The notes below the pieces were generated by a model. The model saw only the letters and a program-made list of their open reading frames with translations, did not search any database and had not been told where the DNA came from. From the NCBI RefSeq assembly GCF_014334135.1, contig NZ_CP060497.1, positions 744,001-808,000 of the forward strand: DNA of 64,000 nt. Reading direction: 5' to 3'. Origin of the DNA: Olivibacter sp. SDN3 (GTDB taxonomy: Bacteria > Bacteroidota > Bacteroidia > Sphingobacteriales > Sphingobacteriaceae). The position numbers were made by a program, and so were the translations under genes. Shown here in pieces: positions 1-64,000 of this stretch (position 1 is its first letter; each line of letters starts with the position of its first letter).

Positions 1-1439
1 TCGAGCACTGCTTCTAGTACTGTCTTTCCCTGAAGGTTACTTTCACTGTAAAGTCCTTCGGCAGGAATACCAGCTCGCTCCCGAATAAGGTTTATATCTG
101 CCAAGGCTTGTCCATTATTTCCCAAGTTGGCATGTGCTTCCGCACGATTTAGATACATCTCTGCCAATCGCGATACAACGGGCGACCACAGGTGTGCTTG
201 CCCTTCCTGTCCGGAACACTTAAGTACATAATATTTAGGAAACCCGTTACGCACGTCCAATTCCCGATCAATTAATACGCGTTTACTACCTTCGGCCGTT
301 TCAATAAAATAATGGTAGCCCCCATGACCATCGGCCTCTTTCGTTAATGTTATTTGTTGTCCGTTTTCTGTATAGGAATAATCATCGCCATCCTGTACCA
401 CTTCCTTCCATTGATAAATGGATGAATTGTCTACATATATGGCCCAGTTCACGTCTTCATTTAACACCACCGGTTCAATGAAATCATTGCGTACATCCTC
501 CGGGTATTCTCTGATGAGCTCCAGGTAACTTCTCGAAGCGTACATTTCGCCCCAGCCCGAGCCCAAAAAGTTGGCATAAAATGACCCCACGGTATACCAG
601 CCATTATCTGGATAGTCTACATTTGGAATTAGCTTTACAGCAAATATCGTTTCATCGTTATCTTCCGGTTTAAATGTAGGATACGCGGCCAACCTGTCTG
701 TTGCCAATAGGGCAAATTTTCCAGAGTTAATGACCATATCCGTGTACTCTATTACTTGCTGGTACTGCTCCCTGTACAGATACAATCTCGACAACAGTGC
801 CCAACAGGCTTCTTTTGACGCAAAGGTATTATCCTTCTCAGCAGTAAAAAGGGTAATTGCCTTTTGTAAATCGGCTTCCACTTGGTCATAAACCTCTCCT
901 ACACTCGATCTAAGGGGATGGTTGTTTTGATCTGCATCTAACTTCAATGGCACACCTAAATTGTCGGGACCTTGATTATAAGGCCTTCCAAAAATATCCA
1001 CCAACTGAAAATGCATCAAAGCCCTTAGGTAGTAATTTTCCGCTAAAAACTGATCATTAACGGGAGATTCACCTTCGGTAATTGCTTCAATCACTTTGTT
1101 TGCCCCAACAATTATCTCGTATGATTTTGTCCAATAGGTTGTTGTTCTAGAACTATTAGGTACGCGCTGATAGTTATAGGAAAAAAACAGGGGATCTGAA
1201 GTCGTTCCACTGACCGACATGTTATCTCCCGGAAATTCGTGGAGAATATGCCATTCGGTCACCCACGTTTTCATCCGATGATAGTTGCCCAATGTTGCGG
1301 CCTCTAAACCTGTTTCTGAACTATTTAAATCATCGCCCTTAATAGAATCATAAGGCGATTTATCCACGCTACAAGCGTTTATAACTACCGTTATTACAAC
1401 GAGCAGTAACAGTTTATTGATATTTATTTTATGTATCAT
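1..1439 (-). CDS. SusD/RagB-family outer-membrane glycan-binding lipoprotein (3' end beyond window)
   Basis: The reading frame is open from an ATG at 1439 to the left edge, so the C-terminus is missing. The N-terminus is a lipoprotein signal with a hydrophobic stretch ending in NACS, so the mature protein should be lipidated at that Cys. SusD features are visible: an N-terminal segment on picking up substrates (residues about 45-120), then TPR-like helices including ANKVIEAITEG, LRALMHFQLVDIFGRPY and the asparagine/proline-rich GVPL stretch. SusD proteins cap the SusC barrel at the cell surface and bind oligosaccharide. It lies 152 bp downstream of the SusC gene on the same strand, so the two form a SusC-SusD operon. 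The family call is firm; the glycan cannot be read from sequence. Confidence 0.93.
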   Translation of the reverse strand, partial: MIHKININKLLLLVVITVVINACSVDKSPYDSIKGDDLNSSETGLEAATLGNYHRMKTWVTEWHILHEFPGDNMSVSGTTSDPLFFSYNYQRVPNSSRTTTYWTKSYEIIVGANKVIEAITEGESPVNDQFLAENYYLRALMHFQLVDIFGRPYNQGPDNLGVPLKLDADQNNHPLRSSVGEVYDQVEADLQKAITLFTAEKDNTFASKEACWALLSRLYLYREQYQQVIEYTDMVINSGKFALLATDRLAAYPTFKPEDNDETIFAVKLIPNVDYPDNGWYTVGSFYANFLGSGWGEMYASRSYLELIREYPEDVRNDFIEPVVLNEDVNWAIYVDNSSIYQWKEVVQDGDDYSYTENGQQITLTKEADGHGGYHYFIETAEGSKRVLIDRELDVRNGFPKYYVLKCSGQEGQAHLWSPVVSRLAEMYLNRAEAHANLGNNGQALADINLIRERAGIPAEGLYSESNLQGKTVLEAVL

Positions 1440-1591
1440 GATTTTTTTTTAATCGCGATTATCTGATTAATTCATTACTTTCTTTTTTCATCAATCTTCC
1501 ATATTCAAAGGCATTCAAGCTTTCCCTAACGGGAAGGTTTGCCACTTAGTCATTATATGCGATAGCCATCTTTATATTAAATCCCTTTTTC

Positions 1592-4576
1592 TTACAAAGA
1601 AACGTTTACGCCAAATGTAAATCTCCTAGGTAAAGGATAAGGTGACGCGTTATCACTTGCCCCTCGAAAGTCCGTTGTATTCTCTGGATTGTCCGCGGGG
1701 AATAACATCGAGCCGTTGATAGCAGCTTCCGGGTCCAGGCCCGAATAGTTGGTGATGGTAAAAAGATTATCTATGGAAACATAAGCATCTAATCCTTTCA
1801 ATCGCAACGCCTTTATGATTCTTTCAGGGAAACGGTAACCTGCCGTGATATTTCGCAGTCTTAAGAAGCTTGCGTCTTCAATGTACCGGGAAGAAACCCT
1901 GTGCGAATTCAGGTTGCCACCGTACACCAATTGCGGATGTGTGGCATTCGGGTTATCGGGTGTCCATCTAGACCAGCCATCCTTCAATACCATTTGGTTA
2001 TAAGTTGGATATGCCCCGTCACTATCGAACAAATCGCGACCTTCATTATAAACCATTGCTCCTTTAGAGTAAGAGAAATTAGCATTTAGGAATACATTCT
2101 TGTAATTTACAGCTGTCCCGAATCCTCCATAAAAATCAGGTGTTGAGGTACCTACCTGCTGCAACGTGGCCTGATCGTAAGACCCGGTAATGTTGGCCTC
2201 ACCGGTTTCCGGGTTAACCATTTCCCATTGCGGTGTACCGTCTTCCGGGTTTACTCCCATCCATTTACGCATATACCAGGTATCAATGTCGCTACCTATT
2301 TCGACGATACGGTTGCCTGATATTTGGCGACGACCATCATACAGTTCGGTAATTCTATTGACATTCCGACCAATGTTCATATCTACGCGCCAGCTGAAAT
2401 CGGCACTTTTGAAAATATCGGTCCCCAAGCTGAACTCTATACCTCGGTTCCTTACCGCACCTATATTATCCCAATAACCACTAAACCCTGAAACTGCAGG
2501 TAAAGGCACAAAATGCAATAGTCCACTCGTATTTTTGCTATACACTTCAAGCACTCCTTCTAAGCGTTGAAACAATCCGAATTCCAAACCTACATTGGTA
2601 TCAAAGGTACGCTCCCAGGTAAGTTCATCGTTGCCTAATTGGCTAGGAAATGCTGCGGGTAATCCATTATACTGTGCTGCCAGTGAATACAGTTCATACT
2701 GTGGATATAACGACTGCGGTGTATTTCCTACGCTACCATGAGCGGCTTTTATACGGAAATAATCCACCTTATCTACATCGAAGAAGCTTTCATTATGGAT
2801 ATTCCATGAACCACTGACGGCATAGAAATTACCATATTTATGCTTTTCTCCAAAACGGGATGCACCGTCCCTTCTGAAAGAAACCTGCAAGTTGTAACGG
2901 TTATCATATCCATAATTTGCATTGAAGAGAAACGACTGGAAGGCATAGTCGAATTTTGTGCCTTCAATATTCATTGCCTCAGACGCGGCATTGATTGTGG
3001 TAGCACCGGCCACAATACCTCTACCGGTAGCACTCACATCATTATATTGATAATCATTAAATTCATAGGCAGCAAGGGCATTGATGCTATGCTTGCCAAA
3101 ACTATTCTGATAACTCAGCATTTGGTTGGTAAAGCGGGTAGTACGCTTCGAAATCACGTTATTGATACGTCCTTTATCAGCCAAGCCTGCATTTGATCTC
3201 GGATCGGTATACCCTAAAGACTCTGCATTGATATAGGTAATGTTATTTGTCGAAATAAAAGATAAGTTATCGGTAATATCATATTGAAAGTCGATATTCG
3301 CCAAACCGTTAAAATTTGATCCTTTGGTATAATTCCATTGGAGATCATATAAATAATTATTTCGATCACGTCCGTACCAAGTCACCCCCGCCTCTTGTGC
3401 ATTAACCACACTACCATCATCATTATAAGGTTTATCCCAAGGCATGTACCGGAACATATCATATAAAGAATGTTGCCTGTCGTCTGTTGCCGTATAGGTA
3501 GCCATTATTTTAGGTTTGATGGTAAGCCGTTTGCTAACCTGATAATCCACATTCATTCTACCCGAAAAACGCTCGAAACTATATCCTTTCACCGAACCCT
3601 CTTCCTTGAAATAATTGCCTGCTGCATAAATTTTCGCCTTTTCGGTAGACCCCATATAAGATAGGTTATAGTCCTGATTCAAGCCATGTTGTGAACTCAG
3701 GTCTACCCAATCAGTATTGGTATTCAACAAATCTGGTGTATAGTATGACGGAATAGATCCCTGATTGGCAAACTGTCCATAATAATCGTACAACTCTTGG
3801 GAGTCCATCAATTTAAAGCCTCCCATATTTAGTACTGAGATTCCTGTTTTAGCATTCGCGTTAATCGTACTCGTTCCTTCACCTTTTGCAGACTTAGTGG
3901 TCACTACCATTACCCCATTAGCTCCCCTTGAGCCGTATAACGCAGCAGCAGCAGCATCTTTTAACACCGTCATGGACTCCACATCTTGCGGATTGAGGTT
4001 TGGCACACCTTGCCAGATAACACCATCAACTACCCATAGTGGATCTACAGAAGAACGAATAGAGCTTTTACCTCTAATCCTAAGTGTAGGTTGAGCTCCC
4101 GGTCTTCCCGTATTGGCCGTTACATCTACACCAGCTACTTTTCCCTGCATCATATTGGCAATATTTGGAGAGGTAATATCATTGAGCTTTTCGCTGCTAA
4201 CAGTAGCTATAGAACCAGTCAGGTTTTGTCTTTTTTGCGTACCGTAGCCCGTAACCACCACCTCTTCCAGTGCCGAGACATCTTCTGTCAAGGTTATCGT
4301 CACCTCTTCCTCATTTTGAACCGAAACTTCCTGGCTTTCAAAACCAATATAAGTAACAAGCAACGTATTGCTATTACCCGATAATTGGATAGAAAAAAGT
4401 CCTTCAGCATTGGTCTGTGTTCCGTTGGTAGGCTCTCCTTTTTCTATGACAGATACACCGGGCAATGGTTCTCCTTTGAGGTCGATCACCTTACCTGTAA
4501 TTTCTCCTTGTTGCGCCATGATCCTGGTAATCCCCAAGAAACAAAGCATCAGCAACAATAATGGTTTGTTCATCAT
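1592..4576 (-). CDS. SusC/RagA-family TonB-dependent outer-membrane transporter (first pair)
   Basis: A 994-residue protein with a signal peptide ending near MAQQG. It has a CarboxypepD_reg-like domain (about 25-105) and a TonB box-like segment (EEVVVTGYGTQKR, near 105-118). A plug domain follows (about 118-230, with VDGVIWQGVPNLNPQDVES and LKDAAAAALYGSRGANGV), then a long 22-strand barrel ending in FTFGVNVSL, a terminal aromatic/hydrophobic strand typical of outer-membrane proteins. The length matches SusC proteins. It would import oligosaccharides released at the surface using TonB energy. SusD follows at 1-1439. A LacI-type operator lies about 160 bp upstream (4735-4748), and a hairpin (4808-4843) separates it from the GH2 gene, so it probably has its own promoter. 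The substrate is inferred only from neighbours. Confidence 0.96.
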   Translation of the reverse strand: MMNKPLLLLMLCFLGITRIMAQQGEITGKVIDLKGEPLPGVSVIEKGEPTNGTQTNAEGLFSIQLSGNSNTLLVTYIGFESQEVSVQNEEEVTITLTEDVSALEEVVVTGYGTQKRQNLTGSIATVSSEKLNDITSPNIANMMQGKVAGVDVTANTGRPGAQPTLRIRGKSSIRSSVDPLWVVDGVIWQGVPNLNPQDVESMTVLKDAAAAALYGSRGANGVMVVTTKSAKGEGTSTINANAKTGISVLNMGGFKLMDSQELYDYYGQFANQGSIPSYYTPDLLNTNTDWVDLSSQHGLNQDYNLSYMGSTEKAKIYAAGNYFKEEGSVKGYSFERFSGRMNVDYQVSKRLTIKPKIMATYTATDDRQHSLYDMFRYMPWDKPYNDDGSVVNAQEAGVTWYGRDRNNYLYDLQWNYTKGSNFNGLANIDFQYDITDNLSFISTNNITYINAESLGYTDPRSNAGLADKGRINNVISKRTTRFTNQMLSYQNSFGKHSINALAAYEFNDYQYNDVSATGRGIVAGATTINAASEAMNIEGTKFDYAFQSFLFNANYGYDNRYNLQVSFRRDGASRFGEKHKYGNFYAVSGSWNIHNESFFDVDKVDYFRIKAAHGSVGNTPQSLYPQYELYSLAAQYNGLPAAFPSQLGNDELTWERTFDTNVGLEFGLFQRLEGVLEVYSKNTSGLLHFVPLPAVSGFSGYWDNIGAVRNRGIEFSLGTDIFKSADFSWRVDMNIGRNVNRITELYDGRRQISGNRIVEIGSDIDTWYMRKWMGVNPEDGTPQWEMVNPETGEANITGSYDQATLQQVGTSTPDFYGGFGTAVNYKNVFLNANFSYSKGAMVYNEGRDLFDSDGAYPTYNQMVLKDGWSRWTPDNPNATHPQLVYGGNLNSHRVSSRYIEDASFLRLRNITAGYRFPERIIKALRLKGLDAYVSIDNLFTITNYSGLDPEAAINGSMLFPADNPENTTDFRGASDNASPYPLPRRFTFGVNVSL

Positions 4577-4734
4577 TTGTTTATGTTTTGTTTATATCTA
4601 TTCGTTTTATTTGTGCATGTATCGAAAGATCTTATCAGATCTGAAACCTAAAAAATTGCTAATCAGCAGTATCTCTATCGCATAATTCTTACAATATTAT
4701 CGTTCTTCAAGAGCGAATACAAACCATAACCAAA

Positions 4735-4748
4735 CGAAATCGGTTGCG
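4735..4748. promoter_or_regulatory. Putative LacI-family operator upstream of susC1-susD1
   Basis: The sequence CGAAATCGGTTGCG is a near palindrome centred on CG. It fits the LacI/GalR family pattern of half-sites around a central CpG. It lies about 160 bp upstream of the SusC start. Sites of the same form occur before the other PUL promoters at 8118, 8150 and 21750. The assignment is by pattern only; no LacI-type gene is in the window. Confidence 0.55.
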
Positions 4749-4807
4749 TAATTTTACTGTTACTTCAAAGCAAACACCTCTTTTTAAATGGATTAGTACC
4801 AAAGCAA

Positions 4808-4843
4808 AACAGGGTTAGCGACTAGCAGTTCACCAACCCTGTT
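4808..4843 (-). terminator. Probable intrinsic terminator after the GH2 gene
   Basis: A 9-bp perfect inverted repeat (AACAGGGTT / AACCCTGTT) with an 18-nt loop lies 26 bp past the GH2 stop on the minus strand. It is followed in that direction by TTTTGC, a short T tract. It would separate the GH2 transcript from the SusC-SusD transcript. Confidence 0.6.
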
Positions 4844-4868
4844 ATTATGCATGATAAAATGCAACGAT

Positions 4869-7800
4869 CTATTTTAATGGCATAATAAGGTAGTTATAAC
4901 GATAATCCGTATAGGGCAAGCGATATTCCTCCAACGGCTGTGAGCCCCAACTATCGATTCCCTGCAGACCTATCTGGTTTAGATCCATATGTACGTGTGT
5001 TTTGTTCCGCTTTTCAAGTTCACCCGAATGATATTGTTTCTTTTCTACTTCGGGATCCAGGTCGTCTAAAGCATAAGGCAATGCCGAAAAGTTCAACAAG
5101 CTATCCGTATAAGCAAACTTTAGCCCTTTTCCTTTATTATCAGTGAAGCTTACCCAGCGTACATCCGCTTTATTGCCACTTTCCTGAGGGCGCGCGTAAG
5201 GGAAGTACTGCTCATTAACTTTTTGTTTATACAAGCCTACCAAGGAAGCCGATTTTCGGTCCCAATAATTCTCCCAGGGACCGCGCCCGTAAAACGTTAC
5301 TTGATCCAAATGTGTGCTCAATTCCAGGTCATTCCCTATACGCATCACTAGTTTATGATCGCCTTTGATAGCCTCAAACGCATTCTCCACTAAGATATTT
5401 CCATTAGGGTATATGGTATAAACCTGCGTACTTTTCGCATCCCCGCCGAGGAGTTCTTTGGCTAACGTTACCTTATAAGTACCAGCCTCTTCCCTAACCT
5501 CTGCGGCAGTTATCTTCCCTTCTTCATAAGCATTTCGCCAATCCCTTAATTTACGGTTATATCCCGCTCCAATGTCATTATCGGTCGGTGCCCGCCAAAA
5601 GGATGGTCGAGGGCCGCTGGTCAAAAGCTCGGCATTTCCCTGCTTATAAGACGTGAGCACTCCGGCCTTCAGGTCAAATAAAATTTCAAAGCCTTTAGCT
5701 TTAAACGAAACTTCATCGCCCACCTTATTCATTTCCAAAACTCCTTTCGCGGGCGTAGTCATCTTTGACGGGATAGGATCAGTCAAGGCAAACTGTTCAT
5801 AAGCCTGTTCATATCCCACATCCAAGAAAGGCTCATTTTCCTTCAACACATAACGAATATTCAGAAAATATTCTTTGCCTTCCTTCAACATCTGCGGTTT
5901 TATAGGTAAAGTCAATGAAGTACTGTCGCCAGGCTTTACGGTTAGTGTCGAAATATTACCCGTCTGTACCACCTTTCCATCCTCCTGCAATTCCCAATTC
6001 AATTGGAAATTAGAGAGGTCCCGGAAGAAATAGGTGTTTTTAACATTCAGCGTATAATTCCCGTTATAGTAGGTCTTGATATATTGGTGTACTTTTTTTA
6101 ACTCAACCGCCATGGGCGTTAGTTCTCTATGTGCAGTAACTACCCCTTTGACAGAGAAATTGTTATCACTAAAATCTTCGTTAACCGGACCCTCCAATGG
6201 AAAATCACCACCATAAGCCATAATGCGTTTACCATTTTTCAAGGTATCTAAAGCCTGGTCTATCCATTCCCATACGTAGCCACCTTGAAGTGACGGGCTG
6301 TTTTCAATAGCTTCCCAATATTCTTTAAAATTCCCGAGACTGTTTCCCATGATATGCGCATACTCGCTCATGACCATGCTTTTCTTCTGCGGTTTTGAAG
6401 AAAAATATTTTAAGTAATCAGGCCCCGGATATTGCGGCACCAACATATCGGTATTGTATTCACTACCTGCCCGTTCGTATTGAACAGGGCGAACATCATG
6501 TTGCTTCAGCCAATCATAGGCTTCATACATGTTAATGCCGTTGCCTGCTTCGTTACCTAGCGACCAAGCAATTACTGACGGGTAATTCTTGTCCCGTTCG
6601 TACATACGATATATTCTGGAAAGATGCGTTTCACGCCAGGCTGGATCATTGGCAAAAGTATACTCCAGATCGTAATAACGGCCGTGCGATTCAATATTTG
6701 CTTCATCAATAACATATAAACCATATTGATCGCAAAGCTCCATCCAATAGGGATCTGGCGGATAATGTGAATGCCGCACAGCATTGACGTTCAGCTTCTT
6801 CATCATCTCCATATCTTTGTGCATATCTTCTTTAGTTAGTGTATGACCGGTATGCGCATTGTGCTCGTGCCGGTTAACTCCTTTAAAGAAAACTCTTTTA
6901 CCATTCACCAATACATCTGCGCCCTTAAGCGCTATACTTCTGAAGCCAACTTTCACCGGCACTACTTCCACCAGGTTTCCGGATTTATCTTTTAGGCTGA
7001 TATATAAGGTATAGAGATAAGGTATTTCGGCCGACCACTGTTGAACCGACGGTATTTTGGTTTCGAACGTTACCTCCCTTTTATATCTTCCCAACACCGT
7101 TTGTACGTCATTGGTCGCATCTTCATAAACTACACTACCCTTAGCATCAAGAAGCTGTACGGCTACAGAAAAGGTGTCAGGTCTACTGGTTAGGGTATTG
7201 GTGTCTACTTTATAACTCTGTATCAGTGCCTCCAATTTTAAAGTACCTGTTGTATAATTATCCGTCAATCCTGCCTCTACCTTGAAATCACGCACATCCA
7301 ACTTAGGCGTAGCATATAAGTAAACATCACGTTCTATACCGGATATCCGCCACATATCCTGGCATTCCAGGTAACTGCCGGCGCTCCATCGATAAACTTG
7401 CAGTGCCACGAGGTTTTCACCCGGCTGTACGTATTTGGTAATGTCAAACTCTGCGGCCAGTTTACTATCGGTGCTATACCCTACCTTTTTACCATTTACC
7501 CAAATAAAAAAAGCCGATTTTACCGCTCCCAAGTGAATAAACACTTGTTTACCGTCCCAGTCTTCCGGCAAGGTGAATGTTTTTCTGTAGGAGCCCACCG
7601 GATTATTCTCTGCCGGTATATCATAAGGAGGATTTAGGTTTGCTCCCATGGTTTTTCTACCGGTAAATTCATAAGGGTGATTCACGTATATCGGTAAGCC
7701 ATAGCCATTTGTCTCCCAATTGGCCGGCACTTTGAAATCATCCCAGCCGCTATCATCAAAATCGGCATTGAAAAAATCCATTGGCCGTGTGCGCGGATCT

Positions 7801-8024
7801 TGCACCCAATTAAATTTCCATGAGCCATTTAACGATAAAAAATTTACTGAATTTGTTTTATCATATGTCTTTGCCAACTCCTGATTTTCGAAGGCAAAAG
7901 CATGTGCACGCATAGGCATCCTATTTAGGGCTACTACCTCTGGGCTAAGCAGTTCTGAGGGGAGCTCCTGTGCGGTTAACGTGGTTCCGATAAAAAGCGC
8001 AAATAGCATTAAAAATTTATTCAT
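4869..8024 (-). CDS. GH2 beta-galactosidase (LacZ-type)
   Basis: A 1051-residue secreted enzyme with a signal peptide cleaved near LTAQE. It has the full LacZ domain order: an N-terminal jelly roll (about 60-240), an immunoglobulin-like domain (245-365), a TIM barrel (370-660), a further Ig-like domain, and the C-terminal beta-galactosidase small chain (about 765-1045). The acid/base is E492 in the motif SLGNEAGNG and the nucleophile is E554 in MSEYAHIMGNS, both matching E. coli LacZ. It would remove terminal beta-galactose from imported oligosaccharides in the periplasm. It is divergent from susC2 (8318), with two LacI-type operators in the 293-bp gap, so the two units are probably co-regulated. 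The linkage preference is unknown. Confidence 0.95.
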   Translation of the reverse strand: MNKFLMLFALFIGTTLTAQELPSELLSPEVVALNRMPMRAHAFAFENQELAKTYDKTNSVNFLSLNGSWKFNWVQDPRTRPMDFFNADFDDSGWDDFKVPANWETNGYGLPIYVNHPYEFTGRKTMGANLNPPYDIPAENNPVGSYRKTFTLPEDWDGKQVFIHLGAVKSAFFIWVNGKKVGYSTDSKLAAEFDITKYVQPGENLVALQVYRWSAGSYLECQDMWRISGIERDVYLYATPKLDVRDFKVEAGLTDNYTTGTLKLEALIQSYKVDTNTLTSRPDTFSVAVQLLDAKGSVVYEDATNDVQTVLGRYKREVTFETKIPSVQQWSAEIPYLYTLYISLKDKSGNLVEVVPVKVGFRSIALKGADVLVNGKRVFFKGVNRHEHNAHTGHTLTKEDMHKDMEMMKKLNVNAVRHSHYPPDPYWMELCDQYGLYVIDEANIESHGRYYDLEYTFANDPAWRETHLSRIYRMYERDKNYPSVIAWSLGNEAGNGINMYEAYDWLKQHDVRPVQYERAGSEYNTDMLVPQYPGPDYLKYFSSKPQKKSMVMSEYAHIMGNSLGNFKEYWEAIENSPSLQGGYVWEWIDQALDTLKNGKRIMAYGGDFPLEGPVNEDFSDNNFSVKGVVTAHRELTPMAVELKKVHQYIKTYYNGNYTLNVKNTYFFRDLSNFQLNWELQEDGKVVQTGNISTLTVKPGDSTSLTLPIKPQMLKEGKEYFLNIRYVLKENEPFLDVGYEQAYEQFALTDPIPSKMTTPAKGVLEMNKVGDEVSFKAKGFEILFDLKAGVLTSYKQGNAELLTSGPRPSFWRAPTDNDIGAGYNRKLRDWRNAYEEGKITAAEVREEAGTYKVTLAKELLGGDAKSTQVYTIYPNGNILVENAFEAIKGDHKLVMRIGNDLELSTHLDQVTFYGRGPWENYWDRKSASLVGLYKQKVNEQYFPYARPQESGNKADVRWVSFTDNKGKGLKFAYTDSLLNFSALPYALDDLDPEVEKKQYHSGELEKRNKTHVHMDLNQIGLQGIDSWGSQPLEEYRLPYTDYRYNYLIMPLK

Positions 8025-8117
8025 TGTATTTGTTTTAGGAGATTATATGTGCTCGCATTTTCATTTTTCGAAAGCCAATCTATCTATAAATTAAGAACAT
8101 TACAAACCGCAATTACA

Positions 8118-8131
8118 CGCAATCGATTGTG
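8118..8131. promoter_or_regulatory. Putative LacI-family operator, site A of a tandem pair
   Basis: CGCAATCGATTGTG is a near palindrome with central AATCGATT. It lies in the divergent GH2/susC2 promoter region, 94 bp upstream of the GH2 start. Its centre is 32 bp from that of site B, about three helical turns. Confidence 0.6.
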
Positions 8132-8149
8132 TTTATGAAGTAAAAATAG

Positions 8150-8163
8150 ATCAATCGATTGCG
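8150..8163. promoter_or_regulatory. Putative LacI-family operator, site B of a tandem pair
   Basis: The core CAATCGATTG is a perfect 10-bp palindrome followed by CG on one side. It shares the core AATCGATT with site A. It lies 155 bp upstream of the susC2 start and is well placed to act on both divergent units. Confidence 0.6.
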
Positions 8164-8317
8164 TTTCGAAATCATTTGTGAAAGTGTTCCAATAACCCTA
8201 GTTTCATCCGCTCATGTACTAAAAAAACAAACAAAAGGATAACGTGAAAAAGATTTGAGTCAACATTCTTCTACAGTATTTCCCCTAACAATCAAAACAT
8301 ATTTTAACTGATCTATT

Positions 8318-11300
8318 ATGAATGGAAAAATCAACAAAAGGGTGATGGTCCCTTGGTTAACCAGTTTTGCCATAGCCGGTACATTACTTACCGCGCATCA
8401 GCAAACTGCTTTAGCATCGAACATGAGGATGCACGAGCAGCTCCAATCAACCCAGCAGACAGAAGTGGAAGTAAGGGGCATAGTAAGCGACGAACAAGGA
8501 CCGTTACCGGGCCTAACCGTGAGTTTAAAATCCAATCCTAAAATTGGTGTAAGTACAGATGCAGACGGCAGCTATATCATTAAGGTTCCAGCAAACGGCA
8601 CGCTGGTTTTTCAGATGCTTGGCTATCAAACCCAGGAAATCCCTGTAGCGGGCAATCAAACCATCAGCGTAAACATGGAACCAGATAACACCAATCTGGA
8701 CGAGGTTGTGGTAGTGGCCTATGGTACGCAGAAAAAGGCCAACTTAACCGGGGCAGTGGCCACCATCAAGAATGAGCAATTAGTTAACAGACCGGTTACG
8801 TCTACCCAAAATGCCTTACAGGGTTTAACACCAGGGGTAACCGTATTACAACGACCAGGGGATGTGGGTAGAGCAGACGACGGAACCAGCAACAATACGG
8901 GTGGAGTTACCGTTCGCGGAAGGAGTAATCTAGGTACACCGGCACCCATGTATATTATCGACGGTATACCTGCCACGCCTCAGGAGTTTGCTTCGCTAAA
9001 CCCCAACGACATCGATAACATGTCGATTTTAAAAGATGCCTCTTCGGCGGCCCTTTATGGTTCACGTGCCGCTAATGGGGTAATTGTTGTTACCACCAAA
9101 AGAGGAGGAGGAGAACGGCCTACCATCTCCTTCAATGCAAACTATGGCGTACAGCTAGCAACCAAGCTCCCTAACTATACCAATTCGGAGGATTACGCTA
9201 CTTTATATAATGAGGCAATGCGCAACGCCGGCAGATCCGAACTGTTCAACGCCGATGAAATCCGCATGTTCGGCGATGGTTCTGATCCCGATTTGTATCC
9301 CAATACGGATTGGTACAAGGAGGTTATCCGTAACAGTGCGCCGCAGAGTGATGTCAACCTAAATATCAGTGCCCCTGGCAAAGTAACTGATTATTATTTG
9401 GGTTTATCCTACTTAAACCAGTCGTCACTCATACCAGATAAAACACAAGATCGTATTGTAGCCAAGTTGAACACCACCAGCAAGCTGTTACCCGACCTCT
9501 TAACGGTAGGTACCAACTTCTCCTTCATTAAACAAAATTTCGACAGACAGGGAGCTGATATGAGTTGGACGGAGTTAAATCGCTCGCTACCAACTGCGGT
9601 ATTACGTCAATCAGATGGCAACTGGGGTTCTATCAATGCCGGTGTAGCAAACGCTGATGTTGCCGGCAGGAACCAGCTGCGTCGACTGCGGGAAGGCGGT
9701 AGTGGCTGGGATCGCGACAATTACCTGCAAACAGCAGCAAATGCAACCTTGACTCCGTTAAAAGGACTTTCTATCAATGGATTGGTTTCTTTGAAATATA
9801 CCAACTCCAATTCGTGGTCCTTTGATGCAGAGATAGCGCCTATTCCTAATTTTATTACCGGTGAGTCCATGACCGCCACCCGCTTCTTTCCCAATGAAAT
9901 GCAAGAGTATTGGCGTAAAAGGCAGGAGTTATTGGTACAGGGAACGATTGATTACGAAAGGACTTTTGGCAAACATTACGCAAAAGCAACTGTTGGGGCC
10001 TCTCAGGAAAGCAATGTTTTCCGAACAGCCTTTTTAGGGCGGAAGAACTTCCCCAATAACGATATGACCACTATTGGCAGTGGCTCCACCAACCCTTCAG
10101 ACATCAGCTCAGACGATGATGGGCAAGCAAACAGAACGGTGCAGGAAGAGTGGGCGATGCGTTCGGTGTTCGGTCGTATAAATTATACCTTCGCCGATAA
10201 ATATCTCTTAGAAGGTAATATTCGCGTTGACCATTCATCACGGTTTCGGCCCGACTTACGGGAAGCCGTGTTTCCATCTTTTTCCGCAGGATGGCGTGTT
10301 TCGGAAGAAGATTTCATGAAAGATATTGCCTGGTTAGACAACTTGAAACTGCGTGGTTCCTGGGGGTCCCTGGGTAACCAAGATGCGGTCCGTATAGGTA
10401 ACTACTTTGAATTGATCAATACCGGTTACGCCTATAGCTTTGAAGGTAACCCTTTGGATGGTGCGTGGCAAGGCTTAGGTACCAACCCACTGGCCCTTTG
10501 GGAGAAAGTATATATGACTGATATCGGTTTAGATCTAACCTTATTTAAAGGTAAATTGGATATCGTGGCTGATTATTTTGTAAAAAATACGACGGGCATT
10601 TTGATGCAAGTCCCTGTATTAGCATCCTATGGGTTTCCAAGTGGGGGTATTCCATATGTAAACGCCGCTGAAACCCGCAACCGTGGGATAGAGTTAATGG
10701 TTACCCACAATAATACCATAGGAGACGATTTTCAATACAGCATCAGTGCCAATATCTCCAAGATAAATAATGAGATCATCAATTTAGGCGGTGCACAGGA
10801 GCGTTTTAACAGCTACTGGATTGAGCGGGTTGGTGAATCTGTAGGTTCTATTTTTGGTTACCAGGCAGATGGTTTATTTATCGATGAAGCCGATGTAGAA
10901 AACCATGCTTTCCAAAGTAATGCTACCCGACCGGGAGATATCAAATACCGTGATCTGAACGGTGACGGTATAATTAATGCAGACGACCGCACGATCATTG
11001 GTAATGATGTCCCCTGGTTTAATTATGGGTTCAATTTAGCTGCGGCCTATAAAGGATTCGATTTAAATGTGATCACCTATGGTGTAGCCAATGTAGAAAC
11101 CTACATTGAAAACGAAGCCGCTTATCCATTTTTCAATGGAGCAGGTATTAAGGAAGAACTCAAAAACCGTTGGACACCGGAAAACCCGGATCCGAACGCA
11201 AACTTTCCAAGATTGTTGGTATCTGCCGATGGCCAACAAAATTATGCCGAAGGCAATCGCTCTTCCTTTTGGGCATTTAACGCCTCTTACTTCCGTATTC

Positions 11301-11506
11301 GAGGCATTACCTTAGGCTATACCTTTGACGAGCAGGTCAGCAAAAAGATCGGCATGTCTAACTTGCGCATTTTCGGAACAGCCAATAATCCATTTACGTT
11401 TATGGCCGATAACCGCTTGGCAGATTATGATCCGGAAATGGCTTCAGGAAGAGGTGGCTATCCAGGGATCAAAACCTGGTCGTTCGGTTTAAATGCCCGT
11501 TTCTAA
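8318..11506 (+). CDS. SusC/RagA-family TonB-dependent outer-membrane transporter (second pair)
   Basis: A 1062-residue protein. It has a longer N-terminus than the first SusC copy: a basic start, a hydrophobic stretch (about 12-34) and a likely cleavage after ALAS. A CarboxypepD_reg-like domain occupies about 48-125. A TonB-box-like segment (LDEVVVVAYGTQKK) leads into the plug domain (about 135-260, with YIIDGIPATPQEFASLNPND and LKDASSAALYGSRAANGV). The barrel ends in WSFGLNARF. It would import oligosaccharides with the SusD protein encoded 16 bp downstream. Two LacI-type operators lie upstream. A second, divergent SusC/SusD pair in one locus suggests either uptake of different fragments of one glycan or two substrates. 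Confidence 0.96.
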   Translation: MNGKINKRVMVPWLTSFAIAGTLLTAHQQTALASNMRMHEQLQSTQQTEVEVRGIVSDEQGPLPGLTVSLKSNPKIGVSTDADGSYIIKVPANGTLVFQMLGYQTQEIPVAGNQTISVNMEPDNTNLDEVVVVAYGTQKKANLTGAVATIKNEQLVNRPVTSTQNALQGLTPGVTVLQRPGDVGRADDGTSNNTGGVTVRGRSNLGTPAPMYIIDGIPATPQEFASLNPNDIDNMSILKDASSAALYGSRAANGVIVVTTKRGGGERPTISFNANYGVQLATKLPNYTNSEDYATLYNEAMRNAGRSELFNADEIRMFGDGSDPDLYPNTDWYKEVIRNSAPQSDVNLNISAPGKVTDYYLGLSYLNQSSLIPDKTQDRIVAKLNTTSKLLPDLLTVGTNFSFIKQNFDRQGADMSWTELNRSLPTAVLRQSDGNWGSINAGVANADVAGRNQLRRLREGGSGWDRDNYLQTAANATLTPLKGLSINGLVSLKYTNSNSWSFDAEIAPIPNFITGESMTATRFFPNEMQEYWRKRQELLVQGTIDYERTFGKHYAKATVGASQESNVFRTAFLGRKNFPNNDMTTIGSGSTNPSDISSDDDGQANRTVQEEWAMRSVFGRINYTFADKYLLEGNIRVDHSSRFRPDLREAVFPSFSAGWRVSEEDFMKDIAWLDNLKLRGSWGSLGNQDAVRIGNYFELINTGYAYSFEGNPLDGAWQGLGTNPLALWEKVYMTDIGLDLTLFKGKLDIVADYFVKNTTGILMQVPVLASYGFPSGGIPYVNAAETRNRGIELMVTHNNTIGDDFQYSISANISKINNEIINLGGAQERFNSYWIERVGESVGSIFGYQADGLFIDEADVENHAFQSNATRPGDIKYRDLNGDGIINADDRTIIGNDVPWFNYGFNLAAAYKGFDLNVITYGVANVETYIENEAAYPFFNGAGIKEELKNRWTPENPDPNANFPRLLVSADGQQNYAEGNRSSFWAFNASYFRIRGITLGYTFDEQVSKKIGMSNLRIFGTANNPFTFMADNRLADYDPEMASGRGGYPGIKTWSFGLNARF

Positions 11507-11521
11507 TATTGAATAATATAA

Positions 11522-13192
11522 ATGCATATCATGATGAATACTAGATCTTCAATATATATCCTTACGGCATTAAGCAGCATCCTGCTGTTTCAAGCCTGCA
11601 GTAAAGATTTCTTGGAAAGACCTCCATTAGATCAGGTTTCGCAGGAAACCTTTTGGCAATCAGAAAACGATGTTTACCAAGCCGTTAACGGCGTATACAA
11701 TCAATTACCTGCAGACGCAATCATTTATGACGATGGGGCGTCTGACAATGCCCATGCACAGTATACCTGGGAAAGTTTTGCTACGGAATTTTCTTCAGGC
11801 AATGTAACCACAGCGTTAAGTGGAAGTTGGAACTTTGAAGACATCCGCCGCTGCAATTATTTTCTTGAAAACGCCGATTTAGCGGCCCCCGTGATGGATG
11901 AAACATTGCTCAACCGTTTCAAAGCCGAAGTAGGTTTTATCAGGGCTTTCGCCTATCTGCGGCTCATGAATAAATACGGTGATGTACCGCTAATTACCGA
12001 GACATTGGAATTAGACGATGTCAATGTACCTCGTAATCCCAGGGCGGAAGTTTTCCAATTTATTGTTGATGAGCTACGTGCTATAGCAGATATACTACCC
12101 GAGACCTATGCCGGTGGTCGACCAAATGAGAAAGGTAGAATAACTAAAGGCGCCGCTTTGGCTCTGCTTGCCCGGGCAAACCTTTACGAAGGCCAATGGC
12201 AGGAAGCAGCAGATGCCGCGCAGGAAGTTATGGGACTGGGATATACTTTATTCAGCGTAAGCAGTGAAAGTGCGCCCAACCAACGCGATGATTACAGCAA
12301 CTGGGTAGACTTCAACGGTACGGATGATGAACAAAACTTTAGGCTAGCTCTTCGCAGTTATGAGGGGCTCTTTCATCAGGTAAATGAAGATAACAGTGAA
12401 ATCATACTTGATAGACAACAAATTCCACAGGTTGATGCCAACTTTTTAAACACCTATCTCCTCCCCGGCAATATGGGCGGATGGAGCTCGGTAACACCTA
12501 CCCAAAATTTAGTAGATGCTTATGACAATTACCAGACTGGCGATCCGATCACCCCTGTAAGCCGTGAAGACCGTGCAGCATGGTACAGCAGCAATGATCC
12601 ACGTTTTGCGGATGAATATAAAAACCGTGATCCGCGCTTCTATGCTACCATTATGTTTAATGGCTCACCCTGGAATGCGCTGTCCAATGGGTTCACCTAT
12701 ACCTGGACACCAGGCGCTTCCAATATGACGCAAACGGGTTATAATTTCAGAAAACTGGTGGATCCACGTTTCTATACAGAACAGATTGATAACCATGCCA
12801 ATGTCATCTTAATTCGTTATGCCGAGGTACTGCTTACTTACGCAGAAGCGAAAAACGAAGTAAGTGGGCCAGATGCAAGTATTTATGACGCACTTGATCA
12901 AATACGCGAGCGTGCCGGTATGCCTGCCGTAGATCGTCACACCTATGCTTCGCAGGCAAGTCTCCGTGAATTTATACGTAAGGAACGACGTGTTGAACTG
13001 GCACTTGAAGGACAACGGTTTATGGACATTAGGAGATGGCAGATCGCTCCAGATGTTATGACCAACGTATACGACGTAAGAAACACCTTGGCACAAGCTA
13101 GAAACTGGACGGATAAGCTCTATCTATTACCCGTTCCTCAGAGTCAAATTGACCTCTCTCAAGGTACTTTGGTGCAAAACGCCGGATACTAA
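11522..13192 (+). CDS. SusD/RagB-family glycan-binding lipoprotein (second pair)
   Basis: A 556-residue lipoprotein with the signal ILLFQACSKDF, lipidated at the Cys. SusD N-terminal and RagB C-terminal domains are evident: FLERPPLDQVSQETFW near the start, the helical GFIRAFAYLRLMNKYGDVPLI segment (about 140-160), and the C-terminal RYAEVLLTYAEAKNEV and RRVELALEGQRFMDIRRW motifs diagnostic of SusD. It starts 16 bp after susC2, in the same operon. The start could also be the ATG at 11531 or 11534, since three Met codons occur in the first five. A strong hairpin at 13231-13261 ends the unit. Confidence 0.95.
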   Translation: MHIMMNTRSSIYILTALSSILLFQACSKDFLERPPLDQVSQETFWQSENDVYQAVNGVYNQLPADAIIYDDGASDNAHAQYTWESFATEFSSGNVTTALSGSWNFEDIRRCNYFLENADLAAPVMDETLLNRFKAEVGFIRAFAYLRLMNKYGDVPLITETLELDDVNVPRNPRAEVFQFIVDELRAIADILPETYAGGRPNEKGRITKGAALALLARANLYEGQWQEAADAAQEVMGLGYTLFSVSSESAPNQRDDYSNWVDFNGTDDEQNFRLALRSYEGLFHQVNEDNSEIILDRQQIPQVDANFLNTYLLPGNMGGWSSVTPTQNLVDAYDNYQTGDPITPVSREDRAAWYSSNDPRFADEYKNRDPRFYATIMFNGSPWNALSNGFTYTWTPGASNMTQTGYNFRKLVDPRFYTEQIDNHANVILIRYAEVLLTYAEAKNEVSGPDASIYDALDQIRERAGMPAVDRHTYASQASLREFIRKERRVELALEGQRFMDIRRWQIAPDVMTNVYDVRNTLAQARNWTDKLYLLPVPQSQIDLSQGTLVQNAGY

Positions 13193-13230
13193 AATTTGCT
13201 GGTGCGCAACCATTATTTGTCTTATAACTA

Positions 13231-13261
13231 AAAAATGCCCGAGTGATGCTTGGGCATTTTT
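13231..13261. terminator. Bidirectional intrinsic terminator between susD2 and GH95
   Basis: A 10-bp perfect stem (AAAAATGCCC / GGGCATTTTT) extended by G-T and A-T pairs, with A and T tracts on both sides, lies between convergent genes ending at 13192 (+) and 13288 (-). It suits both strands. Confidence 0.85.
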
Positions 13262-13287
13262 ACTATCCATACATACTTAATACGTAT

Positions 13288-15675
13288 TTATTTCCCAGAG
13301 AAGTCGTTCGAAGAAAAGACATGTGTTTTCCCTGGCGTAAAATCTACTACCTGTTCGTTTCCCTGATACACAATAGTTTGTGTCCCTTCTTGATCAGCAA
13401 CTATTTTAGCTTCTTTCAATAGGCCTTTCTCCCAGGCAATAGTTATGGTATAGCCGCCACGAGCCCTTAGTCCTTTTATCTCCCCTTCTTGCCAAGTGTT
13501 TGGTAAAGCAGGCAACAGCTCAATGGCGCCAGTGTGCGACTGCATCAACATTTCAGCTACACCTGCAGTTGCTCCCATGTTGCCGTCGAGTTGAAAAGGC
13601 GGATGCGCATCGAGCAAGTTAGCATAAGATCCGGCACCATCACCATCGTAGCTTGTTTCTCCAGCCGCATTTTTAGCAGCACCTGCTGGTTTGATGACCA
13701 TCTTGTATAACTTCAAGGCACGATCACCATCTTTTAAACGTGACCAAAAGTTTACCTTCCAGCCCAACGACCAGCCTGTTGCTTCATCTCCCCTTGCTTC
13801 CAAACTTACTTTAGCGGCTTCCGCCAATTCGGGCGTTTTTAAAGGTGAAATCTGTCGGCCCGGGTGCAATGCGAAGAGATGCGACACATGCCGATGTTTA
13901 TTGTTGGGATCATCCACATCCTCTTTCCATTCCTGTAATTGTCCCCATTTACCAATCTTTGGCGGTAGGATTTTATCCCGAATCAAAGCGGCACTATCGG
14001 CAAAAGCTGTGTCGTTTAAAATATTTGCGGCTTCGACACCATTATTCAATATATCCCAGGCAATCTGATGATCCATCGATGCACCTCCTGAAATTCCGCC
14101 ATGCTCCGGAGAATAGGAAGGGGAAGACACGAGGTAACCCTGCCCATCGGGTGTCAAGTAATCTATCCAAAATAAGGCCGCTTCCTTCATTATTGGATAG
14201 GCTTTACGGCTTAGGTACTCCTTATTCTTCCCGTAGGCATAGTGCTCCCAGACATGCTGCGTTAGCCATGCGGCACCCGCTGGAAAAAAACCCCATGGCA
14301 ATCCCGAATTAACCGCTGTGTAACCATATGCATTATTCATCGTGTTGACTATCCAACCCCGTGTACGGAAGAAGTCCTGCGCACTTTTTTTCCCTGGCTC
14401 CACTAAACTTTCTATATAATCAATTAGAGGCTCATGGCATTCGGCAAGATTAGTCACTTCTGCCGGCCAATAAAGCATCTGCTCATTAATATTGGTATGA
14501 TAGTCTGCCGCCCAGGGCGGATTCACACTGTTATTCCATTTTCCCTGTAAGTGCATAGGCATTGCTCCCGGTCTTGATGCGGCAATCATCAAGTAGCGCC
14601 CATACTGAAAATACAATTCCTCTAGACCAACATCTTCTGCCCCTTCAAAAAAGCATTGCTGCCTTTCATTGGTTGCTAACGAAGTGTTCGACTTCCCTGT
14701 TAATTTAAAAACCGTCCGATCGAACAAGCGTTTGTAATCTGCAATATGTTCTTTTCTCAAAGCTGTATAATCGTGTTTTACCGCATTGTCCAATCTACTG
14801 GCAACCTGCTTCTTAAAATCATTCCCTTTATAATGCGGATAGTCCATCTGATAATCTGTTGCGGCCGTATGAATCAGCGTAAGGTTTTTCGCTTGCTTAA
14901 CAGACACCTTTCCGTCGGCATAGCTCACCTGCCCATCACTGACCACCTGATAAGCTGTTTCAAAGGCCTGCTTATTATTGGGTACGAAACCTAAAAAGCT
15001 ATATCGATTATTTTCAAAAGTTTCATTGGTTTTATGCTGTGGGGTATTGTATTGTATGCTATAATCCTCTGCCTTAGAAGATTTGAAGCGATATACCATC
15101 ACACCCTTGGGATAATTCCCAAAATACGTACGCTGATATCGTGTCTCGCCAATGGCATAACTTACTTCTCCTATCGCATTGGCGATGTCCAGCTCACGAT
15201 GATAATTAGCGACGGCAGTCTCGCCGTGACCTATCTGTACAAATAGATCCCCCATCGTTTGCTGAGAACCAAAATCACCCCAATCCGTATCGTCGTCCGC
15301 CTGCTTCACCGGAGCTAAACCGGTCATATGTTGCTCCACCAGCGTATGCGCTTCTTCCAGCTTTCCCTGATTGATCAATTCCCTCACCTGCGAAAGGTAT
15401 TTCCACGCCTCCGGCCTGTTCCCATAATTATACTTGGGATTTGCATTCGGTCCACCCGACCAAAGTGAACCCTCCGAAAACTGGAGCTGCTCTTCTTCCA
15501 CTCCACCAAAAAACATGACGCCCATATAAGCATTTCCAATAGGCAATGCTTCGCGCATCCAATCTTTTGCCGGGGCATCGTACCATAAACGCAAGTCGTT
15601 TTGTTGAGTCATTGCTTGCGCAAAACTGAAGCAGATAAAAAAGATAAAAGCAGAAAGTTTATGTCTTAATGGCAT
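13288..15675 (-). CDS. GH95 alpha-L-fucosidase or alpha-L-galactosidase (copy 1)
   Basis: A 795-residue protein with a signal peptide cleaved near AQAMTQQ. It has the GH95 N-terminal beta domain (about 28-290) and an (alpha/alpha)6 barrel (about 310-690). Residues matching the catalytic set known from Bifidobacterium AfcA are present: N395 and N397 in HTNIN, E524 in SYSPEHGG, and D697 in [10 protein letters not shown]. The family inverts alpha-1,2-L-fucosides; some members prefer alpha-L-galactosides, and sequence alone does not separate these. It is the last gene of a run read from 21602 (GH-D-like, GH95, oxidoreductase, GH95). The 95-bp gap before it holds no obvious terminator. Confidence 0.93.
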
Positions 15676-15770
15676 TATAATTTAGTTTAGCTACATAGTT
15701 AGCATTTTGTTCGAAAACTTCATACAGCAATATTAGCTAAACATGCTGTTATATTAGCTCGGTAAAGTGG

Positions 15771-16751
15771 TTATCCCGTCCCTGTAAAAACATCCATAAC
15801 CCGCATGACTTCTACACCTTCTTCCACTGTGCATGGATTATCCCTTTCACCTTGAAAATAGGATACTACAGCTTCAATCATCGGTTGCTGTACATGCTGC
15901 AAGCGCTCAAGCGCAAATTGTTGCGGTCCCTCTCCGTTGATCAACGCAATAGGTGTATAATCAAAAAAAGAAAAAACTAACTTACCTTCAGATCCAAAAA
16001 TTTCGCATCGGTCAATTTCTTCGGCTAAATTAAATGCCCACGTACCGTTAAACAGGACTTGATTTTCAAATAACACCTGTCCGCTCACCATGTCGTCCGC
16101 TTTGCTAAGCTTCGATTGGTTCAGCGCAAAGCCACTAGCATGCGCTATATTACCGAAAAGGTGGTAAATAAAATCTATTTGATGTGGTGCCAGATCATGA
16201 AATAGGCCGCCTCCGGACTGTTCAGGATCTAAGCGCCATTGCATTTTTGGATCATGTAAGGTGCTTTCGGATAAAGGACGCTTTCCCAACTTAAGGGAAA
16301 CCAAGCGTGGTGTGCCGATAGCCCCTGCTGCAATAAGCGATTTTACCTTTTTAAAGTACGGCTGTTGCCGCCTGTAATGCGCAACGGATAAACGCCCATC
16401 TAAAGTTTTTACCGCCTGTGCCAATTGTAGTGCTTCCGATGTATCCAAGGTCATCGGTTTTTCCAGGTAAACTGCCTTACCGGCCCGCAATGCCATAAGT
16501 GCATAAGTTAGATGGGTATTGGGTGGCGTGGCAATGTAAACCGCATCGATTTCGTTATCTGCCAGGAGTGATTTCGCATCCGTATACCATCTGGCTATAC
16601 CGTGCCTCGCAGCATAGTCCTTTACTTTCGCTTCATTTCGCCGCATAACAGCTACTAAATCCGAATGCTCTACTTTTTTAAAAGCCGGTCCGCTTTTTAC
16701 TTCCGTAACGTCTCCCGCTCCGATCATGCCCCATTTGATATCTGCTAACAT
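15771..16751 (-). CDS. Gfo/Idh/MocA-family NAD(P)-dependent sugar oxidoreductase
   Basis: A 326-residue cytoplasmic protein. It has a Rossmann fold with the GMIGAGDV nucleotide-binding loop (about 8-15) and the family motif YLEKPMT (about residue 95) carrying the conserved Lys. The C-terminal alpha/beta domain contains SGGGLFHDLAPHQIDF with the substrate/catalytic Asp and His. No signal peptide is present. Its stop lies 95 bp before the GH95 copy 1 start, and it begins 5 bp after the GH95 copy 2 stop, so it is translationally close-coupled to the hydrolases. It may oxidise a released sugar such as L-galactose or L-fucose, or act on a modified residue; the substrate is inferred from position only. 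Confidence 0.92.
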   Translation of the reverse strand: MLADIKWGMIGAGDVTEVKSGPAFKKVEHSDLVAVMRRNEAKVKDYAARHGIARWYTDAKSLLADNEIDAVYIATPPNTHLTYALMALRAGKAVYLEKPMTLDTSEALQLAQAVKTLDGRLSVAHYRRQQPYFKKVKSLIAAGAIGTPRLVSLKLGKRPLSESTLHDPKMQWRLDPEQSGGGLFHDLAPHQIDFIYHLFGNIAHASGFALNQSKLSKADDMVSGQVLFENQVLFNGTWAFNLAEEIDRCEIFGSEGKLVFSFFDYTPIALINGEGPQQFALERLQHVQQPMIEAVVSYFQGERDNPCTVEEGVEVMRVMDVFTGTG

Positions 16752-16756
16752 ATGCT

Positions 16757-19222
16757 TTACTTTATAGGCACTAAAGTATACATTTTCCCTTGTTTTGTCT
16801 CAAAAGCAAGTTTATTACCTCTTCGCTCTTGTTCGTCTGCACCTAATTCGACCACCTTTAAGGGCATTGGTCCCTCCACCGCACAAGCTCCACCTAAAAT
16901 TGACATAACTTTAGCTTTTTCAAGTTGTCCTTTTTTCCAACTCAGGTCGATTTCAAAATTTCCTCGCGCTTTTATTCCCTTAATAAATCCATCTTGCCAA
17001 GCCGAAGGCAGCCCGGGTAATAACCTGATGACACCGTTGTGGCTCTGCATCAGCATCTCCGTCATACCGGCAGTAGCTCCAAAGTTTCCATCAATCTGAA
17101 AAGGCGGATGCGCGTCAAAAAGATTGGGATAGGCGCCTCCTCCACCCATCGTAGTAACGTTTTGATCATTCGGATGAATATAGGTGAAAGCCTTGTTAAG
17201 AATTTTATAAGCATGCTCACCATCCCTTAACCGTGCCCACCAATTTATTTTCCAAGCCATACTCCAACCCGTGCTCACATCTCCACGATGTATCAGCGTT
17301 TGTTTAGCCGCTGCCGCTAAATCTATTGTTGTCACAGGATCGATCTGTGTTCCCGGGAATAAGCCAAACAAATGAGAGATATGCCGATGGTCATCTTTCG
17401 GATCATCCACATCATTGAACCACTCCTGAATTTGGCCGTGCCGGCCGATGTGATAGGGATACAATTTGCCCAAGGCCTCTTTTACCTGTATACGGAAGGC
17501 CTCATCCTCCAGCAAAATTTCCGAAGCTTTCACCACCGCTTCAAACAGTTCGCGAATGATAGCCATATCCATGGTGGTTGCTTTACTGATATGATATCGT
17601 TCGCCACTTGCGGTAAACAGGTTCTCAGGAGAAGTCGATGGCGCGGTAACAAGGTACCCTGATTTAGGATCCTCAACCAGCCAATGGAGCATGAAAGCTG
17701 CAGCTCCCTTCATCAGGGGATACCCTTTTTCCTTCAAAAATTTTCTGTCCTGCGTATATTGAAAATGTTCCCAGAGATGTGTGCTTAACCATGCCCCGCC
17801 CATATGCCAGCAAAATGCCCCCGGCAGGTAGGTCTTATCCTGATCGTAAGCCCCTACCGGTGATGTCTTGGCCCACAGGTCTGAATTGTGATGCGCTAGC
17901 CACCCTTCCTGGATACCATAATTTATTTTAGCTGTTTTTGCACCGTTAACTGCAAGCTCGGAAATAAAATCAAACAGCGGTTGATGGCATTCGGAGAGAT
18001 TGGTATTCTCCGCTGGCCAATAGTTCATCTCCGTATTGATATTGATGGTATAATTACTTCCCCAGGGTGGTTGTACATGATCATTCCAAAGTCCTTGCAG
18101 GTTAGTTGGTCTGCTCCCCGGTCTGGAACTGGAAATCATCAAATATCTCCCAAATTGGTAATACAAGGTTTGTAGCCCTAGATCCGACTGATCTTCGGCA
18201 AACTGTTTCAAACGGATGTTTGTAGGTAAATGAGAAAAACCTTTCCCCACTAAATGGAAGGACACCCGCTTGAATAATTGCTGATAATCGGTAACATGCT
18301 CCTTAAATAGTCGATCGTATCCCTTTTTTGCTGCTTCGGAAAGGCGATGATACACCTCAACCGCAGGATCTTTGCCTTCCTGTAGGGGCGACTTATCAAA
18401 ACCATTAAAACTGGTAGCCTCTGTTAAAAAAAACGTCACTTCATCAGCCGCTTCAATATGGAGCGTAGAATCCTCCGCTCTTACCGCACCCCCCTTATTA
18501 TCAACCCCTAAGGCTACCTCAAACCGCATCCCTTCATGCTCATCATAAAGCACTTGTTCTGGAAAATAATCGCGCGCAGACACATATTTAGGAGCTTTAC
18601 CCTTCATGACGAGCTTATTTGCCTCCGCTTTGGTATCATACCGCAGCTTGCTTGTAAGGCCTGCGACAAGATTTATTTTTCCCCTTTTATCCGCCTTAAT
18701 ATTCACCACCATTACTTTGGAAGGATGATTGATAAAAGTCGTTCGCGTATATTTCACGCCGTCAACAGCATAAGTAACAGCTGCGTTGGCCGTTTGGAGG
18801 TCTAAATCCCTGCGATAATCCATCACTTCGTTATCATTCAAACCAAAATCCAACCAAAGATCACCCAATGGTAAATAACGTGCAGAATAAGGTCCCTGCA
18901 TTTTTCGCCAGGTCGCTTCAGCTCCCGCGTAATCGTCTTTGAAAAGCTGTTCCCTTAATGAAGGTAGCAGTGCGGCAGCTTCTGGATTATTGCCATCTTC
19001 TGGGTAGCCCGACCATAAGGTATGATCATTTAATTGATAACGTTCTTTTGTAACACCCCCAAAAACCATGGCCCCGGTTTGGCCATTACCAAGTGGCAAT
19101 GCCTCTTCCCATACGGATGCTGGCTTATCATACCATAAAACCAATTGCTCATCCATAATCGCCTGCCCCGCTCCCACCAAAGGGAAACCACACAGTATGA
19201 TGAAAAAAAAGCTATACCTCAT
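16757..19222 (-). CDS. GH95 alpha-L-fucosidase or alpha-L-galactosidase (copy 2)
   Basis: An 821-residue secreted enzyme with a signal peptide cleaved near GAGQA. It has the same domain plan as copy 1, and the catalytic residues are kept: N394 and N396 in TININTEM, E533 in STSPENLF, and D711 in [10 protein letters not shown]. The two copies differ through most of their length, with clearly different substrate-site loops (copy 1 has [18 protein letters not shown], copy 2 has [20 protein letters not shown]). They are therefore old paralogues probably cutting different linkages or sugars. Five bases separate its stop from the oxidoreductase start. Confidence 0.94.
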
Positions 19223-19412
19223 AAATATTGATCAGTCATATAAGTGAATACTATTTCATTACATAGATACGCAAATGCAATTAATGCTCATTCAACTTAA
19301 TTCGCATACTCATCAGTAATATTGGCAATGGCAAATTCTTATTATTGCTGTACACAAAATATTCTAACACAGACGAAAGCTTTTTCTATAAAAATTTTCG
19401 GGGATGGAAACC

Positions 19413-21602
19413 TTATTCCACTGCCAACCAGGAATATCCTTCGGCCGGGATTTCCACTTCCAGCTCCACATGGTAACTTCGATCCAACTCATAGTTTTTC
19501 GTTGCTTCTCCCTCTTGGCTGATCTTAACATTTTCTTCCGCTCCCGTATAGTATAAGGGCAACTTTATTTTCCTTTTAATCGCTTCCTTTAAGGGATTAT
19601 AAAGCATCGCTAATCCCTTTATTTCGCCGTTCGGGTTTACGTGAAAAATGCCATCCCAATCTCTACCGTCTGCGCGCCTCAGATGAATGATATCCGCATT
19701 TAATATTTCCCGGTACTGCTTATACCAATTGATTACTTCGACTACGGTTTCTTTGGTTTCTTCGGTATCATACAAGCGAGGGCCCCGGTAACAGGCTTGT
19801 ATCCCCGCACCATAATATTGCATCATCAATTGTTTATAATCGTCCAGATGATCTGCTAAAGGTTCTAAAACCGCTTCCGGGCCGCCACCATGGTAGGCCG
19901 TCAAGGGCACAAAGCCCCAACCCATAGCCGGTGTCTGTTCCCATGTCCCATCATATATATTTTGCCTATTTAATAGCTGCTGATTTTCACGCGGCAGCGC
20001 AAAGTTCACCTCCCTATATCCCAATGCTATCTTGTTCGATCCATCGAGGAAATACCAGTCGGGCGCATTAATATAAACGCCCCTTTCGTTTAACCAGTGA
20101 TACAGATCCTTCTGCATGGCAAGCTGTTTCCACTGACTGTCGTCAAGCCCTTGATGGCCGGGGTGTGTAGTAGAGGCACATTGATCTCCCGGATATGGTC
20201 CGTCATTTTCCCAGATATCGAACCCTGTTTTTTTGAAGAATGTTTTGATTTTCTGACTATAAGCTATCCCCCACTCACTGCCAAAACAAGGTGCATTATC
20301 AAAGAACGCACCTCCGGTTTTACCTGTCTTTGGATTAATCACATCATGCTTTTCACTGATTTTCCGGGAGCTGAATAACGAATATCCCCCAATCTTCACG
20401 CCTTGTTGATGCGCATAATCGGCCAGGTTTCTCCATCGAGCTATATTTTCAGCCGTAGTGTCCTCCATATCAATATGACTTCCAAAACTTAATATCACAG
20501 CCTCATAACCCGTTTGGGCACATTGATCGACAGCTGTTTTCACCTGTTCATCGTTCTTGCTTACCAAGTGCATAAATATCGGATTGGCAGTCGTCCATGG
20601 CGCAATAGTACGATACATTTTGCGGATAGCCAGGCCCCTTCTTTCCCGATCATAACTATCCATCAATAATTCCCAGGTTCGTATCGAAGTTAATTGCTCT
20701 TCGGCAACAAGCTCTACACCCACGCCTTTTTCCGGATAGATCTCCAATAAGGCAGGGGTATTCAGATCATAGTTCACTTGAGAAGTATAGGTAGTATCTC
20801 TTTTCCAATGCGTAGTTTGATCACTCAGATGATAGCGCATGGCATTATTAAAGGCAAAATTGCTTTCTACGTAAATGCCGTGCTGCTTATACATGTCCTG
20901 CACATCGCCCACTACGGCACTTTCCTCCTCTACTACCGCCAGTTGTTCGTGAATAATCTGGTTAATCTTTATCGATGCCCCGGTCTGATTATCCACTGTT
21001 ATCCATTTCGATAGCAACGGCAAACCATCATAGATAGCATAATGCACCTTTACTTTCAAGCCTGGTAATAATGCCTTCGGAGCGCTGTACTCGAAAACCA
21101 CTTCCTTCCCTTTCGCTGCCTGCGTATTTGTTGCCCACCATTTATCAGCCTTCCAGGGAAGTAAAGGCTTTAGATCAGCTATTTTATAATCCTCAAACTT
21201 AAAACTATTCGTATTTGCCGTGAGCTCATCTAACCACTCGGGTAAGAAATACGCATTTTCCTTTTGTCCGTTCAGTCCACCGATATCATACCATTCTCCG
21301 TTGATCTGTATCCTAGCTTCAGGTTTTACGGCTCTGATAAGCTGCTGTCCTGTAACCATGTTCGTGTAATCATAGCAAACCACATTTGGAGCCAAGCGAA
21401 ACACCCGCTTTAATAAGCCATTTTGGATGATTAGATCTTTGTTATCGGCACTTTTTACTGCAGTTGATTTATGGTCTGACAACGAGAGCAGCCAATCACT
21501 ATCTGAAATAATCTCTCTTTTCTTTCCCTCGCTGACTTCATAGGTGCATATGCCTACTGTTAAAAACAATATACTAAATAAAATATTCTTATGCTTCATC
21601 AC
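19413..21602 (-). CDS. Putative clan GH-D-like alpha-glycoside hydrolase (GH36/GH27-like TIM barrel), family unassigned
   Basis: A 729-residue protein with an N-terminal hydrophobic signal (about 6-20). It has a large beta-sandwich N-terminal domain (about 55-330) with KWITVDNQTG, a pattern seen in GH36-like and related enzymes. A TIM barrel follows (about 340-620), with YEAVILSFGSHIDMEDT, VKIGGYSLFSS and FDIWENDGPYPGDQC, and a C-terminal beta domain (about 640-729). D462 and D467 around the WEND motif are candidates for nucleophile and binding residues by analogy with clan GH-D alpha-galactosidases. I cannot place it in a numbered family. It heads the GH95 operon (190-bp gap to GH95 copy 2) and is divergent from the GH141-like gene, with a LacI-type operator between them. 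Confidence 0.6.
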   Translation of the reverse strand: MMKHKNILFSILFLTVGICTYEVSEGKKREIISDSDWLLSLSDHKSTAVKSADNKDLIIQNGLLKRVFRLAPNVVCYDYTNMVTGQQLIRAVKPEARIQINGEWYDIGGLNGQKENAYFLPEWLDELTANTNSFKFEDYKIADLKPLLPWKADKWWATNTQAAKGKEVVFEYSAPKALLPGLKVKVHYAIYDGLPLLSKWITVDNQTGASIKINQIIHEQLAVVEEESAVVGDVQDMYKQHGIYVESNFAFNNAMRYHLSDQTTHWKRDTTYTSQVNYDLNTPALLEIYPEKGVGVELVAEEQLTSIRTWELLMDSYDRERRGLAIRKMYRTIAPWTTANPIFMHLVSKNDEQVKTAVDQCAQTGYEAVILSFGSHIDMEDTTAENIARWRNLADYAHQQGVKIGGYSLFSSRKISEKHDVINPKTGKTGGAFFDNAPCFGSEWGIAYSQKIKTFFKKTGFDIWENDGPYPGDQCASTTHPGHQGLDDSQWKQLAMQKDLYHWLNERGVYINAPDWYFLDGSNKIALGYREVNFALPRENQQLLNRQNIYDGTWEQTPAMGWGFVPLTAYHGGGPEAVLEPLADHLDDYKQLMMQYYGAGIQACYRGPRLYDTEETKETVVEVINWYKQYREILNADIIHLRRADGRDWDGIFHVNPNGEIKGLAMLYNPLKEAIKRKIKLPLYYTGAEENVKISQEGEATKNYELDRSYHVELEVEIPAEGYSWLAVE

Positions 21603-21960
21603 TAGTGGTTTATTAATTCATGCAGGCGTTTAGCATTATTCATGACTTAGACGGATGCATCGAAATTGATTCAGCAACATATTTACGCATAAGTATTTAA
21701 ATATTATTCCTATGAATCAGCTAATCCATCAGCTATTTTAGCCAAAGCACGCAAACGGTTGCATTACTGCAGATGCCGCGTTATAGCCGTTTACAACAAG
21801 GCTGACTTTCGTCATTCCATTCGATACGAACTCTTCTATGCCAATATTGCATAGTACTTCGCTAAATAAACGCAATGCACATAATACCTAAATACCAATC
21901 TTTGTAAACTTATAGACTTAAAGATTAGCGACGTATCTTCAAAAACAAGCACATATCGAA
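21603..21960. other. Divergent promoter region between the GH-D-like and GH141-like genes
   Basis: A 358-bp gene-free stretch between two genes reading outwards. Apart from the LacI-type operator at 21750-21763, I see no clear TAnnTTTG element or hairpin. Both promoters must lie here. Confidence 0.6.
21750..21763. promoter_or_regulatory. Putative LacI-family operator upstream of the GH95 operon and GH141-like gene
   Basis: CGCAAACGGTTGCA contains the near palindrome GCAAACGGTTGC centred on CG, the classic LacI-family shape. It lies 148 bp upstream of the GH-D-like gene and 198 bp upstream of the GH141-like gene. Confidence 0.55.
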
Positions 21961-24345
21961 ATGAATACACTATGCTATCGAACAACCAAATATTTACTTT
22001 GCTGTTTAATATTGGTAACCTGCACGGTTATCTGTAATGGGCAAACGAAGCAATTGTTATATGTTTCAACAACAGGTGACGACCGGAACAATGGTAGTAA
22101 AGAAGCTCCCTTTGCCAACCCCTTAGCTGCTAAAAAAGCCATAGCTGTGCTCAAAAAAAGCGGTTATACCGGAAGCATTGAATTAATTATTGAAGAAGGC
22201 ACCTATTATTTAGATCAGCCAATGCTGTTTTCCGCCGAAGAGTCCGGAGAAAGAGAGCACCCGTATATCATTCGTGCTGCCGAAGGTCATCAAGTGGTTT
22301 TCAGCGCGGGTGTTCCCCTTGATCTTTCTTGGCAAAAACATGATGAAAAAATTTGGAAAGCAGCAGTTCCTGCAGGAATATCCTTTGAAACCCTGTTTGC
22401 CAATGGCAGACAGCTCATCCGCGCCCGCTATCCCAATTACGATTTCAATATTTTACCATTTAATGGTTATTCGGCTGATGCCATCAGTCAGGAAAGGACA
22501 AAAAATTGGAAAAATCCGGTAGAGGCATATATACATGCCCTCCACTCAGGACGCTGGGGTGGTTTCCATTATAAGGTAGTTGGTCGACGCGACAATGGAA
22601 CACTTCAATTGACGGGCGGGCAACAAAATAATCGGCCCAGCCCTATGCATGAGACGTACCGTTATGTAGAAAATGTTTTTGAAGAATTGGATAGTCCGCA
22701 AGAGTGGTATCTTGATACCGCAGCCCGCACCCTTTATTACTACCCTGCTCCGGAAGAAGATCCAGGAAAGTTACATTTTGAAGTATCACAGTTAGAAAAT
22801 ATCATCACGTTGGAAGGTAGTGAACAGGATCCTATCCACGATATAATCATAGAAGGAATTCATTTTATGCATACGGCACCAACTTTTATGAAGACAGCAG
22901 AACCTTTACTTCGGAGCGACTGGACAATCTACCGTCAAGGAGCGGTGAAGATAGAGGGAGCGGAGCGATGTAAAATACGTAATGCTGATTTTAGTGCGCT
23001 TGGTGGCAACGCTATCTTTGTGAGCAAGTATAATCGTGCGATCGACATTAGCGGTAACCTTATAGAAAATATCGGTGCCGGCGCGATCAATGTTGTGGGC
23101 AGCGAAAAAGCAGTACGCTCTCCGGCGTTCCGCTATGAAGACACGGTTCCTTTGGCTGAAATGGACACCATTAGCGGACCTCAAACGATTCAATACCCAA
23201 GTGCCGTTACCATATCCGATAATCTTATACGAAACATTGGACGTATAGAAAAACAAGTAGCTGGCGTACAAATAGCTATGGCCAGCGAGATAAGTGTAAT
23301 TCATAACACCATTTACAATGTACCGCGTGCAGGCATTAACATCGGTGACGGCACCTGGGGCGGCCATTTATTGGCACACAATGATGTCTTTAAAACCGTG
23401 TTGGAAACCAGTGATCACGGTGCATTTAATTCATGGGGCAGAGATCGCTTTTGGCATCCTGACCGGGCAGCTATGGATACGATCGCAGCGCAACATCCTA
23501 CATGGGTAACTTTGGATGCCATTAAAACCACCGTTATTCGAAATAACCGTTTCCAATGCGATCATGGATGGGATATAGATCTGGACGATGGCTCTACCAA
23601 TTATGCCATATACAATAACTTATGTCTTAGCGGGGGCTTAAAGTTACGAGAAGGCTTCTTTAGAACCGTATATAACAATGTCATCGTAAATAATGGCTTT
23701 CATCCTCATGTCTGGTTTAAAAACAGTCATGACGTATTCAGAAATAACCTGGTTATGCAAGCACACCAGGACATCCAGGTGAATTATTGGGGTGATACTA
23801 TTGATTATAATCTCTATATAGATACTGCCAGCCTCCAAGAAGATAAAAAGAAGGGTATTGAAGCCCATAGTATAGTGATTGCGCCTTCCTTTATCGATCC
23901 AGCATCTGGCGATTTCCGCCTTAAAGACACCACACAGTCATACTTTACCAACTTTGATATGCATATTTTTGGAGTTACCAATCCGAGATTAAGAAAAATA
24001 GCCGAACAACCGTCAATTCCCAGATTGTTAACACAAGTAGCCAGTAACAGAAACGAAACTTTCGTGTGGGAAAAAAGTACGTTCAAAAATATTGAAACAC
24101 TGGGAGAACAGTCTGCTGCTGGGCTACCAAACATTGCCGGGGTTTTACTTATAGGTATTCCCAAAAATTCCCCATTATATAAAAGTGGGTTAAAAGTCGG
24201 AGATGTGATCGTCAACTGCGAAGGTAAACAGGTCGACAACTTTCATGAGTTATTAAGAATATTGGAGAATAGCCAGTATAAAGAATCCTTGAAAATTAGC
24301 ATCTATCGTAATCAGCAGATACAACCAGTAGAAGTACAACGCTAA
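21961..24345 (+). CDS. GH141-like right-handed beta-helix hydrolase with C-terminal PDZ domain
   Basis: A 794-residue protein with a signal peptide (cleavage near NGQTK). The N-terminal part reads like secreted beta-helix enzymes: LYVSTTGDDRNNGS, EEGTYYLDQPM, then FANGRQLIRARYPNYD and EWYLDTAARTLYYYPAPEE. This layout is known from GH141 (characterised as an alpha-L-fucosidase in RG-II loci and as a xylanase). Parallel beta-helix rungs with repeated N/I/V-rich turns run from about 290 to 600. The last 80 or so residues (about 715-794: LIGIPKNSPLYKSGLKVGD, then FHELLRILEN) form a PDZ domain with the usual carboxylate-loop context, which is not usual for GH141. It is divergent from the GH95 operon and shares an operator with it. 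The GH141 call is by recognition, not alignment. Confidence 0.65.
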   Translation: MNTLCYRTTKYLLCCLILVTCTVICNGQTKQLLYVSTTGDDRNNGSKEAPFANPLAAKKAIAVLKKSGYTGSIELIIEEGTYYLDQPMLFSAEESGEREHPYIIRAAEGHQVVFSAGVPLDLSWQKHDEKIWKAAVPAGISFETLFANGRQLIRARYPNYDFNILPFNGYSADAISQERTKNWKNPVEAYIHALHSGRWGGFHYKVVGRRDNGTLQLTGGQQNNRPSPMHETYRYVENVFEELDSPQEWYLDTAARTLYYYPAPEEDPGKLHFEVSQLENIITLEGSEQDPIHDIIIEGIHFMHTAPTFMKTAEPLLRSDWTIYRQGAVKIEGAERCKIRNADFSALGGNAIFVSKYNRAIDISGNLIENIGAGAINVVGSEKAVRSPAFRYEDTVPLAEMDTISGPQTIQYPSAVTISDNLIRNIGRIEKQVAGVQIAMASEISVIHNTIYNVPRAGINIGDGTWGGHLLAHNDVFKTVLETSDHGAFNSWGRDRFWHPDRAAMDTIAAQHPTWVTLDAIKTTVIRNNRFQCDHGWDIDLDDGSTNYAIYNNLCLSGGLKLREGFFRTVYNNVIVNNGFHPHVWFKNSHDVFRNNLVMQAHQDIQVNYWGDTIDYNLYIDTASLQEDKKKGIEAHSIVIAPSFIDPASGDFRLKDTTQSYFTNFDMHIFGVTNPRLRKIAEQPSIPRLLTQVASNRNETFVWEKSTFKNIETLGEQSAAGLPNIAGVLLIGIPKNSPLYKSGLKVGDVIVNCEGKQVDNFHELLRILENSQYKESLKISIYRNQQIQPVEVQR

Positions 24346-24399
24346 TGCAGAAAGAACTACAGCCGGTACTGGCGTGGCCCTTATCGTGTTGTTCATTTT

Positions 24400-25800
24400 T
24401 TAAGGAATTTTTACTTCTGATGTATCTGACATTAATGTAGGAACCTCGTAACCTCCAAAGTCAATATTTACCATTCCAAGAGCCTCGTTTAATGCACTTG
24501 AGTCTTTTTTATCTACTGCCGATTCGTAAAGGTAGACGTTCTTCAAATCAGGCATATTTTTTAGGGCAATTACACCCTGAGCCGTTACTTTGGTTCTTAC
24601 AAGATTGATATACTTCAAGTGTTTCAGTTTGCTGAGGTATTGCAAACCAGCATCTGAGATAGCGGTGTTACTCAGATTAATACGCAGCAGGTTGTCAAAA
24701 TTTGCTGCAACCGCTATTGCCTCATCATCTATCGATGCGTACGACAAATCTAAATAAACCAACTGCCGTTTTAACAAAACCAATTTCTCGAGCAGATCCG
24801 TGGTCACCTCTGCCGTTACAAAACTAGCCGATAAATAATTACTATTGTTAACTATTGGAAGGAGCACTACGCCCTCCTGCCTCAACTCCTCTATAACACT
24901 GGCATCGGCCTCTGGAACTTCTTGCGATAGCATTGATGATGGCTCAACCGTCTGGTCAGTTTCCACTTCTTGTTCTAGATCTAGCAGTATATCTGCAACG
25001 TCATCCTGCTGTGGAAAATCACCTACTTTCTTGTGGATATCAGCACCCGAACGTATCCACCACTCTAATAATTTAACCTCCTTTTCAGTCAACTGAGGCT
25101 TTTCTTTTGGAGGCATATGGTATTCATTCGAGACAGGCAGAAGCAACCGCCTTATCATTTCACTTTCTTCTACGTTACCCGGCACCAACGCAACACCTTC
25201 TTCACCGCCCTTCAGCATAAAATCCCGCGTGTCTAGGCGCAGCTTTCCTTTTTGTTTTTCGGAGCCATGACAGCTGTAGCATCTATTTTGCAATAAAGGT
25301 TGTACAATATCGCTATAAACCACTGCTTCCTGTACATTGGCAATTATTGGAATAGCCTCTTTTCTCTGTTCACTTTTCAGTGCGGCAGTTAAGTAATCCG
25401 AACCATGGGTTAATGTTCCGCCATAATGTCCGGCCAAGGTAATCAGTATTGCTAGCGATACGGCCATCAATTGGCGCCATATTTTTTTTAACACTACCTT
25501 GTAGATAAAGTAAAGAGTCAAGGAAACGGCAGCCACACTGATCCCCAACCATTGGTGTATATTTACTATGGTTGGGTCATAATCTTCACTTTGCGACAAC
25601 ATGTAGCCGCTTATCGACGAAAAAACTGCCCCTATAGCACCTAACAGATAGATTAATGGAATGGTTGATTGGACTATGGCAAACCGCTTATGAGAGGTAA
25701 GAAGCTGAAAAAAACATCCCAAAAGCAATATGCCAATCGGAAGATGAACCAGTACGGGATGAAGGCTACCTATAAAATCAAATACTGTTAAAACCACCAT
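24400..25800 (-). CDS. Membrane-anchored PSCyt1-type cytochrome c with DUF2231-like N-terminus and leucine-rich repeats
   Basis: A 466-residue protein. Four hydrophobic segments (about 15-35, 47-68, 84-102, 108-126) resemble DUF2231, with HPVLVHLPIG at the start. A periplasmic haem domain follows, with C174-YSC-H178 as the CxxCH site and GSEKQKGKLRLDTRDFMLKGG, the planctomycete cytochrome (PSCyt1) pattern. MPPKEKP (M229) is the likely axial Met. An acidic linker (about 260-300) leads to LRR-like repeats (about 340-430, such as LVYLDLSYASIDDE and LKYINLVRTKVTAQG). It is the last gene of the operon starting at 31036, 16 bp after the isomerase-like gene. It would pass electrons from the exported DUF1501/DUF1553 proteins to the membrane; this role is inferred. 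Confidence 0.85.
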   Translation of the reverse strand: MVVLTVFDFIGSLHPVLVHLPIGILLLGCFFQLLTSHKRFAIVQSTIPLIYLLGAIGAVFSSISGYMLSQSEDYDPTIVNIHQWLGISVAAVSLTLYFIYKVVLKKIWRQLMAVSLAILITLAGHYGGTLTHGSDYLTAALKSEQRKEAIPIIANVQEAVVYSDIVQPLLQNRCYSCHGSEKQKGKLRLDTRDFMLKGGEEGVALVPGNVEESEMIRRLLLPVSNEYHMPPKEKPQLTEKEVKLLEWWIRSGADIHKKVGDFPQQDDVADILLDLEQEVETDQTVEPSSMLSQEVPEADASVIEELRQEGVVLLPIVNNSNYLSASFVTAEVTTDLLEKLVLLKRQLVYLDLSYASIDDEAIAVAANFDNLLRINLSNTAISDAGLQYLSKLKHLKYINLVRTKVTAQGVIALKNMPDLKNVYLYESAVDKKDSSALNEALGMVNIDFGGYEVPTLMSDTSEVKIP

Positions 25801-25816
25801 GCTTTATTATTCACCT

Positions 25817-26761
25817 TTATCCATAACGTTCGCGGAGCATCTCCATCATATAAACATTAATATCCCATTGATTGGCTACCGGCTGCCTTGTATAAGGTAA
25901 GGTTGGTAGATAGTCAGGTGGTCCAAATTCGGTCAATATCGTCATCCGTTTTCCGTCTCGCTTTTTATATGCCAGCACTTTATCCCACCAAGCTAAATGT
26001 GCTTGCAAAGCCTCCTGCCATTCCGGTGCCCGTGGGTCTCCTACCTGAGGTCCTTCGGCATGCCCTACCCTTGAATGGATATGATCTACCCGTTCCAAAC
26101 ATTTATTGATGACTTCGTTCTGATTGGCCAGTAAACTTTCATGAACTACACACCAATGTGAAATATCCAAAGTTAAACGTAAATCTGGTTTTTGACTGAT
26201 AAATTGTTGGGTAACGGGAGCCGTATAAAGCATCCTACCTCGGTGCGTCTCGTGATAAATTGGAATACCACTTGTTTTTGCCTTTTCGGTAGTGTAGTCA
26301 ATAAAACGTACATTTTGTTCATAATTAAAAAAATCACTTCCCGAATGGCAGTTGATATAAATCGGTTTTTGATCGTTGTTCTGTAAAGAAGCATCTACAC
26401 TTTGTACGAATTTTTCAAAATGGTCATCCACGTCATCGCCACTACCTCCACAAAGAAAACCAACCTGTAGGTTATGCCTTTTTAAGGCAGTAAAAAGTTC
26501 TTTACGGGCTACCTCGTTATCCCCTGGCCACCAAAGCTCCACACCATCATAGCCCGCTTGTTTGGCTTGGGCACAAAAGTCTGCTATCGTTCCACCGAAG
26601 CCCCAATTGGTCGCCATAAACAGTAATTCAAATCCTGTTTGTGCAAAAACCGGCACAGGTTGGTGCTTTCCATGGGCCATCAATTTACCAAAGGGCCCCA
26701 GTAGCCCCCCAGTAGCAGCTATTGCTGTTCTTTCTAAAAATAGTCTTCTATTCAAGGACAT
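25817..26761 (-). CDS. Tat-exported sugar phosphate isomerase/epimerase-like TIM-barrel protein
   Basis: A 314-residue AP-endonuclease-2-fold (xylose isomerase-like) protein. The N-terminus is a twin-arginine signal (LNRRLFLERTAIAATGG), so it acts outside the cytoplasm, unlike true sugar-phosphate isomerases. Metal-binding candidates typical of the fold are visible: YDGVELWWPG (Glu), YHETHRGRM (Glu), LTLDISHW (Asp/His), DHIHSRVGHAEG (His) and ILTEFGPP (Glu). It lies 21 bp downstream of the DUF1501 gene and 16 bp upstream of the cytochrome gene. An isomerase or epimerase acting on free sugar in the periplasm beside two haem proteins is the main functional hint for this operon. Confidence 0.85.
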   Translation of the reverse strand: MSLNRRLFLERTAIAATGGLLGPFGKLMAHGKHQPVPVFAQTGFELLFMATNWGFGGTIADFCAQAKQAGYDGVELWWPGDNEVARKELFTALKRHNLQVGFLCGGSGDDVDDHFEKFVQSVDASLQNNDQKPIYINCHSGSDFFNYEQNVRFIDYTTEKAKTSGIPIYHETHRGRMLYTAPVTQQFISQKPDLRLTLDISHWCVVHESLLANQNEVINKCLERVDHIHSRVGHAEGPQVGDPRAPEWQEALQAHLAWWDKVLAYKKRDGKRMTILTEFGPPDYLPTLPYTRQPVANQWDINVYMMEMLRERYG

Positions 26762-26782
26762 TCTGTATTCTCTTTTAAGGGG

Positions 26783-28291
26783 TTAAGCTATAACATCATG
26801 AATTACATTTCCCGCTACGTCTGTCAATCGAAAAGGTCTACCCTGAAAAGTATAGGTAAACTGTTCATGATCGAAACCTAACTGATTTAATATAGTGGCC
26901 TGTATATCAAAAGGATCTACTTTCCCTCGAATAGCACTATAACCAATTTCATCTGTCTCCCCATAGGTAAATCCCTTTTTCACGCCTCCTCCGGCCATCC
27001 ACATCGTAAAAGCCTCTGTATGATGGTCTCTGCCGTTGTATGGATTTTTTACGCCATTTCTGTTTTCAAGCATTGGCGTGCGACCAAACTCTCCACCCCA
27101 TACTACTAGGGTATCATCTAGCAATCCCCGCTGTTTCAGATCTAAAATCAATGCGGTTATGGGCTTATCAATACTTCTGCACTTATTCTTCAAACCGATA
27201 TTGAGCGAATTTTGCGGCAGGTCTCCATGTGCATCCCAGCCCCAATCAAAGAGTTGAATAAACCTTACTCCCTTTTCAACCAGTTTTCTAGCGAGCAGTA
27301 CGTTGTTGGCAAAACACGCTTTACCGGGCTGGGTACCGTACATTTCATGAATATAGGGTGGCTCGTCTTCAATATTCATCACCTCCGGAGCGGCAATTTG
27401 CATACGGTAAGCCATTTCATATTGCGATATACGCGATAAGATCTCCGGGTCATTATAATGAGCATATTCTTGTTCATTAGCCGCATTGATTGCATCTATT
27501 GATGCCTTGCGTAAGTCACGGCCCATTCCTTCAGGATCTTTTATAAACAACACGGGATCACCTTCACTCCTACACTGCACACCCTGATAGACAGACGGCA
27601 GAAAGCCACTTCCCCATATACTTTTACCGGCATCAGGAAAACTCCCACCACTGGTAAGCACCACGAAACCCGGTAAATTCTGATTTTCTGTACCCAGACC
27701 ATAAGTCACCCAACTTCCTATACTAGGATTGCCCAAACGCGCACTGCCCGTATGCATTAACAACTGTGCGGGAGCGTGGTTAAACTGATCTGTTGTGACG
27801 GCCTTAAGAAAGGTCACCTCATCTACTATGGTAGAAAAATGAGGTAAATTGTCGCTTACCCATGCACGGCTTTCCCCATATTGGGCAAATTTCGCTTGTG
27901 GCCCCAGCATCTTGGGTACGCCGGTAATAAAGGCGAACTTCTTCCCCGCTAAAAGTGATTGCGGACAGTCTTGCCCGTCCATTTTTTCCAGCTCAGGTTT
28001 ATAGTCAAACAATTCCAACTGAGATGGCGCTCCCGCCATATGCAAATAAATAACACTCTTTGCTTTTCCCAAGAAAGGTGGTGCTTTTGGCAAGAGCGGT
28101 TTTGCCGGATCAAAAACTACCGGATTTCCCCCTTTTGGTTTACTGCCGCAGCTTCCTAAGAATGAACCGATAGCTAAAGCACCTAAACCCATTGCACTTT
28201 CTTTTATAAAGTGTCTCCGAGTAAATGCTTTAAGTTGTGCTTGCCGTGCTTCACGAACTAGCCGATGTAGGTTTAATTCATCTCTTGTCAT
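26783..28291 (-). CDS. DUF1501-family protein (sulfatase/alkaline phosphatase-like fold), Tat lipoprotein
   Basis: A 502-residue protein. It has an exact twin-arginine motif (TRRHFIK, residues 24-30) followed by a lipobox ending at C48 (SFLGSC), so it should be a Tat-exported lipoprotein. The body shows the DUF1501 layout: VIYLHMAGAPSQLELFDYKP (about 80-98), HAPAQLLMHTGSARLGNPSIGSW, FIQLFDWGWDAHGDL, LVVWGGEFGRTPM and NGRDHHTEAFTMWMAGGG. These acidic and His clusters resemble the metal site of the alkaline phosphatase superfamily. The biochemical role is not established for the family. The stop lies 21 bp before the isomerase-like gene. Confidence 0.92.
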   Translation of the reverse strand: MTRDELNLHRLVREARQAQLKAFTRRHFIKESAMGLGALAIGSFLGSCGSKPKGGNPVVFDPAKPLLPKAPPFLGKAKSVIYLHMAGAPSQLELFDYKPELEKMDGQDCPQSLLAGKKFAFITGVPKMLGPQAKFAQYGESRAWVSDNLPHFSTIVDEVTFLKAVTTDQFNHAPAQLLMHTGSARLGNPSIGSWVTYGLGTENQNLPGFVVLTSGGSFPDAGKSIWGSGFLPSVYQGVQCRSEGDPVLFIKDPEGMGRDLRKASIDAINAANEQEYAHYNDPEILSRISQYEMAYRMQIAAPEVMNIEDEPPYIHEMYGTQPGKACFANNVLLARKLVEKGVRFIQLFDWGWDAHGDLPQNSLNIGLKNKCRSIDKPITALILDLKQRGLLDDTLVVWGGEFGRTPMLENRNGVKNPYNGRDHHTEAFTMWMAGGGVKKGFTYGETDEIGYSAIRGKVDPFDIQATILNQLGFDHEQFTYTFQGRPFRLTDVAGNVIHDVIA

Positions 28292-28297
28292 AACATT

Positions 28298-31036
28298 TCA
28301 GTTCTTTGTCACCATCTCATCAAAATTAAAAAGGGTATTGGCCACAACCAACATAGCCGCAGTTTCCGCATCCCCATCGGCATCTTCACCTAACATTTCT
28401 GACACCCTCGCGGGATGTGTTTGATAATCTGCTAAAGCCTGTTCATACAAGCCACTTAAAATTTTGAGTTTAGCTGCCGGGATCGATTTATATGTCATCC
28501 AATGATACCCATTGGCTATCTGATCATGCACATTATCACCTCCTTCTTTCTGCATCCGTCTCACAAAATGTTTTGCAATATCGATATATGCCGAATCGTT
28601 GAGCGTTACCAGTGCTTGTAAAGGCGTATTTGTACGAATTCTTCGCGGACTACACACTACCCGCTGTGCACCGTCAAAAGTGATCATAGAAGGATAGGGC
28701 GCTGATCGTTTCCAGTAAGTGTATACCGCCCGTCTATACTGCTCTTCATCAGTGGCATTTACCCATTTGGCACTATTGTAGGGAGAGTTCCATATCCCTT
28801 CTGGCTGCCACGGCATCACTCCTTTCCCAAACATCTTATCACTTAAAACACCACTTGCAGAAAGGTACTGATCGCGAACCTGTTCTGCACTGAGCCTAAT
28901 TCTAGGGCCACGTGCATAGTACTTATTAAACAAATCTCTTTCTTTTAGCTCTTCACTAACTTTTGAGTCCTGCCGATAGGTCGCACTCATTACCATTGCT
29001 TTGATTAGTTTTTTCACGCTCCAATCAAAATCATGCATGAACTGCCAAGACAAATAATCCAATAATTCTTTATGCGTGGGTTCCATACCTTGCGTCCCCA
29101 TATCTTCCAATGTTTCAACGATACCTGTTCCAAAAAGCTGTTCCCATACACGATTGACCATTGTTCTCGAGAGTAAAGGGTTCCTCTTATCTGTCAACCA
29201 TTGGGCAAGACCCTTTCTATTTTTTGGCGCATCGCTGGGCATTGCATATTTAAAAGCTGAAGGTACTCCCGGCTCTACCTCTTTTCCATGCGATGTCCAC
29301 ACTCCTCGCTCAAACACAAATGTTTTACGTGATCGATTAGCAGGGTTTTCTACCATTATAGGTGTGGTATTGTATACATCAGCGTTTAAGAGCGTCCAGT
29401 AAAGGGCCTTATATTTCTGATACCCGGGCCGGTCCTTTCCAGGAAATTGAGGCGAAAAATGGAACCAGTCAAATTGTATGGTCACTTGATCGTTGTCTGT
29501 AACAGCAGGGTTTCGGTAATTGATGTAAACATCGTGGATGCCAGACTGGGCGGCAAAATCAACAGGCAAATTTCGAAAGCCTTCCCCTCCTGCCACCTTC
29601 CATTCCGCAAGCAACGGACCGTCGGGTTTATCCAAACGCAATTGCATGATTCCCCCCTGTACACTGGAGGCATACCGATATATCAACTGATCTACACCCT
29701 CTAGATCAACTTGTGCAATTCTTGCTGAACTGTTGTTCCTAAAAAAGAGTGCTATATTATTATTCCCGATCACAGCATTCGATAAGCTGTCTGTAGTGGT
29801 AGAATTGATACTGGGTTGACCAGTTTTGAGAAATTTATAAATTTCCCTTGCATGTTCAGGCGAAACATTTTCCTGTAACCAATTCGTCAGTTCCTCCAGT
29901 TTCTGCTGTTGGGTATCATCGTAATGTTTTAAAATGGGGTACTCTGCAGAAACATCTTCGTCCCTAGTATTATTAAAATAAGCCATAAATTTATAATATT
30001 CATCATGCTCAATGGGATCATAAGGATGGCTATGGCATTGCACACAAGCAAACGTTGTACTTAATAGTCCTTCCCAAGTGGTATTCACTCTGTCAATAAC
30101 TGCAGCAACTCTATATTCTTCATTGTCTGTACCCCCTTCATCGTTACTCATCGTATTCCTATGGAAAGCAGTGGCTATATACTGTTCATCTGTAGGATTT
30201 ACATAAAAATCGCCCGCAATTTGGTCAGTAATAAAATCGTTATAGGGTTTATCATTATTAAATGCTCGGATAACCCAGTCACGATATTGCCAGATATTCC
30301 TTTCGCCATCAGACTCGTAACCTTTGGTATCGGCATAACGGGCCACATCCAACCACATGGAAGCCCATTTTTCACCAAAACGAGGGGAAGCCATCAACGA
30401 GTCTACTAAAGACTCATAGGCTTTATCGGTATCAGAAGCATTTAAAAAAATATCAGCCTCTTCTTTGGATGATACCATTCCGATTAAGTCCAAACTGAGC
30501 CTTCGTAATAAGGTAGGTTTATCTGCCGTGACAGCAGGTGTTAGTTCTTCCTTTTCGAGCCTATCGTATATAAACCTATCAATATCATTAATTGCCCATC
30601 CTTTTCCTGTTTTTGGCACATCCACTTCCTCCACAGGCAAATACGCCCAATGATCCCCCCACTTCGCCCCTTGCTTTATCCATTTCTTGAAAACATCAAT
30701 TTCCTGCTTACTCAATGCTTCATGTTTATAGGGCATTCTTTCTTCCGAATCGTCTGTTAACAGTCGCTTTATAAATTCACTATCCTTGGGATTCCCTGGA
30801 ATTATTGCAGGCTTACCGCTATTGGTTTCGGCTAATGCTTCTTTATGAAAAAGCAAACTAAAACCCCCTTGTTTCTTAACGCCTCCATGGCATGAAATAC
30901 ATTTTTTATTGATAATAGGTTTAACATCAACGTTAAAGTCGATCGCTCTTTCGTTTGGTGTCAATAGCACACTTGATAGTATGATGAAAGAAAGCATTAA
31001 TAAAACCAGCAGTTTCTTATTCAGCAAAAAATTCAT
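28298..31036 (-). CDS. PSCyt1-DUF1549-DUF1553 two-haem-motif protein
   Basis: A 912-residue protein from the ATG at 31036. A GTG at 31078 would add 14 residues but precedes a poorer signal; from 31036 the protein starts with a clean hydrophobic signal (about 8-25). The first haem motif is C46-ISC-H50 (PSCyt1 domain, with GGVKKQGGFSLLF). The DUF1549 region (about 145-350) holds a second CxxCH at 331-335 (CVQCH) inside the WEGLLSTTFACVQCHSHPYD stretch. A beta-sandwich/CBM-like region lies at about 440-540. DUF1553 (about 640-880) contains NRVWEQLFGTG and LSAEQVRDQ. It is the first gene of the operon, followed after 6 bp by DUF1501. The domain order is that seen in Planctomycetes and some Bacteroidota; its function is unknown. 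Confidence 0.9.
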   Translation of the reverse strand: MNFLLNKKLLVLLMLSFIILSSVLLTPNERAIDFNVDVKPIINKKCISCHGGVKKQGGFSLLFHKEALAETNSGKPAIIPGNPKDSEFIKRLLTDDSEERMPYKHEALSKQEIDVFKKWIKQGAKWGDHWAYLPVEEVDVPKTGKGWAINDIDRFIYDRLEKEELTPAVTADKPTLLRRLSLDLIGMVSSKEEADIFLNASDTDKAYESLVDSLMASPRFGEKWASMWLDVARYADTKGYESDGERNIWQYRDWVIRAFNNDKPYNDFITDQIAGDFYVNPTDEQYIATAFHRNTMSNDEGGTDNEEYRVAAVIDRVNTTWEGLLSTTFACVQCHSHPYDPIEHDEYYKFMAYFNNTRDEDVSAEYPILKHYDDTQQQKLEELTNWLQENVSPEHAREIYKFLKTGQPSINSTTTDSLSNAVIGNNNIALFFRNNSSARIAQVDLEGVDQLIYRYASSVQGGIMQLRLDKPDGPLLAEWKVAGGEGFRNLPVDFAAQSGIHDVYINYRNPAVTDNDQVTIQFDWFHFSPQFPGKDRPGYQKYKALYWTLLNADVYNTTPIMVENPANRSRKTFVFERGVWTSHGKEVEPGVPSAFKYAMPSDAPKNRKGLAQWLTDKRNPLLSRTMVNRVWEQLFGTGIVETLEDMGTQGMEPTHKELLDYLSWQFMHDFDWSVKKLIKAMVMSATYRQDSKVSEELKERDLFNKYYARGPRIRLSAEQVRDQYLSASGVLSDKMFGKGVMPWQPEGIWNSPYNSAKWVNATDEEQYRRAVYTYWKRSAPYPSMITFDGAQRVVCSPRRIRTNTPLQALVTLNDSAYIDIAKHFVRRMQKEGGDNVHDQIANGYHWMTYKSIPAAKLKILSGLYEQALADYQTHPARVSEMLGEDADGDAETAAMLVVANTLFNFDEMVTKN

Positions 31037-31271
31037 AAACTGTAGTAGGTTTATAATAAACCGCACTTCATCAGGCACTTACTATGCCGAGCGCAGTAAC
31101 GTTCATTTGGTATCTTGATAAGCTTTGCAAACCGCAAGTGCCTATCTTCAGTGCAAGACACTTAAAACCAACACTTTTACAAGACTTCCAGCGATATTTT
31201 TATCTTTTTTTCCTTAACTTTTTACCATACATCAATTGACAGTCTACATAATGGAGGTACTTTTGTAGTGG

Positions 31272-31835
31272 TCAAATCCGCTCCATCCTTTGTTTGGCTT
31301 CCATGTGCCATAAAAGTGCACGTACGAAAGTATGCGCACGTTTATCCGTACGTTCTTTTTCGGTGGGGTTACCCGCTTCATCAAAAACCTCTTGCACCTT
31401 AGATATAGGAAACATCGCGGGAACCATAACGGCACCTATTTTCCATAAAACAAATACTAAGGAAGCCATCACTTGAGCTCCACCAAATGGCCCAGCAGAG
31501 ACTGTAGCAAGTGCGATAGGTTTCTTTTGCCATTCATCGTATAGTAGATCAATCACATTTTTTAAGCTTGATGGGTATCCTCCATTATATTCAGGTGTCA
31601 CTATAATAATACCTTCTGCTTCTTTTACTTTTGCTGCAAAATCCAAAATTTCTGACGAAGGACTTTCCAAGAATCTAAGTCGTTCTTCAAAAATAGGGAA
31701 TTGGTAGGCATTCAAATCCAACACCTCTACTGTTGCCAAATCATTTCCCGTGATGTACTGTTGAAGATATAGGGCTACGCGATGACTATTACGGTTATTT
31801 CTCACACTTGTTGAAAGAATAGTTATTTTTTGCAT
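31272..31835 (-). CDS. NAD(P)H-dependent FMN reductase (flavodoxin-like)
   Basis: A 187-residue cytoplasmic protein with the flavodoxin-like fold of the FMN_red family. The N-terminal beta-loop ILSTSVRNNRNSHRVA holds the FMN phosphate. TPEYNGGYPSSLKNVIDLLYDEWQ is the conserved second FMN contact, followed by AGPFGGAQVM. It probably reduces quinones, azo compounds or free flavin with NAD(P)H. It is divergent from gnd, with 216 bp between starts, so it may share its promoter region with the NADPH-producing pentose phosphate operon. Confidence 0.9.
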   Translation of the reverse strand: MQKITILSTSVRNNRNSHRVALYLQQYITGNDLATVEVLDLNAYQFPIFEERLRFLESPSSEILDFAAKVKEAEGIIIVTPEYNGGYPSSLKNVIDLLYDEWQKKPIALATVSAGPFGGAQVMASLVFVLWKIGAVMVPAMFPISKVQEVFDEAGNPTEKERTDKRAHTFVRALLWHMEAKQRMERI

Positions 31836-32051
31836 GGTAGATTAGTTTAACTAATTGACACGGACGAATAAATGCAATTTACGCAGATTGCACATAAATC
31901 CCAAATCGGCCCGGCTTAGCGGCAGAATATAAAATAATTGCACAAACCTAACAGTTTAACTGGTTGAAAAGTATAATTTAGTGCTATAGTTACCTCCAAT
32001 GAAGAGATAGCACAGACAAAAGCTTTTAAACAAAAAATCATTAGCTCATAT

Positions 32052-33467
32052 ATGGAATCATTTGATTTTGGAATAGTAGGCCTAGGTGTTATGGGTAGAA
32101 ATCTATTACTCAACATGGCCGACCACCATTTTGCCGTTGCCGGACTTGATTTAGATCCCGCAAAGGCCAGCTCGCTGGAACAGGAAGCGGCTCATGGACA
32201 TCAGGTAAAAGGTACTACCTCTCCCGAAGAATTCGTAGGCTTATTAAAAAAACCTCGTGCTATAATGCTGCTGGTGCCTGCGGGGCCACCGGTAGATGCC
32301 GCAATACAAACACTTTTACCCTATCTAGCGGAAGGCGATATCGTCATAGACGGTGGTAACACCTACTTTCCGGATACCGACCGGCGCGTCAAGGCCTTGG
32401 CGGAACAGCATATACATTTCTTTGGCATGGGAATTTCGGGAGGAGAAAAAGGCGCTCGCTTTGGCCCAAGTATGATGCCCGGAGGAAATAAGGAGGCCTA
32501 TGAACGCTTACGCCCGATATTTGAATCAATCGCCGCTAAGGTTGATGGCGTACCGTGCGTTGCCTACTTAGGTAATGGCTCTGCCGGAAATTATGTAAAG
32601 ATGGTGCACAATGGTATTGAATATGCAATCATGCAGCTTATTGCCGAAACCTATGATCTCTTAAAGAGGGGCTTTAGCTTCAATGATGATCAAATACAAC
32701 AAACCTTTGAAGATTGGAATCGAGGCGAGTTACAATCTTTCCTGATCGAAATTACGGCAGCCGTATTAAAAAGGAATGATGACGATACAGGCCAGAGATT
32801 AATCAATCTCATTTCAGACCGCGCCCGATCCAAGGGCACCGGTAAATGGACTTCGCAAAATGCGATGGACCTGCAAGTTCCAATACCTGCTATTGACGCT
32901 GCTGTCATCATGCGTGATTTATCAACATATAAAGAAGAACGTGTACAGGCGGCGCAAAGACTACCTTGGCAGGCAGACACCAAAGCCTCACTGGCGAATC
33001 CTCATAGCGAGGTTCAGGAGAAGCTGAAAAATGCCTTTTATTTTGCGATGATAACCATTTATGCCCAGGGTATGGCACAATTGCATGTCGCTTCAACGGT
33101 GTATAATTATGGACTGAACCTAGAGGAAGTGGCCAAAATATGGCGTGGCGGTTGTATCATTCGGGCGCGTTGCCTAGAAGATTTTAGACAGGCTTACACA
33201 AGGGAGGCAAGCCTTCCTAACCTCTTACTTGATGAAGAAATTGCCCATACACTACTCGACAGGCAGGCGCACATACGTACAGTTGTAAAAGATGCTGTGG
33301 ATTTAGGTATACCTATTCCTGTTTTTATGGCTTCATTGGCCTATTTTGACGCCTATAGAAGCGCTGTACTTCCTACCAACCTTATTCAGGCGCAACGTGA
33401 TTATTTCGGAGCCCACCTGTATGAGCGCACCGATAAAGACGGGATTTTTCATACACATTGGGATTAA
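32052..33467 (+). CDS. gnd: 6-phosphogluconate dehydrogenase (decarboxylating)
   Basis: A 471-residue protein of the long, NADP-dependent class. The Rossmann loop is GLGVMGRNL. Family motifs present are [53 protein letters not shown] (catalytic Lys and Asn) and [14 protein letters not shown]. It converts 6-phosphogluconate to ribulose 5-phosphate with NADPH. It is the first gene of gnd-zwf-pgl, the whole oxidative pentose phosphate pathway, with 37 bp to zwf. Confidence 0.97.
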
Positions 33468-33504
33468 TTTTTTTATTTACGTACCAGACAAGCACTATTT
33501 CAAG

Positions 33505-35004
33505 ATGAAAACAGGTAAAAAGGCAACCCCAACCATCATCATTATTTTCGGGGGCACAGGAGACCTCGCCAAAAGAAAACTGATTCCGGCATTCTATAAC
33601 CTCTTTCTCGACGGGTGGATGCCAGAAAACTTTGCCATTGTCGGTTTAGGGCGGACAGATCTCGATGATGAAAAATATACTGAAAGATTACACGAAGGTT
33701 TAACAGCATTTTCGAGAAATGGAACCCCAGCAGCAGAACAATGGGAAATTTTCAAAGCGAATGTTACTTACTTCCAGTCAGACATCAATAATATCGACGA
33801 TTACAAAAAACTTGCCGTTCAATTAGATCAGCTAGATGAGCAATGGGGTATACATGCCAATCGTTTGTTCTATCTATCTGTTGCACCACAATTTATTGAA
33901 ACGGTTACAACAAACATTAATCTTTCTGCCCTAGCCACAAAACCTGCTTCTGATCGGATTGTCATTGAGAAACCTTTTGGATACAACAAAGAAACCGCCA
34001 TCGCTTTAAACAATATGCTTACCAGCACTTTCCAGGAGGAACAGATATACCGTATTGATCATTATTTGGGTAAAGAGACCGTGCAGAATATTTTGGCTTT
34101 TAGATTTGCCAATGCCTTGTTTGAGCCTTTGTGGAATCGCAATTACATCGATTATGTACAGATTACAGTGGCTGAACAAGTGGGTGTAGAAGAGCGCGGC
34201 GGCTACTATGAAGGTTCTGGAGCTTTACGAGATATGATACAGAATCATCTATTACAAATACTTTGTATGGTGGCCATGGAGGCTCCGGTTTCTTTTGAAG
34301 CTGAAGAGATACGTAATCGAAAAGTAGATGTCTTGAGAGCGGTGCGGCGCATCAAAGAGGAAGATGTTCATCGATATGCTGTGAGAGGACAATATAACGA
34401 CGGCTGGATACAAGGAAAAAAAGTTCCCGGCTACCGAAAAGAAGGGGGGGTATCGCCTACGTCCAATACAGAAACTTATGCTGCTATTAAATTTTATCTC
34501 GATAATTGGCGATGGCAAGGCGTTCCGTTTTATTTGCGCACGGGTAAAAGGATGCAGGAGAAAACCTCCTCCATTACCATTCAATTCAGGCCTGTACCCC
34601 ATTCAACATTTCCTGACAACCAATCGGACAGCTTGATGCCTAATCGGCTCACCATTAACATTCAGCCTCAGATGGACATTCGTTTACGATTTATGGCAAA
34701 AAAAACCGGTCTGGAAATGAACCTGAATCCTGCTGAAATGATCTTTGATTACGATACCTGCTCCACACAAACGCCCGAAGCCTATGAAACGCTTCTGCTC
34801 GATGCTATGCGGGGTGATGCTACCTTATTCATGCGGTCCGATCAAGTGGAAGAAGCTTGGGACGTTATTATGCCGATTTTGGAGGTGTGGGAGTCGAGAG
34901 ATTCGCTCGATTTTCCAAATTATGCTTCGGGCACCTGGGGGCCGGAAAATGCTGAAGCCTTAATTGCCAGAAATGGACATGTTTGGGCACTTAATCTTCA
35001 CTAA
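33505..35004 (+). CDS. zwf: Glucose-6-phosphate 1-dehydrogenase
   Basis: A 499-residue protein. The frame is open upstream to 33346, overlapping gnd, but the ATG at 33505 gives the normal N-terminus ([19 protein letters not shown] is the NADP loop). The active-site motif RIDHYLGKE is present, with the catalytic His further on. VIEKPFG and the C-terminal [20 protein letters not shown] segment are typical. It makes 6-phosphogluconolactone and NADPH. It sits between gnd and pgl. Confidence 0.97.
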
Positions 35005-35019
35005 AAACAAAATAAAAAA

Positions 35020-35730
35020 ATGGTAAAGGTTTTTAAGAACTTAGATGAACTTAGTCATGCCGCTGCGACACTATTTACACAAACTGCCCAACAAGCTATC
35101 GCTGAGCGCGGACGCTTTACCGTGGCACTAACAGGAGGAAGTTCCCCTGCTCATTTATATAAATTATTGACGCAGTCGCCTTATCAAGAGCAGATTGCTT
35201 GGGAGCGGGTCTTCGTTTTCTGGGGAGACGAACGTTGGGTTCCATTAGAAGATGATAAGAGTAATGCTAAAATGGCTTTTGAAACACTGCTCAATCATGT
35301 TCCGATACCTAGGGAACAACTATTCCCGATGTGGGCAGCTGGAGTTGAGCCCACCGAATTTGCAGCGCAGTATGCGCGTACCATCCAACAGCATGTTGGC
35401 GCTTCACCTCAATTTGATTTTGTATTATTAGGCATGGGAGAAGACGGCCACACAGCGTCTTTATTTCCAAATACTTCAGTGCTACAGGAAAAATCAAAAT
35501 GGGTCGATGCATATTATCTTGCACCGCAGCACATGTACAGGATAACCTTAACCGCCCCTATCCTCAACCAAGCAAAAAAAATAGCTGTAATCGTCTTTGG
35601 TGAAAATAAAGCGCAGGCATTATACGAAGTGTTAAAGGGAAAGAGAAATCCAGCTCAATACCCCGCTCAGCTCATTCAACCACAACATGGCGAGCTGATT
35701 TGGCTCGTAGACCAAGCAGCCAACAGATGA
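35020..35730 (+). CDS. pgl: 6-phosphogluconolactonase
   Basis: A 236-residue protein of the SOL/DevB type. Motifs: VALTGGSSPAHLYKLL (phosphate loop), VFWGDERWVPLEDDKSNAKM and LLGMGEDGHTASLFP (catalytic Glu/Asp/His cluster), then ITLTAPILNQAKKIAVIVFG. It hydrolyses the lactone made by Zwf. The start lies 15 bp after zwf. A hairpin at 35776-35801 ends the operon. Confidence 0.97.
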   Translation: MVKVFKNLDELSHAAATLFTQTAQQAIAERGRFTVALTGGSSPAHLYKLLTQSPYQEQIAWERVFVFWGDERWVPLEDDKSNAKMAFETLLNHVPIPREQLFPMWAAGVEPTEFAAQYARTIQQHVGASPQFDFVLLGMGEDGHTASLFPNTSVLQEKSKWVDAYYLAPQHMYRITLTAPILNQAKKIAVIVFGENKAQALYEVLKGKRNPAQYPAQLIQPQHGELIWLVDQAANR

Positions 35731-36159
35731 GCAGTTTTATATTGTGGTCATTTATTTGATTGGCAAAACGATTAAAATAGGCTCCATAAACGGAGCCTAT
35801 TAAGGTTGATTCGCCCTGTAGTCTTCAAAAAATCTTCTTAAGTAAAGCTAATGGTAAACAGACGGAATCTCTCTACCCATATTTTTTTACATAAAGTGTG
35901 AAAACAAGAGAAAAAATGTGCAAATTTATACCACTTAACCATTCCTCAGTAAAAACAGCCAACTGAAAAGCCGCTGGCCATAAATGCTCATATACCGCAT
36001 GGCTCTTTGTCCCTTTTGATTTATAAAAATTAGATAAAATGCTTCAAAGCATCACTCAAGAGAGAAACAGTGTAAAATTTACATTAGAAAACACCCCTTA
36101 ATATGTAGAATGAAAACATTTTACTATAATAGAGGAATTTTACCAAAGACAGCTAGTTC
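35731..36159. other. Gene-free stretch between pgl and the M81 peptidase gene
   Basis: 429 bp. It holds the hairpin at 35776-35801 and, further on, an AT-rich palindrome TGTAAAATTTACA (36071-36083) about 80 bp before the next start, which could be a promoter-proximal operator. I saw no coding potential here. Confidence 0.5.
35776..35801 (+). terminator. Probable terminator of the gnd-zwf-pgl operon
   Basis: A 10-bp perfect stem (AATAGGCTCC / GGAGCCTATT) with a 6-nt loop lies 45 bp after the pgl stop. The T tract is poor (TTAAGG), so termination may need stem-borne Us or Rho. Confidence 0.65.
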
Positions 36160-37725
36160 ATGAGACACCCATTCCCCTTTACCTATTATGGTATTTTCAT
36201 CATCTTCAGTTTTGCATTTTTTGCATGTTCGTCAGAAAAAAATAAACCACGTATTGCCATTGCAGGTTTGGGAATTGAATCAAGCACCTTTTCTCCGGCG
36301 TTGACACATGAGGAAGCTTTTCACCCACGTTATGGAGCGGAGGTGATGGACTACTACCCTTTTTTCTCACCAGACTCCGTACTCTACGAAGCAGCAGACT
36401 GGGCACCAACTTTAATAGGAAAATCCTTGCCTGGCGGTACTGTTACCAGAGAGGCCTACGAGTCGTTGGTAACTAAAACCTTAGATTCACTACAGCAAAA
36501 CGGGCCTTATGATGGCCTCTATTTTGATATCCATGGTGCCATGAGTGTAGTGGGGCTTGACGATCCCGAGGGAGACTTTATCAGTCGGATCCGCGAAGTT
36601 ATTGGTACAGAGACCATCATTTCTACTTCAATGGATTTGCATGGGAACGTTTCTCAACGTCTGGCGCAACATACCGACCTCATCACCTGTTATCGGATGG
36701 CTCCGCACGAAGATGCCATGGAAACTAAAAGACGCGCTGTGGCCAATCTTGTGGAACGAATCAAGAATGGCAAAGGAAAACCGACCTACAAAGCTTGGGT
36801 ACCTATTCCTGTACTTCTTCCCGGAGAGAAAACCAGCACGAGAATAGAACCTGCAAAAAGCGTTTATGAAGCTGTAGCTCCCGCTGCTGCGCAGGATGGC
36901 ATTATAGATGCAGCGATATGGGTAGGCTACGCCTGGGCCGACGAACCCCGCAATCATGCTGTTGTTATGGTTACGGGAGACGATAAAGAAAATGTCGGCA
37001 GTACTGCCGAAAAACTTGCGCAAAGTTTTTGGGATGCCCGGACAGACTATGCCTTTGTAGCGCCTACAGGCTCACTAGTTGAATGCCTAAATCAGGCTTT
37101 GAAAAGTAAAAAACGTCCATTTTTTATCAGCGATTCGGGCGACAATCCTACTGCTGGTGGTGCTGGAGATGTAACCTGGACCATCACGGAGATCCTTAAA
37201 CGTCCTGAGTTCAAAAAGCCCAACGGCCCTTCACTCATCTATGCTTCCATTCCGGGTCCTGAATTAGTCGAAAAAGCAATTGCCGCCGGAGTAGGAAATC
37301 CCGTAGAAGGATATGCCGGTGCGGCGGTAGACGACAGATATGCCCCCCCTGTTCACCTTACCGGAACCGTGGAAGCAATAGAACAGGGCGACAGAAATGC
37401 AGAAGTGGAGGTAGTTGTCAAAGTAGGAAGTGTACATGTCATTGTAACCAAAAAACGTAAACCTTATCATAAAGAAAACGATTTTACAAGACTCGGTCTT
37501 CAACCAAGGGAATCAGACATCGTGGTAGTTAAGATCGGCTACCTGGAACCAGAACTTTACGCCATGCGGGCCGATTGGCTCTTGGCGCTTACGCCCGGTG
37601 GTGTAGACCAAGATTTGGAGCGACTGCCTTATAAGCGGATACAACGTCCAATGTTTCCCCTAGATAAGGATATGGACGATCCTGATCTTTCAGCAAGGTT
37701 TATCCCTTCGTCCGGGGAGCAGTAA
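36160..37725 (+). CDS. M81-family (MlrC-like) metallopeptidase, lipoprotein
   Basis: A 521-residue protein with a lipoprotein signal (SFAFFACSSEKN). Family M81 motifs: AGLGIESSTFSPALT, YFDIHGAMSV (Asp/His metal ligands), STSMDLHGNVS, TCYRMAPHEDAMETKRRA and ISDSGDNPTAGGAGDVTW. C-terminal MlrC-type domains follow, with VDDRYAPP and LTPGGVDQDL. MlrC cleaves linear microcystin fragments; relatives are thought to act on small peptides or D-amino-acid-containing compounds. The substrate here is unknown. It lies alone, 6 bp tail-to-tail with the acetyltransferase gene. Confidence 0.9.
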   Translation: MRHPFPFTYYGIFIIFSFAFFACSSEKNKPRIAIAGLGIESSTFSPALTHEEAFHPRYGAEVMDYYPFFSPDSVLYEAADWAPTLIGKSLPGGTVTREAYESLVTKTLDSLQQNGPYDGLYFDIHGAMSVVGLDDPEGDFISRIREVIGTETIISTSMDLHGNVSQRLAQHTDLITCYRMAPHEDAMETKRRAVANLVERIKNGKGKPTYKAWVPIPVLLPGEKTSTRIEPAKSVYEAVAPAAAQDGIIDAAIWVGYAWADEPRNHAVVMVTGDDKENVGSTAEKLAQSFWDARTDYAFVAPTGSLVECLNQALKSKKRPFFISDSGDNPTAGGAGDVTWTITEILKRPEFKKPNGPSLIYASIPGPELVEKAIAAGVGNPVEGYAGAAVDDRYAPPVHLTGTVEAIEQGDRNAEVEVVVKVGSVHVIVTKKRKPYHKENDFTRLGLQPRESDIVVVKIGYLEPELYAMRADWLLALTPGGVDQDLERLPYKRIQRPMFPLDKDMDDPDLSARFIPSSGEQ

Positions 37726-37730
37726 TTTAT

Positions 37731-38564
37731 TTACTCCGAAAATCCGACATCAAGGAACTCTTCTACTTGTAGATAACCGATGCTTTGATAGATCCTATTG
37801 GATGCCGGATAATCTTTATCGGTAAACAGGCCACAGGCATTGCCTTTCGCCAATATATGCTCGCTCAGTTGCTTCACGCAATTGGCGGCATACCCCCTTC
37901 CCCTTGCTTCCAAGGGGGTGTACACTAATCCAATGATCGAAATATGATCTGTCTGCCGGATAATCGCCGCCATACTCACCGGTTTTGTCTCTTTTACCCA
38001 GCAAAAAAGAGATCCAGACGTAATCAATGCACGGATTAATTTACAGATTGTTTCTTCGCTCTTCGGAGGAAACAAGCCAACTTGATCATAAAACTGCATT
38101 GCCCATTGAGACAACTGTTCGAAGTGACCAATTGTTGCTTGCTTAAATTGCCCTTCAGTCGACAATACCCGCCTCGTTTCATTTAAGCCATACAGATATA
38201 ACCCTTTCACCTGTTGAACGGGCTTTGGAAAGCAACTGATAAAAGTTTCCGCCTCATGCAACGGCCCTACTACACCTTTTAGGCCGCTATAATGTTGAGT
38301 GAAGTGCTTAGCGATTAACTTGATCGGTTCTTTATCACATGTTACTAATGCCAGAACAGCCTTAGCTGGCGTTTTTATTGCACTGGCCATCACCTGTCTG
38401 CCTTGAAAAACATTTATAAATTGGCTCTCCTCACTTGGTGCTGTCTGATTCGCTATTTGATTGCAGACGCCAATAATCAAATTATTTGCTAACTCGTGCT
38501 GCAAAAGGACTTTTTTAGTCACTAAAAGGTATTGCACTACTTTCTTATAGCTTTTTAACTCCAT
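37731..38564 (-). CDS. GNAT-family N-acetyltransferase
   Basis: A 277-residue protein. The C-terminal half carries the GNAT fold: SMAAIIRQTDHISIIGLVYTP is the beta4-beta5 core, and EARGRGYAANCVKQLSEHIL is the acetyl-CoA pyrophosphate loop (R/QxxGxG/A form), followed by NACGLFTDKDYPASNRIYQSIGY. The N-terminal half (about 1-140) is less typical and may be a second degenerate GNAT unit or a substrate-binding part. The acceptor is unknown. It is convergent with the M81 gene. Confidence 0.87.
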   Translation of the reverse strand: MELKSYKKVVQYLLVTKKVLLQHELANNLIIGVCNQIANQTAPSEESQFINVFQGRQVMASAIKTPAKAVLALVTCDKEPIKLIAKHFTQHYSGLKGVVGPLHEAETFISCFPKPVQQVKGLYLYGLNETRRVLSTEGQFKQATIGHFEQLSQWAMQFYDQVGLFPPKSEETICKLIRALITSGSLFCWVKETKPVSMAAIIRQTDHISIIGLVYTPLEARGRGYAANCVKQLSEHILAKGNACGLFTDKDYPASNRIYQSIGYLQVEEFLDVGFSE

Positions 38565-38749
38565 TTATCCCACATTTTACAATAACATTTAAGCTAAAGT
38601 TTTCATATTGACGAGCTTAATCAACGCCGTAAATGTATTTATGACTTCTACAGTTTACAATAACAAAAAAGGAATCAGAACAGCATTTATATATTGGAGA
38701 ACAACGCTGAATGATATAAAAACCGCAACTGACTTAATGACAAGAACTA

Positions 38750-39952
38750 TCAATGAAATATAATGTTTATCTGCAATTCATCTGTTGAAGAGCTCTGATC
38801 TTTTACCCAAGTGGATCCTTTCCTTAGGATTTCAATAGCCTTTTGATTAAGCGCCTCACTTGCCCCTTCAACGACACGAATAGCTATCGGTTTTCCTTGT
38901 TCATCTATCTTAAATGCCAAGGTAACTCTCGTCTGGATACCTGAAGGAGTTACGGCAGATCGGTCCAGATATTCCCGATAAGCTTTCCAACCGATTGCAG
39001 GCAACGCTTTTGACTGACGGGGCCTACTATTCCCAACAACAAACTCCTCCAGGGAGTCCTGCGTGTAAGAAACCCTGGCAAAGCTATCCTCCTCCCCGCT
39101 AACAACCACTATTTCGCTAAGTTCTGCCTGACTAGGCTCCATTGCAATCACTAAGCTATCACGCCTTGTAGCGTCAACGCGCTGCTGTTCATATCCTATA
39201 TAGGAAATATCTACCCGTGGGCTATCAGCCGGAATTGGAAGTTCGAAGCTTCCAGTTGCGTCGGTAGTGATACCATCTTGCTGCCCAACTTGTTTAACCA
39301 TAGCCCCCATTAAGGGGGTATTGGTTTGTTTATCCACTACTATACCTTTCGCTACAGCAGTTTTACGGTTTGCTGTCGTTCCTTTTGTACTCGCAGCTGA
39401 TAAACTAGGCCTGAGAGTTTTCGTCTGCGATTGCCGACTAGCAAGTAAACGATCCTTGCTTTCGTTACGAACGTCCTCATTGGTATCCCTGTTTACTTGT
39501 TCTTTATCATTTTTTTGAACAGCCGGCGCTTCTTTTACTTGTGGAGTCTCCGCCGTAGCGACCAACCTGTCTGTATCTTTCCGTGGGTTCTCTGCAGTAT
39601 CCTGTTGCATGGGCACTTGCTCAGCAATTTGCTGTTTTGGCAGTGAGGTATCCTTATTCAACAACCAAAAGCCAACGCCAATAACGGCAAATACCATTGA
39701 TGCCGCAACAGCCCATACCTTCCAGGAATTACTAGATACATTTTTCCGTTGTATGCGCTCATGCAAGAGCTGCTCAATAGTCCCAATATTTTGCTTGTGC
39801 TGTTGCTCTTCAGCACTTTCCATACCGAGCATAACGTCCATCAATAGCGGATCATCCTGTGCTTGCCGCTCCAGCTCATACATCTCCCGGGCGTTTAACT
39901 CCCCATTGAGGTATTTCCTTACCTGTTCTATGTCGGGCTTTTTATGCTTCAC
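38750..39952 (-). CDS. Membrane protein with CarboxypepD_reg and TonB C-terminal domains (anti-sigma/TonB-like partner of the ECF sigma factor)
   Basis: A 400-residue protein. The cytoplasmic N-terminus (about 1-75) has an RKYLNGELNAREMYELERQA segment, like anti-sigma N-termini. A single membrane span follows (about 79-98), then a low-complexity K/Q/T-rich linker (about 100-190) and a CarboxypepD_reg-like domain (about 198-275). A TonB_C-like domain (about 315-400, with IGWKAYREYLDRSA and VTLAFKIDEQGKPIAIRVVEG) comes last. The 5' end overlaps the 3' end of the sigma factor gene by 11 bp, so the two are translationally coupled. I infer that it holds the sigma factor at the membrane and may sense envelope signals; a pure energy-transducing role is the alternative. 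Confidence 0.85.
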   Translation of the reverse strand: MKHKKPDIEQVRKYLNGELNAREMYELERQAQDDPLLMDVMLGMESAEEQQHKQNIGTIEQLLHERIQRKNVSSNSWKVWAVAASMVFAVIGVGFWLLNKDTSLPKQQIAEQVPMQQDTAENPRKDTDRLVATAETPQVKEAPAVQKNDKEQVNRDTNEDVRNESKDRLLASRQSQTKTLRPSLSAASTKGTTANRKTAVAKGIVVDKQTNTPLMGAMVKQVGQQDGITTDATGSFELPIPADSPRVDISYIGYEQQRVDATRRDSLVIAMEPSQAELSEIVVVSGEEDSFARVSYTQDSLEEFVVGNSRPRQSKALPAIGWKAYREYLDRSAVTPSGIQTRVTLAFKIDEQGKPIAIRVVEGASEALNQKAIEILRKGSTWVKDQSSSTDELQINIIFH

Positions 39953-40529
39953 GATTCTTCTCCATACAAATTTTCAGATTCCGCTTTCCATTCTGAATAT
40001 AGCTTTTCACTTCTTTTAGGCTGTATCCAGTGATATCCACAATCTCTTTATAACATTTTTCATTCAAAAAGAACAGATCAACGCTCTTTTTCTGTCGCTC
40101 CGGAAGTTTTTCTATGCAACGTTCCAGCGCCGAAAGCGCGCCTTCTCTTTCATCTGACTCCTCAGGATGCTTATTTATAGGAAATTCCACAAATTCATCC
40201 AAAGATACGTACTGCATCTTTTTTTCTGATCGTATTTGCATCAAACAATGGTTCCGACTCAATACATACAACCAAGTAACAAAACGCTTGATTTCCTGTT
40301 TGTTTACTTTCACCACCAATTCTTCAAATATCTGCATCACGGCATCCTTACTTCGCTCACTGTCCCGCAGGTAGCGAAAACAGACATAATAAACCATTTC
40401 GGCATGTCTTTCGAACAGTTGTCCCAACACTACCAAATCACCTGTTGCACGATAGCGTTCCAGCAACACATCGTCATCTTCAAGTCCTTTTTTCTTGGAG
40501 TATTTGAACCAGTTCATTTCGTCGTTCAA
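39942..40529 (-). CDS. ECF-type RNA polymerase sigma factor
   Basis: A 195-residue sigma-70 family protein. Region 2 (about 25-100) contains FERHAEMVYYVCFRYLRDSERSKDAVMQIFEEL. Region 4 (about 125-190) contains LPERQKKSVDLFFLNEKCYKEIVDITGYSLKEVKSYIQNGKRNLK, an intact helix-turn-helix, in contrast to the broken sigma gene at 49883-50369. It is divergent from the vWA gene and overlaps the TonB-like membrane gene, suggesting a small envelope regulon of these three genes. Confidence 0.93.
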   Translation of the reverse strand: MNDEMNWFKYSKKKGLEDDDVLLERYRATGDLVVLGQLFERHAEMVYYVCFRYLRDSERSKDAVMQIFEELVVKVNKQEIKRFVTWLYVLSRNHCLMQIRSEKKMQYVSLDEFVEFPINKHPEESDEREGALSALERCIEKLPERQKKSVDLFFLNEKCYKEIVDITGYSLKEVKSYIQNGKRNLKICMEKNREA

Positions 40530-40592
40530 AATAATTTTTTTTTATCACTTATGGAATTTTTATATAGGATGCATCCTTCGCCAAAATTGAAT

Positions 40593-42470
40593 ATGATGAA
40601 GACGAATTTTTTCCTATGGATACTATTGTTTAGCCTAGTTGGCTTTAAACAAAGTGACGGCGATAATCGCACGATAAGCGGCACGGTTTATAGTAAAGAA
40701 GATCAACAGCCCTTAGCTGGCGTTGCTATACACGTGGAAGGTAATAGCAGCGTTCATACGGTAACCGACGAGAAAGGTCATTATGCAATTATGGTCAAGC
40801 CAAAAGCCACTCACTTAATCTTTAAGATGATGGGTTTCAATACACAAAAGATCACACTTACTGCAGCTAACACCATAGATGTATGGTTGGAGCAACACTC
40901 GACGGCATTGAACGAAATTGTCACTTCTGGTACAAGTGTAAGGACACAGGCGTCCTTTAGCCCAGCTCATCATCGCATGCCCATAGCTCCTATGTCCATG
41001 CCTTACCGACCTCTTTATCCTGAACACAGCGAAAGCTACCAAAAGATTTCAGAAAATGGCTTTTTAGATCCCCGCAAGGAGCCTTTATCGACTTTTGCAG
41101 TGGACGTCGATGCAGCTTCCTACAGCAATGTGCGTCGATTGATCAATGGTGGCCAGCTTCCTCCAAAAGATGCTGTACGCATAGAAGAAATGATCAACTA
41201 TTTCCAATACGAGCTTCAAGGCCCCGGTAACAGTGATCCGGTAGCTATCCATACGGAGTTATCAGTGGCTCCCTGGAACCGCCAACATCATTTATTGCGA
41301 ATAGGGCTAAAAGCAAAATCAGTAGATACCAGGCAGCTTCCCCCTTCCCATTTTGTGTTCTTATTGGATGTTTCCGGTTCTATGGTGGGTTACAACAGGC
41401 TACCTTTGGTAAAAAGCTCCATGAAGATGTTAGTCGACCAGTTACGTGAAAAAGACCAGATATCTATTGTCACCTATGCAGGAACCGCCAGTTTAAAGTT
41501 GGAGAAAGCTAATGGAAATCAAAAAATCAAAATTAAGGATGCGATTGACGCATTGGAAGCCGGTGGCGCCACAGCGGGGGGAGCAGGTCTTAAGATGGCC
41601 TATCGTTTAGCCAGGGAGCATTTCATTAAAGGAGGAAATAATAGAATTATTCTGGCTTCTGATGGTGACTTTAATGTCGGTGCTTCAAGCGATGAGGAGA
41701 TGGAAGATCTGGTAAGTGCCGAAAGGCAAAGCGGTGTGAGTCTATCGGTATTTGGTTTCGGCATGGGTAACCTAAAAGACAGTAAAATGGAAATACTGGC
41801 CAATAAGGGCCATGGTAATTACGCTTATATTGATCATATTTCTGAAGCCAGAAAAGCCATGATTACGGAGTTCGGTGCTACCCTCTTCACCGTTGCAAAG
41901 GATGTAAAAATGCAAGTTGAATTTAACCCAGCTAAAGTGCAAGCCTACCGCTTAATCGGTTACGAAAACCGTTTACTGGAAAAAGAAGACTTCAATAATG
42001 ACCAGAAGTTAGGCGGCGACATGGGGGTTGGCCATACGGTTACGGCGCTATATGAAATTGTTCCCGTAGGAGTAAAGGGAGATTTCCCGGGTCATGTTGA
42101 TCCGCTTAAATACCAGGATGACAACGTCACTCCGATTTTAAAAGGCTCTTCAGAGCTTGCCACCGTTAAATTCAGATATAAAAAACCTGATGAAGAAAAA
42201 AGCCAGTTGAAACAGGTTGTTATAGCAGACCGACCAACAGCACTTCCAAAAACCAGTGATGATTTTCGTTTCACCAGTGCCGTGGCAGAGCTGGGCATGC
42301 TGTTACGTAACTCAGCATATAAGCAACAAGCTGATTACAATAAATTAATAACACGTGCCAAAGAGGCGAAAGGTATAGATGAAGAAGGGTATCGGGCAGC
42401 ATTTATCCAAATGGCGGAAGATGCAAAGATGTTAGCAAAAGAAAACGACATCGCCTTCCGAGAAGAATAA
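40593..42470 (+). CDS. vWA domain protein with CarboxypepD_reg N-terminus (YfbK-like)
   Basis: A 625-residue protein from the ATG at 40593. The frame is open to 40236, but that overlaps the divergent sigma gene; 40551 and 40596 are other possible starts. A signal peptide is followed by a CarboxypepD_reg-like domain (about 25-105). A YfbK-type N-terminal segment contains FAVDVDAASYSNVRRLI. The vWA domain has the MIDAS motif DVSGSM near residue 258, with FGFGMGNLKDSKME further on. A C-terminal DUF3520-like domain follows. Such proteins are common in Bacteroidota beside ECF sigma factors; their role is unknown. A 125-bp piece (about codons 478-519) is duplicated at 43869-43993. Confidence 0.9.
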   Translation: MMKTNFFLWILLFSLVGFKQSDGDNRTISGTVYSKEDQQPLAGVAIHVEGNSSVHTVTDEKGHYAIMVKPKATHLIFKMMGFNTQKITLTAANTIDVWLEQHSTALNEIVTSGTSVRTQASFSPAHHRMPIAPMSMPYRPLYPEHSESYQKISENGFLDPRKEPLSTFAVDVDAASYSNVRRLINGGQLPPKDAVRIEEMINYFQYELQGPGNSDPVAIHTELSVAPWNRQHHLLRIGLKAKSVDTRQLPPSHFVFLLDVSGSMVGYNRLPLVKSSMKMLVDQLREKDQISIVTYAGTASLKLEKANGNQKIKIKDAIDALEAGGATAGGAGLKMAYRLAREHFIKGGNNRIILASDGDFNVGASSDEEMEDLVSAERQSGVSLSVFGFGMGNLKDSKMEILANKGHGNYAYIDHISEARKAMITEFGATLFTVAKDVKMQVEFNPAKVQAYRLIGYENRLLEKEDFNNDQKLGGDMGVGHTVTALYEIVPVGVKGDFPGHVDPLKYQDDNVTPILKGSSELATVKFRYKKPDEEKSQLKQVVIADRPTALPKTSDDFRFTSAVAELGMLLRNSAYKQQADYNKLITRAKEAKGIDEEGYRAAFIQMAEDAKMLAKENDIAFREE

Positions 42471-42479
42471 TATTATGGA

Positions 42480-42516
42480 GATAACTCCTGTTGTACCCTT
42501 TCCAACAGGAGTTATC
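42480..42516 (+). terminator. Strong hairpin after the vWA gene
   Basis: A 14-bp perfect inverted repeat (GATAACTCCTGTTG / CAACAGGAGTTATC) with a 9-nt loop starts 10 bp after the vWA stop. There is no T tract on either strand, so it may stabilise the mRNA end or terminate with help. Confidence 0.6.
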
Positions 42517-42658
42517 AGCTTGCGACAAAAACCGTGTTTAATGGCTTACAGAAGAAATTTAGTATGTGTTTTTCCGAAACCCAAAATGTTGAAATGATGC
42601 CTTTGTGCGATTTTTTATTTCAGCAGAACACTTGTTAAAAAGCGGTATTGAAATAGGT

Positions 42659-42691
42659 GCGGAGAATAAATAGAATATTCTCCGCATTTTT
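42659..42691 (+). terminator. Hairpin with T tract upstream of the fic gene
   Basis: A 9-bp stem (GCGGAGAAT / ATTCTCCGC) with a 9-nt loop is followed by ATTTTTG on the plus strand. It looks like an intrinsic terminator between the vWA gene and fic, though it could also attenuate fic. Confidence 0.55.
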
Positions 42692-42692
42692 G

Positions 42693-42717
42693 CGGCAAAT
42701 ATTCTATATATTTGCCG
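42693..42717. promoter_or_regulatory. Palindrome in the fic promoter region
   Basis: CGGCAAATA and TATTTGCCG form 9-bp perfect arms around a 7-bp centre. The right arm contains TATATTTG, which fits the Bacteroidota -7 element TAnnTTTG. It ends 18 bp before the fic ATG and could be an operator overlapping the promoter. Confidence 0.45.
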
Positions 42718-42735
42718 TAGACGAATATTTGAGCA

Positions 42736-43839
42736 ATGGCAAAATACATCTATCAACATAAAGACTGGGCAAACTTTACCTGGCAGGACCGCGTAATCAA
42801 TGCCGTGTTTGGGGAAGTTCGTCATCTCCAAGGAAAAATTGCAGGGCAGATGAGTTCTTTGGGGTTTTCTATGCAGGAAGAAGCCAATCTAACTACACTT
42901 ACATTGGATATTGTGAAATCTTCTGAAATAGAAGGTGAACAGCTAAATTATGACCAAGTACGTTCTTCTATAGCAAGGCGCTTGGGTTTGGATATAGGAG
43001 GTTTAGTGCCAACCGATAGAAATGTAGAAGGTGTGGTGGAAATGATTTTGGACGCAACTCAAAATTATTTGCTACCATTGACGGAAGACAGATTGTTCGG
43101 GTGGCATTCGGCTTTGTTTCCCACAGGGCGGAGCGGAATGTATAAAATTGAAGTTGGACGTTATCGCGGAGGAGAAATGCAGATCGTTTCGGGAGCCATG
43201 GGCAAAGAAAAAGTCCATTACGAAGCAGTACCCGTTGAATTGGTCAAGGAAGAAATGGACAGATTTCTCGATTGGTTCAACAGTAACCTGAAAATGGACC
43301 CGGTACTAAAAGCGGCTATTGCTCATTTTTGGTTTATCATAGTTCATCCTTTTGATGATGGAAATGGAAGGATAGCAAGGGCAATTACAGATTTACTGCT
43401 TGCCCGCGCGGATAAGAGCCCGGAACGTTTTTATAGCATGTCCAGTCAGATACTGGTAGAACGGAAAAGGTATTACGAAGTACTCCAAAAAGTTCAACAT
43501 AGCCACGGAGATATTACTGAGTGGTTAGAATGGTTTCTATATTGCCTAAAAAATGCCCTGCACGAAACTGAAAAGACATTAAGTAAAGTGGTATATAAAG
43601 CGGAGTTCTGGAAACTCCACGAGCATACATCATTAAATGAAAGACAGCGCTTGATGTTGAACAAACTATTAGATGGATTTGACGGGAAACTAAAGTCGTC
43701 GAAATGGGCTAAAATAGCCAAATGCTCACCAGATACGGCGCTAAGAGATATAAAAGACCTGATGGAAAAGGGAATTTTAAGGCTGGAAGATCAAGGTGGG
43801 CGAAGTACGAATTACGAATTGGTAGAACTACCCAAGTGA
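42736..43839 (+). CDS. Fic-family AMP transferase, class II (N-terminal inhibitory motif)
   Basis: A 367-residue protein. The core Fic motif HPFDDGNGR (residues 204-212) is complete, including the catalytic His and the phosphate-binding GNGR. The N-terminal region carries the inhibitory motif S62-S-E-I-E66-G67, matching (S/T)xxxE(G/N). Glu66 would block ATP until released, which defines class II. The C-terminal part (about 300-367) looks like a winged helix (WAKIAKCSPDTALRDIKDLMEKGIL), common in Fic proteins that bind DNA. There is no antitoxin-like neighbour. Upstream palindromes suggest self-regulation. It lies between the vWA gene and a duplicated fragment of that gene, so it may have been inserted there. 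Confidence 0.93.
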   Translation: MAKYIYQHKDWANFTWQDRVINAVFGEVRHLQGKIAGQMSSLGFSMQEEANLTTLTLDIVKSSEIEGEQLNYDQVRSSIARRLGLDIGGLVPTDRNVEGVVEMILDATQNYLLPLTEDRLFGWHSALFPTGRSGMYKIEVGRYRGGEMQIVSGAMGKEKVHYEAVPVELVKEEMDRFLDWFNSNLKMDPVLKAAIAHFWFIIVHPFDDGNGRIARAITDLLLARADKSPERFYSMSSQILVERKRYYEVLQKVQHSHGDITEWLEWFLYCLKNALHETEKTLSKVVYKAEFWKLHEHTSLNERQRLMLNKLLDGFDGKLKSSKWAKIAKCSPDTALRDIKDLMEKGILRLEDQGGRSTNYELVELPK

Positions 43840-43868
43840 TTGTGTTATGTACTCTACAAAGCAGCGAC

Positions 43869-43993
43869 GGTTGGCCATACGGTTACGGCGCTATATGAAA
43901 TTGTTCCCGTAGGAGTAAAGGGGAATTTCCCGGGTCATGTTGATCCGCTTAAATACCAGGATGACAACGTCACTCCGATTTTAAAAGGCTCTT
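43869..43993 (+). repeat. 125-bp duplicated fragment of the vWA gene
   Basis: This stretch matches 42026-42150 inside the vWA gene at 123 of 125 positions by eye. The only differences are GAG to GGA-type changes at AAGGGAGATTT versus AAGGGGAATTT. The reading frame is kept across the copy but ends shortly after it. Flanking sequences on both sides are unrelated. It lies 29 bp after the fic stop. Confidence 0.93.
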
Positions 43994-44134
43994 TGGTTAG
44001 CGCTTGGTGCTCAAGGCATCTGATACACCGCCAATTTTAAATGATAAAAATGACAATAACAAATCCGTGATAAACGCAATCGGTTACGTATTTGGTGATA
44101 CTAAAAGCTTAATAAAAAAAGCCAAAGAGCCATA
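43994..44134 (+). pseudogene. Unrecognised coding-like remnant
   Basis: In one plus-strand frame the text LNDKNDNNKSVINAIGYV continues to FGDTKSLIKKAKEP and a stop (TAG, about 44132-44134). Just before it, another frame reads LALGAQGI before a stop, as if a single-base shift split one C-terminus. It has no start codon and no family that I recognise. It may be the tail of a gene cut by the same event that brought the vWA fragment here. Confidence 0.35.
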
Positions 44135-44180
44135 GTGATATTTTGCTGGCATGGCCTACTTCAAGCTCATCAAAAATCAA

Positions 44181-44226
44181 AAAAATGCTCTATATAAAAA
44201 GCAATTATTCTTGCTATATAGAGCAA
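44181..44226 (-). terminator. Intrinsic terminator of the esterase-dioxygenase operon
   Basis: Arms TGCTCTATATA (44186-44196) and TATATAGAGCA (44215-44225) pair over 11 bp, with an inner GCAA/TTGC stem. On the minus strand the stem is followed by seven Ts. It lies 87 bp after the esterase stop. Confidence 0.85.
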
Positions 44227-44312
44227 TTTCAGCAGCTGATTGCTCAAGTTTTATCTGTTGTACGGCAACCAGCAAGATCAGTTGCAAAGATTATCGTGTA
44301 ACGATGCAGTAC

Positions 44313-44936
44313 TTATTTCAAAACATGGCTATTTGCCAGGGCTATCTCCTCCGGGGATATACTATGTGTTTTCCCTTTATAGATCTCCAAGGTTACCTGC
44401 GCCCCTAATTGTTCCAGGATATCAACACTTTCTTTCACTCTCGAAACCGGTACATGTGGGTCCGGATCGCCCGTTGTAATCAATAACGGTGTCTGCTGAA
44501 AATCTCCTGTATAGCGATTCTCCACCAATTCTTCCCCTATCAGTCCGCCGGTAAAGGCAATTACCCCGCCATACTTCTTTGCGTGTCTACCTACATATTC
44601 CAAGGTTAAACATGCGCCTTGCGAGAAACCAAGGAAATAGATCTTTTCCGTGGCTATACCGTTTTCTGTTAAATCTGCCACCGCTGTGTGGATGAGTTCC
44701 AGAGCGGAATTTAATGCCGGTTGGTTACTGGCTTCGGGAGCCATAAAACTATAGGGATACCAGCTGTTATTAGTTGCCTGAGGTGCATATAGCGCCATAC
44801 CGGCTATTTTAAGATATTGCTGCAAAGAAATGATATCCTGCGCGCGACCTCCTCTGCCATGAATCAATAACAGCGCCTTATCAGTTTCCGTAAATGGCTT
44901 ACCTGCCTTTATGAATTGTTTTTGATGCGTGTACAT
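44313..44936 (-). CDS. MhqD-like carboxylesterase/phospholipase (alpha/beta hydrolase)
   Basis: A 207-residue protein from the ATG at 44936 (MYTHQKQF). A GTG at 45029 would add 31 residues but gives an atypical N-terminus. It has the alpha/beta hydrolase fold with LLIHGRGGRAQD (oxyanion loop) and nucleophile S105 in GFSQG. An Asp lies in ITTGDPDPHVP and a His in KGKTHSIS. It follows the ring-cleaving dioxygenase gene, matching the Bacillus MhqD/MhqO pairing in quinone and thiol stress. The substrate (perhaps an ester or lactone from ring cleavage) is inferred from that pairing. Confidence 0.88.
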   Translation of the reverse strand: MYTHQKQFIKAGKPFTETDKALLLIHGRGGRAQDIISLQQYLKIAGMALYAPQATNNSWYPYSFMAPEASNQPALNSALELIHTAVADLTENGIATEKIYFLGFSQGACLTLEYVGRHAKKYGGVIAFTGGLIGEELVENRYTGDFQQTPLLITTGDPDPHVPVSRVKESVDILEQLGAQVTLEIYKGKTHSISPEEIALANSHVLK

Positions 44937-45031
44937 TTGAGCTTTATTAAACCTGTTAAGAGTTAGGATACCTACTCGCTTACGGAAGTAGGTATCTACA
45001 TTTGCAACAGATACTGATCTGATCAGCACCT

Positions 45032-45967
45032 TCAGCTTAAGGCAGGAAGAACCTTCTCCAGTTGAGCCCTATAAGGCTCATATTGAGCGGGTAATTTCAA
45101 ACCTTTTCCCAATTCGTCCACCGTCTCGTCATTGGCAAAGCCCGGGTTATCCGTAGCTATTTCAAAAAGCACACCTCCTGGCTCCCTAAAATAGAGCGAA
45201 TAGAAATAGTTTCTATCGATCTTTTCGGTGATCTGTAAACCAGCTTCCAAAACTTTCTGACGATAGTGCATCAAAATCTCTTCATTTTCTACCCGGAAGG
45301 CCACATGATGTACCGATCCTCCTGCAACATGACCAACTCCCTCTCCAGGAGCTTCTACAATGTCCACTATATGGGCATTTTCAACGGTATCAGTAACGAA
45401 ACGGTAGCGGTTTACATGCTCGTCCAGCAGATGATATCCTAAAATGTTAGTAAGCACCTCTGCCGTAGCGTCTTTTTTATTTGTAGTAATGGTAATATGG
45501 TGAAAACCTCTCGTTGCAAAAGCTTCGCCAACCTCCTCCGTTATCCACGGTTTACGGTTATCCGCTATCTTTGGCACGGTGAGCTCAAACTTCAACCCAT
45601 CCGGATCAAGGAAAGTCAGGTATTGCTCGCCAAATTTCTCTGCTACTTTATTGTAGGTAACGTTATGCTCTTCAAAACGCTTTATCCAAAAATCCAAGCT
45701 TCCTTCAGGTACTGCGTAACCGATCTCTGTAACTTGTCGCGATCCTCTCCGTCCACTTGAAATGCCCTGCCAAGGAAAAAAAGTTAATATCGTACCGGGT
45801 GTTCCAACTTCGTCACCAAAATAAAAATGATAGGTTTCCGGATCATCAAAATTTACCGTTTTTTTTACGAGCCTTAGCCCAAGAACACCTGTATAAAAAT
45901 CATAATTTTTCTTGGCATCGCCAGCTATCGCAGTGATATGATGAATACCTTTTATTTTTTTTTCCAT
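45032..45967 (-). CDS. Ring-cleaving dioxygenase (glyoxalase superfamily, MhqO-like)
   Basis: A 311-residue protein with two glyoxalase/vicinal-oxygen-chelate modules. The first (about 1-130) begins KGIHHITAIAGDAKKNYDFYTGVLGLRLVKKTVNFDD. The second (about 150-290) has FHHITITTNKKDATAEVLTNILGYHLL and GSVHHVAFRVENEE, with Glu in FREPGGVLFEIATD. The His-His-Glu metal set for Fe(II) or Mn(II) is present. It is likely to act on hydroquinones or other aromatic diols. It is the first gene of a two-gene unit with the MhqD-like esterase. Confidence 0.92.
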   Translation of the reverse strand: MEKKIKGIHHITAIAGDAKKNYDFYTGVLGLRLVKKTVNFDDPETYHFYFGDEVGTPGTILTFFPWQGISSGRRGSRQVTEIGYAVPEGSLDFWIKRFEEHNVTYNKVAEKFGEQYLTFLDPDGLKFELTVPKIADNRKPWITEEVGEAFATRGFHHITITTNKKDATAEVLTNILGYHLLDEHVNRYRFVTDTVENAHIVDIVEAPGEGVGHVAGGSVHHVAFRVENEEILMHYRQKVLEAGLQITEKIDRNYFYSLYFREPGGVLFEIATDNPGFANDETVDELGKGLKLPAQYEPYRAQLEKVLPALS

Positions 45968-46109
45968 GATTTAATCCTTTCATTAATATGATACAAAAAT
46001 CGGCATTCTTTTGTTCGTAAAACTTAACCTAGGTTAAGAAATAGGGCCGTTCAACAAAGAAGCGACCCAAAATTTGTGTCGCTTCAACCAATCAAAACCA
46101 GACAACCTA

Positions 46110-47570
46110 CTACGTCTTTGCCTTTTCGTATAAAACTTCGCTATCCGCTTTCTCTCCCGAGCTCTCCAACACGATAACTTTTGGTTGCGAAGGTTTTTCT
46201 TCCAAATGAATAAGATATTCATTACCGTCGGTTTTGCTACGGTGTGCTTCTTCGGGCTCATACGTATTACCACTATCCGTCAAATCGTACACTTTTGCTA
46301 TTCCTGTACCTGGGGCAATCTTGATTTTTAAAGCTCCTGATATGGGTACATTAAACACCACTAAATAGTATTTACCCGTTTTTCTACTTTTTGTGATGTA
46401 CCCCCAATCCTGCTTTTCCAATCCCGCATATTCACAATCATAAATAGCTTCATGGTTCACTTTCATCCACTCGCCAATTTCTTTGGCCAATTTTGTTTCT
46501 TCTGGACGAATAGCCCCTTGGCCATCGGGACCAAAATTTAACACAAAGTTGCCATCGAGTGCTACCGCACGTGTCATCATTTCGATGAGCTCGGTGCTTG
46601 TTTTTACATGACCGCGCCAGTCCGAATGGTAACCCCATTGGTTCTCGGGCACTGTCATTACGCAGTCCCAATCATTACCATGTACTTCTTCTATCCTCGT
46701 TGGTAACTTACGCTCCCAACCCTGTTCGTAATCGCCTATTAAATCACCATTGCTATCAAAGTGACGTCTGCCATTTTCATCTGCACGGAAGCGGCTGCCA
46801 ATGATCAAACCCGGACGCATAGCACGGAGCTCCGCTTCCAGACTATCGGTAAACTCCGCTTCTGCAATCCATGCTTTATCCCACGTGCCGTCAAACCACA
46901 AGCCCTTAGTGGTGGGATATGTAGTTAATAATTCTTTGAGCTGGTTGGCTGTAAAGTCCTTAAACGCTTCATAAGATTGTTTTTCATCCCCACTCTCCGG
47001 AACACCAGATCTGTACCCATTGTGGTTCCAATCAATAATGGAAAAATAGAGGTAAACATCGATGCCTACCGCATCATAAGCATCCACAAGTTCTTTTAAT
47101 GCATCGTTTTTATAGGGCGTATTTGCAATGGTATAATCGGTATACTTACTCGGCCATATACAAAAGCCGTCGTGGTGTTTAGTAGTGATGATAACATACC
47201 GTGCGCCCATATCCTTTGCCTGTGCGGCCCAAGCTTTCGCATCAAAATGCTTTGGATCGAACTGCTTATAAAGGTTATCGTAGTCTTCATTGGGCATCTC
47301 ATTCCAGGAACGGATCCACTCGGCAGCTCCAGGGTAGTACTTGCCGTTCCAATGCCCCCCGGGAATAGCGTAGAGCCCCCAATGGATAAATTGTCCTAAT
47401 CCGTAATTGCGCCAAGTCTCCATCTGAGCATCGGTACGTTTTCCTAAGCGATGGGCACCGTGTTTTAAACTTACGGATGATCGTTGTGAACTCGCCCCAG
47501 GAAATTGAGCTATCGCTTCTTGCAACATGCCTAAGCAAAGGAATAGTATTAAGTAAGTTTGTTTTTTCAT
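46110..47570 (-). CDS. GH29 alpha-L-fucosidase
   Basis: A 486-residue protein from the ATG at 47570 (MKKQTYLILF, signal peptide cleaved near AIAQ). An in-frame upstream start at 47597 gives a worse signal. The GH29 barrel is clear: YGLGQFIHWGLYAIPGGHW, ARYVIITTKHHDGFCIWPSK and VYLYFSIIDWNH. The nucleophile is D227 in GLWFDGTWD. The region after about 385 is a beta domain. It is a retaining exo-alpha-fucosidase of the broad (subfamily A-like) type by overall look. It follows GH20, which suggests degradation of fucosylated, HexNAc-bearing glycans. Confidence 0.95.
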   Translation of the reverse strand: MKKQTYLILFLCLGMLQEAIAQFPGASSQRSSVSLKHGAHRLGKRTDAQMETWRNYGLGQFIHWGLYAIPGGHWNGKYYPGAAEWIRSWNEMPNEDYDNLYKQFDPKHFDAKAWAAQAKDMGARYVIITTKHHDGFCIWPSKYTDYTIANTPYKNDALKELVDAYDAVGIDVYLYFSIIDWNHNGYRSGVPESGDEKQSYEAFKDFTANQLKELLTTYPTTKGLWFDGTWDKAWIAEAEFTDSLEAELRAMRPGLIIGSRFRADENGRRHFDSNGDLIGDYEQGWERKLPTRIEEVHGNDWDCVMTVPENQWGYHSDWRGHVKTSTELIEMMTRAVALDGNFVLNFGPDGQGAIRPEETKLAKEIGEWMKVNHEAIYDCEYAGLEKQDWGYITKSRKTGKYYLVVFNVPISGALKIKIAPGTGIAKVYDLTDSGNTYEPEEAHRSKTDGNEYLIHLEEKPSQPKVIVLESSGEKADSEVLYEKAKT

Positions 47571-47735
47571 TTGTTTATGTAGTGAAGAAGCAAACACTTC
47601 TATTTTTCAGTTAGTCTTATTTAATTCAACTGCTGTTCCACCCTCTAGCTTCACGCCGGGGTATGGAAACTTTATATTATACAGAATTATACAGATCGCT
47701 TCATTACCTTCCGCTTTAGATGACGAAATAGCGCG

Positions 47736-49358
47736 TTAATTTTCTTCTGCATTTAAGTCTTTCTTATCCTTCTTAAAATATACCGGTTCCGGGATTTCGT
47801 TCGGATGAAAAGGGTTATAAAAGTAGACGTCATGCTGTCGATAAAGCTTGAGATGGCGTTTCAATCGCTCCTCAAATTGTGCATAGCTTTTGACAGCGTC
47901 AGCACTCCAAGCGGATTCGGCCAGTGCGGCTAATCTGGGAAATAGCAGATAATCTACACGCTGGTTGTTGGTCACCGTTTCCGTCCACAGGTTGGCCTGC
48001 AAACCCAATACTTGTTGTCGCTGTTTATCGTCTTTCACCCAGGTGTCGGCATCAAAATGATAGACATCCTGCAAAGGGCTGTATAAGCCTCCCCATTTCC
48101 GCCCGGCTTGATGGCTACTGTCCTGCACAAAGTCAAAGTAGAAGGGTAATCTCGGACAAAGAACAGTCTCGTAACCTTTCTTCAGCGACTGATAGAGCTG
48201 TTGTGGTTTATCGTGCCTCCACCAAAAAATAACGGTTTTGTCTTTAGGAAGATTAATATCGGCCATTTCATCCCAGACCAATAATTTTGCATGCATTTGA
48301 TACACTGAATCCGCCATACGTTCCATGAAATAATTTTCAACCGCCTTCAGGTCTTTTAGCCGGTGATCATGCATCAACCGCTTCACACCTGCGTTTTGCA
48401 GCCAACTATCATTACCGAAACTGACTTCATCACCACCCAAATGCAACATATTGGAAGGGAACAACGCATTGGCTTCCCGCAGTATATTGGTTAAGTAGGT
48501 GTACGTTTCCGGGTTGCCGGGATCGAAAGTAAATTCCGGATACTGTTCACTCCCTCCCCCGCTATATGCCGGATAGGCACGATTAGCGGCCGTCGCATGT
48601 CCAGGCATATCAATTTCGGGAATAATTTCAATATTGCGCTTCGATGCGTAGTCAACGATCTCACTTATTTCTTGCTGCGTGTAAAATGCCGCTGGTTTAG
48701 TTTTGTCATGCTGATCCCCCACGCCGCCTACCAATGCCAGCCTAGGATATTTTTTAATCTCTAATCGCCAGGCAGGTTCATCCGTTAAATGCCAATGTAA
48801 TTTGTTCAACTTATAAAAAGCCATCCAATCAATGATCGATAGTAATTTTTGCTTGCCGATAAAATAGCGTGATTCATCCAACATTAAGCCCCGCCATCCA
48901 TATCGCGGTTCATCCTTTATTGTCCAACATGGCACAGGCAGAACGGCCTCGGCCATACTTTCGACCTGGCTAATGAGCTGTACTAAACTGGAAGCCCCAT
49001 TAAATACACCCGCCGCACTGCCTCCGCTGATGATGATGCCATCTTGGGCAATATTCAATTCATAAGCCTCTTCTGCTAGCTGCTCATCAAGTTTCAAACG
49101 AATGGAAGATTGTTGATCCAAGCTAGATTTTGCCATCAAAGGAAAACCCTTTAAACGCAACAGTTCCTGTTGAAGATATCGGCCTACATTTTTAAGGTGT
49201 TCTTCATCAACAAACAAAGCCGTTTGCCTGTTGAGCTTAAACACATCCTCAGTGTACCCGGCATGCATTGGAGCGGGAATGAGCGGACATTGTTGTTGCG
49301 CATGGCACAGTGAAATCGTCAAAAGGACTAATCCGAATTTTATAAAAAGCTTCATCAT
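47736..49358 (-). CDS. GH20 beta-N-acetylhexosaminidase
   Basis: A 540-residue protein from the ATG at 49358. The adjacent ATG at 49355 is equally possible; an upstream start at 49379 is less likely. Signal peptide cleavage is near CHAQQQ. It has a GH20b-like N-terminal domain (about 25-145), then the TIM barrel (about 150-500) with RGLMLDESRYF, LHWHLTDEPAWR and IIPEIDMPGHATAA. The catalytic D310-E311 pair lies in HLGGDEVSFG, where the Asp assists the substrate N-acetyl group. It removes terminal beta-GlcNAc or beta-GalNAc. It is upstream of GH29 in the same direction and downstream of a GH2 remnant. Confidence 0.95.
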   Translation of the reverse strand: MMKLFIKFGLVLLTISLCHAQQQCPLIPAPMHAGYTEDVFKLNRQTALFVDEEHLKNVGRYLQQELLRLKGFPLMAKSSLDQQSSIRLKLDEQLAEEAYELNIAQDGIIISGGSAAGVFNGASSLVQLISQVESMAEAVLPVPCWTIKDEPRYGWRGLMLDESRYFIGKQKLLSIIDWMAFYKLNKLHWHLTDEPAWRLEIKKYPRLALVGGVGDQHDKTKPAAFYTQQEISEIVDYASKRNIEIIPEIDMPGHATAANRAYPAYSGGGSEQYPEFTFDPGNPETYTYLTNILREANALFPSNMLHLGGDEVSFGNDSWLQNAGVKRLMHDHRLKDLKAVENYFMERMADSVYQMHAKLLVWDEMADINLPKDKTVIFWWRHDKPQQLYQSLKKGYETVLCPRLPFYFDFVQDSSHQAGRKWGGLYSPLQDVYHFDADTWVKDDKQRQQVLGLQANLWTETVTNNQRVDYLLFPRLAALAESAWSADAVKSYAQFEERLKRHLKLYRQHDVYFYNPFHPNEIPEPVYFKKDKKDLNAEEN

Positions 49359-49390
49359 ATCATTAATTTGTCTCCACAAGTATAAGTTTT

Positions 49391-49878
49391 TTAGTTAACG
49401 AGCTCCCACTCCATTTCATCCTGTAAGACCTTCCCATCAGCCTCTCCTTTAGCCTGTATGGTATTTATCCCTTTCTGCAAAGCAACCCCCTCAAATACCC
49501 AGTGTTTATCATTTACCCCCTTTGTCCCGGAAACTTCCCTACCATTTACATTCAGCGACACATTATTCAAATTGGAAAACACCTGTACTTTAGTCTGTGC
49601 CCTTGTTCGTTTATTATCTCTACGATTGGCGATATAAATTATCGGTTCGGGGTTCCAGTTGGCTTTATACCAATAAAAGCTGTCTTTCTTTTGTTTCCTG
49701 TCAAAGCTAACCAAACCCTTTAAATTCCGGGCATTAACTCCTCCTCGGTTCCATATTCCGTTAACATTCCCTTATGGGAAGGGTATTTCTCTGCTAATCC
49801 ACTGGCCCACTCTTCCAAGTCGCCAATCTTCCCCTCATACCATCCATAGTAACGGTTCATCCCTTGAACATCTGCCCC
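49391..49878 (-). pseudogene. Remnant of a GH2 beta-galactosidase
   Basis: Read on the minus strand, one frame gives GADVQGMNRYYGWYEGKI and MLTEYG (the catalytic-loop context of GH2) and then stops at ELMPGI. Another frame resumes at NRGGVNARNLKGLVSFDRK and continues through FYWYKANWNPEPIIYI to the normal C-terminal beta domain ending ELVN. So the gene lacks its 5' two thirds, has an internal deletion after the nucleophile motif EYG, and is frameshifted. The best open part is 49391-49714. It is next to GH20, consistent with a former beta-gal/beta-HexNAc/fucosidase set. Confidence 0.85.
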
Positions 49879-49882
49879 CAAG

Positions 49883-50369
49883 AGAAATATTCAACTGATT
49901 GGCTATCTCTTTATGGCTTAGATAATGTACTCAACACAAAAATTTCACGCATACGCTTGGGCAAAGCATCCATTCCACCGTCAAGTTGTTGCTGGGCCTG
50001 CTTTCCCCTGATGAGAAAGTCTGCCTGTTCCTGATACATATTCAAAAAGCCTTGTAAAGAATTCAAGTATGTTCTGGCATGTTCTTCTTTGCCCAACAGA
50101 TCAAAAACACGGTTTCGAATGGCCGTATATAAATAAGCCGACAGGTTTTGAGGGGAAAAGTTGTTCTGCTGTACCTTAGACCACATTACCGAAAACACAT
50201 CCTGCACAACATCCTTTGCTTTCTCTTTATCCCTTAACTTGCTGTATGCGTGCTGGTAAAGCAAACGGTTATAGCGCTTGAAGATTACTTCAAACGCATC
50301 ATTGTCACCATTTATCAGTCTGCTTACCAAGGTGGCATCCGATAATTTAGTTAGTTCTTCCGCTACCAT
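49883..50369 (-). pseudogene. ECF sigma factor, frameshifted and truncated in region 4
   Basis: The open frame from 50369 reads as a FecI-like sigma factor: region 2 (FKRYNRLLYQHAYSKLRDKE, AKDVVQDVFSVMW) and the start of region 4 (LPKRMREIFVLS). It then runs into a stop at 49911. In a shifted frame the missing helix-turn-helix appears directly: LSHKEIANQLNIS (49921-49883). The shift is best explained by a small deletion between FVLST and LSHKE. Right after NIS the text changes to the GH2 remnant, so the 3' end is gone. Normal homologues are about 190 residues. It is probably non-functional for -35 recognition. Confidence 0.85.
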
Positions 50370-50709
50370 TCATTATTCATCTATGGATTTTTTATACCCA
50401 AAGTCCTATCTGTCGCTTAAAAACCCCCAACCTATATTGGTATCAGTTTAATTGGCGTTATTGGTTAACGATCAATGTCAGAAAAGAAATTCTATTATGA
50501 CAAACCTTGGTTCAACGCAATCGATTGTTTATTTTACGAAAACGATGTAGTTGCTCAAAAAAAAAAGTGCCTTCTCTTTACATTACATCACATATGTCAC
50601 CTCAATTTTCAACAAACAGCCTTATACGCTGATATATAGCTATTTAATATTTTTATTATTTAAATTAAAATTATATTTTTGGAAAACCATAAACTACGAT
50701 CAGCAAAAA
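50370..50709. other. Gene-free stretch between the sigma remnant and the small unknown gene
   Basis: 340 bp, very AT-rich in its right half (50640-50700). It holds one LacI-type operator (50516-50529) and a TATTTTTG sequence near 50690 that could be a -7 promoter element for the downstream gene. I saw no further coding sequence. Confidence 0.5.
50516..50529. promoter_or_regulatory. Putative LacI-family operator upstream of the broken sigma locus
   Basis: CGCAATCGATTGTT shares the core CGCAATCGATTG with site A at 8118. It lies 147 bp upstream of the sigma remnant and 181 bp upstream of the unknown plus-strand gene. Confidence 0.5.
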
Positions 50710-51144
50710 ATGGAACAGGTAACACAACAGCAAGTAATTGCTTTTTTAAAGCAACGTCAAAGACAACTGTCAGAAGAACTAAGAAGTATTGAAATGACAA
50801 TTAATTCCATCCTGGGCGGCCAGTCCGTAAGCTCCCCCAGTTACGGATCAGGGACTTTTGGACGGGAAGAAGATTTTCCAAGAAGAAAAAAAGTTATCAA
50901 AGCGCTTGTTCCTCAAGAAGAATTCAATCCGAATAGTAAGTTAGACCAAAAAATAAGTTATGCACTTACTCAAATAGGTAGCGGCTATAAAGACGATATT
51001 CTTGCCGTTTTAAATAAAGCTCAACCAGAGGCTGATCCATATAAAGTAGAAAAGGCCGTAGCGGTTAGACTCTCTTACTTATTAAAGAATGAATTTATAG
51101 ATGGTGTAAAACACGGTAGAAGTTATAAATATAGCCTGAAATAA
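50710..51144 (+). CDS. Small protein of unknown function, possible C-terminal winged helix
   Basis: A 144-residue protein from the ATG at 50710 (MEQVTQQQV); the frame is open further upstream into AT-rich sequence with no good start. The N-terminal third (about 1-40) is a charged helix likely to form a coiled coil (QQQVIAFLKQRQRQLSEEL). A Ser/Gly-rich linker follows (about 43-60). The C-terminal half (about 78-144) has helices plus EKAVAVRLSYLLKNEFIDGV and HGRSYKYSLK, which read like a winged-helix or HARE/HB1-type fold. No family recognised. The 3' end overlaps a terminator stem. Confidence 0.7.
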   Translation: MEQVTQQQVIAFLKQRQRQLSEELRSIEMTINSILGGQSVSSPSYGSGTFGREEDFPRRKKVIKALVPQEEFNPNSKLDQKISYALTQIGSGYKDDILAVLNKAQPEADPYKVEKAVAVRLSYLLKNEFIDGVKHGRSYKYSLK

Positions 51145-51157
51145 TCAGGCTATATTT
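51127..51157. terminator. Bidirectional intrinsic terminator overlapping the stop codon of the unknown gene
   Basis: A 13-bp perfect stem (AAATATAGCCTGA / TCAGGCTATATTT) with a 5-nt loop lies between convergent genes ending at 51144 (+) and 51156 (-). T-rich sequence follows on both strands. Confidence 0.85.
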
Positions 51158-51815
51158 ATCTTTTCTTTGCTTTTTTCTGCTTAATAGCTTCCCTATAATA
51201 TAAGTCAAGTGTCTGTTTCAATGTTCGAACAATTCGTTCCCGGTCTTTCGCTGAATTTATGTTCAGCTCGCAAAAGGTTGTCCCTACTGTTTGAGAATGT
51301 AATATCAGGTAATAAATACCCGCAACATCAATGGCTATTTTAGCTCTTAGATCCAGACCTGTCTCCGCATACAATTTATCAGCATACTTAAAAATATGCC
51401 TTCCAAGCTCCTCTCGAAGACGTACCATATTACGCATGATCTTATCACCGCTGATCTCCAATAAGGTAATTTGCTGAAGCTCTTTACTGTTGAAAATCTC
51501 TTGAAACTGATTCACCAGCAGATTTTCCACAATATCTTTTGCATAGCTCTTATCCTGCTTAAGTTCGTTTTCAATAATATCGTCAGATACGCTTACATAG
51601 TAATCCTTTTCTCTAATATAGGTTTCAATCAAGGTATTTACATCACCAAAATACCTATAAATCAACTTTTTATCCAGGCCAGCCACAGCGGCAATCTTAT
51701 TAACTCCCAAAGCCGTATAACCATGTGTTTGAAGAACCTTTCCAACAGCAGCTATCAGTTTTAGTTTTGTCCGTTCTTTGTTCCTTATAGGGCCCTGAGG
51801 TATTTTCCTTGTCAT
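51156..51815 (-). CDS. TetR/AcrR-family transcriptional regulator
   Basis: A 219-residue protein. The N-terminal helix-turn-helix (about 15-65) contains GYTALGVNKIAAVAGLDKKLIYRYFGDV, a standard TetR DNA-binding domain. The C-terminal helical part (about 70-200) would bind a ligand and dimerise. The tail is very basic (KQKKAKKR). It lies 59 bp downstream of the outer-membrane protein gene and is probably co-transcribed with it. A palindrome at 54733-54748 upstream of that operon is a candidate operator. Confidence 0.92.
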   Translation of the reverse strand: MTRKIPQGPIRNKERTKLKLIAAVGKVLQTHGYTALGVNKIAAVAGLDKKLIYRYFGDVNTLIETYIREKDYYVSVSDDIIENELKQDKSYAKDIVENLLVNQFQEIFNSKELQQITLLEISGDKIMRNMVRLREELGRHIFKYADKLYAETGLDLRAKIAIDVAGIYYLILHSQTVGTTFCELNINSAKDRERIVRTLKQTLDLYYREAIKQKKAKKR

Positions 51816-51874
51816 ACTACTTATTCCTCTCCTGGTGAAATATTCTTTTTAATACAAATTCAAAAGCAAAATGT

Positions 51875-54610
51875 TCAGCGGCCAAACTTTCGTAAGTTAT
51901 AGGTAAAACTCAACAAGAAGTACTGCCGTAAAATGTTGGACTGCTCATCTTCTATGTAGCGTTCCGTAACTTGACGACTCACCTGAACATTACTATTCAG
52001 CAAATCAAAGGCCGAAAGTGTTATCTCGGCTTCCTCTCTTTTAAAGAGTTTTTTGCCGATGGATGCATTCCACAAAAAGAAACGCTGGTCGAACCCCTCC
52101 GCCATTCCGGTATTGTAACGGTAATTTAAACTGGATGCGATACGAATACCTTTCCAAAAAATGTAAGTGACGTCATTACGAATGGTTTGATTATAATAAT
52201 TATTATTTAATCGCTGATTATTACTATTATTAACCATGCTATAATTTCCATTATAGGTAACGCTAAAAATAATCTTCCTGCTGATTTTGCTATTAATTCC
52301 GATACGCTGGTTGATACCTTGATTGTAGGTATACGTTAACACGTTGTTTAACAGCCCCACATCACGACTGTGATGTAAATCCGTCCCCAGATTTAACGTA
52401 ACCTTCAGCGCATCCAAAGGGATACCGAAAGAAATATTTCCTCGAAGGTTGTAATAACCGTTCACATTTTCAGGACGTGTAAATTGCGCTCCCTTTCCCA
52501 ACAAGACGTTGTCGGCAACTAATGTATCGGCTGTTGCAATAAAGGTTGAGTTTACAATTCGGTTTTGTGTTAACGCCCCGGTTATACTCGCCGAAAAGTT
52601 TGCCCCAGAGACTCTGTTAACGCTATTGTAATGGAGATTAACCTGATGACGAAACTCCTGCTTCAAATCAGGATTCCCCCCCGTAATATTGAGTGGATTC
52701 TGATTGTTTATCACGTCCTGCAATTGCAGCACATTAGGCGGGTTTGTCCCCGTATTATAATTGAGTCTTAAACGTCTATCCTGTGAAAAGCGATAAGTAA
52801 AATTAGCATTGGGCAAATAGTTAGTAAAGCGGTGATGAGAACGAATAATTTCCGGAAAAATCCTATTATTGATCATATCTGCTTGCTGGTAATCCAAACC
52901 CACATCTACTAGAAAGCTTTCTTTAGAGAACTGATAATTCAGTCCCGTCCCATAAAAACGAAAATCATTCCGAAACTCATTTGATAACTCTTGGTTTAAC
53001 AGTTCGTACTGGCCAGTCTCTTCTAAAAAATCATACATTTTTCTATCAGAGTAGCTGTTGTTCGTACGACCATTAACGTTGGCCATCATCCGGGAATGCG
53101 CTCCGAGGGGTTCTGTGTACGTTAAACGCCCATTCCATGATTGGCTATTCGAACGACTATCATTCAAATTATTAACGGTATCAGTACGATTTACGGAATC
53201 ATCTTCATAGAAAACGTTATTGGAAAATGCATATGCTTCATTATTATTGCTGTTGCTATTACCTTGCAAATGCAGGGTAATCGAGCGCCCTTTATCATTT
53301 AACCTGAGGCCATAATCCAATGTCCCGCCAATAGTAAAAGCACTATTTTCCCCATTATTTTGCCGCGACGAATGGTTTATCAACTCCTGAGCATTCCCCA
53401 AAGTAGATGTTGTGTTAGTGTTATCAGTAACGGCACTGTTGAAATGTATATTCGGACTGAAGGTGAGCCGTTGCGTAGAATCTTTTTTGTACTCTAATCG
53501 TATATTAGCCACATGTCCCCGGTTCTTACGGTTGGTCTGTTGAGCGGAAACATTGAACTGGTTAGCATCTTCCCCTATTAAAACCTCTCTATTTGACGTA
53601 CGCTGTAACTCGTTTTCAGAATTCTCGAAACTATAATTAACATTAAATTGCACATCCTCCCACCAAGTATTATTATAGTTTACCGCGATCCGATGTTGCG
53701 TTGCAATACCGCCACCTCCACCACCTCCCCGACCTCTTCCACCGGCTCCAATCAATTCGCTTGAAGAAAAATTTCCCTGATTGATGTTATTCGATACCAT
53801 ATTGGCACTTATCCTTCTATCGCCGCTGAACATATTTACAAATCCACCTGTATTATACCGTTCCTCACTTCCGCCCGCACCAGCCATCCTTCCAAAATAC
53901 CCCTGTCTTTTATCCGGTTTGGTCACGATATTGATCACCTTACGCCTATTACCATCGTCAAAGCCTGTTAACTTCGATTGCTCACTTTTATCGTCAATAA
54001 GTTCTATTTTATCAATAACGTCGGCAGGCAGAGTTTTCAAGGCTACCGCTGGGTCCGAACTGAAGAACTCCTTTCCATCAACAATGATTCGCTGTACGTC
54101 TTCGCCCTGGGCCTTCACTTTACCGTCTGCATCAATTTCAACTCCAGGAATTTGCGAAACCAACGCATCTGCATCAGCATAAGGTTCTGTACTAAATGCA
54201 CCAGCATCAAACACTGTTGTATCGCCTTTTATGATAACGGGTTGTGGTTTTACAACAATTTCCACGGAATCCAAAAGGGTAAAATCTGCCTGTAAGGGTA
54301 TTAAGAGTTTCTGCGCTTGGCGATCGATGTTGACTAGCCTGTTAACCACTTTATATCCTAAAAAGCTCACTAGCAAACGGTAATTTCCTCGCTGTAATTG
54401 ACTAAATGTAAACTCCCCTTCTTCACCCGTGCTTATTTGGCGCACAAGAGAATCACGAACGTTATAAAGACTAAGCCTGGCACCTACTAATCCAACGCTA
54501 TCGATTTGATCAAGCACTTTACCCTTCAAATCGTGTTGCGCATAAACGGGTTTAAAAAAAAGACCTAAGCCAAAAATCAATAAGAAACATAAAAGTATCT
54601 GACGCATCAA
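51875..54610 (-). CDS. Outer-membrane beta-barrel protein (OMP_b-brl_3 / TonB receptor-like)
   Basis: A 911-residue protein with a signal peptide cleaved near VYAQHD. A CarboxypepD_reg-like domain (about 28-105) and a plug-like domain (about 135-235, with DADALVSQIPGVEIDADGKV and LPADVIDKIELID) lead into a barrel ending LLSFTYNLRKFGR. Unlike SusC, no SusD partner is present. One loop (about 287-306) is almost pure Gly/Arg (AGGRGRGGGGGGG), unusual for a barrel. It is the first gene of a unit with the TetR regulator. The ligand is unknown; such proteins are typically of unassigned role in Bacteroidota. Confidence 0.9.
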   Translation of the reverse strand: MMRQILLCFLLIFGLGLFFKPVYAQHDLKGKVLDQIDSVGLVGARLSLYNVRDSLVRQISTGEEGEFTFSQLQRGNYRLLVSFLGYKVVNRLVNIDRQAQKLLIPLQADFTLLDSVEIVVKPQPVIIKGDTTVFDAGAFSTEPYADADALVSQIPGVEIDADGKVKAQGEDVQRIIVDGKEFFSSDPAVALKTLPADVIDKIELIDDKSEQSKLTGFDDGNRRKVINIVTKPDKRQGYFGRMAGAGGSEERYNTGGFVNMFSGDRRISANMVSNNINQGNFSSSELIGAGGRGRGGGGGGGIATQHRIAVNYNNTWWEDVQFNVNYSFENSENELQRTSNREVLIGEDANQFNVSAQQTNRKNRGHVANIRLEYKKDSTQRLTFSPNIHFNSAVTDNTNTTSTLGNAQELINHSSRQNNGENSAFTIGGTLDYGLRLNDKGRSITLHLQGNSNSNNNEAYAFSNNVFYEDDSVNRTDTVNNLNDSRSNSQSWNGRLTYTEPLGAHSRMMANVNGRTNNSYSDRKMYDFLEETGQYELLNQELSNEFRNDFRFYGTGLNYQFSKESFLVDVGLDYQQADMINNRIFPEIIRSHHRFTNYLPNANFTYRFSQDRRLRLNYNTGTNPPNVLQLQDVINNQNPLNITGGNPDLKQEFRHQVNLHYNSVNRVSGANFSASITGALTQNRIVNSTFIATADTLVADNVLLGKGAQFTRPENVNGYYNLRGNISFGIPLDALKVTLNLGTDLHHSRDVGLLNNVLTYTYNQGINQRIGINSKISRKIIFSVTYNGNYSMVNNSNNQRLNNNYYNQTIRNDVTYIFWKGIRIASSLNYRYNTGMAEGFDQRFFLWNASIGKKLFKREEAEITLSAFDLLNSNVQVSRQVTERYIEDEQSNILRQYFLLSFTYNLRKFGR

Positions 54611-54732
54611 TAATAATTTAGGGGGCCTGTCGCTTATTTAAATGTAAACTGTTTGCTGTTTTAGTAAAAGGTAAGATATAAAATCTCTGATAAAGTTTAA
54701 AAAGCAACGGGTTTGTTACTTCATGGTGATAT

Positions 54733-54748
54733 ATTGATCTTGATCAAT
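54733..54748. promoter_or_regulatory. Palindrome upstream of the OMP-TetR operon
   Basis: ATTGATC and GATCAAT form 7-bp perfect arms around TT, 123 bp before the OMP start. It is a reasonable candidate binding site for the TetR regulator of that operon; nothing proves this. Confidence 0.35.
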
Positions 54749-54886
54749 CAGTCGTATTTTATTACTTCGACTAAAGTAAAGGAGTTGACCAGAATGGCAC
54801 GTTTTCCATCTTACAATACCGGATATTAAACGGCAACAAAGATTCCTTTCGATGAATGGATCCTAACCGATATGAATGAAAACTAC

Positions 54887-54920
54887 TAAAAAAGGCCGTC
54901 CCTCAACGAAAGACGACCTT
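54887..54920 (-). terminator. Minus-strand intrinsic terminator with no obvious gene
   Basis: Arms AAGGCCGTC (54892-54900) and GACGACCTT (54912-54920) pair with one G-T or mismatch. On the minus strand the stem is followed by six Ts. The nearest minus-strand gene ends at 55604, beyond the lrp gene. Confidence 0.6.
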
Positions 54921-55090
54921 CACCAAACACATGATCTTTATTTTAGGTATTTCTACCTAATGATATAACCCATTAAAAACTATAATATTCTGTAAAAATA
55001 CATATCAATAAAATAATAATTCAACAAAATTTACACATCAGAAAATAAAACCTACAAACACATAAAATACAGAATTATATACTATTTACA

Positions 55091-55098
55091 TATCTTTG
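55091..55098 (+). promoter_or_regulatory. Bacteroidota -7 promoter element for the Lrp-family gene
   Basis: TATCTTTG matches the TAnnTTTG consensus exactly and lies 25 bp before the start ATG at 55123. No clear -33 TTTG was seen at the expected spacing. Confidence 0.5.
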
Positions 55099-55122
55099 CC
55101 ATGCGCTTTAAAGAAAATTTTT

Positions 55123-55593
55123 ATGACTGACAAAATAGACAAAATGGATGCCCATATCCTGAATCTCCTCCAACGAGACGCTTCACTCAGTGTTAAAGAA
55201 ATTGCAGCCTCTATTGGCCTAAGCATATCTCCAACTTTCGAAAGAATAAAGCGGTTAAAAAGAGAAGGCTATATCGAACGTACTGTTGTAATCGTAAACC
55301 GTGAAAAATTAGGGAGACATTTATTGGTAATGTGTACGGTAACCTTAAAGCAACAATCGCTGGAAACACTTAAAAACTTTGAAGAGGCGGTTTCTGTATT
55401 CAGTGAAGTGCTCGAGATACTCTGTATAGCAGGCAATCATGATTACCTACTAAAGATAGCGGTAAGAGATGTAGAAGACTATCATGTTTTTGTCATGAAA
55501 AACTTATCCACCATCCCTAACGTTGCCAATGTAAGCAGTAATTTTGTATTAAAGGAGATTAAAAAGGAAAAGCTTTTGGAGATAAAACTATAA
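55123..55593 (+). CDS. Lrp/AsnC-family transcriptional regulator
   Basis: A 156-residue protein from the ATG at 55123; an in-frame TTG at 55096 is inside the promoter region. The N-terminal helix-turn-helix contains HILNLLQRDASLSVKEIA, then SPTFERIKRLKREGYIERTV. The C-terminal RAM/AsnC ligand domain has VLEILCIAGNHDYLLKIAVRDVEDY, where GNHDYLLKI is the effector-binding turn. These proteins sense amino acids. There is no obvious target next to it; Lrp genes are often self-regulated. It is convergent with an unknown gene, 10 bp apart. Confidence 0.94.
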   Translation: MTDKIDKMDAHILNLLQRDASLSVKEIAASIGLSISPTFERIKRLKREGYIERTVVIVNREKLGRHLLVMCTVTLKQQSLETLKNFEEAVSVFSEVLEILCIAGNHDYLLKIAVRDVEDYHVFVMKNLSTIPNVANVSSNFVLKEIKKEKLLEIKL

Positions 55594-55603
55594 GCACGTT
55601 AAC

Positions 55604-56032
55604 TTATTCTTCAACCGGAGCAATGTAAGGCCATAATTTGAGAAACAATTTTTCAGCGTCCTTGTCTTTAAAATAGTCCTCAATAGCAAAACCTTCTAAG
55701 GCAACGCTATCATTTATCGGTGTCTCGTTATTGACAGTTTCCAATACATCCACCAAACGTTCACTTAAATTTGTGGTCGGGTTACCGTTTTTTTTAAGAT
55801 CTGCAAAATCTTTATACGGCGCAAGGTTAACATTTGTAATCGACATGAATACTTTCGCCACATTATCAAGTTTTGGTCCCATGATATTTTCCATATCCAC
55901 TTCTCCAGATTCCATGCATCTGCTGTCTATAGAGGATACCAGAATGGTCAACTCCAGAAAAACTTCCGGTTTACTTTCCCATTCCCGGTGATAAGACATC
56001 AATAAGCGAATTAAATCGATCTCTCTTAACAT
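55604..56032 (-). CDS. Unknown cytoplasmic protein
   Basis: A 142-residue acidic protein from the ATG at 56032 (MLREIDLIRL); a start at 56068 is possible but gives an atypical N-terminus. There is no signal or membrane segment. It is predicted mostly helical, with conserved-looking LDNVAKVFMSITNVNLAPYKDF and LVDVLETVNNE stretches. I do not recognise a family (RteC-like and abortive-infection-like proteins were considered and not supported). Its transcript may run antisense to the lrp gene because no terminator lies in the 10-bp gap. Confidence 0.7.
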   Translation of the reverse strand: MLREIDLIRLLMSYHREWESKPEVFLELTILVSSIDSRCMESGEVDMENIMGPKLDNVAKVFMSITNVNLAPYKDFADLKKNGNPTTNLSERLVDVLETVNNETPINDSVALEGFAIEDYFKDKDAEKLFLKLWPYIAPVEE

Positions 56033-56213
56033 AATTACGTAGGTAAATTGGTTTAAAATTTTCAGCAACTAAATACTCTTATCTGCAAAAGACTTATATT
56101 CCAAACTTACTAATCTATGTTGAAGAAAACAAACCGAAACAATTCAGTGCAAATTATTTACACTCATTTACACGAATACGGCATGTAAAAAATTTATTTA
56201 AAATTGTTATAAA

Positions 56214-57038
56214 CTAATCAAGTGCTGCGGCGACGAAATTCCCAAAGTAAACCATTGCGTCCGACTTATAACTGAAGGGGGCGCTGATATAGAAATATTT
56301 TACCGCATCTTTTTTAAACATACGGGTGTCCAAGAGTTTAGCCTTATTCACATAGAGACGCATATGCTCTCCTTCCACCATTATAGCTACATGCAGGGTG
56401 CCATTAGAAAAATTATTTAAGGGGAAGTCAACAGGGTTATAAATCTTGGTATCGCTGCTGGAGTTGGTGACCTCTTTATTATGAAAATGCAAAGAGCTGT
56501 GCGTGATCGCATTATCGTTATGAGCGTCCATTATATATGAACGATTAGAATTGTCACGGGCAAAACCAAACCCCATTCCCCCTATATCCCGCGCCTCTTC
56601 ACTTCGGGTGATTAGATCAAATTCAATAGTAAAGTTCTCCGGAAGATGGACTAAACTATCTATTCTGTAAGTCGTACGAGGTGCCAATGCCAGCCATTGC
56701 CCTGAAACATCCGGCAGCTGAACAACACTTCCTCCCCCGCTTGATTTCCAGTACTTAGCCATACGCCCGTTGAGATCACCCGAAAAATTATCCTCAAAAA
56801 TCACCTGGCTCCCGGGCGCAAAAGAATAATTTTCTTCCGAATGAGGTAATATGTCTGCATTTCCGGTCTGGTCAGTCCCGTTAACCTCAGGGCTATCGTT
56901 TCTATTGATCACCTGATCCACCTTCTTTTCTACTTTATCCTCGAGTTTCTTCTGAACTTTTTTCCAGATCTGCGCTTCGCTTCGCTGCTCTTGAAGGAAA
57001 AAAGAAAACACAATGCCTATTATAATCTTTCCTTTCAT
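56214..57038 (-). CDS. Secreted protein with a concanavalin-like (LamG-type) domain, unknown function
   Basis: A 274-residue protein. The N-terminal signal peptide (about 1-22) is followed by a charged helix (WKKVQKKLEDKVEKKVD) and a low-complexity region (to about 70). The rest (about 78-270) starts VIFEDNFSGDLNGRMAKYW and contains ENFTIEFDLIT, GTLHVAIMVEGEHMRLYVN and DAMVYFGNF, a beta-sandwich pattern of LamG/DUF1080-like domains. It probably binds an outer-surface or periplasmic ligand. It lies 169 bp downstream of the LytTR regulator gene in the same direction and may belong to its regulon. Confidence 0.75.
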   Translation of the reverse strand: MKGKIIIGIVFSFFLQEQRSEAQIWKKVQKKLEDKVEKKVDQVINRNDSPEVNGTDQTGNADILPHSEENYSFAPGSQVIFEDNFSGDLNGRMAKYWKSSGGGSVVQLPDVSGQWLALAPRTTYRIDSLVHLPENFTIEFDLITRSEEARDIGGMGFGFARDNSNRSYIMDAHNDNAITHSSLHFHNKEVTNSSSDTKIYNPVDFPLNNFSNGTLHVAIMVEGEHMRLYVNKAKLLDTRMFKKDAVKYFYISAPFSYKSDAMVYFGNFVAAALD

Positions 57039-57207
57039 CTGTTGATTTTTTATTCTTAATTGTCAAATGGAGCCTTGATTAAACCCAGAATCCTTTAATA
57101 AATCGATAAATGTTTATCAAATTTAAATAGGGTAAGGCAATGGAAAGGTGTATTGTATTAACTATTTAGTATTCACCCGATTCTTTTTTGAATTCGTCGC
57201 ATTTTCG

Positions 57208-57975
57208 CTACAAATTAGTTAAGTAATCCATAACGAACGACCGCTTATTTAGCGATACCGGCACAAGCAATCCACCCTCAAGCAATAACAGGTTGTTCTT
57301 TTTCTTGAAACTTTTAATATAACATGCCTGCACTAAATACGATTGATGAATACGCATAAAACCCGAAGCACTGAGCTGCTGATCATAGGTTTTCAGTGAC
57401 TGGGAAACTAAGATACTTTTCCCGCCCTGTAAATGAAATTTTGAATAACTATTATCTGCCTCCACAGCTAGAATATCCTGTATACTTACAACGCTAATTT
57501 CCTCCACTGTTTTCAGCACTATTTTTTTATCGATGGTATTGTGCACCTGAAAATTATGAAAAAAAGTTTCCAACTGTATCTTGTAGTTCTGGTCTTTTAT
57601 AATCTTCATAGCTTTACTCACGGCATTAATGAGGTCATTCGGCATAATAGGCTTCAAGAGAAAATCCAAAGCACTGAATTTGAAAGCTTCAACCGCATAA
57701 GTAGCGTAAGCAGTGGTAAAAATAACACTGAATTTTTGTTGCTCTTGTATATATAATTCCCGTAACCAGTCAAATGAAGTCCCATCGGGAAGATTGATGT
57801 CTAAAACCAATAACGTCGGGAGATGAGTTTTATATATTCTTCTGGCTTCATCAATGTTCGTGCATACAAAAAGTGTCATATTCGGAAAAAATTCTGTTAA
57901 TATGCTTTTCACCATTGCACCGGAGGCATAGTCATCTTCCAGTAATAAGCAAGAAATTGACGGTAAGGAGGTCAT
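57208..57975 (-). CDS. LytTR-family response regulator
   Basis: A 255-residue protein. The receiver domain (about 6-120) has the acidic pair near E13/D14, the phospho-acceptor D59 in LLVLDINLPDG, and the conserved Lys in FLLKPI. The LytTR DNA-binding domain (about 150-250) contains VEADNSYSKFHLQGGKSILV and RIHQSYLVQ. It starts 12 bp after its sensor kinase and is clearly in the same operon. Confidence 0.95.
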   Translation of the reverse strand: MTSLPSISCLLLEDDYASGAMVKSILTEFFPNMTLFVCTNIDEARRIYKTHLPTLLVLDINLPDGTSFDWLRELYIQEQQKFSVIFTTAYATYAVEAFKFSALDFLLKPIMPNDLINAVSKAMKIIKDQNYKIQLETFFHNFQVHNTIDKKIVLKTVEEISVVSIQDILAVEADNSYSKFHLQGGKSILVSQSLKTYDQQLSASGFMRIHQSYLVQACYIKSFKKKNNLLLLEGGLLVPVSLNKRSFVMDYLTNL

Positions 57976-57987
57976 ACTGTTTGTTCT

Positions 57988-59754
57988 TTAAGCGCTAATA
58001 AAAAAATGCACACAGGTGCCCGTAAAATTATCATTTTCAAGATCGGAAAACACTTTTAACTCGATTTTCCATTTACCTATTTTGTTTAACTCGGCTATCC
58101 GCTTATTTAATATTTCCATGCTCATTGATTTATGGAGGTTTTTTTGTTTTTCCTGCTCAGCGGGGAATCCCTTACCATTATCCTTTATCAGGATTTCCAG
58201 CGTTTCATTGCTACGTTCAAATATAAGCTCAATAAGCCCATTTGGATGCCCTTTTACGCCATGTTCTACAGCATTCTCTACAAATGGCTGTAAAAGCATA
58301 GTGGGTACCAGCATATCTTCGCTTTCTATGCGTTCATCCACTTTTATGGTGTATGAAAAAGCAGGTGTACAATTCAGCTGCTGCAAGCGTAAGTAGTTAT
58401 CTAAAATTTCAATCTCTTCATCAAGCGGTATCATCTCGGTCTCCGAATTTTCCAATACCAGACGAATTAAGCGGCTAAAATTATTCAGGTACTCCATCGA
58501 TTGCTGCTGATCATTCTTATAAATAAAATGCTGTACACTTTGAAGAGCATTAAAAATAAAGTGTGGATTCAGTTGCAACAAAAGGAAGCGATGTTTCATT
58601 TGTGATTTCTCCAACGCTTCCTTTACTTTAAAGTGTTTCCAGCTAAAAAACAGTAAAGCCATTATCAATAGCAGGATTACGCCTATCGCCAGGATAAGGT
58701 ACGCTTGCTGCCTCAGCTGTTTTTTCTGCGAGGTATTCTCCGCAGCTAACGTTTCAATTTGACGTTGTCTTTCGCTTGATTCATGTATCGTATTTAACTC
58801 GGCCACCTTCTCCTCAAAGTTCAAAACCGACAGCGAGTCTTTCACCCGATCATAAGCTTCTATATATTCCCAGGTCCTTTGGTAGTTTCCCAATCGTTTA
58901 TGCGCCTGATACAAATTAAAGAGCAACTGCTGTTCCTCCCTGAGATCGGCGTCTTCCAGCGCTTGTTCATAATGTTTAATTCCTTGCTTAACCTCACCTA
59001 TTTGCACCTGCGCATAACCTAAGTTATTCCAGGTAATAACCGATATTGGTTGATTTAGAAATTCTCTCAGACGTATACTATTCTGGGCCGCATCAATCGC
59101 CGATCTCCATTTCTTTTCCTCAATGAAGTAGTTGCTTAGATTCGTATAGAGCACCGCTTCAACCTGGCGGTTTTTAAGCGATTGAGCAAGCTCTATAGCT
59201 TCGTTAAATACTTTTAGTGCAGCTTCCCTTTTCCCTCTTTCTAGGTAAACACCCCCTAAATTAGCTAAGGATTTAAGTTTATCATCGTTTTCATCCGGAT
59301 TATGCCGAAGCGCCTTCAACAGGTACTCTTCGGCCAGAGCAAATTGTTTTAACGTGGAATACAGCGTTCCCATATTCGCATAGACTTTTACAACGTCTTG
59401 GGGGTATTCGCTTAGATTTAAATACTTCAGACTTAAGAGATAATGCCGAAGTGCTTGGTCAAATTCTCTTTTAACCAATAAAACGTTTCCTATGCCTGCA
59501 TAAGCCCGGCCCATAAGCCATTGGTTTGCATGCTTTTTTCCTTCATCCAATAAAGAATCTAAAAGTGTGAAGGCCTCATCCAGTTGCTGCCTACGAATGA
59601 GTTCTTCAACCGTGGCAAATTGGTCTTGTTGCGACAACTTAGGTAGCATCGTATTCTCCTTGGCAAAGCAGAAATGAAACAGGCACAATAGCGCACAAGC
59701 AGAAATGATTAGTTTTTGTTTGCTACCCAATAAGCGATTAACCGATATAAACAT
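57988..59754 (-). CDS. LytS-type sensor histidine kinase with periplasmic TPR domain
   Basis: A 588-residue protein. It has a signal/anchor (about 10-30), periplasmic TPR repeats (about 45-310, for example VKVYANMGTLYSTLKQFALAEEYL), a coiled linker (about 315-350), and one membrane span (about 352-371). The His_kinase core follows, with phospho-acceptor H398 in LQLNPHFIFNALQ, then an ATPase domain (about 480-585, with FVENAVEHGV and IKDNGKGFP). This kinase type in Bacteroidota senses envelope signals through its TPRs. It pairs with the LytTR regulator 12 bp downstream. Confidence 0.94.
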   Translation of the reverse strand: MFISVNRLLGSKQKLIISACALLCLFHFCFAKENTMLPKLSQQDQFATVEELIRRQQLDEAFTLLDSLLDEGKKHANQWLMGRAYAGIGNVLLVKREFDQALRHYLLSLKYLNLSEYPQDVVKVYANMGTLYSTLKQFALAEEYLLKALRHNPDENDDKLKSLANLGGVYLERGKREAALKVFNEAIELAQSLKNRQVEAVLYTNLSNYFIEEKKWRSAIDAAQNSIRLREFLNQPISVITWNNLGYAQVQIGEVKQGIKHYEQALEDADLREEQQLLFNLYQAHKRLGNYQRTWEYIEAYDRVKDSLSVLNFEEKVAELNTIHESSERQRQIETLAAENTSQKKQLRQQAYLILAIGVILLLIMALLFFSWKHFKVKEALEKSQMKHRFLLLQLNPHFIFNALQSVQHFIYKNDQQQSMEYLNNFSRLIRLVLENSETEMIPLDEEIEILDNYLRLQQLNCTPAFSYTIKVDERIESEDMLVPTMLLQPFVENAVEHGVKGHPNGLIELIFERSNETLEILIKDNGKGFPAEQEKQKNLHKSMSMEILNKRIAELNKIGKWKIELKVFSDLENDNFTGTCVHFFISA

Positions 59755-59834
59755 ATTTGGATAAAGGACATGTTACCTCTTCCCAAACCTACTATATTTT
59801 CAGCTAGAATCAAAAGTAATCAACATGGTATCAA

Positions 59835-59879
59835 TAGAAAAGACCTTCCCGGCATAAGCGACTGAGAAGGTCTTTTCTA
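59835..59879 (-). terminator. Probable terminator after the GH29 (F5/8) gene
   Basis: A 13-bp perfect stem (TAGAAAAGACCTT / AAGGTCTTTTCTA) with a 19-nt loop lies 32 bp beyond the GH29 stop on the minus strand. There is no extra T tract, but the stem ends are U-rich. Confidence 0.65.
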
Positions 59880-59911
59880 TAAATTAATAATGTCGCAGTT
59901 CTCCTCCCTTA

Positions 59912-61825
59912 TTACTTATACACTTCCAACTCCGCAACATTGATGATTCCTTTAGCTCCTGCCGACTGAATAGCCTGTACAGCTTCGAGCTTGATGTATC
60001 TCGCTTCTATCGTTTTATCCAGGGAGGTATATTGCAAAACTGGGTTCGCCTTTATATTTGAGAATTCTCCGGATGCAATTTTTCTCCAATCCTTACCATT
60101 GTCACTACTATAATATATATATTTCTCAATAGTTCCATCTGTTTTACCATCCTGCCTAGGTAGGTAACCCAAGCCATTAAAAGCCTCGACTTTTCCTAAA
60201 TCCAGCGTCAAAGCATCAGCTTCTGCTAACCAGAAGGTCCCCTGATCAGCATCGAAAGCATGTCTTGTATCCCCCTTTTCGCTGGCCACCCAGTGTTCTT
60301 GTGCAATACTTTCCTTTTGTGCCAAACCTCCAGTATCCACGTCTTCAGGTGTCGCATAAATTCCCAGATCACTCAATGTGATACTTACTGGTGCATAAAC
60401 CTGAAAACGCAGTTTTTCCGTTGTCACAGCATTGTCCAGGCGAATGATTCTGTTTGCGCCGATACTTGTGGCTTTGTCCAGTCTCACCCATTGCTCCCCT
60501 TCCCATTGGTCTATCACCACACTATCGATCCTTTGCCCTAATTTAATGTTCTCGCGCAACTGGATGATATCAAATGACTGTGCGCCTTGCAGATCAACGA
60601 TGAGTTCAGCCGTTGTTACATCGTCATCCGTTGCCCAGTAACTATAGCGATCGTGGTCTACCAGATGTTCTGTTCCATATTTTTTATTATCGTCGTGGCG
60701 GGTATTTGACACGGTAAAAGACGCGTCCTGTGCCAGATTCACCGAAAACACCTGCTTCAACAAAACACCGAAATCTTTCAACACCTGCACGTCGCGCTCA
60801 TGTAACAATCCATCGGTATTTGGAGAGAGTCCAAGATCAAATGCCCCTCCTCTTCCCACGCTCTTGCAATAAAGGTCAAACAACATCGCCGGTGTCTTCA
60901 CCTGCTCGTCTTGCGATTCGTGATAAAACCAACCCGGTCTCAAGGGTACATCACATTCTATAGGTATCCAATGTTTTCCATCGCGGGTACCGCTGCCCAA
61001 ATTACTATCGTCTAAGAATCCGGGCATGGGTGTTTTGCCGTCTTTACCTATCAGATCGATAGTAGACCAGCTCGTTTCCGGCGCTCCCCCCTTTTCATTG
61101 CCCACCCAACGTACATCCCAACCTATATCACTAAAAATACTTGCATTGGGTTGCAGATCCCGCGTAATCGCCCACGTATTTTCCCAATCATAATAAGTAG
61201 ATTGGTCGACTTTCCTTTGTTCCTTTTTCCCTCCGTAATAACCATCACCTCCATTGGCACCGTCGTGCCAACTCATAAAAAGCTCGCCATAATTACTGTA
61301 AAGCTCTTTTAATTGATTACGATAGATTTCGACATATTCGGGTGTACCGTATGCCGGATTATTTCGATCCCAAGGAGAGCAATACACCCCAAATTTTAGG
61401 TCGAACTTTTCCGCGGCCTGCTGAAATTCTTTCACCATATCTCCTTTCCCATCACGCCATGGACTTTCGCTGATGTTGTATGCAGCGGTTTCTGTAGGCC
61501 ATAACGCAAAGCCATCATGATGTTTAGCAACAGAGATAATCCCCCTAAAACCACCAGCTTTGGCGGCAGACACTATTTGCTCTGCGTCAAATTTATTTGG
61601 GTTAAAAATAGCAGGGTCAGCATCGCCATAGCCCCATTCTTTATCCTGAAAGGTTGTCGGGGTAAAATGGATCAGGCAGTACATTTCAGTCTCATGCCAT
61701 AACAGCTGTCGTTCGCTAGGCAATGCCCCATAGGGCTCTGGGGCATCATCCACGTCCTGCGTTCCCGAACAGGCAACAAACAAGGCCGCAGCAAGCATCG
61801 TAAGAAGGTTCTTTTTTGTATCCAT
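59912..61825 (-). CDS. GH29 alpha-L-fucosidase with F5/8-type C-terminal modules, lipoprotein
   Basis: A 637-residue protein. A lipobox ends at C19 (LFVACSGTQ). The GH29 barrel (about 40-355) has MYCLIHFTPTTF, GIISVAKHHDGFALWP, LKFGVYCSPWDRN and the nucleophile D188 in SWHDGANGGDG. The barrel lacks a WFDG motif, as in the narrow-specificity (subfamily B-like) group that cuts alpha-1,3/1,4-fucose next to galactose. Two beta-sandwich modules follow (about 365-490 and 505-637), the second with SIAQEHWVASEKGDTRHAFD and the typical F5/8 end RYIKLEAVQ. It stands alone, far from the other hydrolases. Confidence 0.95.
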   Translation of the reverse strand: MDTKKNLLTMLAAALFVACSGTQDVDDAPEPYGALPSERQLLWHETEMYCLIHFTPTTFQDKEWGYGDADPAIFNPNKFDAEQIVSAAKAGGFRGIISVAKHHDGFALWPTETAAYNISESPWRDGKGDMVKEFQQAAEKFDLKFGVYCSPWDRNNPAYGTPEYVEIYRNQLKELYSNYGELFMSWHDGANGGDGYYGGKKEQRKVDQSTYYDWENTWAITRDLQPNASIFSDIGWDVRWVGNEKGGAPETSWSTIDLIGKDGKTPMPGFLDDSNLGSGTRDGKHWIPIECDVPLRPGWFYHESQDEQVKTPAMLFDLYCKSVGRGGAFDLGLSPNTDGLLHERDVQVLKDFGVLLKQVFSVNLAQDASFTVSNTRHDDNKKYGTEHLVDHDRYSYWATDDDVTTAELIVDLQGAQSFDIIQLRENIKLGQRIDSVVIDQWEGEQWVRLDKATSIGANRIIRLDNAVTTEKLRFQVYAPVSITLSDLGIYATPEDVDTGGLAQKESIAQEHWVASEKGDTRHAFDADQGTFWLAEADALTLDLGKVEAFNGLGYLPRQDGKTDGTIEKYIYYSSDNGKDWRKIASGEFSNIKANPVLQYTSLDKTIEARYIKLEAVQAIQSAGAKGIINVAELEVYK

Positions 61826-62090
61826 AGCCTACAAACTTAAACTTAACCCAAAGTTAATCATTCAGGAGAATTAGCCTAGTGTTAAGCTAAATTGGCACGG
61901 AGCTTCTTTTCTTTTTTCCTTGACGAAAAAAGAAACAAAAACCGAAGAGCTCATGAACACCTCCAAAAAAATACACAAGTGAATAACATCAAGGCGACGA
62001 ATGCTACGTCACAGCTGTTTGCAAAGTATTCATAGCGCGTATTGTGGCCGCTCCGCTTCGCCAATCCGCTTGGTATAAGCAAAAATTTAT
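61826..62090. repeat. Possible dispersed intergenic repeat (REP-like inverted repeat)
   Basis: A 265-bp spacer between GH29 and lutC. It contains TTTCTTTTTTC (61908-61918) and GAAAAAAGAAA (61925-61935), 11-bp perfect arms around CTTGAC. Beyond them, AACATCAAGGCGACGAATG resembles the right flank of repeats I associate with Sphingobacteriaceae and Hymenobacter intergenic regions. Only one copy is in this window, so repetitiveness is not shown here. Confidence 0.4.
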
Positions 62091-62702
62091 TCAATCCATC
62101 ACATAAACCATCAAGCTACGGGGGCCGTGTGCTCCGAGTACTAACGATTGCTCGATATCGGCGGTTTTTGAAGGTCCGGCAATAAATACGCCAAAATTTT
62201 GATCGCCATTGCCCATAAGGGCATAAGCTTCGTGCATATTATGTAGAATATCTCTAGCCTCCACTAGGAGAATAAGGTGTTGACAAATAAAAGGCAATAC
62301 CCTAACCTGTGTTTCGGGCACCCATAAGGCACTATTTTCTGCGACTCCTAAATCCGCCTTCATAATAGCTATATCTACATCTTGCAAGGTATGCGGGTCA
62401 AAGTCTCCGGAAAGAAGCAATTCTGCGTGAGCTTCCATTTCTTGCAGGGTAGAAACCACCCGTAGTGGATGAGTAATGTGCCACTTGTTTCTTAACGATA
62501 AGATATAATGCTCTTCAATATGCTCCTTTACTCCCTCCAGACCGTTTACCCGTATAACACCTCCTCCAACCGCAATAGCCATTTCGGTAAACTTAGCTAT
62601 GGGGTCCTCGTAAGTAACCACCTGCGTCGGTAAGTGGGGCATGGGATGGTTACCCGGCTGAGCGGATGCAACGGCCCGAAGTATTTGATCTCTACTGCTC
62701 AT
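62091..62702 (-). CDS. lutC: LutC-like LUD-domain protein (lactate utilisation)
   Basis: A 203-residue protein with the LUD (LutB/LutC) domain across most of its length: VDIAIMKADLGVAENSALWVP is the core motif, and FIAGPSKTADIEQSLVLGAHGPRSL the C-terminal one. It acts with LutA and LutB in iron-sulfur-dependent oxidation of L-lactate to pyruvate. It starts 37 bp after lutB. lutA should lie upstream, outside the window. Confidence 0.93.
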   Translation of the reverse strand: MSSRDQILRAVASAQPGNHPMPHLPTQVVTYEDPIAKFTEMAIAVGGGVIRVNGLEGVKEHIEEHYILSLRNKWHITHPLRVVSTLQEMEAHAELLLSGDFDPHTLQDVDIAIMKADLGVAENSALWVPETQVRVLPFICQHLILLVEARDILHNMHEAYALMGNGDQNFGVFIAGPSKTADIEQSLVLGAHGPRSLMVYVMD

Positions 62703-62739
62703 CTACAGATTGATTTATTTAATTTACCATTAGCTAAGC

Positions 62740-64000
62740 TCACCCCTCTCCTTCTTTCTTCCTAGATGCATACCACTCGCCGAAGGACTGTTTCGGAGGA
62801 GAAGGCATCTCGCGCCCTTTGTACCATGGATTCAGTCCGTTATTAACAGCGAAGGGTATGTACCGCAATGTCAACCGACCCAGCTTACCCGCTAACTTAA
62901 ACTTCGCAGGCGACGACAATGTAGCCGCCATTAGTTTCATGGCCGCCGTTTTCTTTTTATCGGTATAGCCCGCTTTCACCAATTCCTGTCGCCATTTATA
63001 TAATTGATTATGAATATCTATCTTTACCGGACATACATTACTGCAAGAGCCACATAAGGTAGAAGCGAAGGGTAGATCTGCAAAATCTTTCATATCCAGA
63101 TTGGGTGCTAAAATAGACCCTATCGGACCACTGATGGCATAATGATAACTATGCCCGCCACTTCTACGATAAACCGGGCAAGTATTCATGCAGGCTCCGC
63201 AACGAATGCACTTCAGCGAGTTTCGAAAATCTTCCCTTGCCAGTTGCCTGCTTCTCCCATTATCCACCAATACGATGTGCATCTCCTGACCTTCTCTCGG
63301 ACGTTTAAAGTGACTGGAATAAGTGGTAATCGGCTGTCCTGTGGCGCTTCGGGTTAGCAACCTCAGGAACACGCCTAAATGGGCCCGCTTAGGAATAAGT
63401 TTTTCTATCCCCATACTGGCAATATGAATAGACGACAGGTGTGCGCCCATATCTGCATTTCCTTCATTGGTACATACGACCATCTCGCCCGTTTCCGCTA
63501 CAGCGAAATTTACGCCCGTTAGCGCAGCCCTGCGTGTAAGAAAAGTATCTCTTAAATGCTGCCGAGCGGTTTCCGTAAGGATCTGTGGATCTGACTCTCC
63601 TGCTTCGGTACCTAAATGCTCATGAAATAAATCGCCTATTTCTTCCTTCTTTTTATGAATACAGGGCAGCACGATATGGCTAGGCATCTCTTTAGCCAGC
63701 TGTACAATACGTTCGCCCAGATCGGAATCGATAACTTCTATGCCGCGGTCTGCCAGGTAATCATTCAAATGACATTCTTCTGTAAGCATCGACTTGCTCT
63801 TTACCATCCGATCTATACCATGCTTCTGCAGCAGATGGCACACAATCTCGTTATGTTCAGCTGCATCGGTGGCCCAATGTACCTGTACGCCATTTGCGAT
63901 TGCCTGTTGCTCAAACTCTTCCAAATAGGTTGATAAGTTGGCCAGTGTATGGTGCTTCACTTCCGAGGCTACTTCACGGAGGCTCTCCCATTCTTCCAGG
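62740..64000 (-). CDS. lutB: LutB-like iron-sulfur protein (5' end beyond window)
   Basis: The open frame continues to the right edge without a stop. The apparent start at 63960 is a GTG inside the frame, and upstream codons give LEEWESLREVASEVKHHTL, matching LutB N-termini. The gene is therefore cut by the window. The LUD domain (early part) is followed by a ferredoxin-like cluster region: CIRCGACMNTCPVYRR and CGSCSNVCPVKI, two 4Fe-4S binding sets (CxxCxxCxxxCP form). It would carry electrons in L-lactate oxidation with LutA and LutC. Confidence 0.94.
   Translation of the reverse strand, partial: LEEWESLREVASEVKHHTLANLSTYLEEFEQQAIANGVQVHWATDAAEHNEIVCHLLQKHGIDRMVKSKSMLTEECHLNDYLADRGIEVIDSDLGERIVQLAKEMPSHIVLPCIHKKKEEIGDLFHEHLGTEAGESDPQILTETARQHLRDTFLTRRAALTGVNFAVAETGEMVVCTNEGNADMGAHLSSIHIASMGIEKLIPKRAHLGVFLRLLTRSATGQPITTYSSHFKRPREGQEMHIVLVDNGRSRQLAREDFRNSLKCIRCGACMNTCPVYRRSGGHSYHYAISGPIGSILAPNLDMKDFADLPFASTLCGSCSNVCPVKIDIHNQLYKWRQELVKAGYTDKKKTAAMKLMAATLSSPAKFKLAGKLGRLTLRYIPFAVNNGLNPWYKGREMPSPPKQSFGEWYASRKKEGEG

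Follow-up and report, generated by a model that had tools for sequence, protein, structure and literature searches.

A sigma factor gene joined to a GH2 remnant beside intact GH20 and GH29 genes in Olivibacter sp. SDN3

Genes at the locus

The locus lies in a 64,000-nucleotide stretch of the Olivibacter sp. SDN3 genome, referred to as the window, and all coordinates are positions within it. The following features were identified.

45032..45967 (-), glyoxalase-like gene (named by eye), 83-85% identity; right flank, as in O. domesticus and O. jilunii
46110..47570 (-), intact GH29 gene (alpha-L-fucosidase family), PF01120 over residues 49-374, 80-81% identical to O. domesticus and O. jilunii
47736..49358 (-), intact GH20 gene (beta-N-acetylhexosaminidase family), PF00728 and PF02838, 66-67% identical to three congeners
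49391..49756 (-), GH2 C-terminal fragment, residues 562-681 of the intact O. sitiensis GH2 (681 aa) at 73% (tblastn), E 3e-58 in an own-genome search, with a frame that stays open up to its stop codon
49744..49881 (-), GH2 middle fragment, residues 456-501 of the same protein at 67% (tblastn), E 9e-17 in an own-genome search
49750..49753 (-), second GH2 deletion scar, about 187-193 nt lost at 3-4 nt microhomology, by comparison with two intact GH2 genes
49882..49883 (-), first deletion scar, where the sigma text passes into GH2 at residue ~456 (three-frame translation, and tblastn with intact GH2)
49883..50369 (-), remnant of an ECF sigma-70 factor gene, Bacteroidetes FecI-like (TIGR02985-like), ending after ...LSHKEIANQLNIS
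49922..49928 (-), sigma frameshift site, 7 nt versus 12 nt in relatives, a net loss of 5 nt
51875..54610 (-), outer-membrane beta-barrel protein gene, PF14905, no SusD partner; left flank of the GH cluster, as in O. domesticus and O. jilunii

The sigma open reading frame matches Sigma70_r2 in Pfam, lacks region 4, and scores 80.5 bits against TIGR02985, under the cut-off of 126.4. A FecI-like factor of that model has regions 2 and 4 in one frame; here only region 2 is found. The frameshift site is filled by four residues (12 nt) in all 14 of the aligned sigma relatives.

When 49390-50369 of the minus strand is translated in three frames, the sigma text leads to the out-of-frame LSHKEIANQLNIS, then to GADVQGMNRYYGWYEG, and the GH2 C-terminus follows in a further frame. 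NIS ends at 49883 and GH2-like text begins at 49881, which puts the scar at about 49882/49883, within the range (49876-49883) where an earlier note on this DNA had seen the sigma text switch to GH2. The junction had no match among plasmid records. The net 5-nt loss in the sigma gene and the second GH2 deletion are details absent from that note.

A GH2 enzyme has N-terminal sugar-binding, sandwich and TIM-barrel domains, of which only residues 456-501 and 562-681 of 681 are left, both pieces matching far better than chance would allow. Residues 1-455 are absent from the whole host genome, where the other matches are paralogues at 24-33% identity. Two thirds of the gene have therefore been lost, not moved, and relocation or inversion of the missing part was ruled out, as no other match in the genome exceeds 33% identity. 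The earlier note was right that most of GH2 is missing, and its claim of a deletion stands for the sigma C-terminus and these two thirds of GH2. For a removal of the control and uptake genes the junction is not the 'direct evidence' it was called, as no piece of FecR, SusC or SusD remains there.

We compared the remnant with the O. sitiensis gene by codon position. The differences number 31/14/75, as against 36/26/76 between two intact genes; since the shape is the same, the breakage is recent. The intact O. sitiensis orthologue is best described by the beta-glucuronidase model NF050095 (627 bits, below the cut-off of 950) and not by beta-galactosidase, so the beta-galactosidase label and beta-Gal substrate proposed previously are not established. 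Judged from sequence, the specificity of this GH2 is uncertain.

Both remaining hydrolases are intact, as had been stated, with full domains in Pfam and conservation in relatives. PF00728 is matched over its full length in GH20 (profile 1-347 of 348), where G308, G309, D310 and E311 are invariant in four orthologues, and PF01120 (Alpha_L_fucos) is matched over profile 25-345 of 345 in GH29. As dS was saturated in every pair computed, dN is given in place of dN/dS. The distance of GH20 to a sister-genus outgroup (G022) is 0.310 for the window, 0.306 and 0.312 for O. domesticus and O. jilunii, and 0.279 for O. sitiensis; thus, the window gene is no further from the outgroup than the genes of O. 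domesticus and O. jilunii. The start of GH20 looks signal-peptide-like by eye. A lone weak TAnnnTTG match at -26 before GH20 was set aside as a promoter candidate. A second GH29 at the window site was ruled out; the nearest copy in the genome (72% to the O. sitiensis gene) lies at a distance of about 80 kb, and none of its labelled neighbours is a hydrolase, SusC/D or sigma gene.

Six-frame searches of 45901-54700 gave no FecR (7 seeds) and no SusD (14 seeds) at E 0.01 or better, and no separate SusC (10 seeds), the sole match (E 0.009) lying inside the outer-membrane protein gene. This confirms that anti-sigma, SusC and SusD are missing at the locus. The window's own SusC/SusD pairs are at 1-4576 and 8318-13192, about 36 kb away. 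Measured against what defines a polysaccharide utilization locus (PUL), the locus has co-located glycoside hydrolases (GH20 and GH29 intact, GH2 as a remnant); it has no adjacent SusC/SusD pair and no linked regulator, as the sigma is broken, 45901-54700 holds no FecR, and none of the window's ORFs was labelled HTCS-like. A TetR gene sits near the locus.

Related loci in the family

We extracted 22 GH2 loci from 75 genomes with a strong match and 38 GH20 loci from 89 genomes. Gene labels were assigned by BLAST against our own seeds, mostly without a Pfam check, with an upstream limit of 12 kb.

The layout that the earlier note had called typical (FecI sigma, FecR, SusC, SusD, then hydrolases) is found in the family as sigma-FecR-SusC-SusD-GH29-GH2, at 4 of the 22 GH2 loci (in G392, G329, G149 and G386). 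The script counted sigma and FecR at 3 of 22; L284, with its sigma just past 12 kb, was added. All six genes of L286 (G392) were confirmed by Pfam, and in G386 three same-strand ORFs separate SusD from GH29. In these four loci the gene between SusD and GH2 is GH29, not GH20. SusC-SusD-GH2-GH20 is found in a Leadbetterella MAG (L155, SusD by Pfam).

Hydrolases without upstream SusC/SusD are common: 16 of the 22 GH2 loci (L036 and L285 having just 0.3 and 8.3 kb of upstream sequence) and 19 of the 38 GH20 loci (L032, L034, L036 and L089 having 7.8, 1.8, 3.7 and 2.3 kb; a further 19.9 kb of L034 was read separately). Three of these 16 GH2 loci have both genes downstream on the other strand, two have SusD only there, and one has SusC downstream. 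An HTCS-like regulator, not FecI/FecR, adjoins six of the seven GH20 loci that have upstream SusC/SusD and this GH29 (the seventh locus was truncated); only one protein served as HTCS seed, and genes so labelled at low identity may encode kinases or regulators of another sort.

In the GH20 tree, whose rows omit identical sequences, those with fewer than 400 aligned residues and those below 44% identity, the window groups with three Olivibacter genomes and one sister-genus genome. No SusC/SusD was seen upstream in these four nearest relatives, O. sitiensis showing only 274 nt before GH2. The first 153 nt of the O. sitiensis contig were considered as a transposase end and rejected, having no Pfam match and no copy in the other fetched loci.

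Other scars are found among these relatives. In G022 a SusD-like C-terminus precedes GH2. In O. domesticus (L032/L149) an M60 peptidase tail precedes GH29-GH20-GH29, and it matches the M60 that L090 and L095 carry between their SusC/SusD and hydrolases. The O. domesticus locus resembles that of the window in its site beside the same outer-membrane protein gene, in keeping GH20-GH29 and in the removal of the cluster front. It differs in that the break is in M60 and not in sigma/GH2, a second GH29 is kept, and a sigma-FecR-SusC-SusD set lies some 4 kb downstream of GH20 in the same orientation.

The earlier note had proposed a search of relatives for an intact syntenic locus. None was found at the same site in four congeners; the intact layout is present at other family loci. 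It had also held that relatives with an intact sigma and no SusC/SusD nearby would speak against it: O. jilunii and O. domesticus come close to this, with no SusC/SusD upstream at the same place, but the sigma is absent there too.

Interpretation

PULs get lost and gained, which is usually inferred from presence and absence. Our literature search on PUL remnants turned up no relevant paper; reports of them may nonetheless exist. Overall, the locus is a case of recent, multi-step PUL decay, of a known kind: ordinary genome decay with an instructive pattern.

On balance we favour a degraded PUL in which a deletion joined sigma to GH2 and the lost stretch held FecR, SusC and SusD. The ancestor would have had an ECF sigma gene with GH2, GH20 and GH29 downstream on the same strand, most probably as one unit, sigma-FecR-SusC-SusD-...-GH2-GH20-GH29. 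The lost stretch would measure about 9 kb if the layout resembled L286. In favour of this reading are the four family loci with sigma and GH2 in one unit, the SusC-SusD-GH2-GH20 order in L155 and the scars in G022 and O. domesticus; the want of any FecR or SusD fragment near the window scar tells against it. The sigma frameshift is separate from this deletion, and the second, short GH2 deletion at 3-4 nt microhomology is of the sort that replication slippage or end-joining would leave. GH20 and GH29 are probably still useful as periplasmic or secreted exo-glycosidases trimming HexNAc and fucose, their substrates presumably being oligosaccharides that arrive by another route, and their transcription would start from a different promoter than the one lost.

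L286 has the gene kinds and order that the window scar would need. It differs in that its sigma is 33% identical to that of the window and its GH20-like gene (35%) lies upstream of sigma, not beside GH2.

It is possible, though doubtful, that two units were fused instead: a GH2-GH20-GH29 cluster already without SusC/SusD, under HTCS or another regulator, and a sigma from a separate upstream FecI-type unit. That no upstream SusC/SusD was seen across the window's GH20 clade fits this explanation, and because of it the SusC/SusD loss may predate, or be apart from, the sigma-GH2 deletion. It is also favoured by the O. domesticus scar, which matches a PUL type with an adjoining HTCS-like regulator, seen in L090 and L095 and their extensions L229 and L230; in L093, Pfam confirmed a regulator of this HTCS kind. 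In the window, the sigma, the TetR gene and a small gene separate the outer-membrane protein gene from the hydrolases, and none of the three is at the corresponding place in O. domesticus, O. jilunii or G004. No orthologue of the sigma was found in four congeners (best match 43%), and it may accordingly have come from a different unit.

A search of 399 family genomes gave a closest sigma relative at 46% identity. The sigmas of the four sigma-linked PULs are 38, 33, 33 and 21% identical to that of the window, which is thus no closer to them than to others (up to 46%), a point against a single unit; assignment by tree was dropped, as the tree lacked resolution. Among the 11 loci that were the top matches of this search, FecR, SusC and SusD are labelled downstream in nine (in one of them with two ORFs between); L139 has FecR and SusC labelled and an unlabelled next gene, and L143 has neither. 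At six of the 11 the later genes are redoxin, PKD, DUF, glucose-dehydrogenase and GH5-like (L146), not GH2, GH20 or GH29, again in favour of two units. Against a fusion, sigma and GH2 share one unit in the four family loci, and strand and order fit a single unit. The one-unit reading is weakened, and that of two units strengthened, by the separate sigma-FecR-SusC-SusD set nearby in O. domesticus, and by the lack of GH20 beside GH2 in the window's order at the sigma-linked loci.

A broader proposal, which we consider unlikely as a whole, is that uptake and control genes were removed from one kind of locus several times and independently in the Olivibacter lineage and a sister genus, the breaks falling within sigma/GH2, within M60, within SusD or directly before GH20. 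Purifying selection would keep GH20 and GH29, now in another role, and the freed exo-glycosidases could trim oligosaccharides imported by other SusC/SusD pairs. If true, stand-alone enzymes would here have arisen by a convergent route of 'PUL beheading'. Related genomes with different scars of one locus kind make the order and timing of transport, control and enzyme loss testable, and lost neighbours are a poor guide to the substrates of orphan GH20 and GH29 genes.

An assembly or sequencing error behind the junction and frameshifts is very improbable: the junction is carried by one known genome and known from its assembly alone, but that assembly is a single contig (99.99% complete, 0.58 contamination), three separate lesions (the sigma frameshift, the sigma-GH2 junction and the second GH2 deletion) fall within about 180 nt, the first 455 residues of GH2 are missing genome-wide, and this place has suffered other losses in congeners. 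A functional fusion at the junction, or a gene read by regulated frameshifting, is a most unlikely alternative to a pseudogene. Open frames of 107 and 152 aa do persist in two fragments, but region 4 of the sigma is interrupted and lies out of frame, GH2 is without its N-terminal domains and most of the barrel, and reading needs three frames.

Comparison with a Bacteroides PUL

Among known systems, the closest are Sus-like PULs under ECF sigma/anti-sigma control. One is PUL BT4240-50 of Bacteroides thetaiotaomicron, which PMC11992087 describes as having SusC, SusD, an M60-like O-glycopeptidase and GH2 together with an ECF sigma and anti-sigma, these two by prediction. Compared with that description, the window differs in keeping only pieces of sigma and GH2 beside the surviving GH20 and GH29, with no M60, SusC, SusD or anti-sigma. 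The likeness is in the Olivibacter-family loci, which combine the same gene kinds and have M60 and SusD-like scars beside the relatives' hydrolases.

The junction of the broken sigma and GH2 genes

The genome holding the window (positions 744001-808000 of contig G000:C1) is 6.12 Mb on one contig. Its locus reads, in this order:

ECF sigma remnant, minus strand, last position 49883
GH2 remnant, minus strand, first position 49881
GH20 gene, minus strand
GH29 gene, minus strand

The sigma gene is broken off within region 4 and GH2 residue 456 follows directly. The sigma remnant is also frameshifted between the LS and LSHKEIA-type motifs, where 7 nt are found in the window (net loss of 5 by alignment with relatives) and four residues in 14/14 aligned relatives. 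A second deletion took GH2 residues 502-561, with a shared TGG(A) at the site and a size of about 193 nt in O. sitiensis numbering or 187 nt in that of the sister-genus genome G022. No copy of GH2 residues 1-455 was found anywhere in the genome, the remaining matches being paralogues (24-33% identical), and a search of 45901-54700 gave no FecR or SusD piece.

Differences between the GH2 C-terminal piece and O. sitiensis fall mostly on the third codon position (31/14/75 over 120 codons), as in two intact genes compared likewise (36/26/76). This shared bias implies that the bulk of the divergence was built up under constraint and that the breakage is recent. We read the locus as a decayed polysaccharide utilization locus bearing a deletion scar; the kind itself is ordinary, and the alternative scars in relatives form an unusually readable set.

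Surviving GH20 and GH29

Both genes keep their full domains. The dN of GH20 to the G022 outgroup was 0.310 for the window, 0.306 for O. domesticus, 0.312 for O. jilunii and 0.279 for O. sitiensis. Since the window gene is as distant as those of O. domesticus and O. jilunii, relaxed selection is not indicated at the resolution of this dN comparison.

Elsewhere in the genome, a second GH20-like gene (G000:C1:1375886-1376781) is seemingly split over two overlapping frames, a possible further pseudogene, and at G000:C1:4226034-4228406 the GH29-like matches are fragmented, two of the pieces containing a TGA stop, possibly another decayed fucosidase region.

The same site in relatives

Glyoxalase and esterase are labels given by eye; OMP is the outer-membrane beta-barrel gene (51875..54610, minus strand, in the window).

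O. jilunii: OMP-GH20-GH29-glyoxalase-esterase
O. domesticus: OMP-(M60 tail)-GH29-GH20-GH29-glyoxalase-esterase, followed on that strand by a sigma-FecR-SusC-SusD set whose sigma lies about 4 kb beyond GH20
Fourth congener (G004): OMP-glyoxalase-esterase, with GH20/GH29 absent between them
O. sitiensis: GH2-GH29-GH20-GH29-GH2-like on a 9.7-kb contig, apart from its glyoxalase-esterase pair

In the window, a small gene with no Pfam match and a TetR gene fill the space from the sigma remnant to OMP (50551-51815). Paralogues elsewhere reach 69% for the small gene and 49% for the TetR gene, and neither gene occupies this position in O. domesticus, O. jilunii and the fourth congener.

The O. domesticus tail is a 137-aa ORF matching positions 156-275 of 275 of Peptidase_M60. 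It aligns at 52-54% identity with residues 317-456 of the 456-residue M60 proteins in loci L090 and L095; in those loci M60 (confirmed by Pfam in L090) is flanked on one side by the SusC/SusD genes, one ORF intervening, and on the other by GH29-GH20-GH29. Ahead of its intact GH2, G022 carries pieces of a duplicated GH29 (L082:9353-10430, two fragments, DNA 87% identical to the nearby GH29 gene), a SusD-like C-terminus and one more coding-like piece, taken from visual inspection alone for an NHL-type repeat. The SusD-like piece is weak by Pfam (19.2 bits, cut-off 23.1, E 0.001) but, with composition correction switched off, aligns to the extreme C-terminus of several SusD-labelled ORFs at 37-50% over stretches of 24-30 residues. 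From the M60 tail and the SusD-like piece, other members of the clade bear different scars of a lost front end. One GH29 fragment in G022 continues in frame into the SusD-like C-terminus; the stretch before the intact GH2 is a graveyard of chimeric pieces.

Probable loss of the uptake and control genes

The earlier note proposed that the deletion fusing sigma to GH2 also removed FecR, SusC and SusD. In the GH20 tree (41 rows) the closest relatives of the window are O. domesticus and O. jilunii (96/86), followed outward by O. sitiensis (95/85) and G022 (99/93). No SusC/SusD was seen upstream in these four, for O. sitiensis on the 274 nt before its GH2; both are present upstream in Joostella, the next branch. 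Two histories fit: a single early loss of the front end, with the scars as remains of ongoing erosion, or repeated loss.

We consider it more probable than not that sigma and GH2-GH20-GH29 belonged to one original unit; that the deletion fused two separate units is a less probable alternative. The best relatives of the window sigma (up to 46% identity) mostly stand before FecR-SusC-SusD, with other downstream genes in those loci where tested. No orthologue was found in the congeners (best match 43%), and the sigma tree does not resolve its place. Taken together, the missing orthologue, the different downstream genes and the tree mean that sigma does not decide between the two readings.

Locus layouts across the family

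Within 12 kb upstream, 6/22 GH2 loci examined have same-strand SusC and SusD, and four of the six (G392, G329, G149, G386) also have sigma and FecR; all six genes of L286, the G392 locus, were confirmed by Pfam. The other 16 are an upper figure, some offering little upstream sequence, and six of them carry SusC or SusD on their opposite flank. Among 38 GH20 loci, SusC/SusD is upstream in 19, sigma plus FecR in 2 and an HTCS-like label within the limit in 8. Counting fetched extensions, an HTCS-like gene stands beside 6/7 GH20 loci with upstream SusC/SusD and this GH29 (L090, L092, L093, L095, L239, L243, L246; the available L243 sequence ended early). By these counts FecI/FecR control of such a locus exists but is the rarer layout, and it is not unusual for hydrolases to lack upstream SusC/SusD.

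Substrate

The beta-Gal/beta-HexNAc/alpha-Fuc set guessed earlier is reasonable by enzyme family; for the intact GH2 orthologue, however, the nearest model is a beta-glucuronidase one, with a score under the model's cut-off. The mucin O-glycoprotein locus BT4240-50 combines ECF control, SusC/SusD, M60 and GH2 (PMC11992087). By likeness to that gene mix and from the M60 scar in O. domesticus, fucosylated glycoproteins are one possible substrate.

A neighbouring Fic gene

A Fic-domain gene (42736-43839) is followed by a 125-bp stretch (43869-43993) that is 98.4% identical to 42026-42150, inside the gene at 40236-42470, judged by eye to be of von Willebrand type. In O. jilunii this gene and the esterase occur without a Fic gene separating them, and from this arrangement and the repeat, the Fic gene may have been acquired together with a partial duplication.
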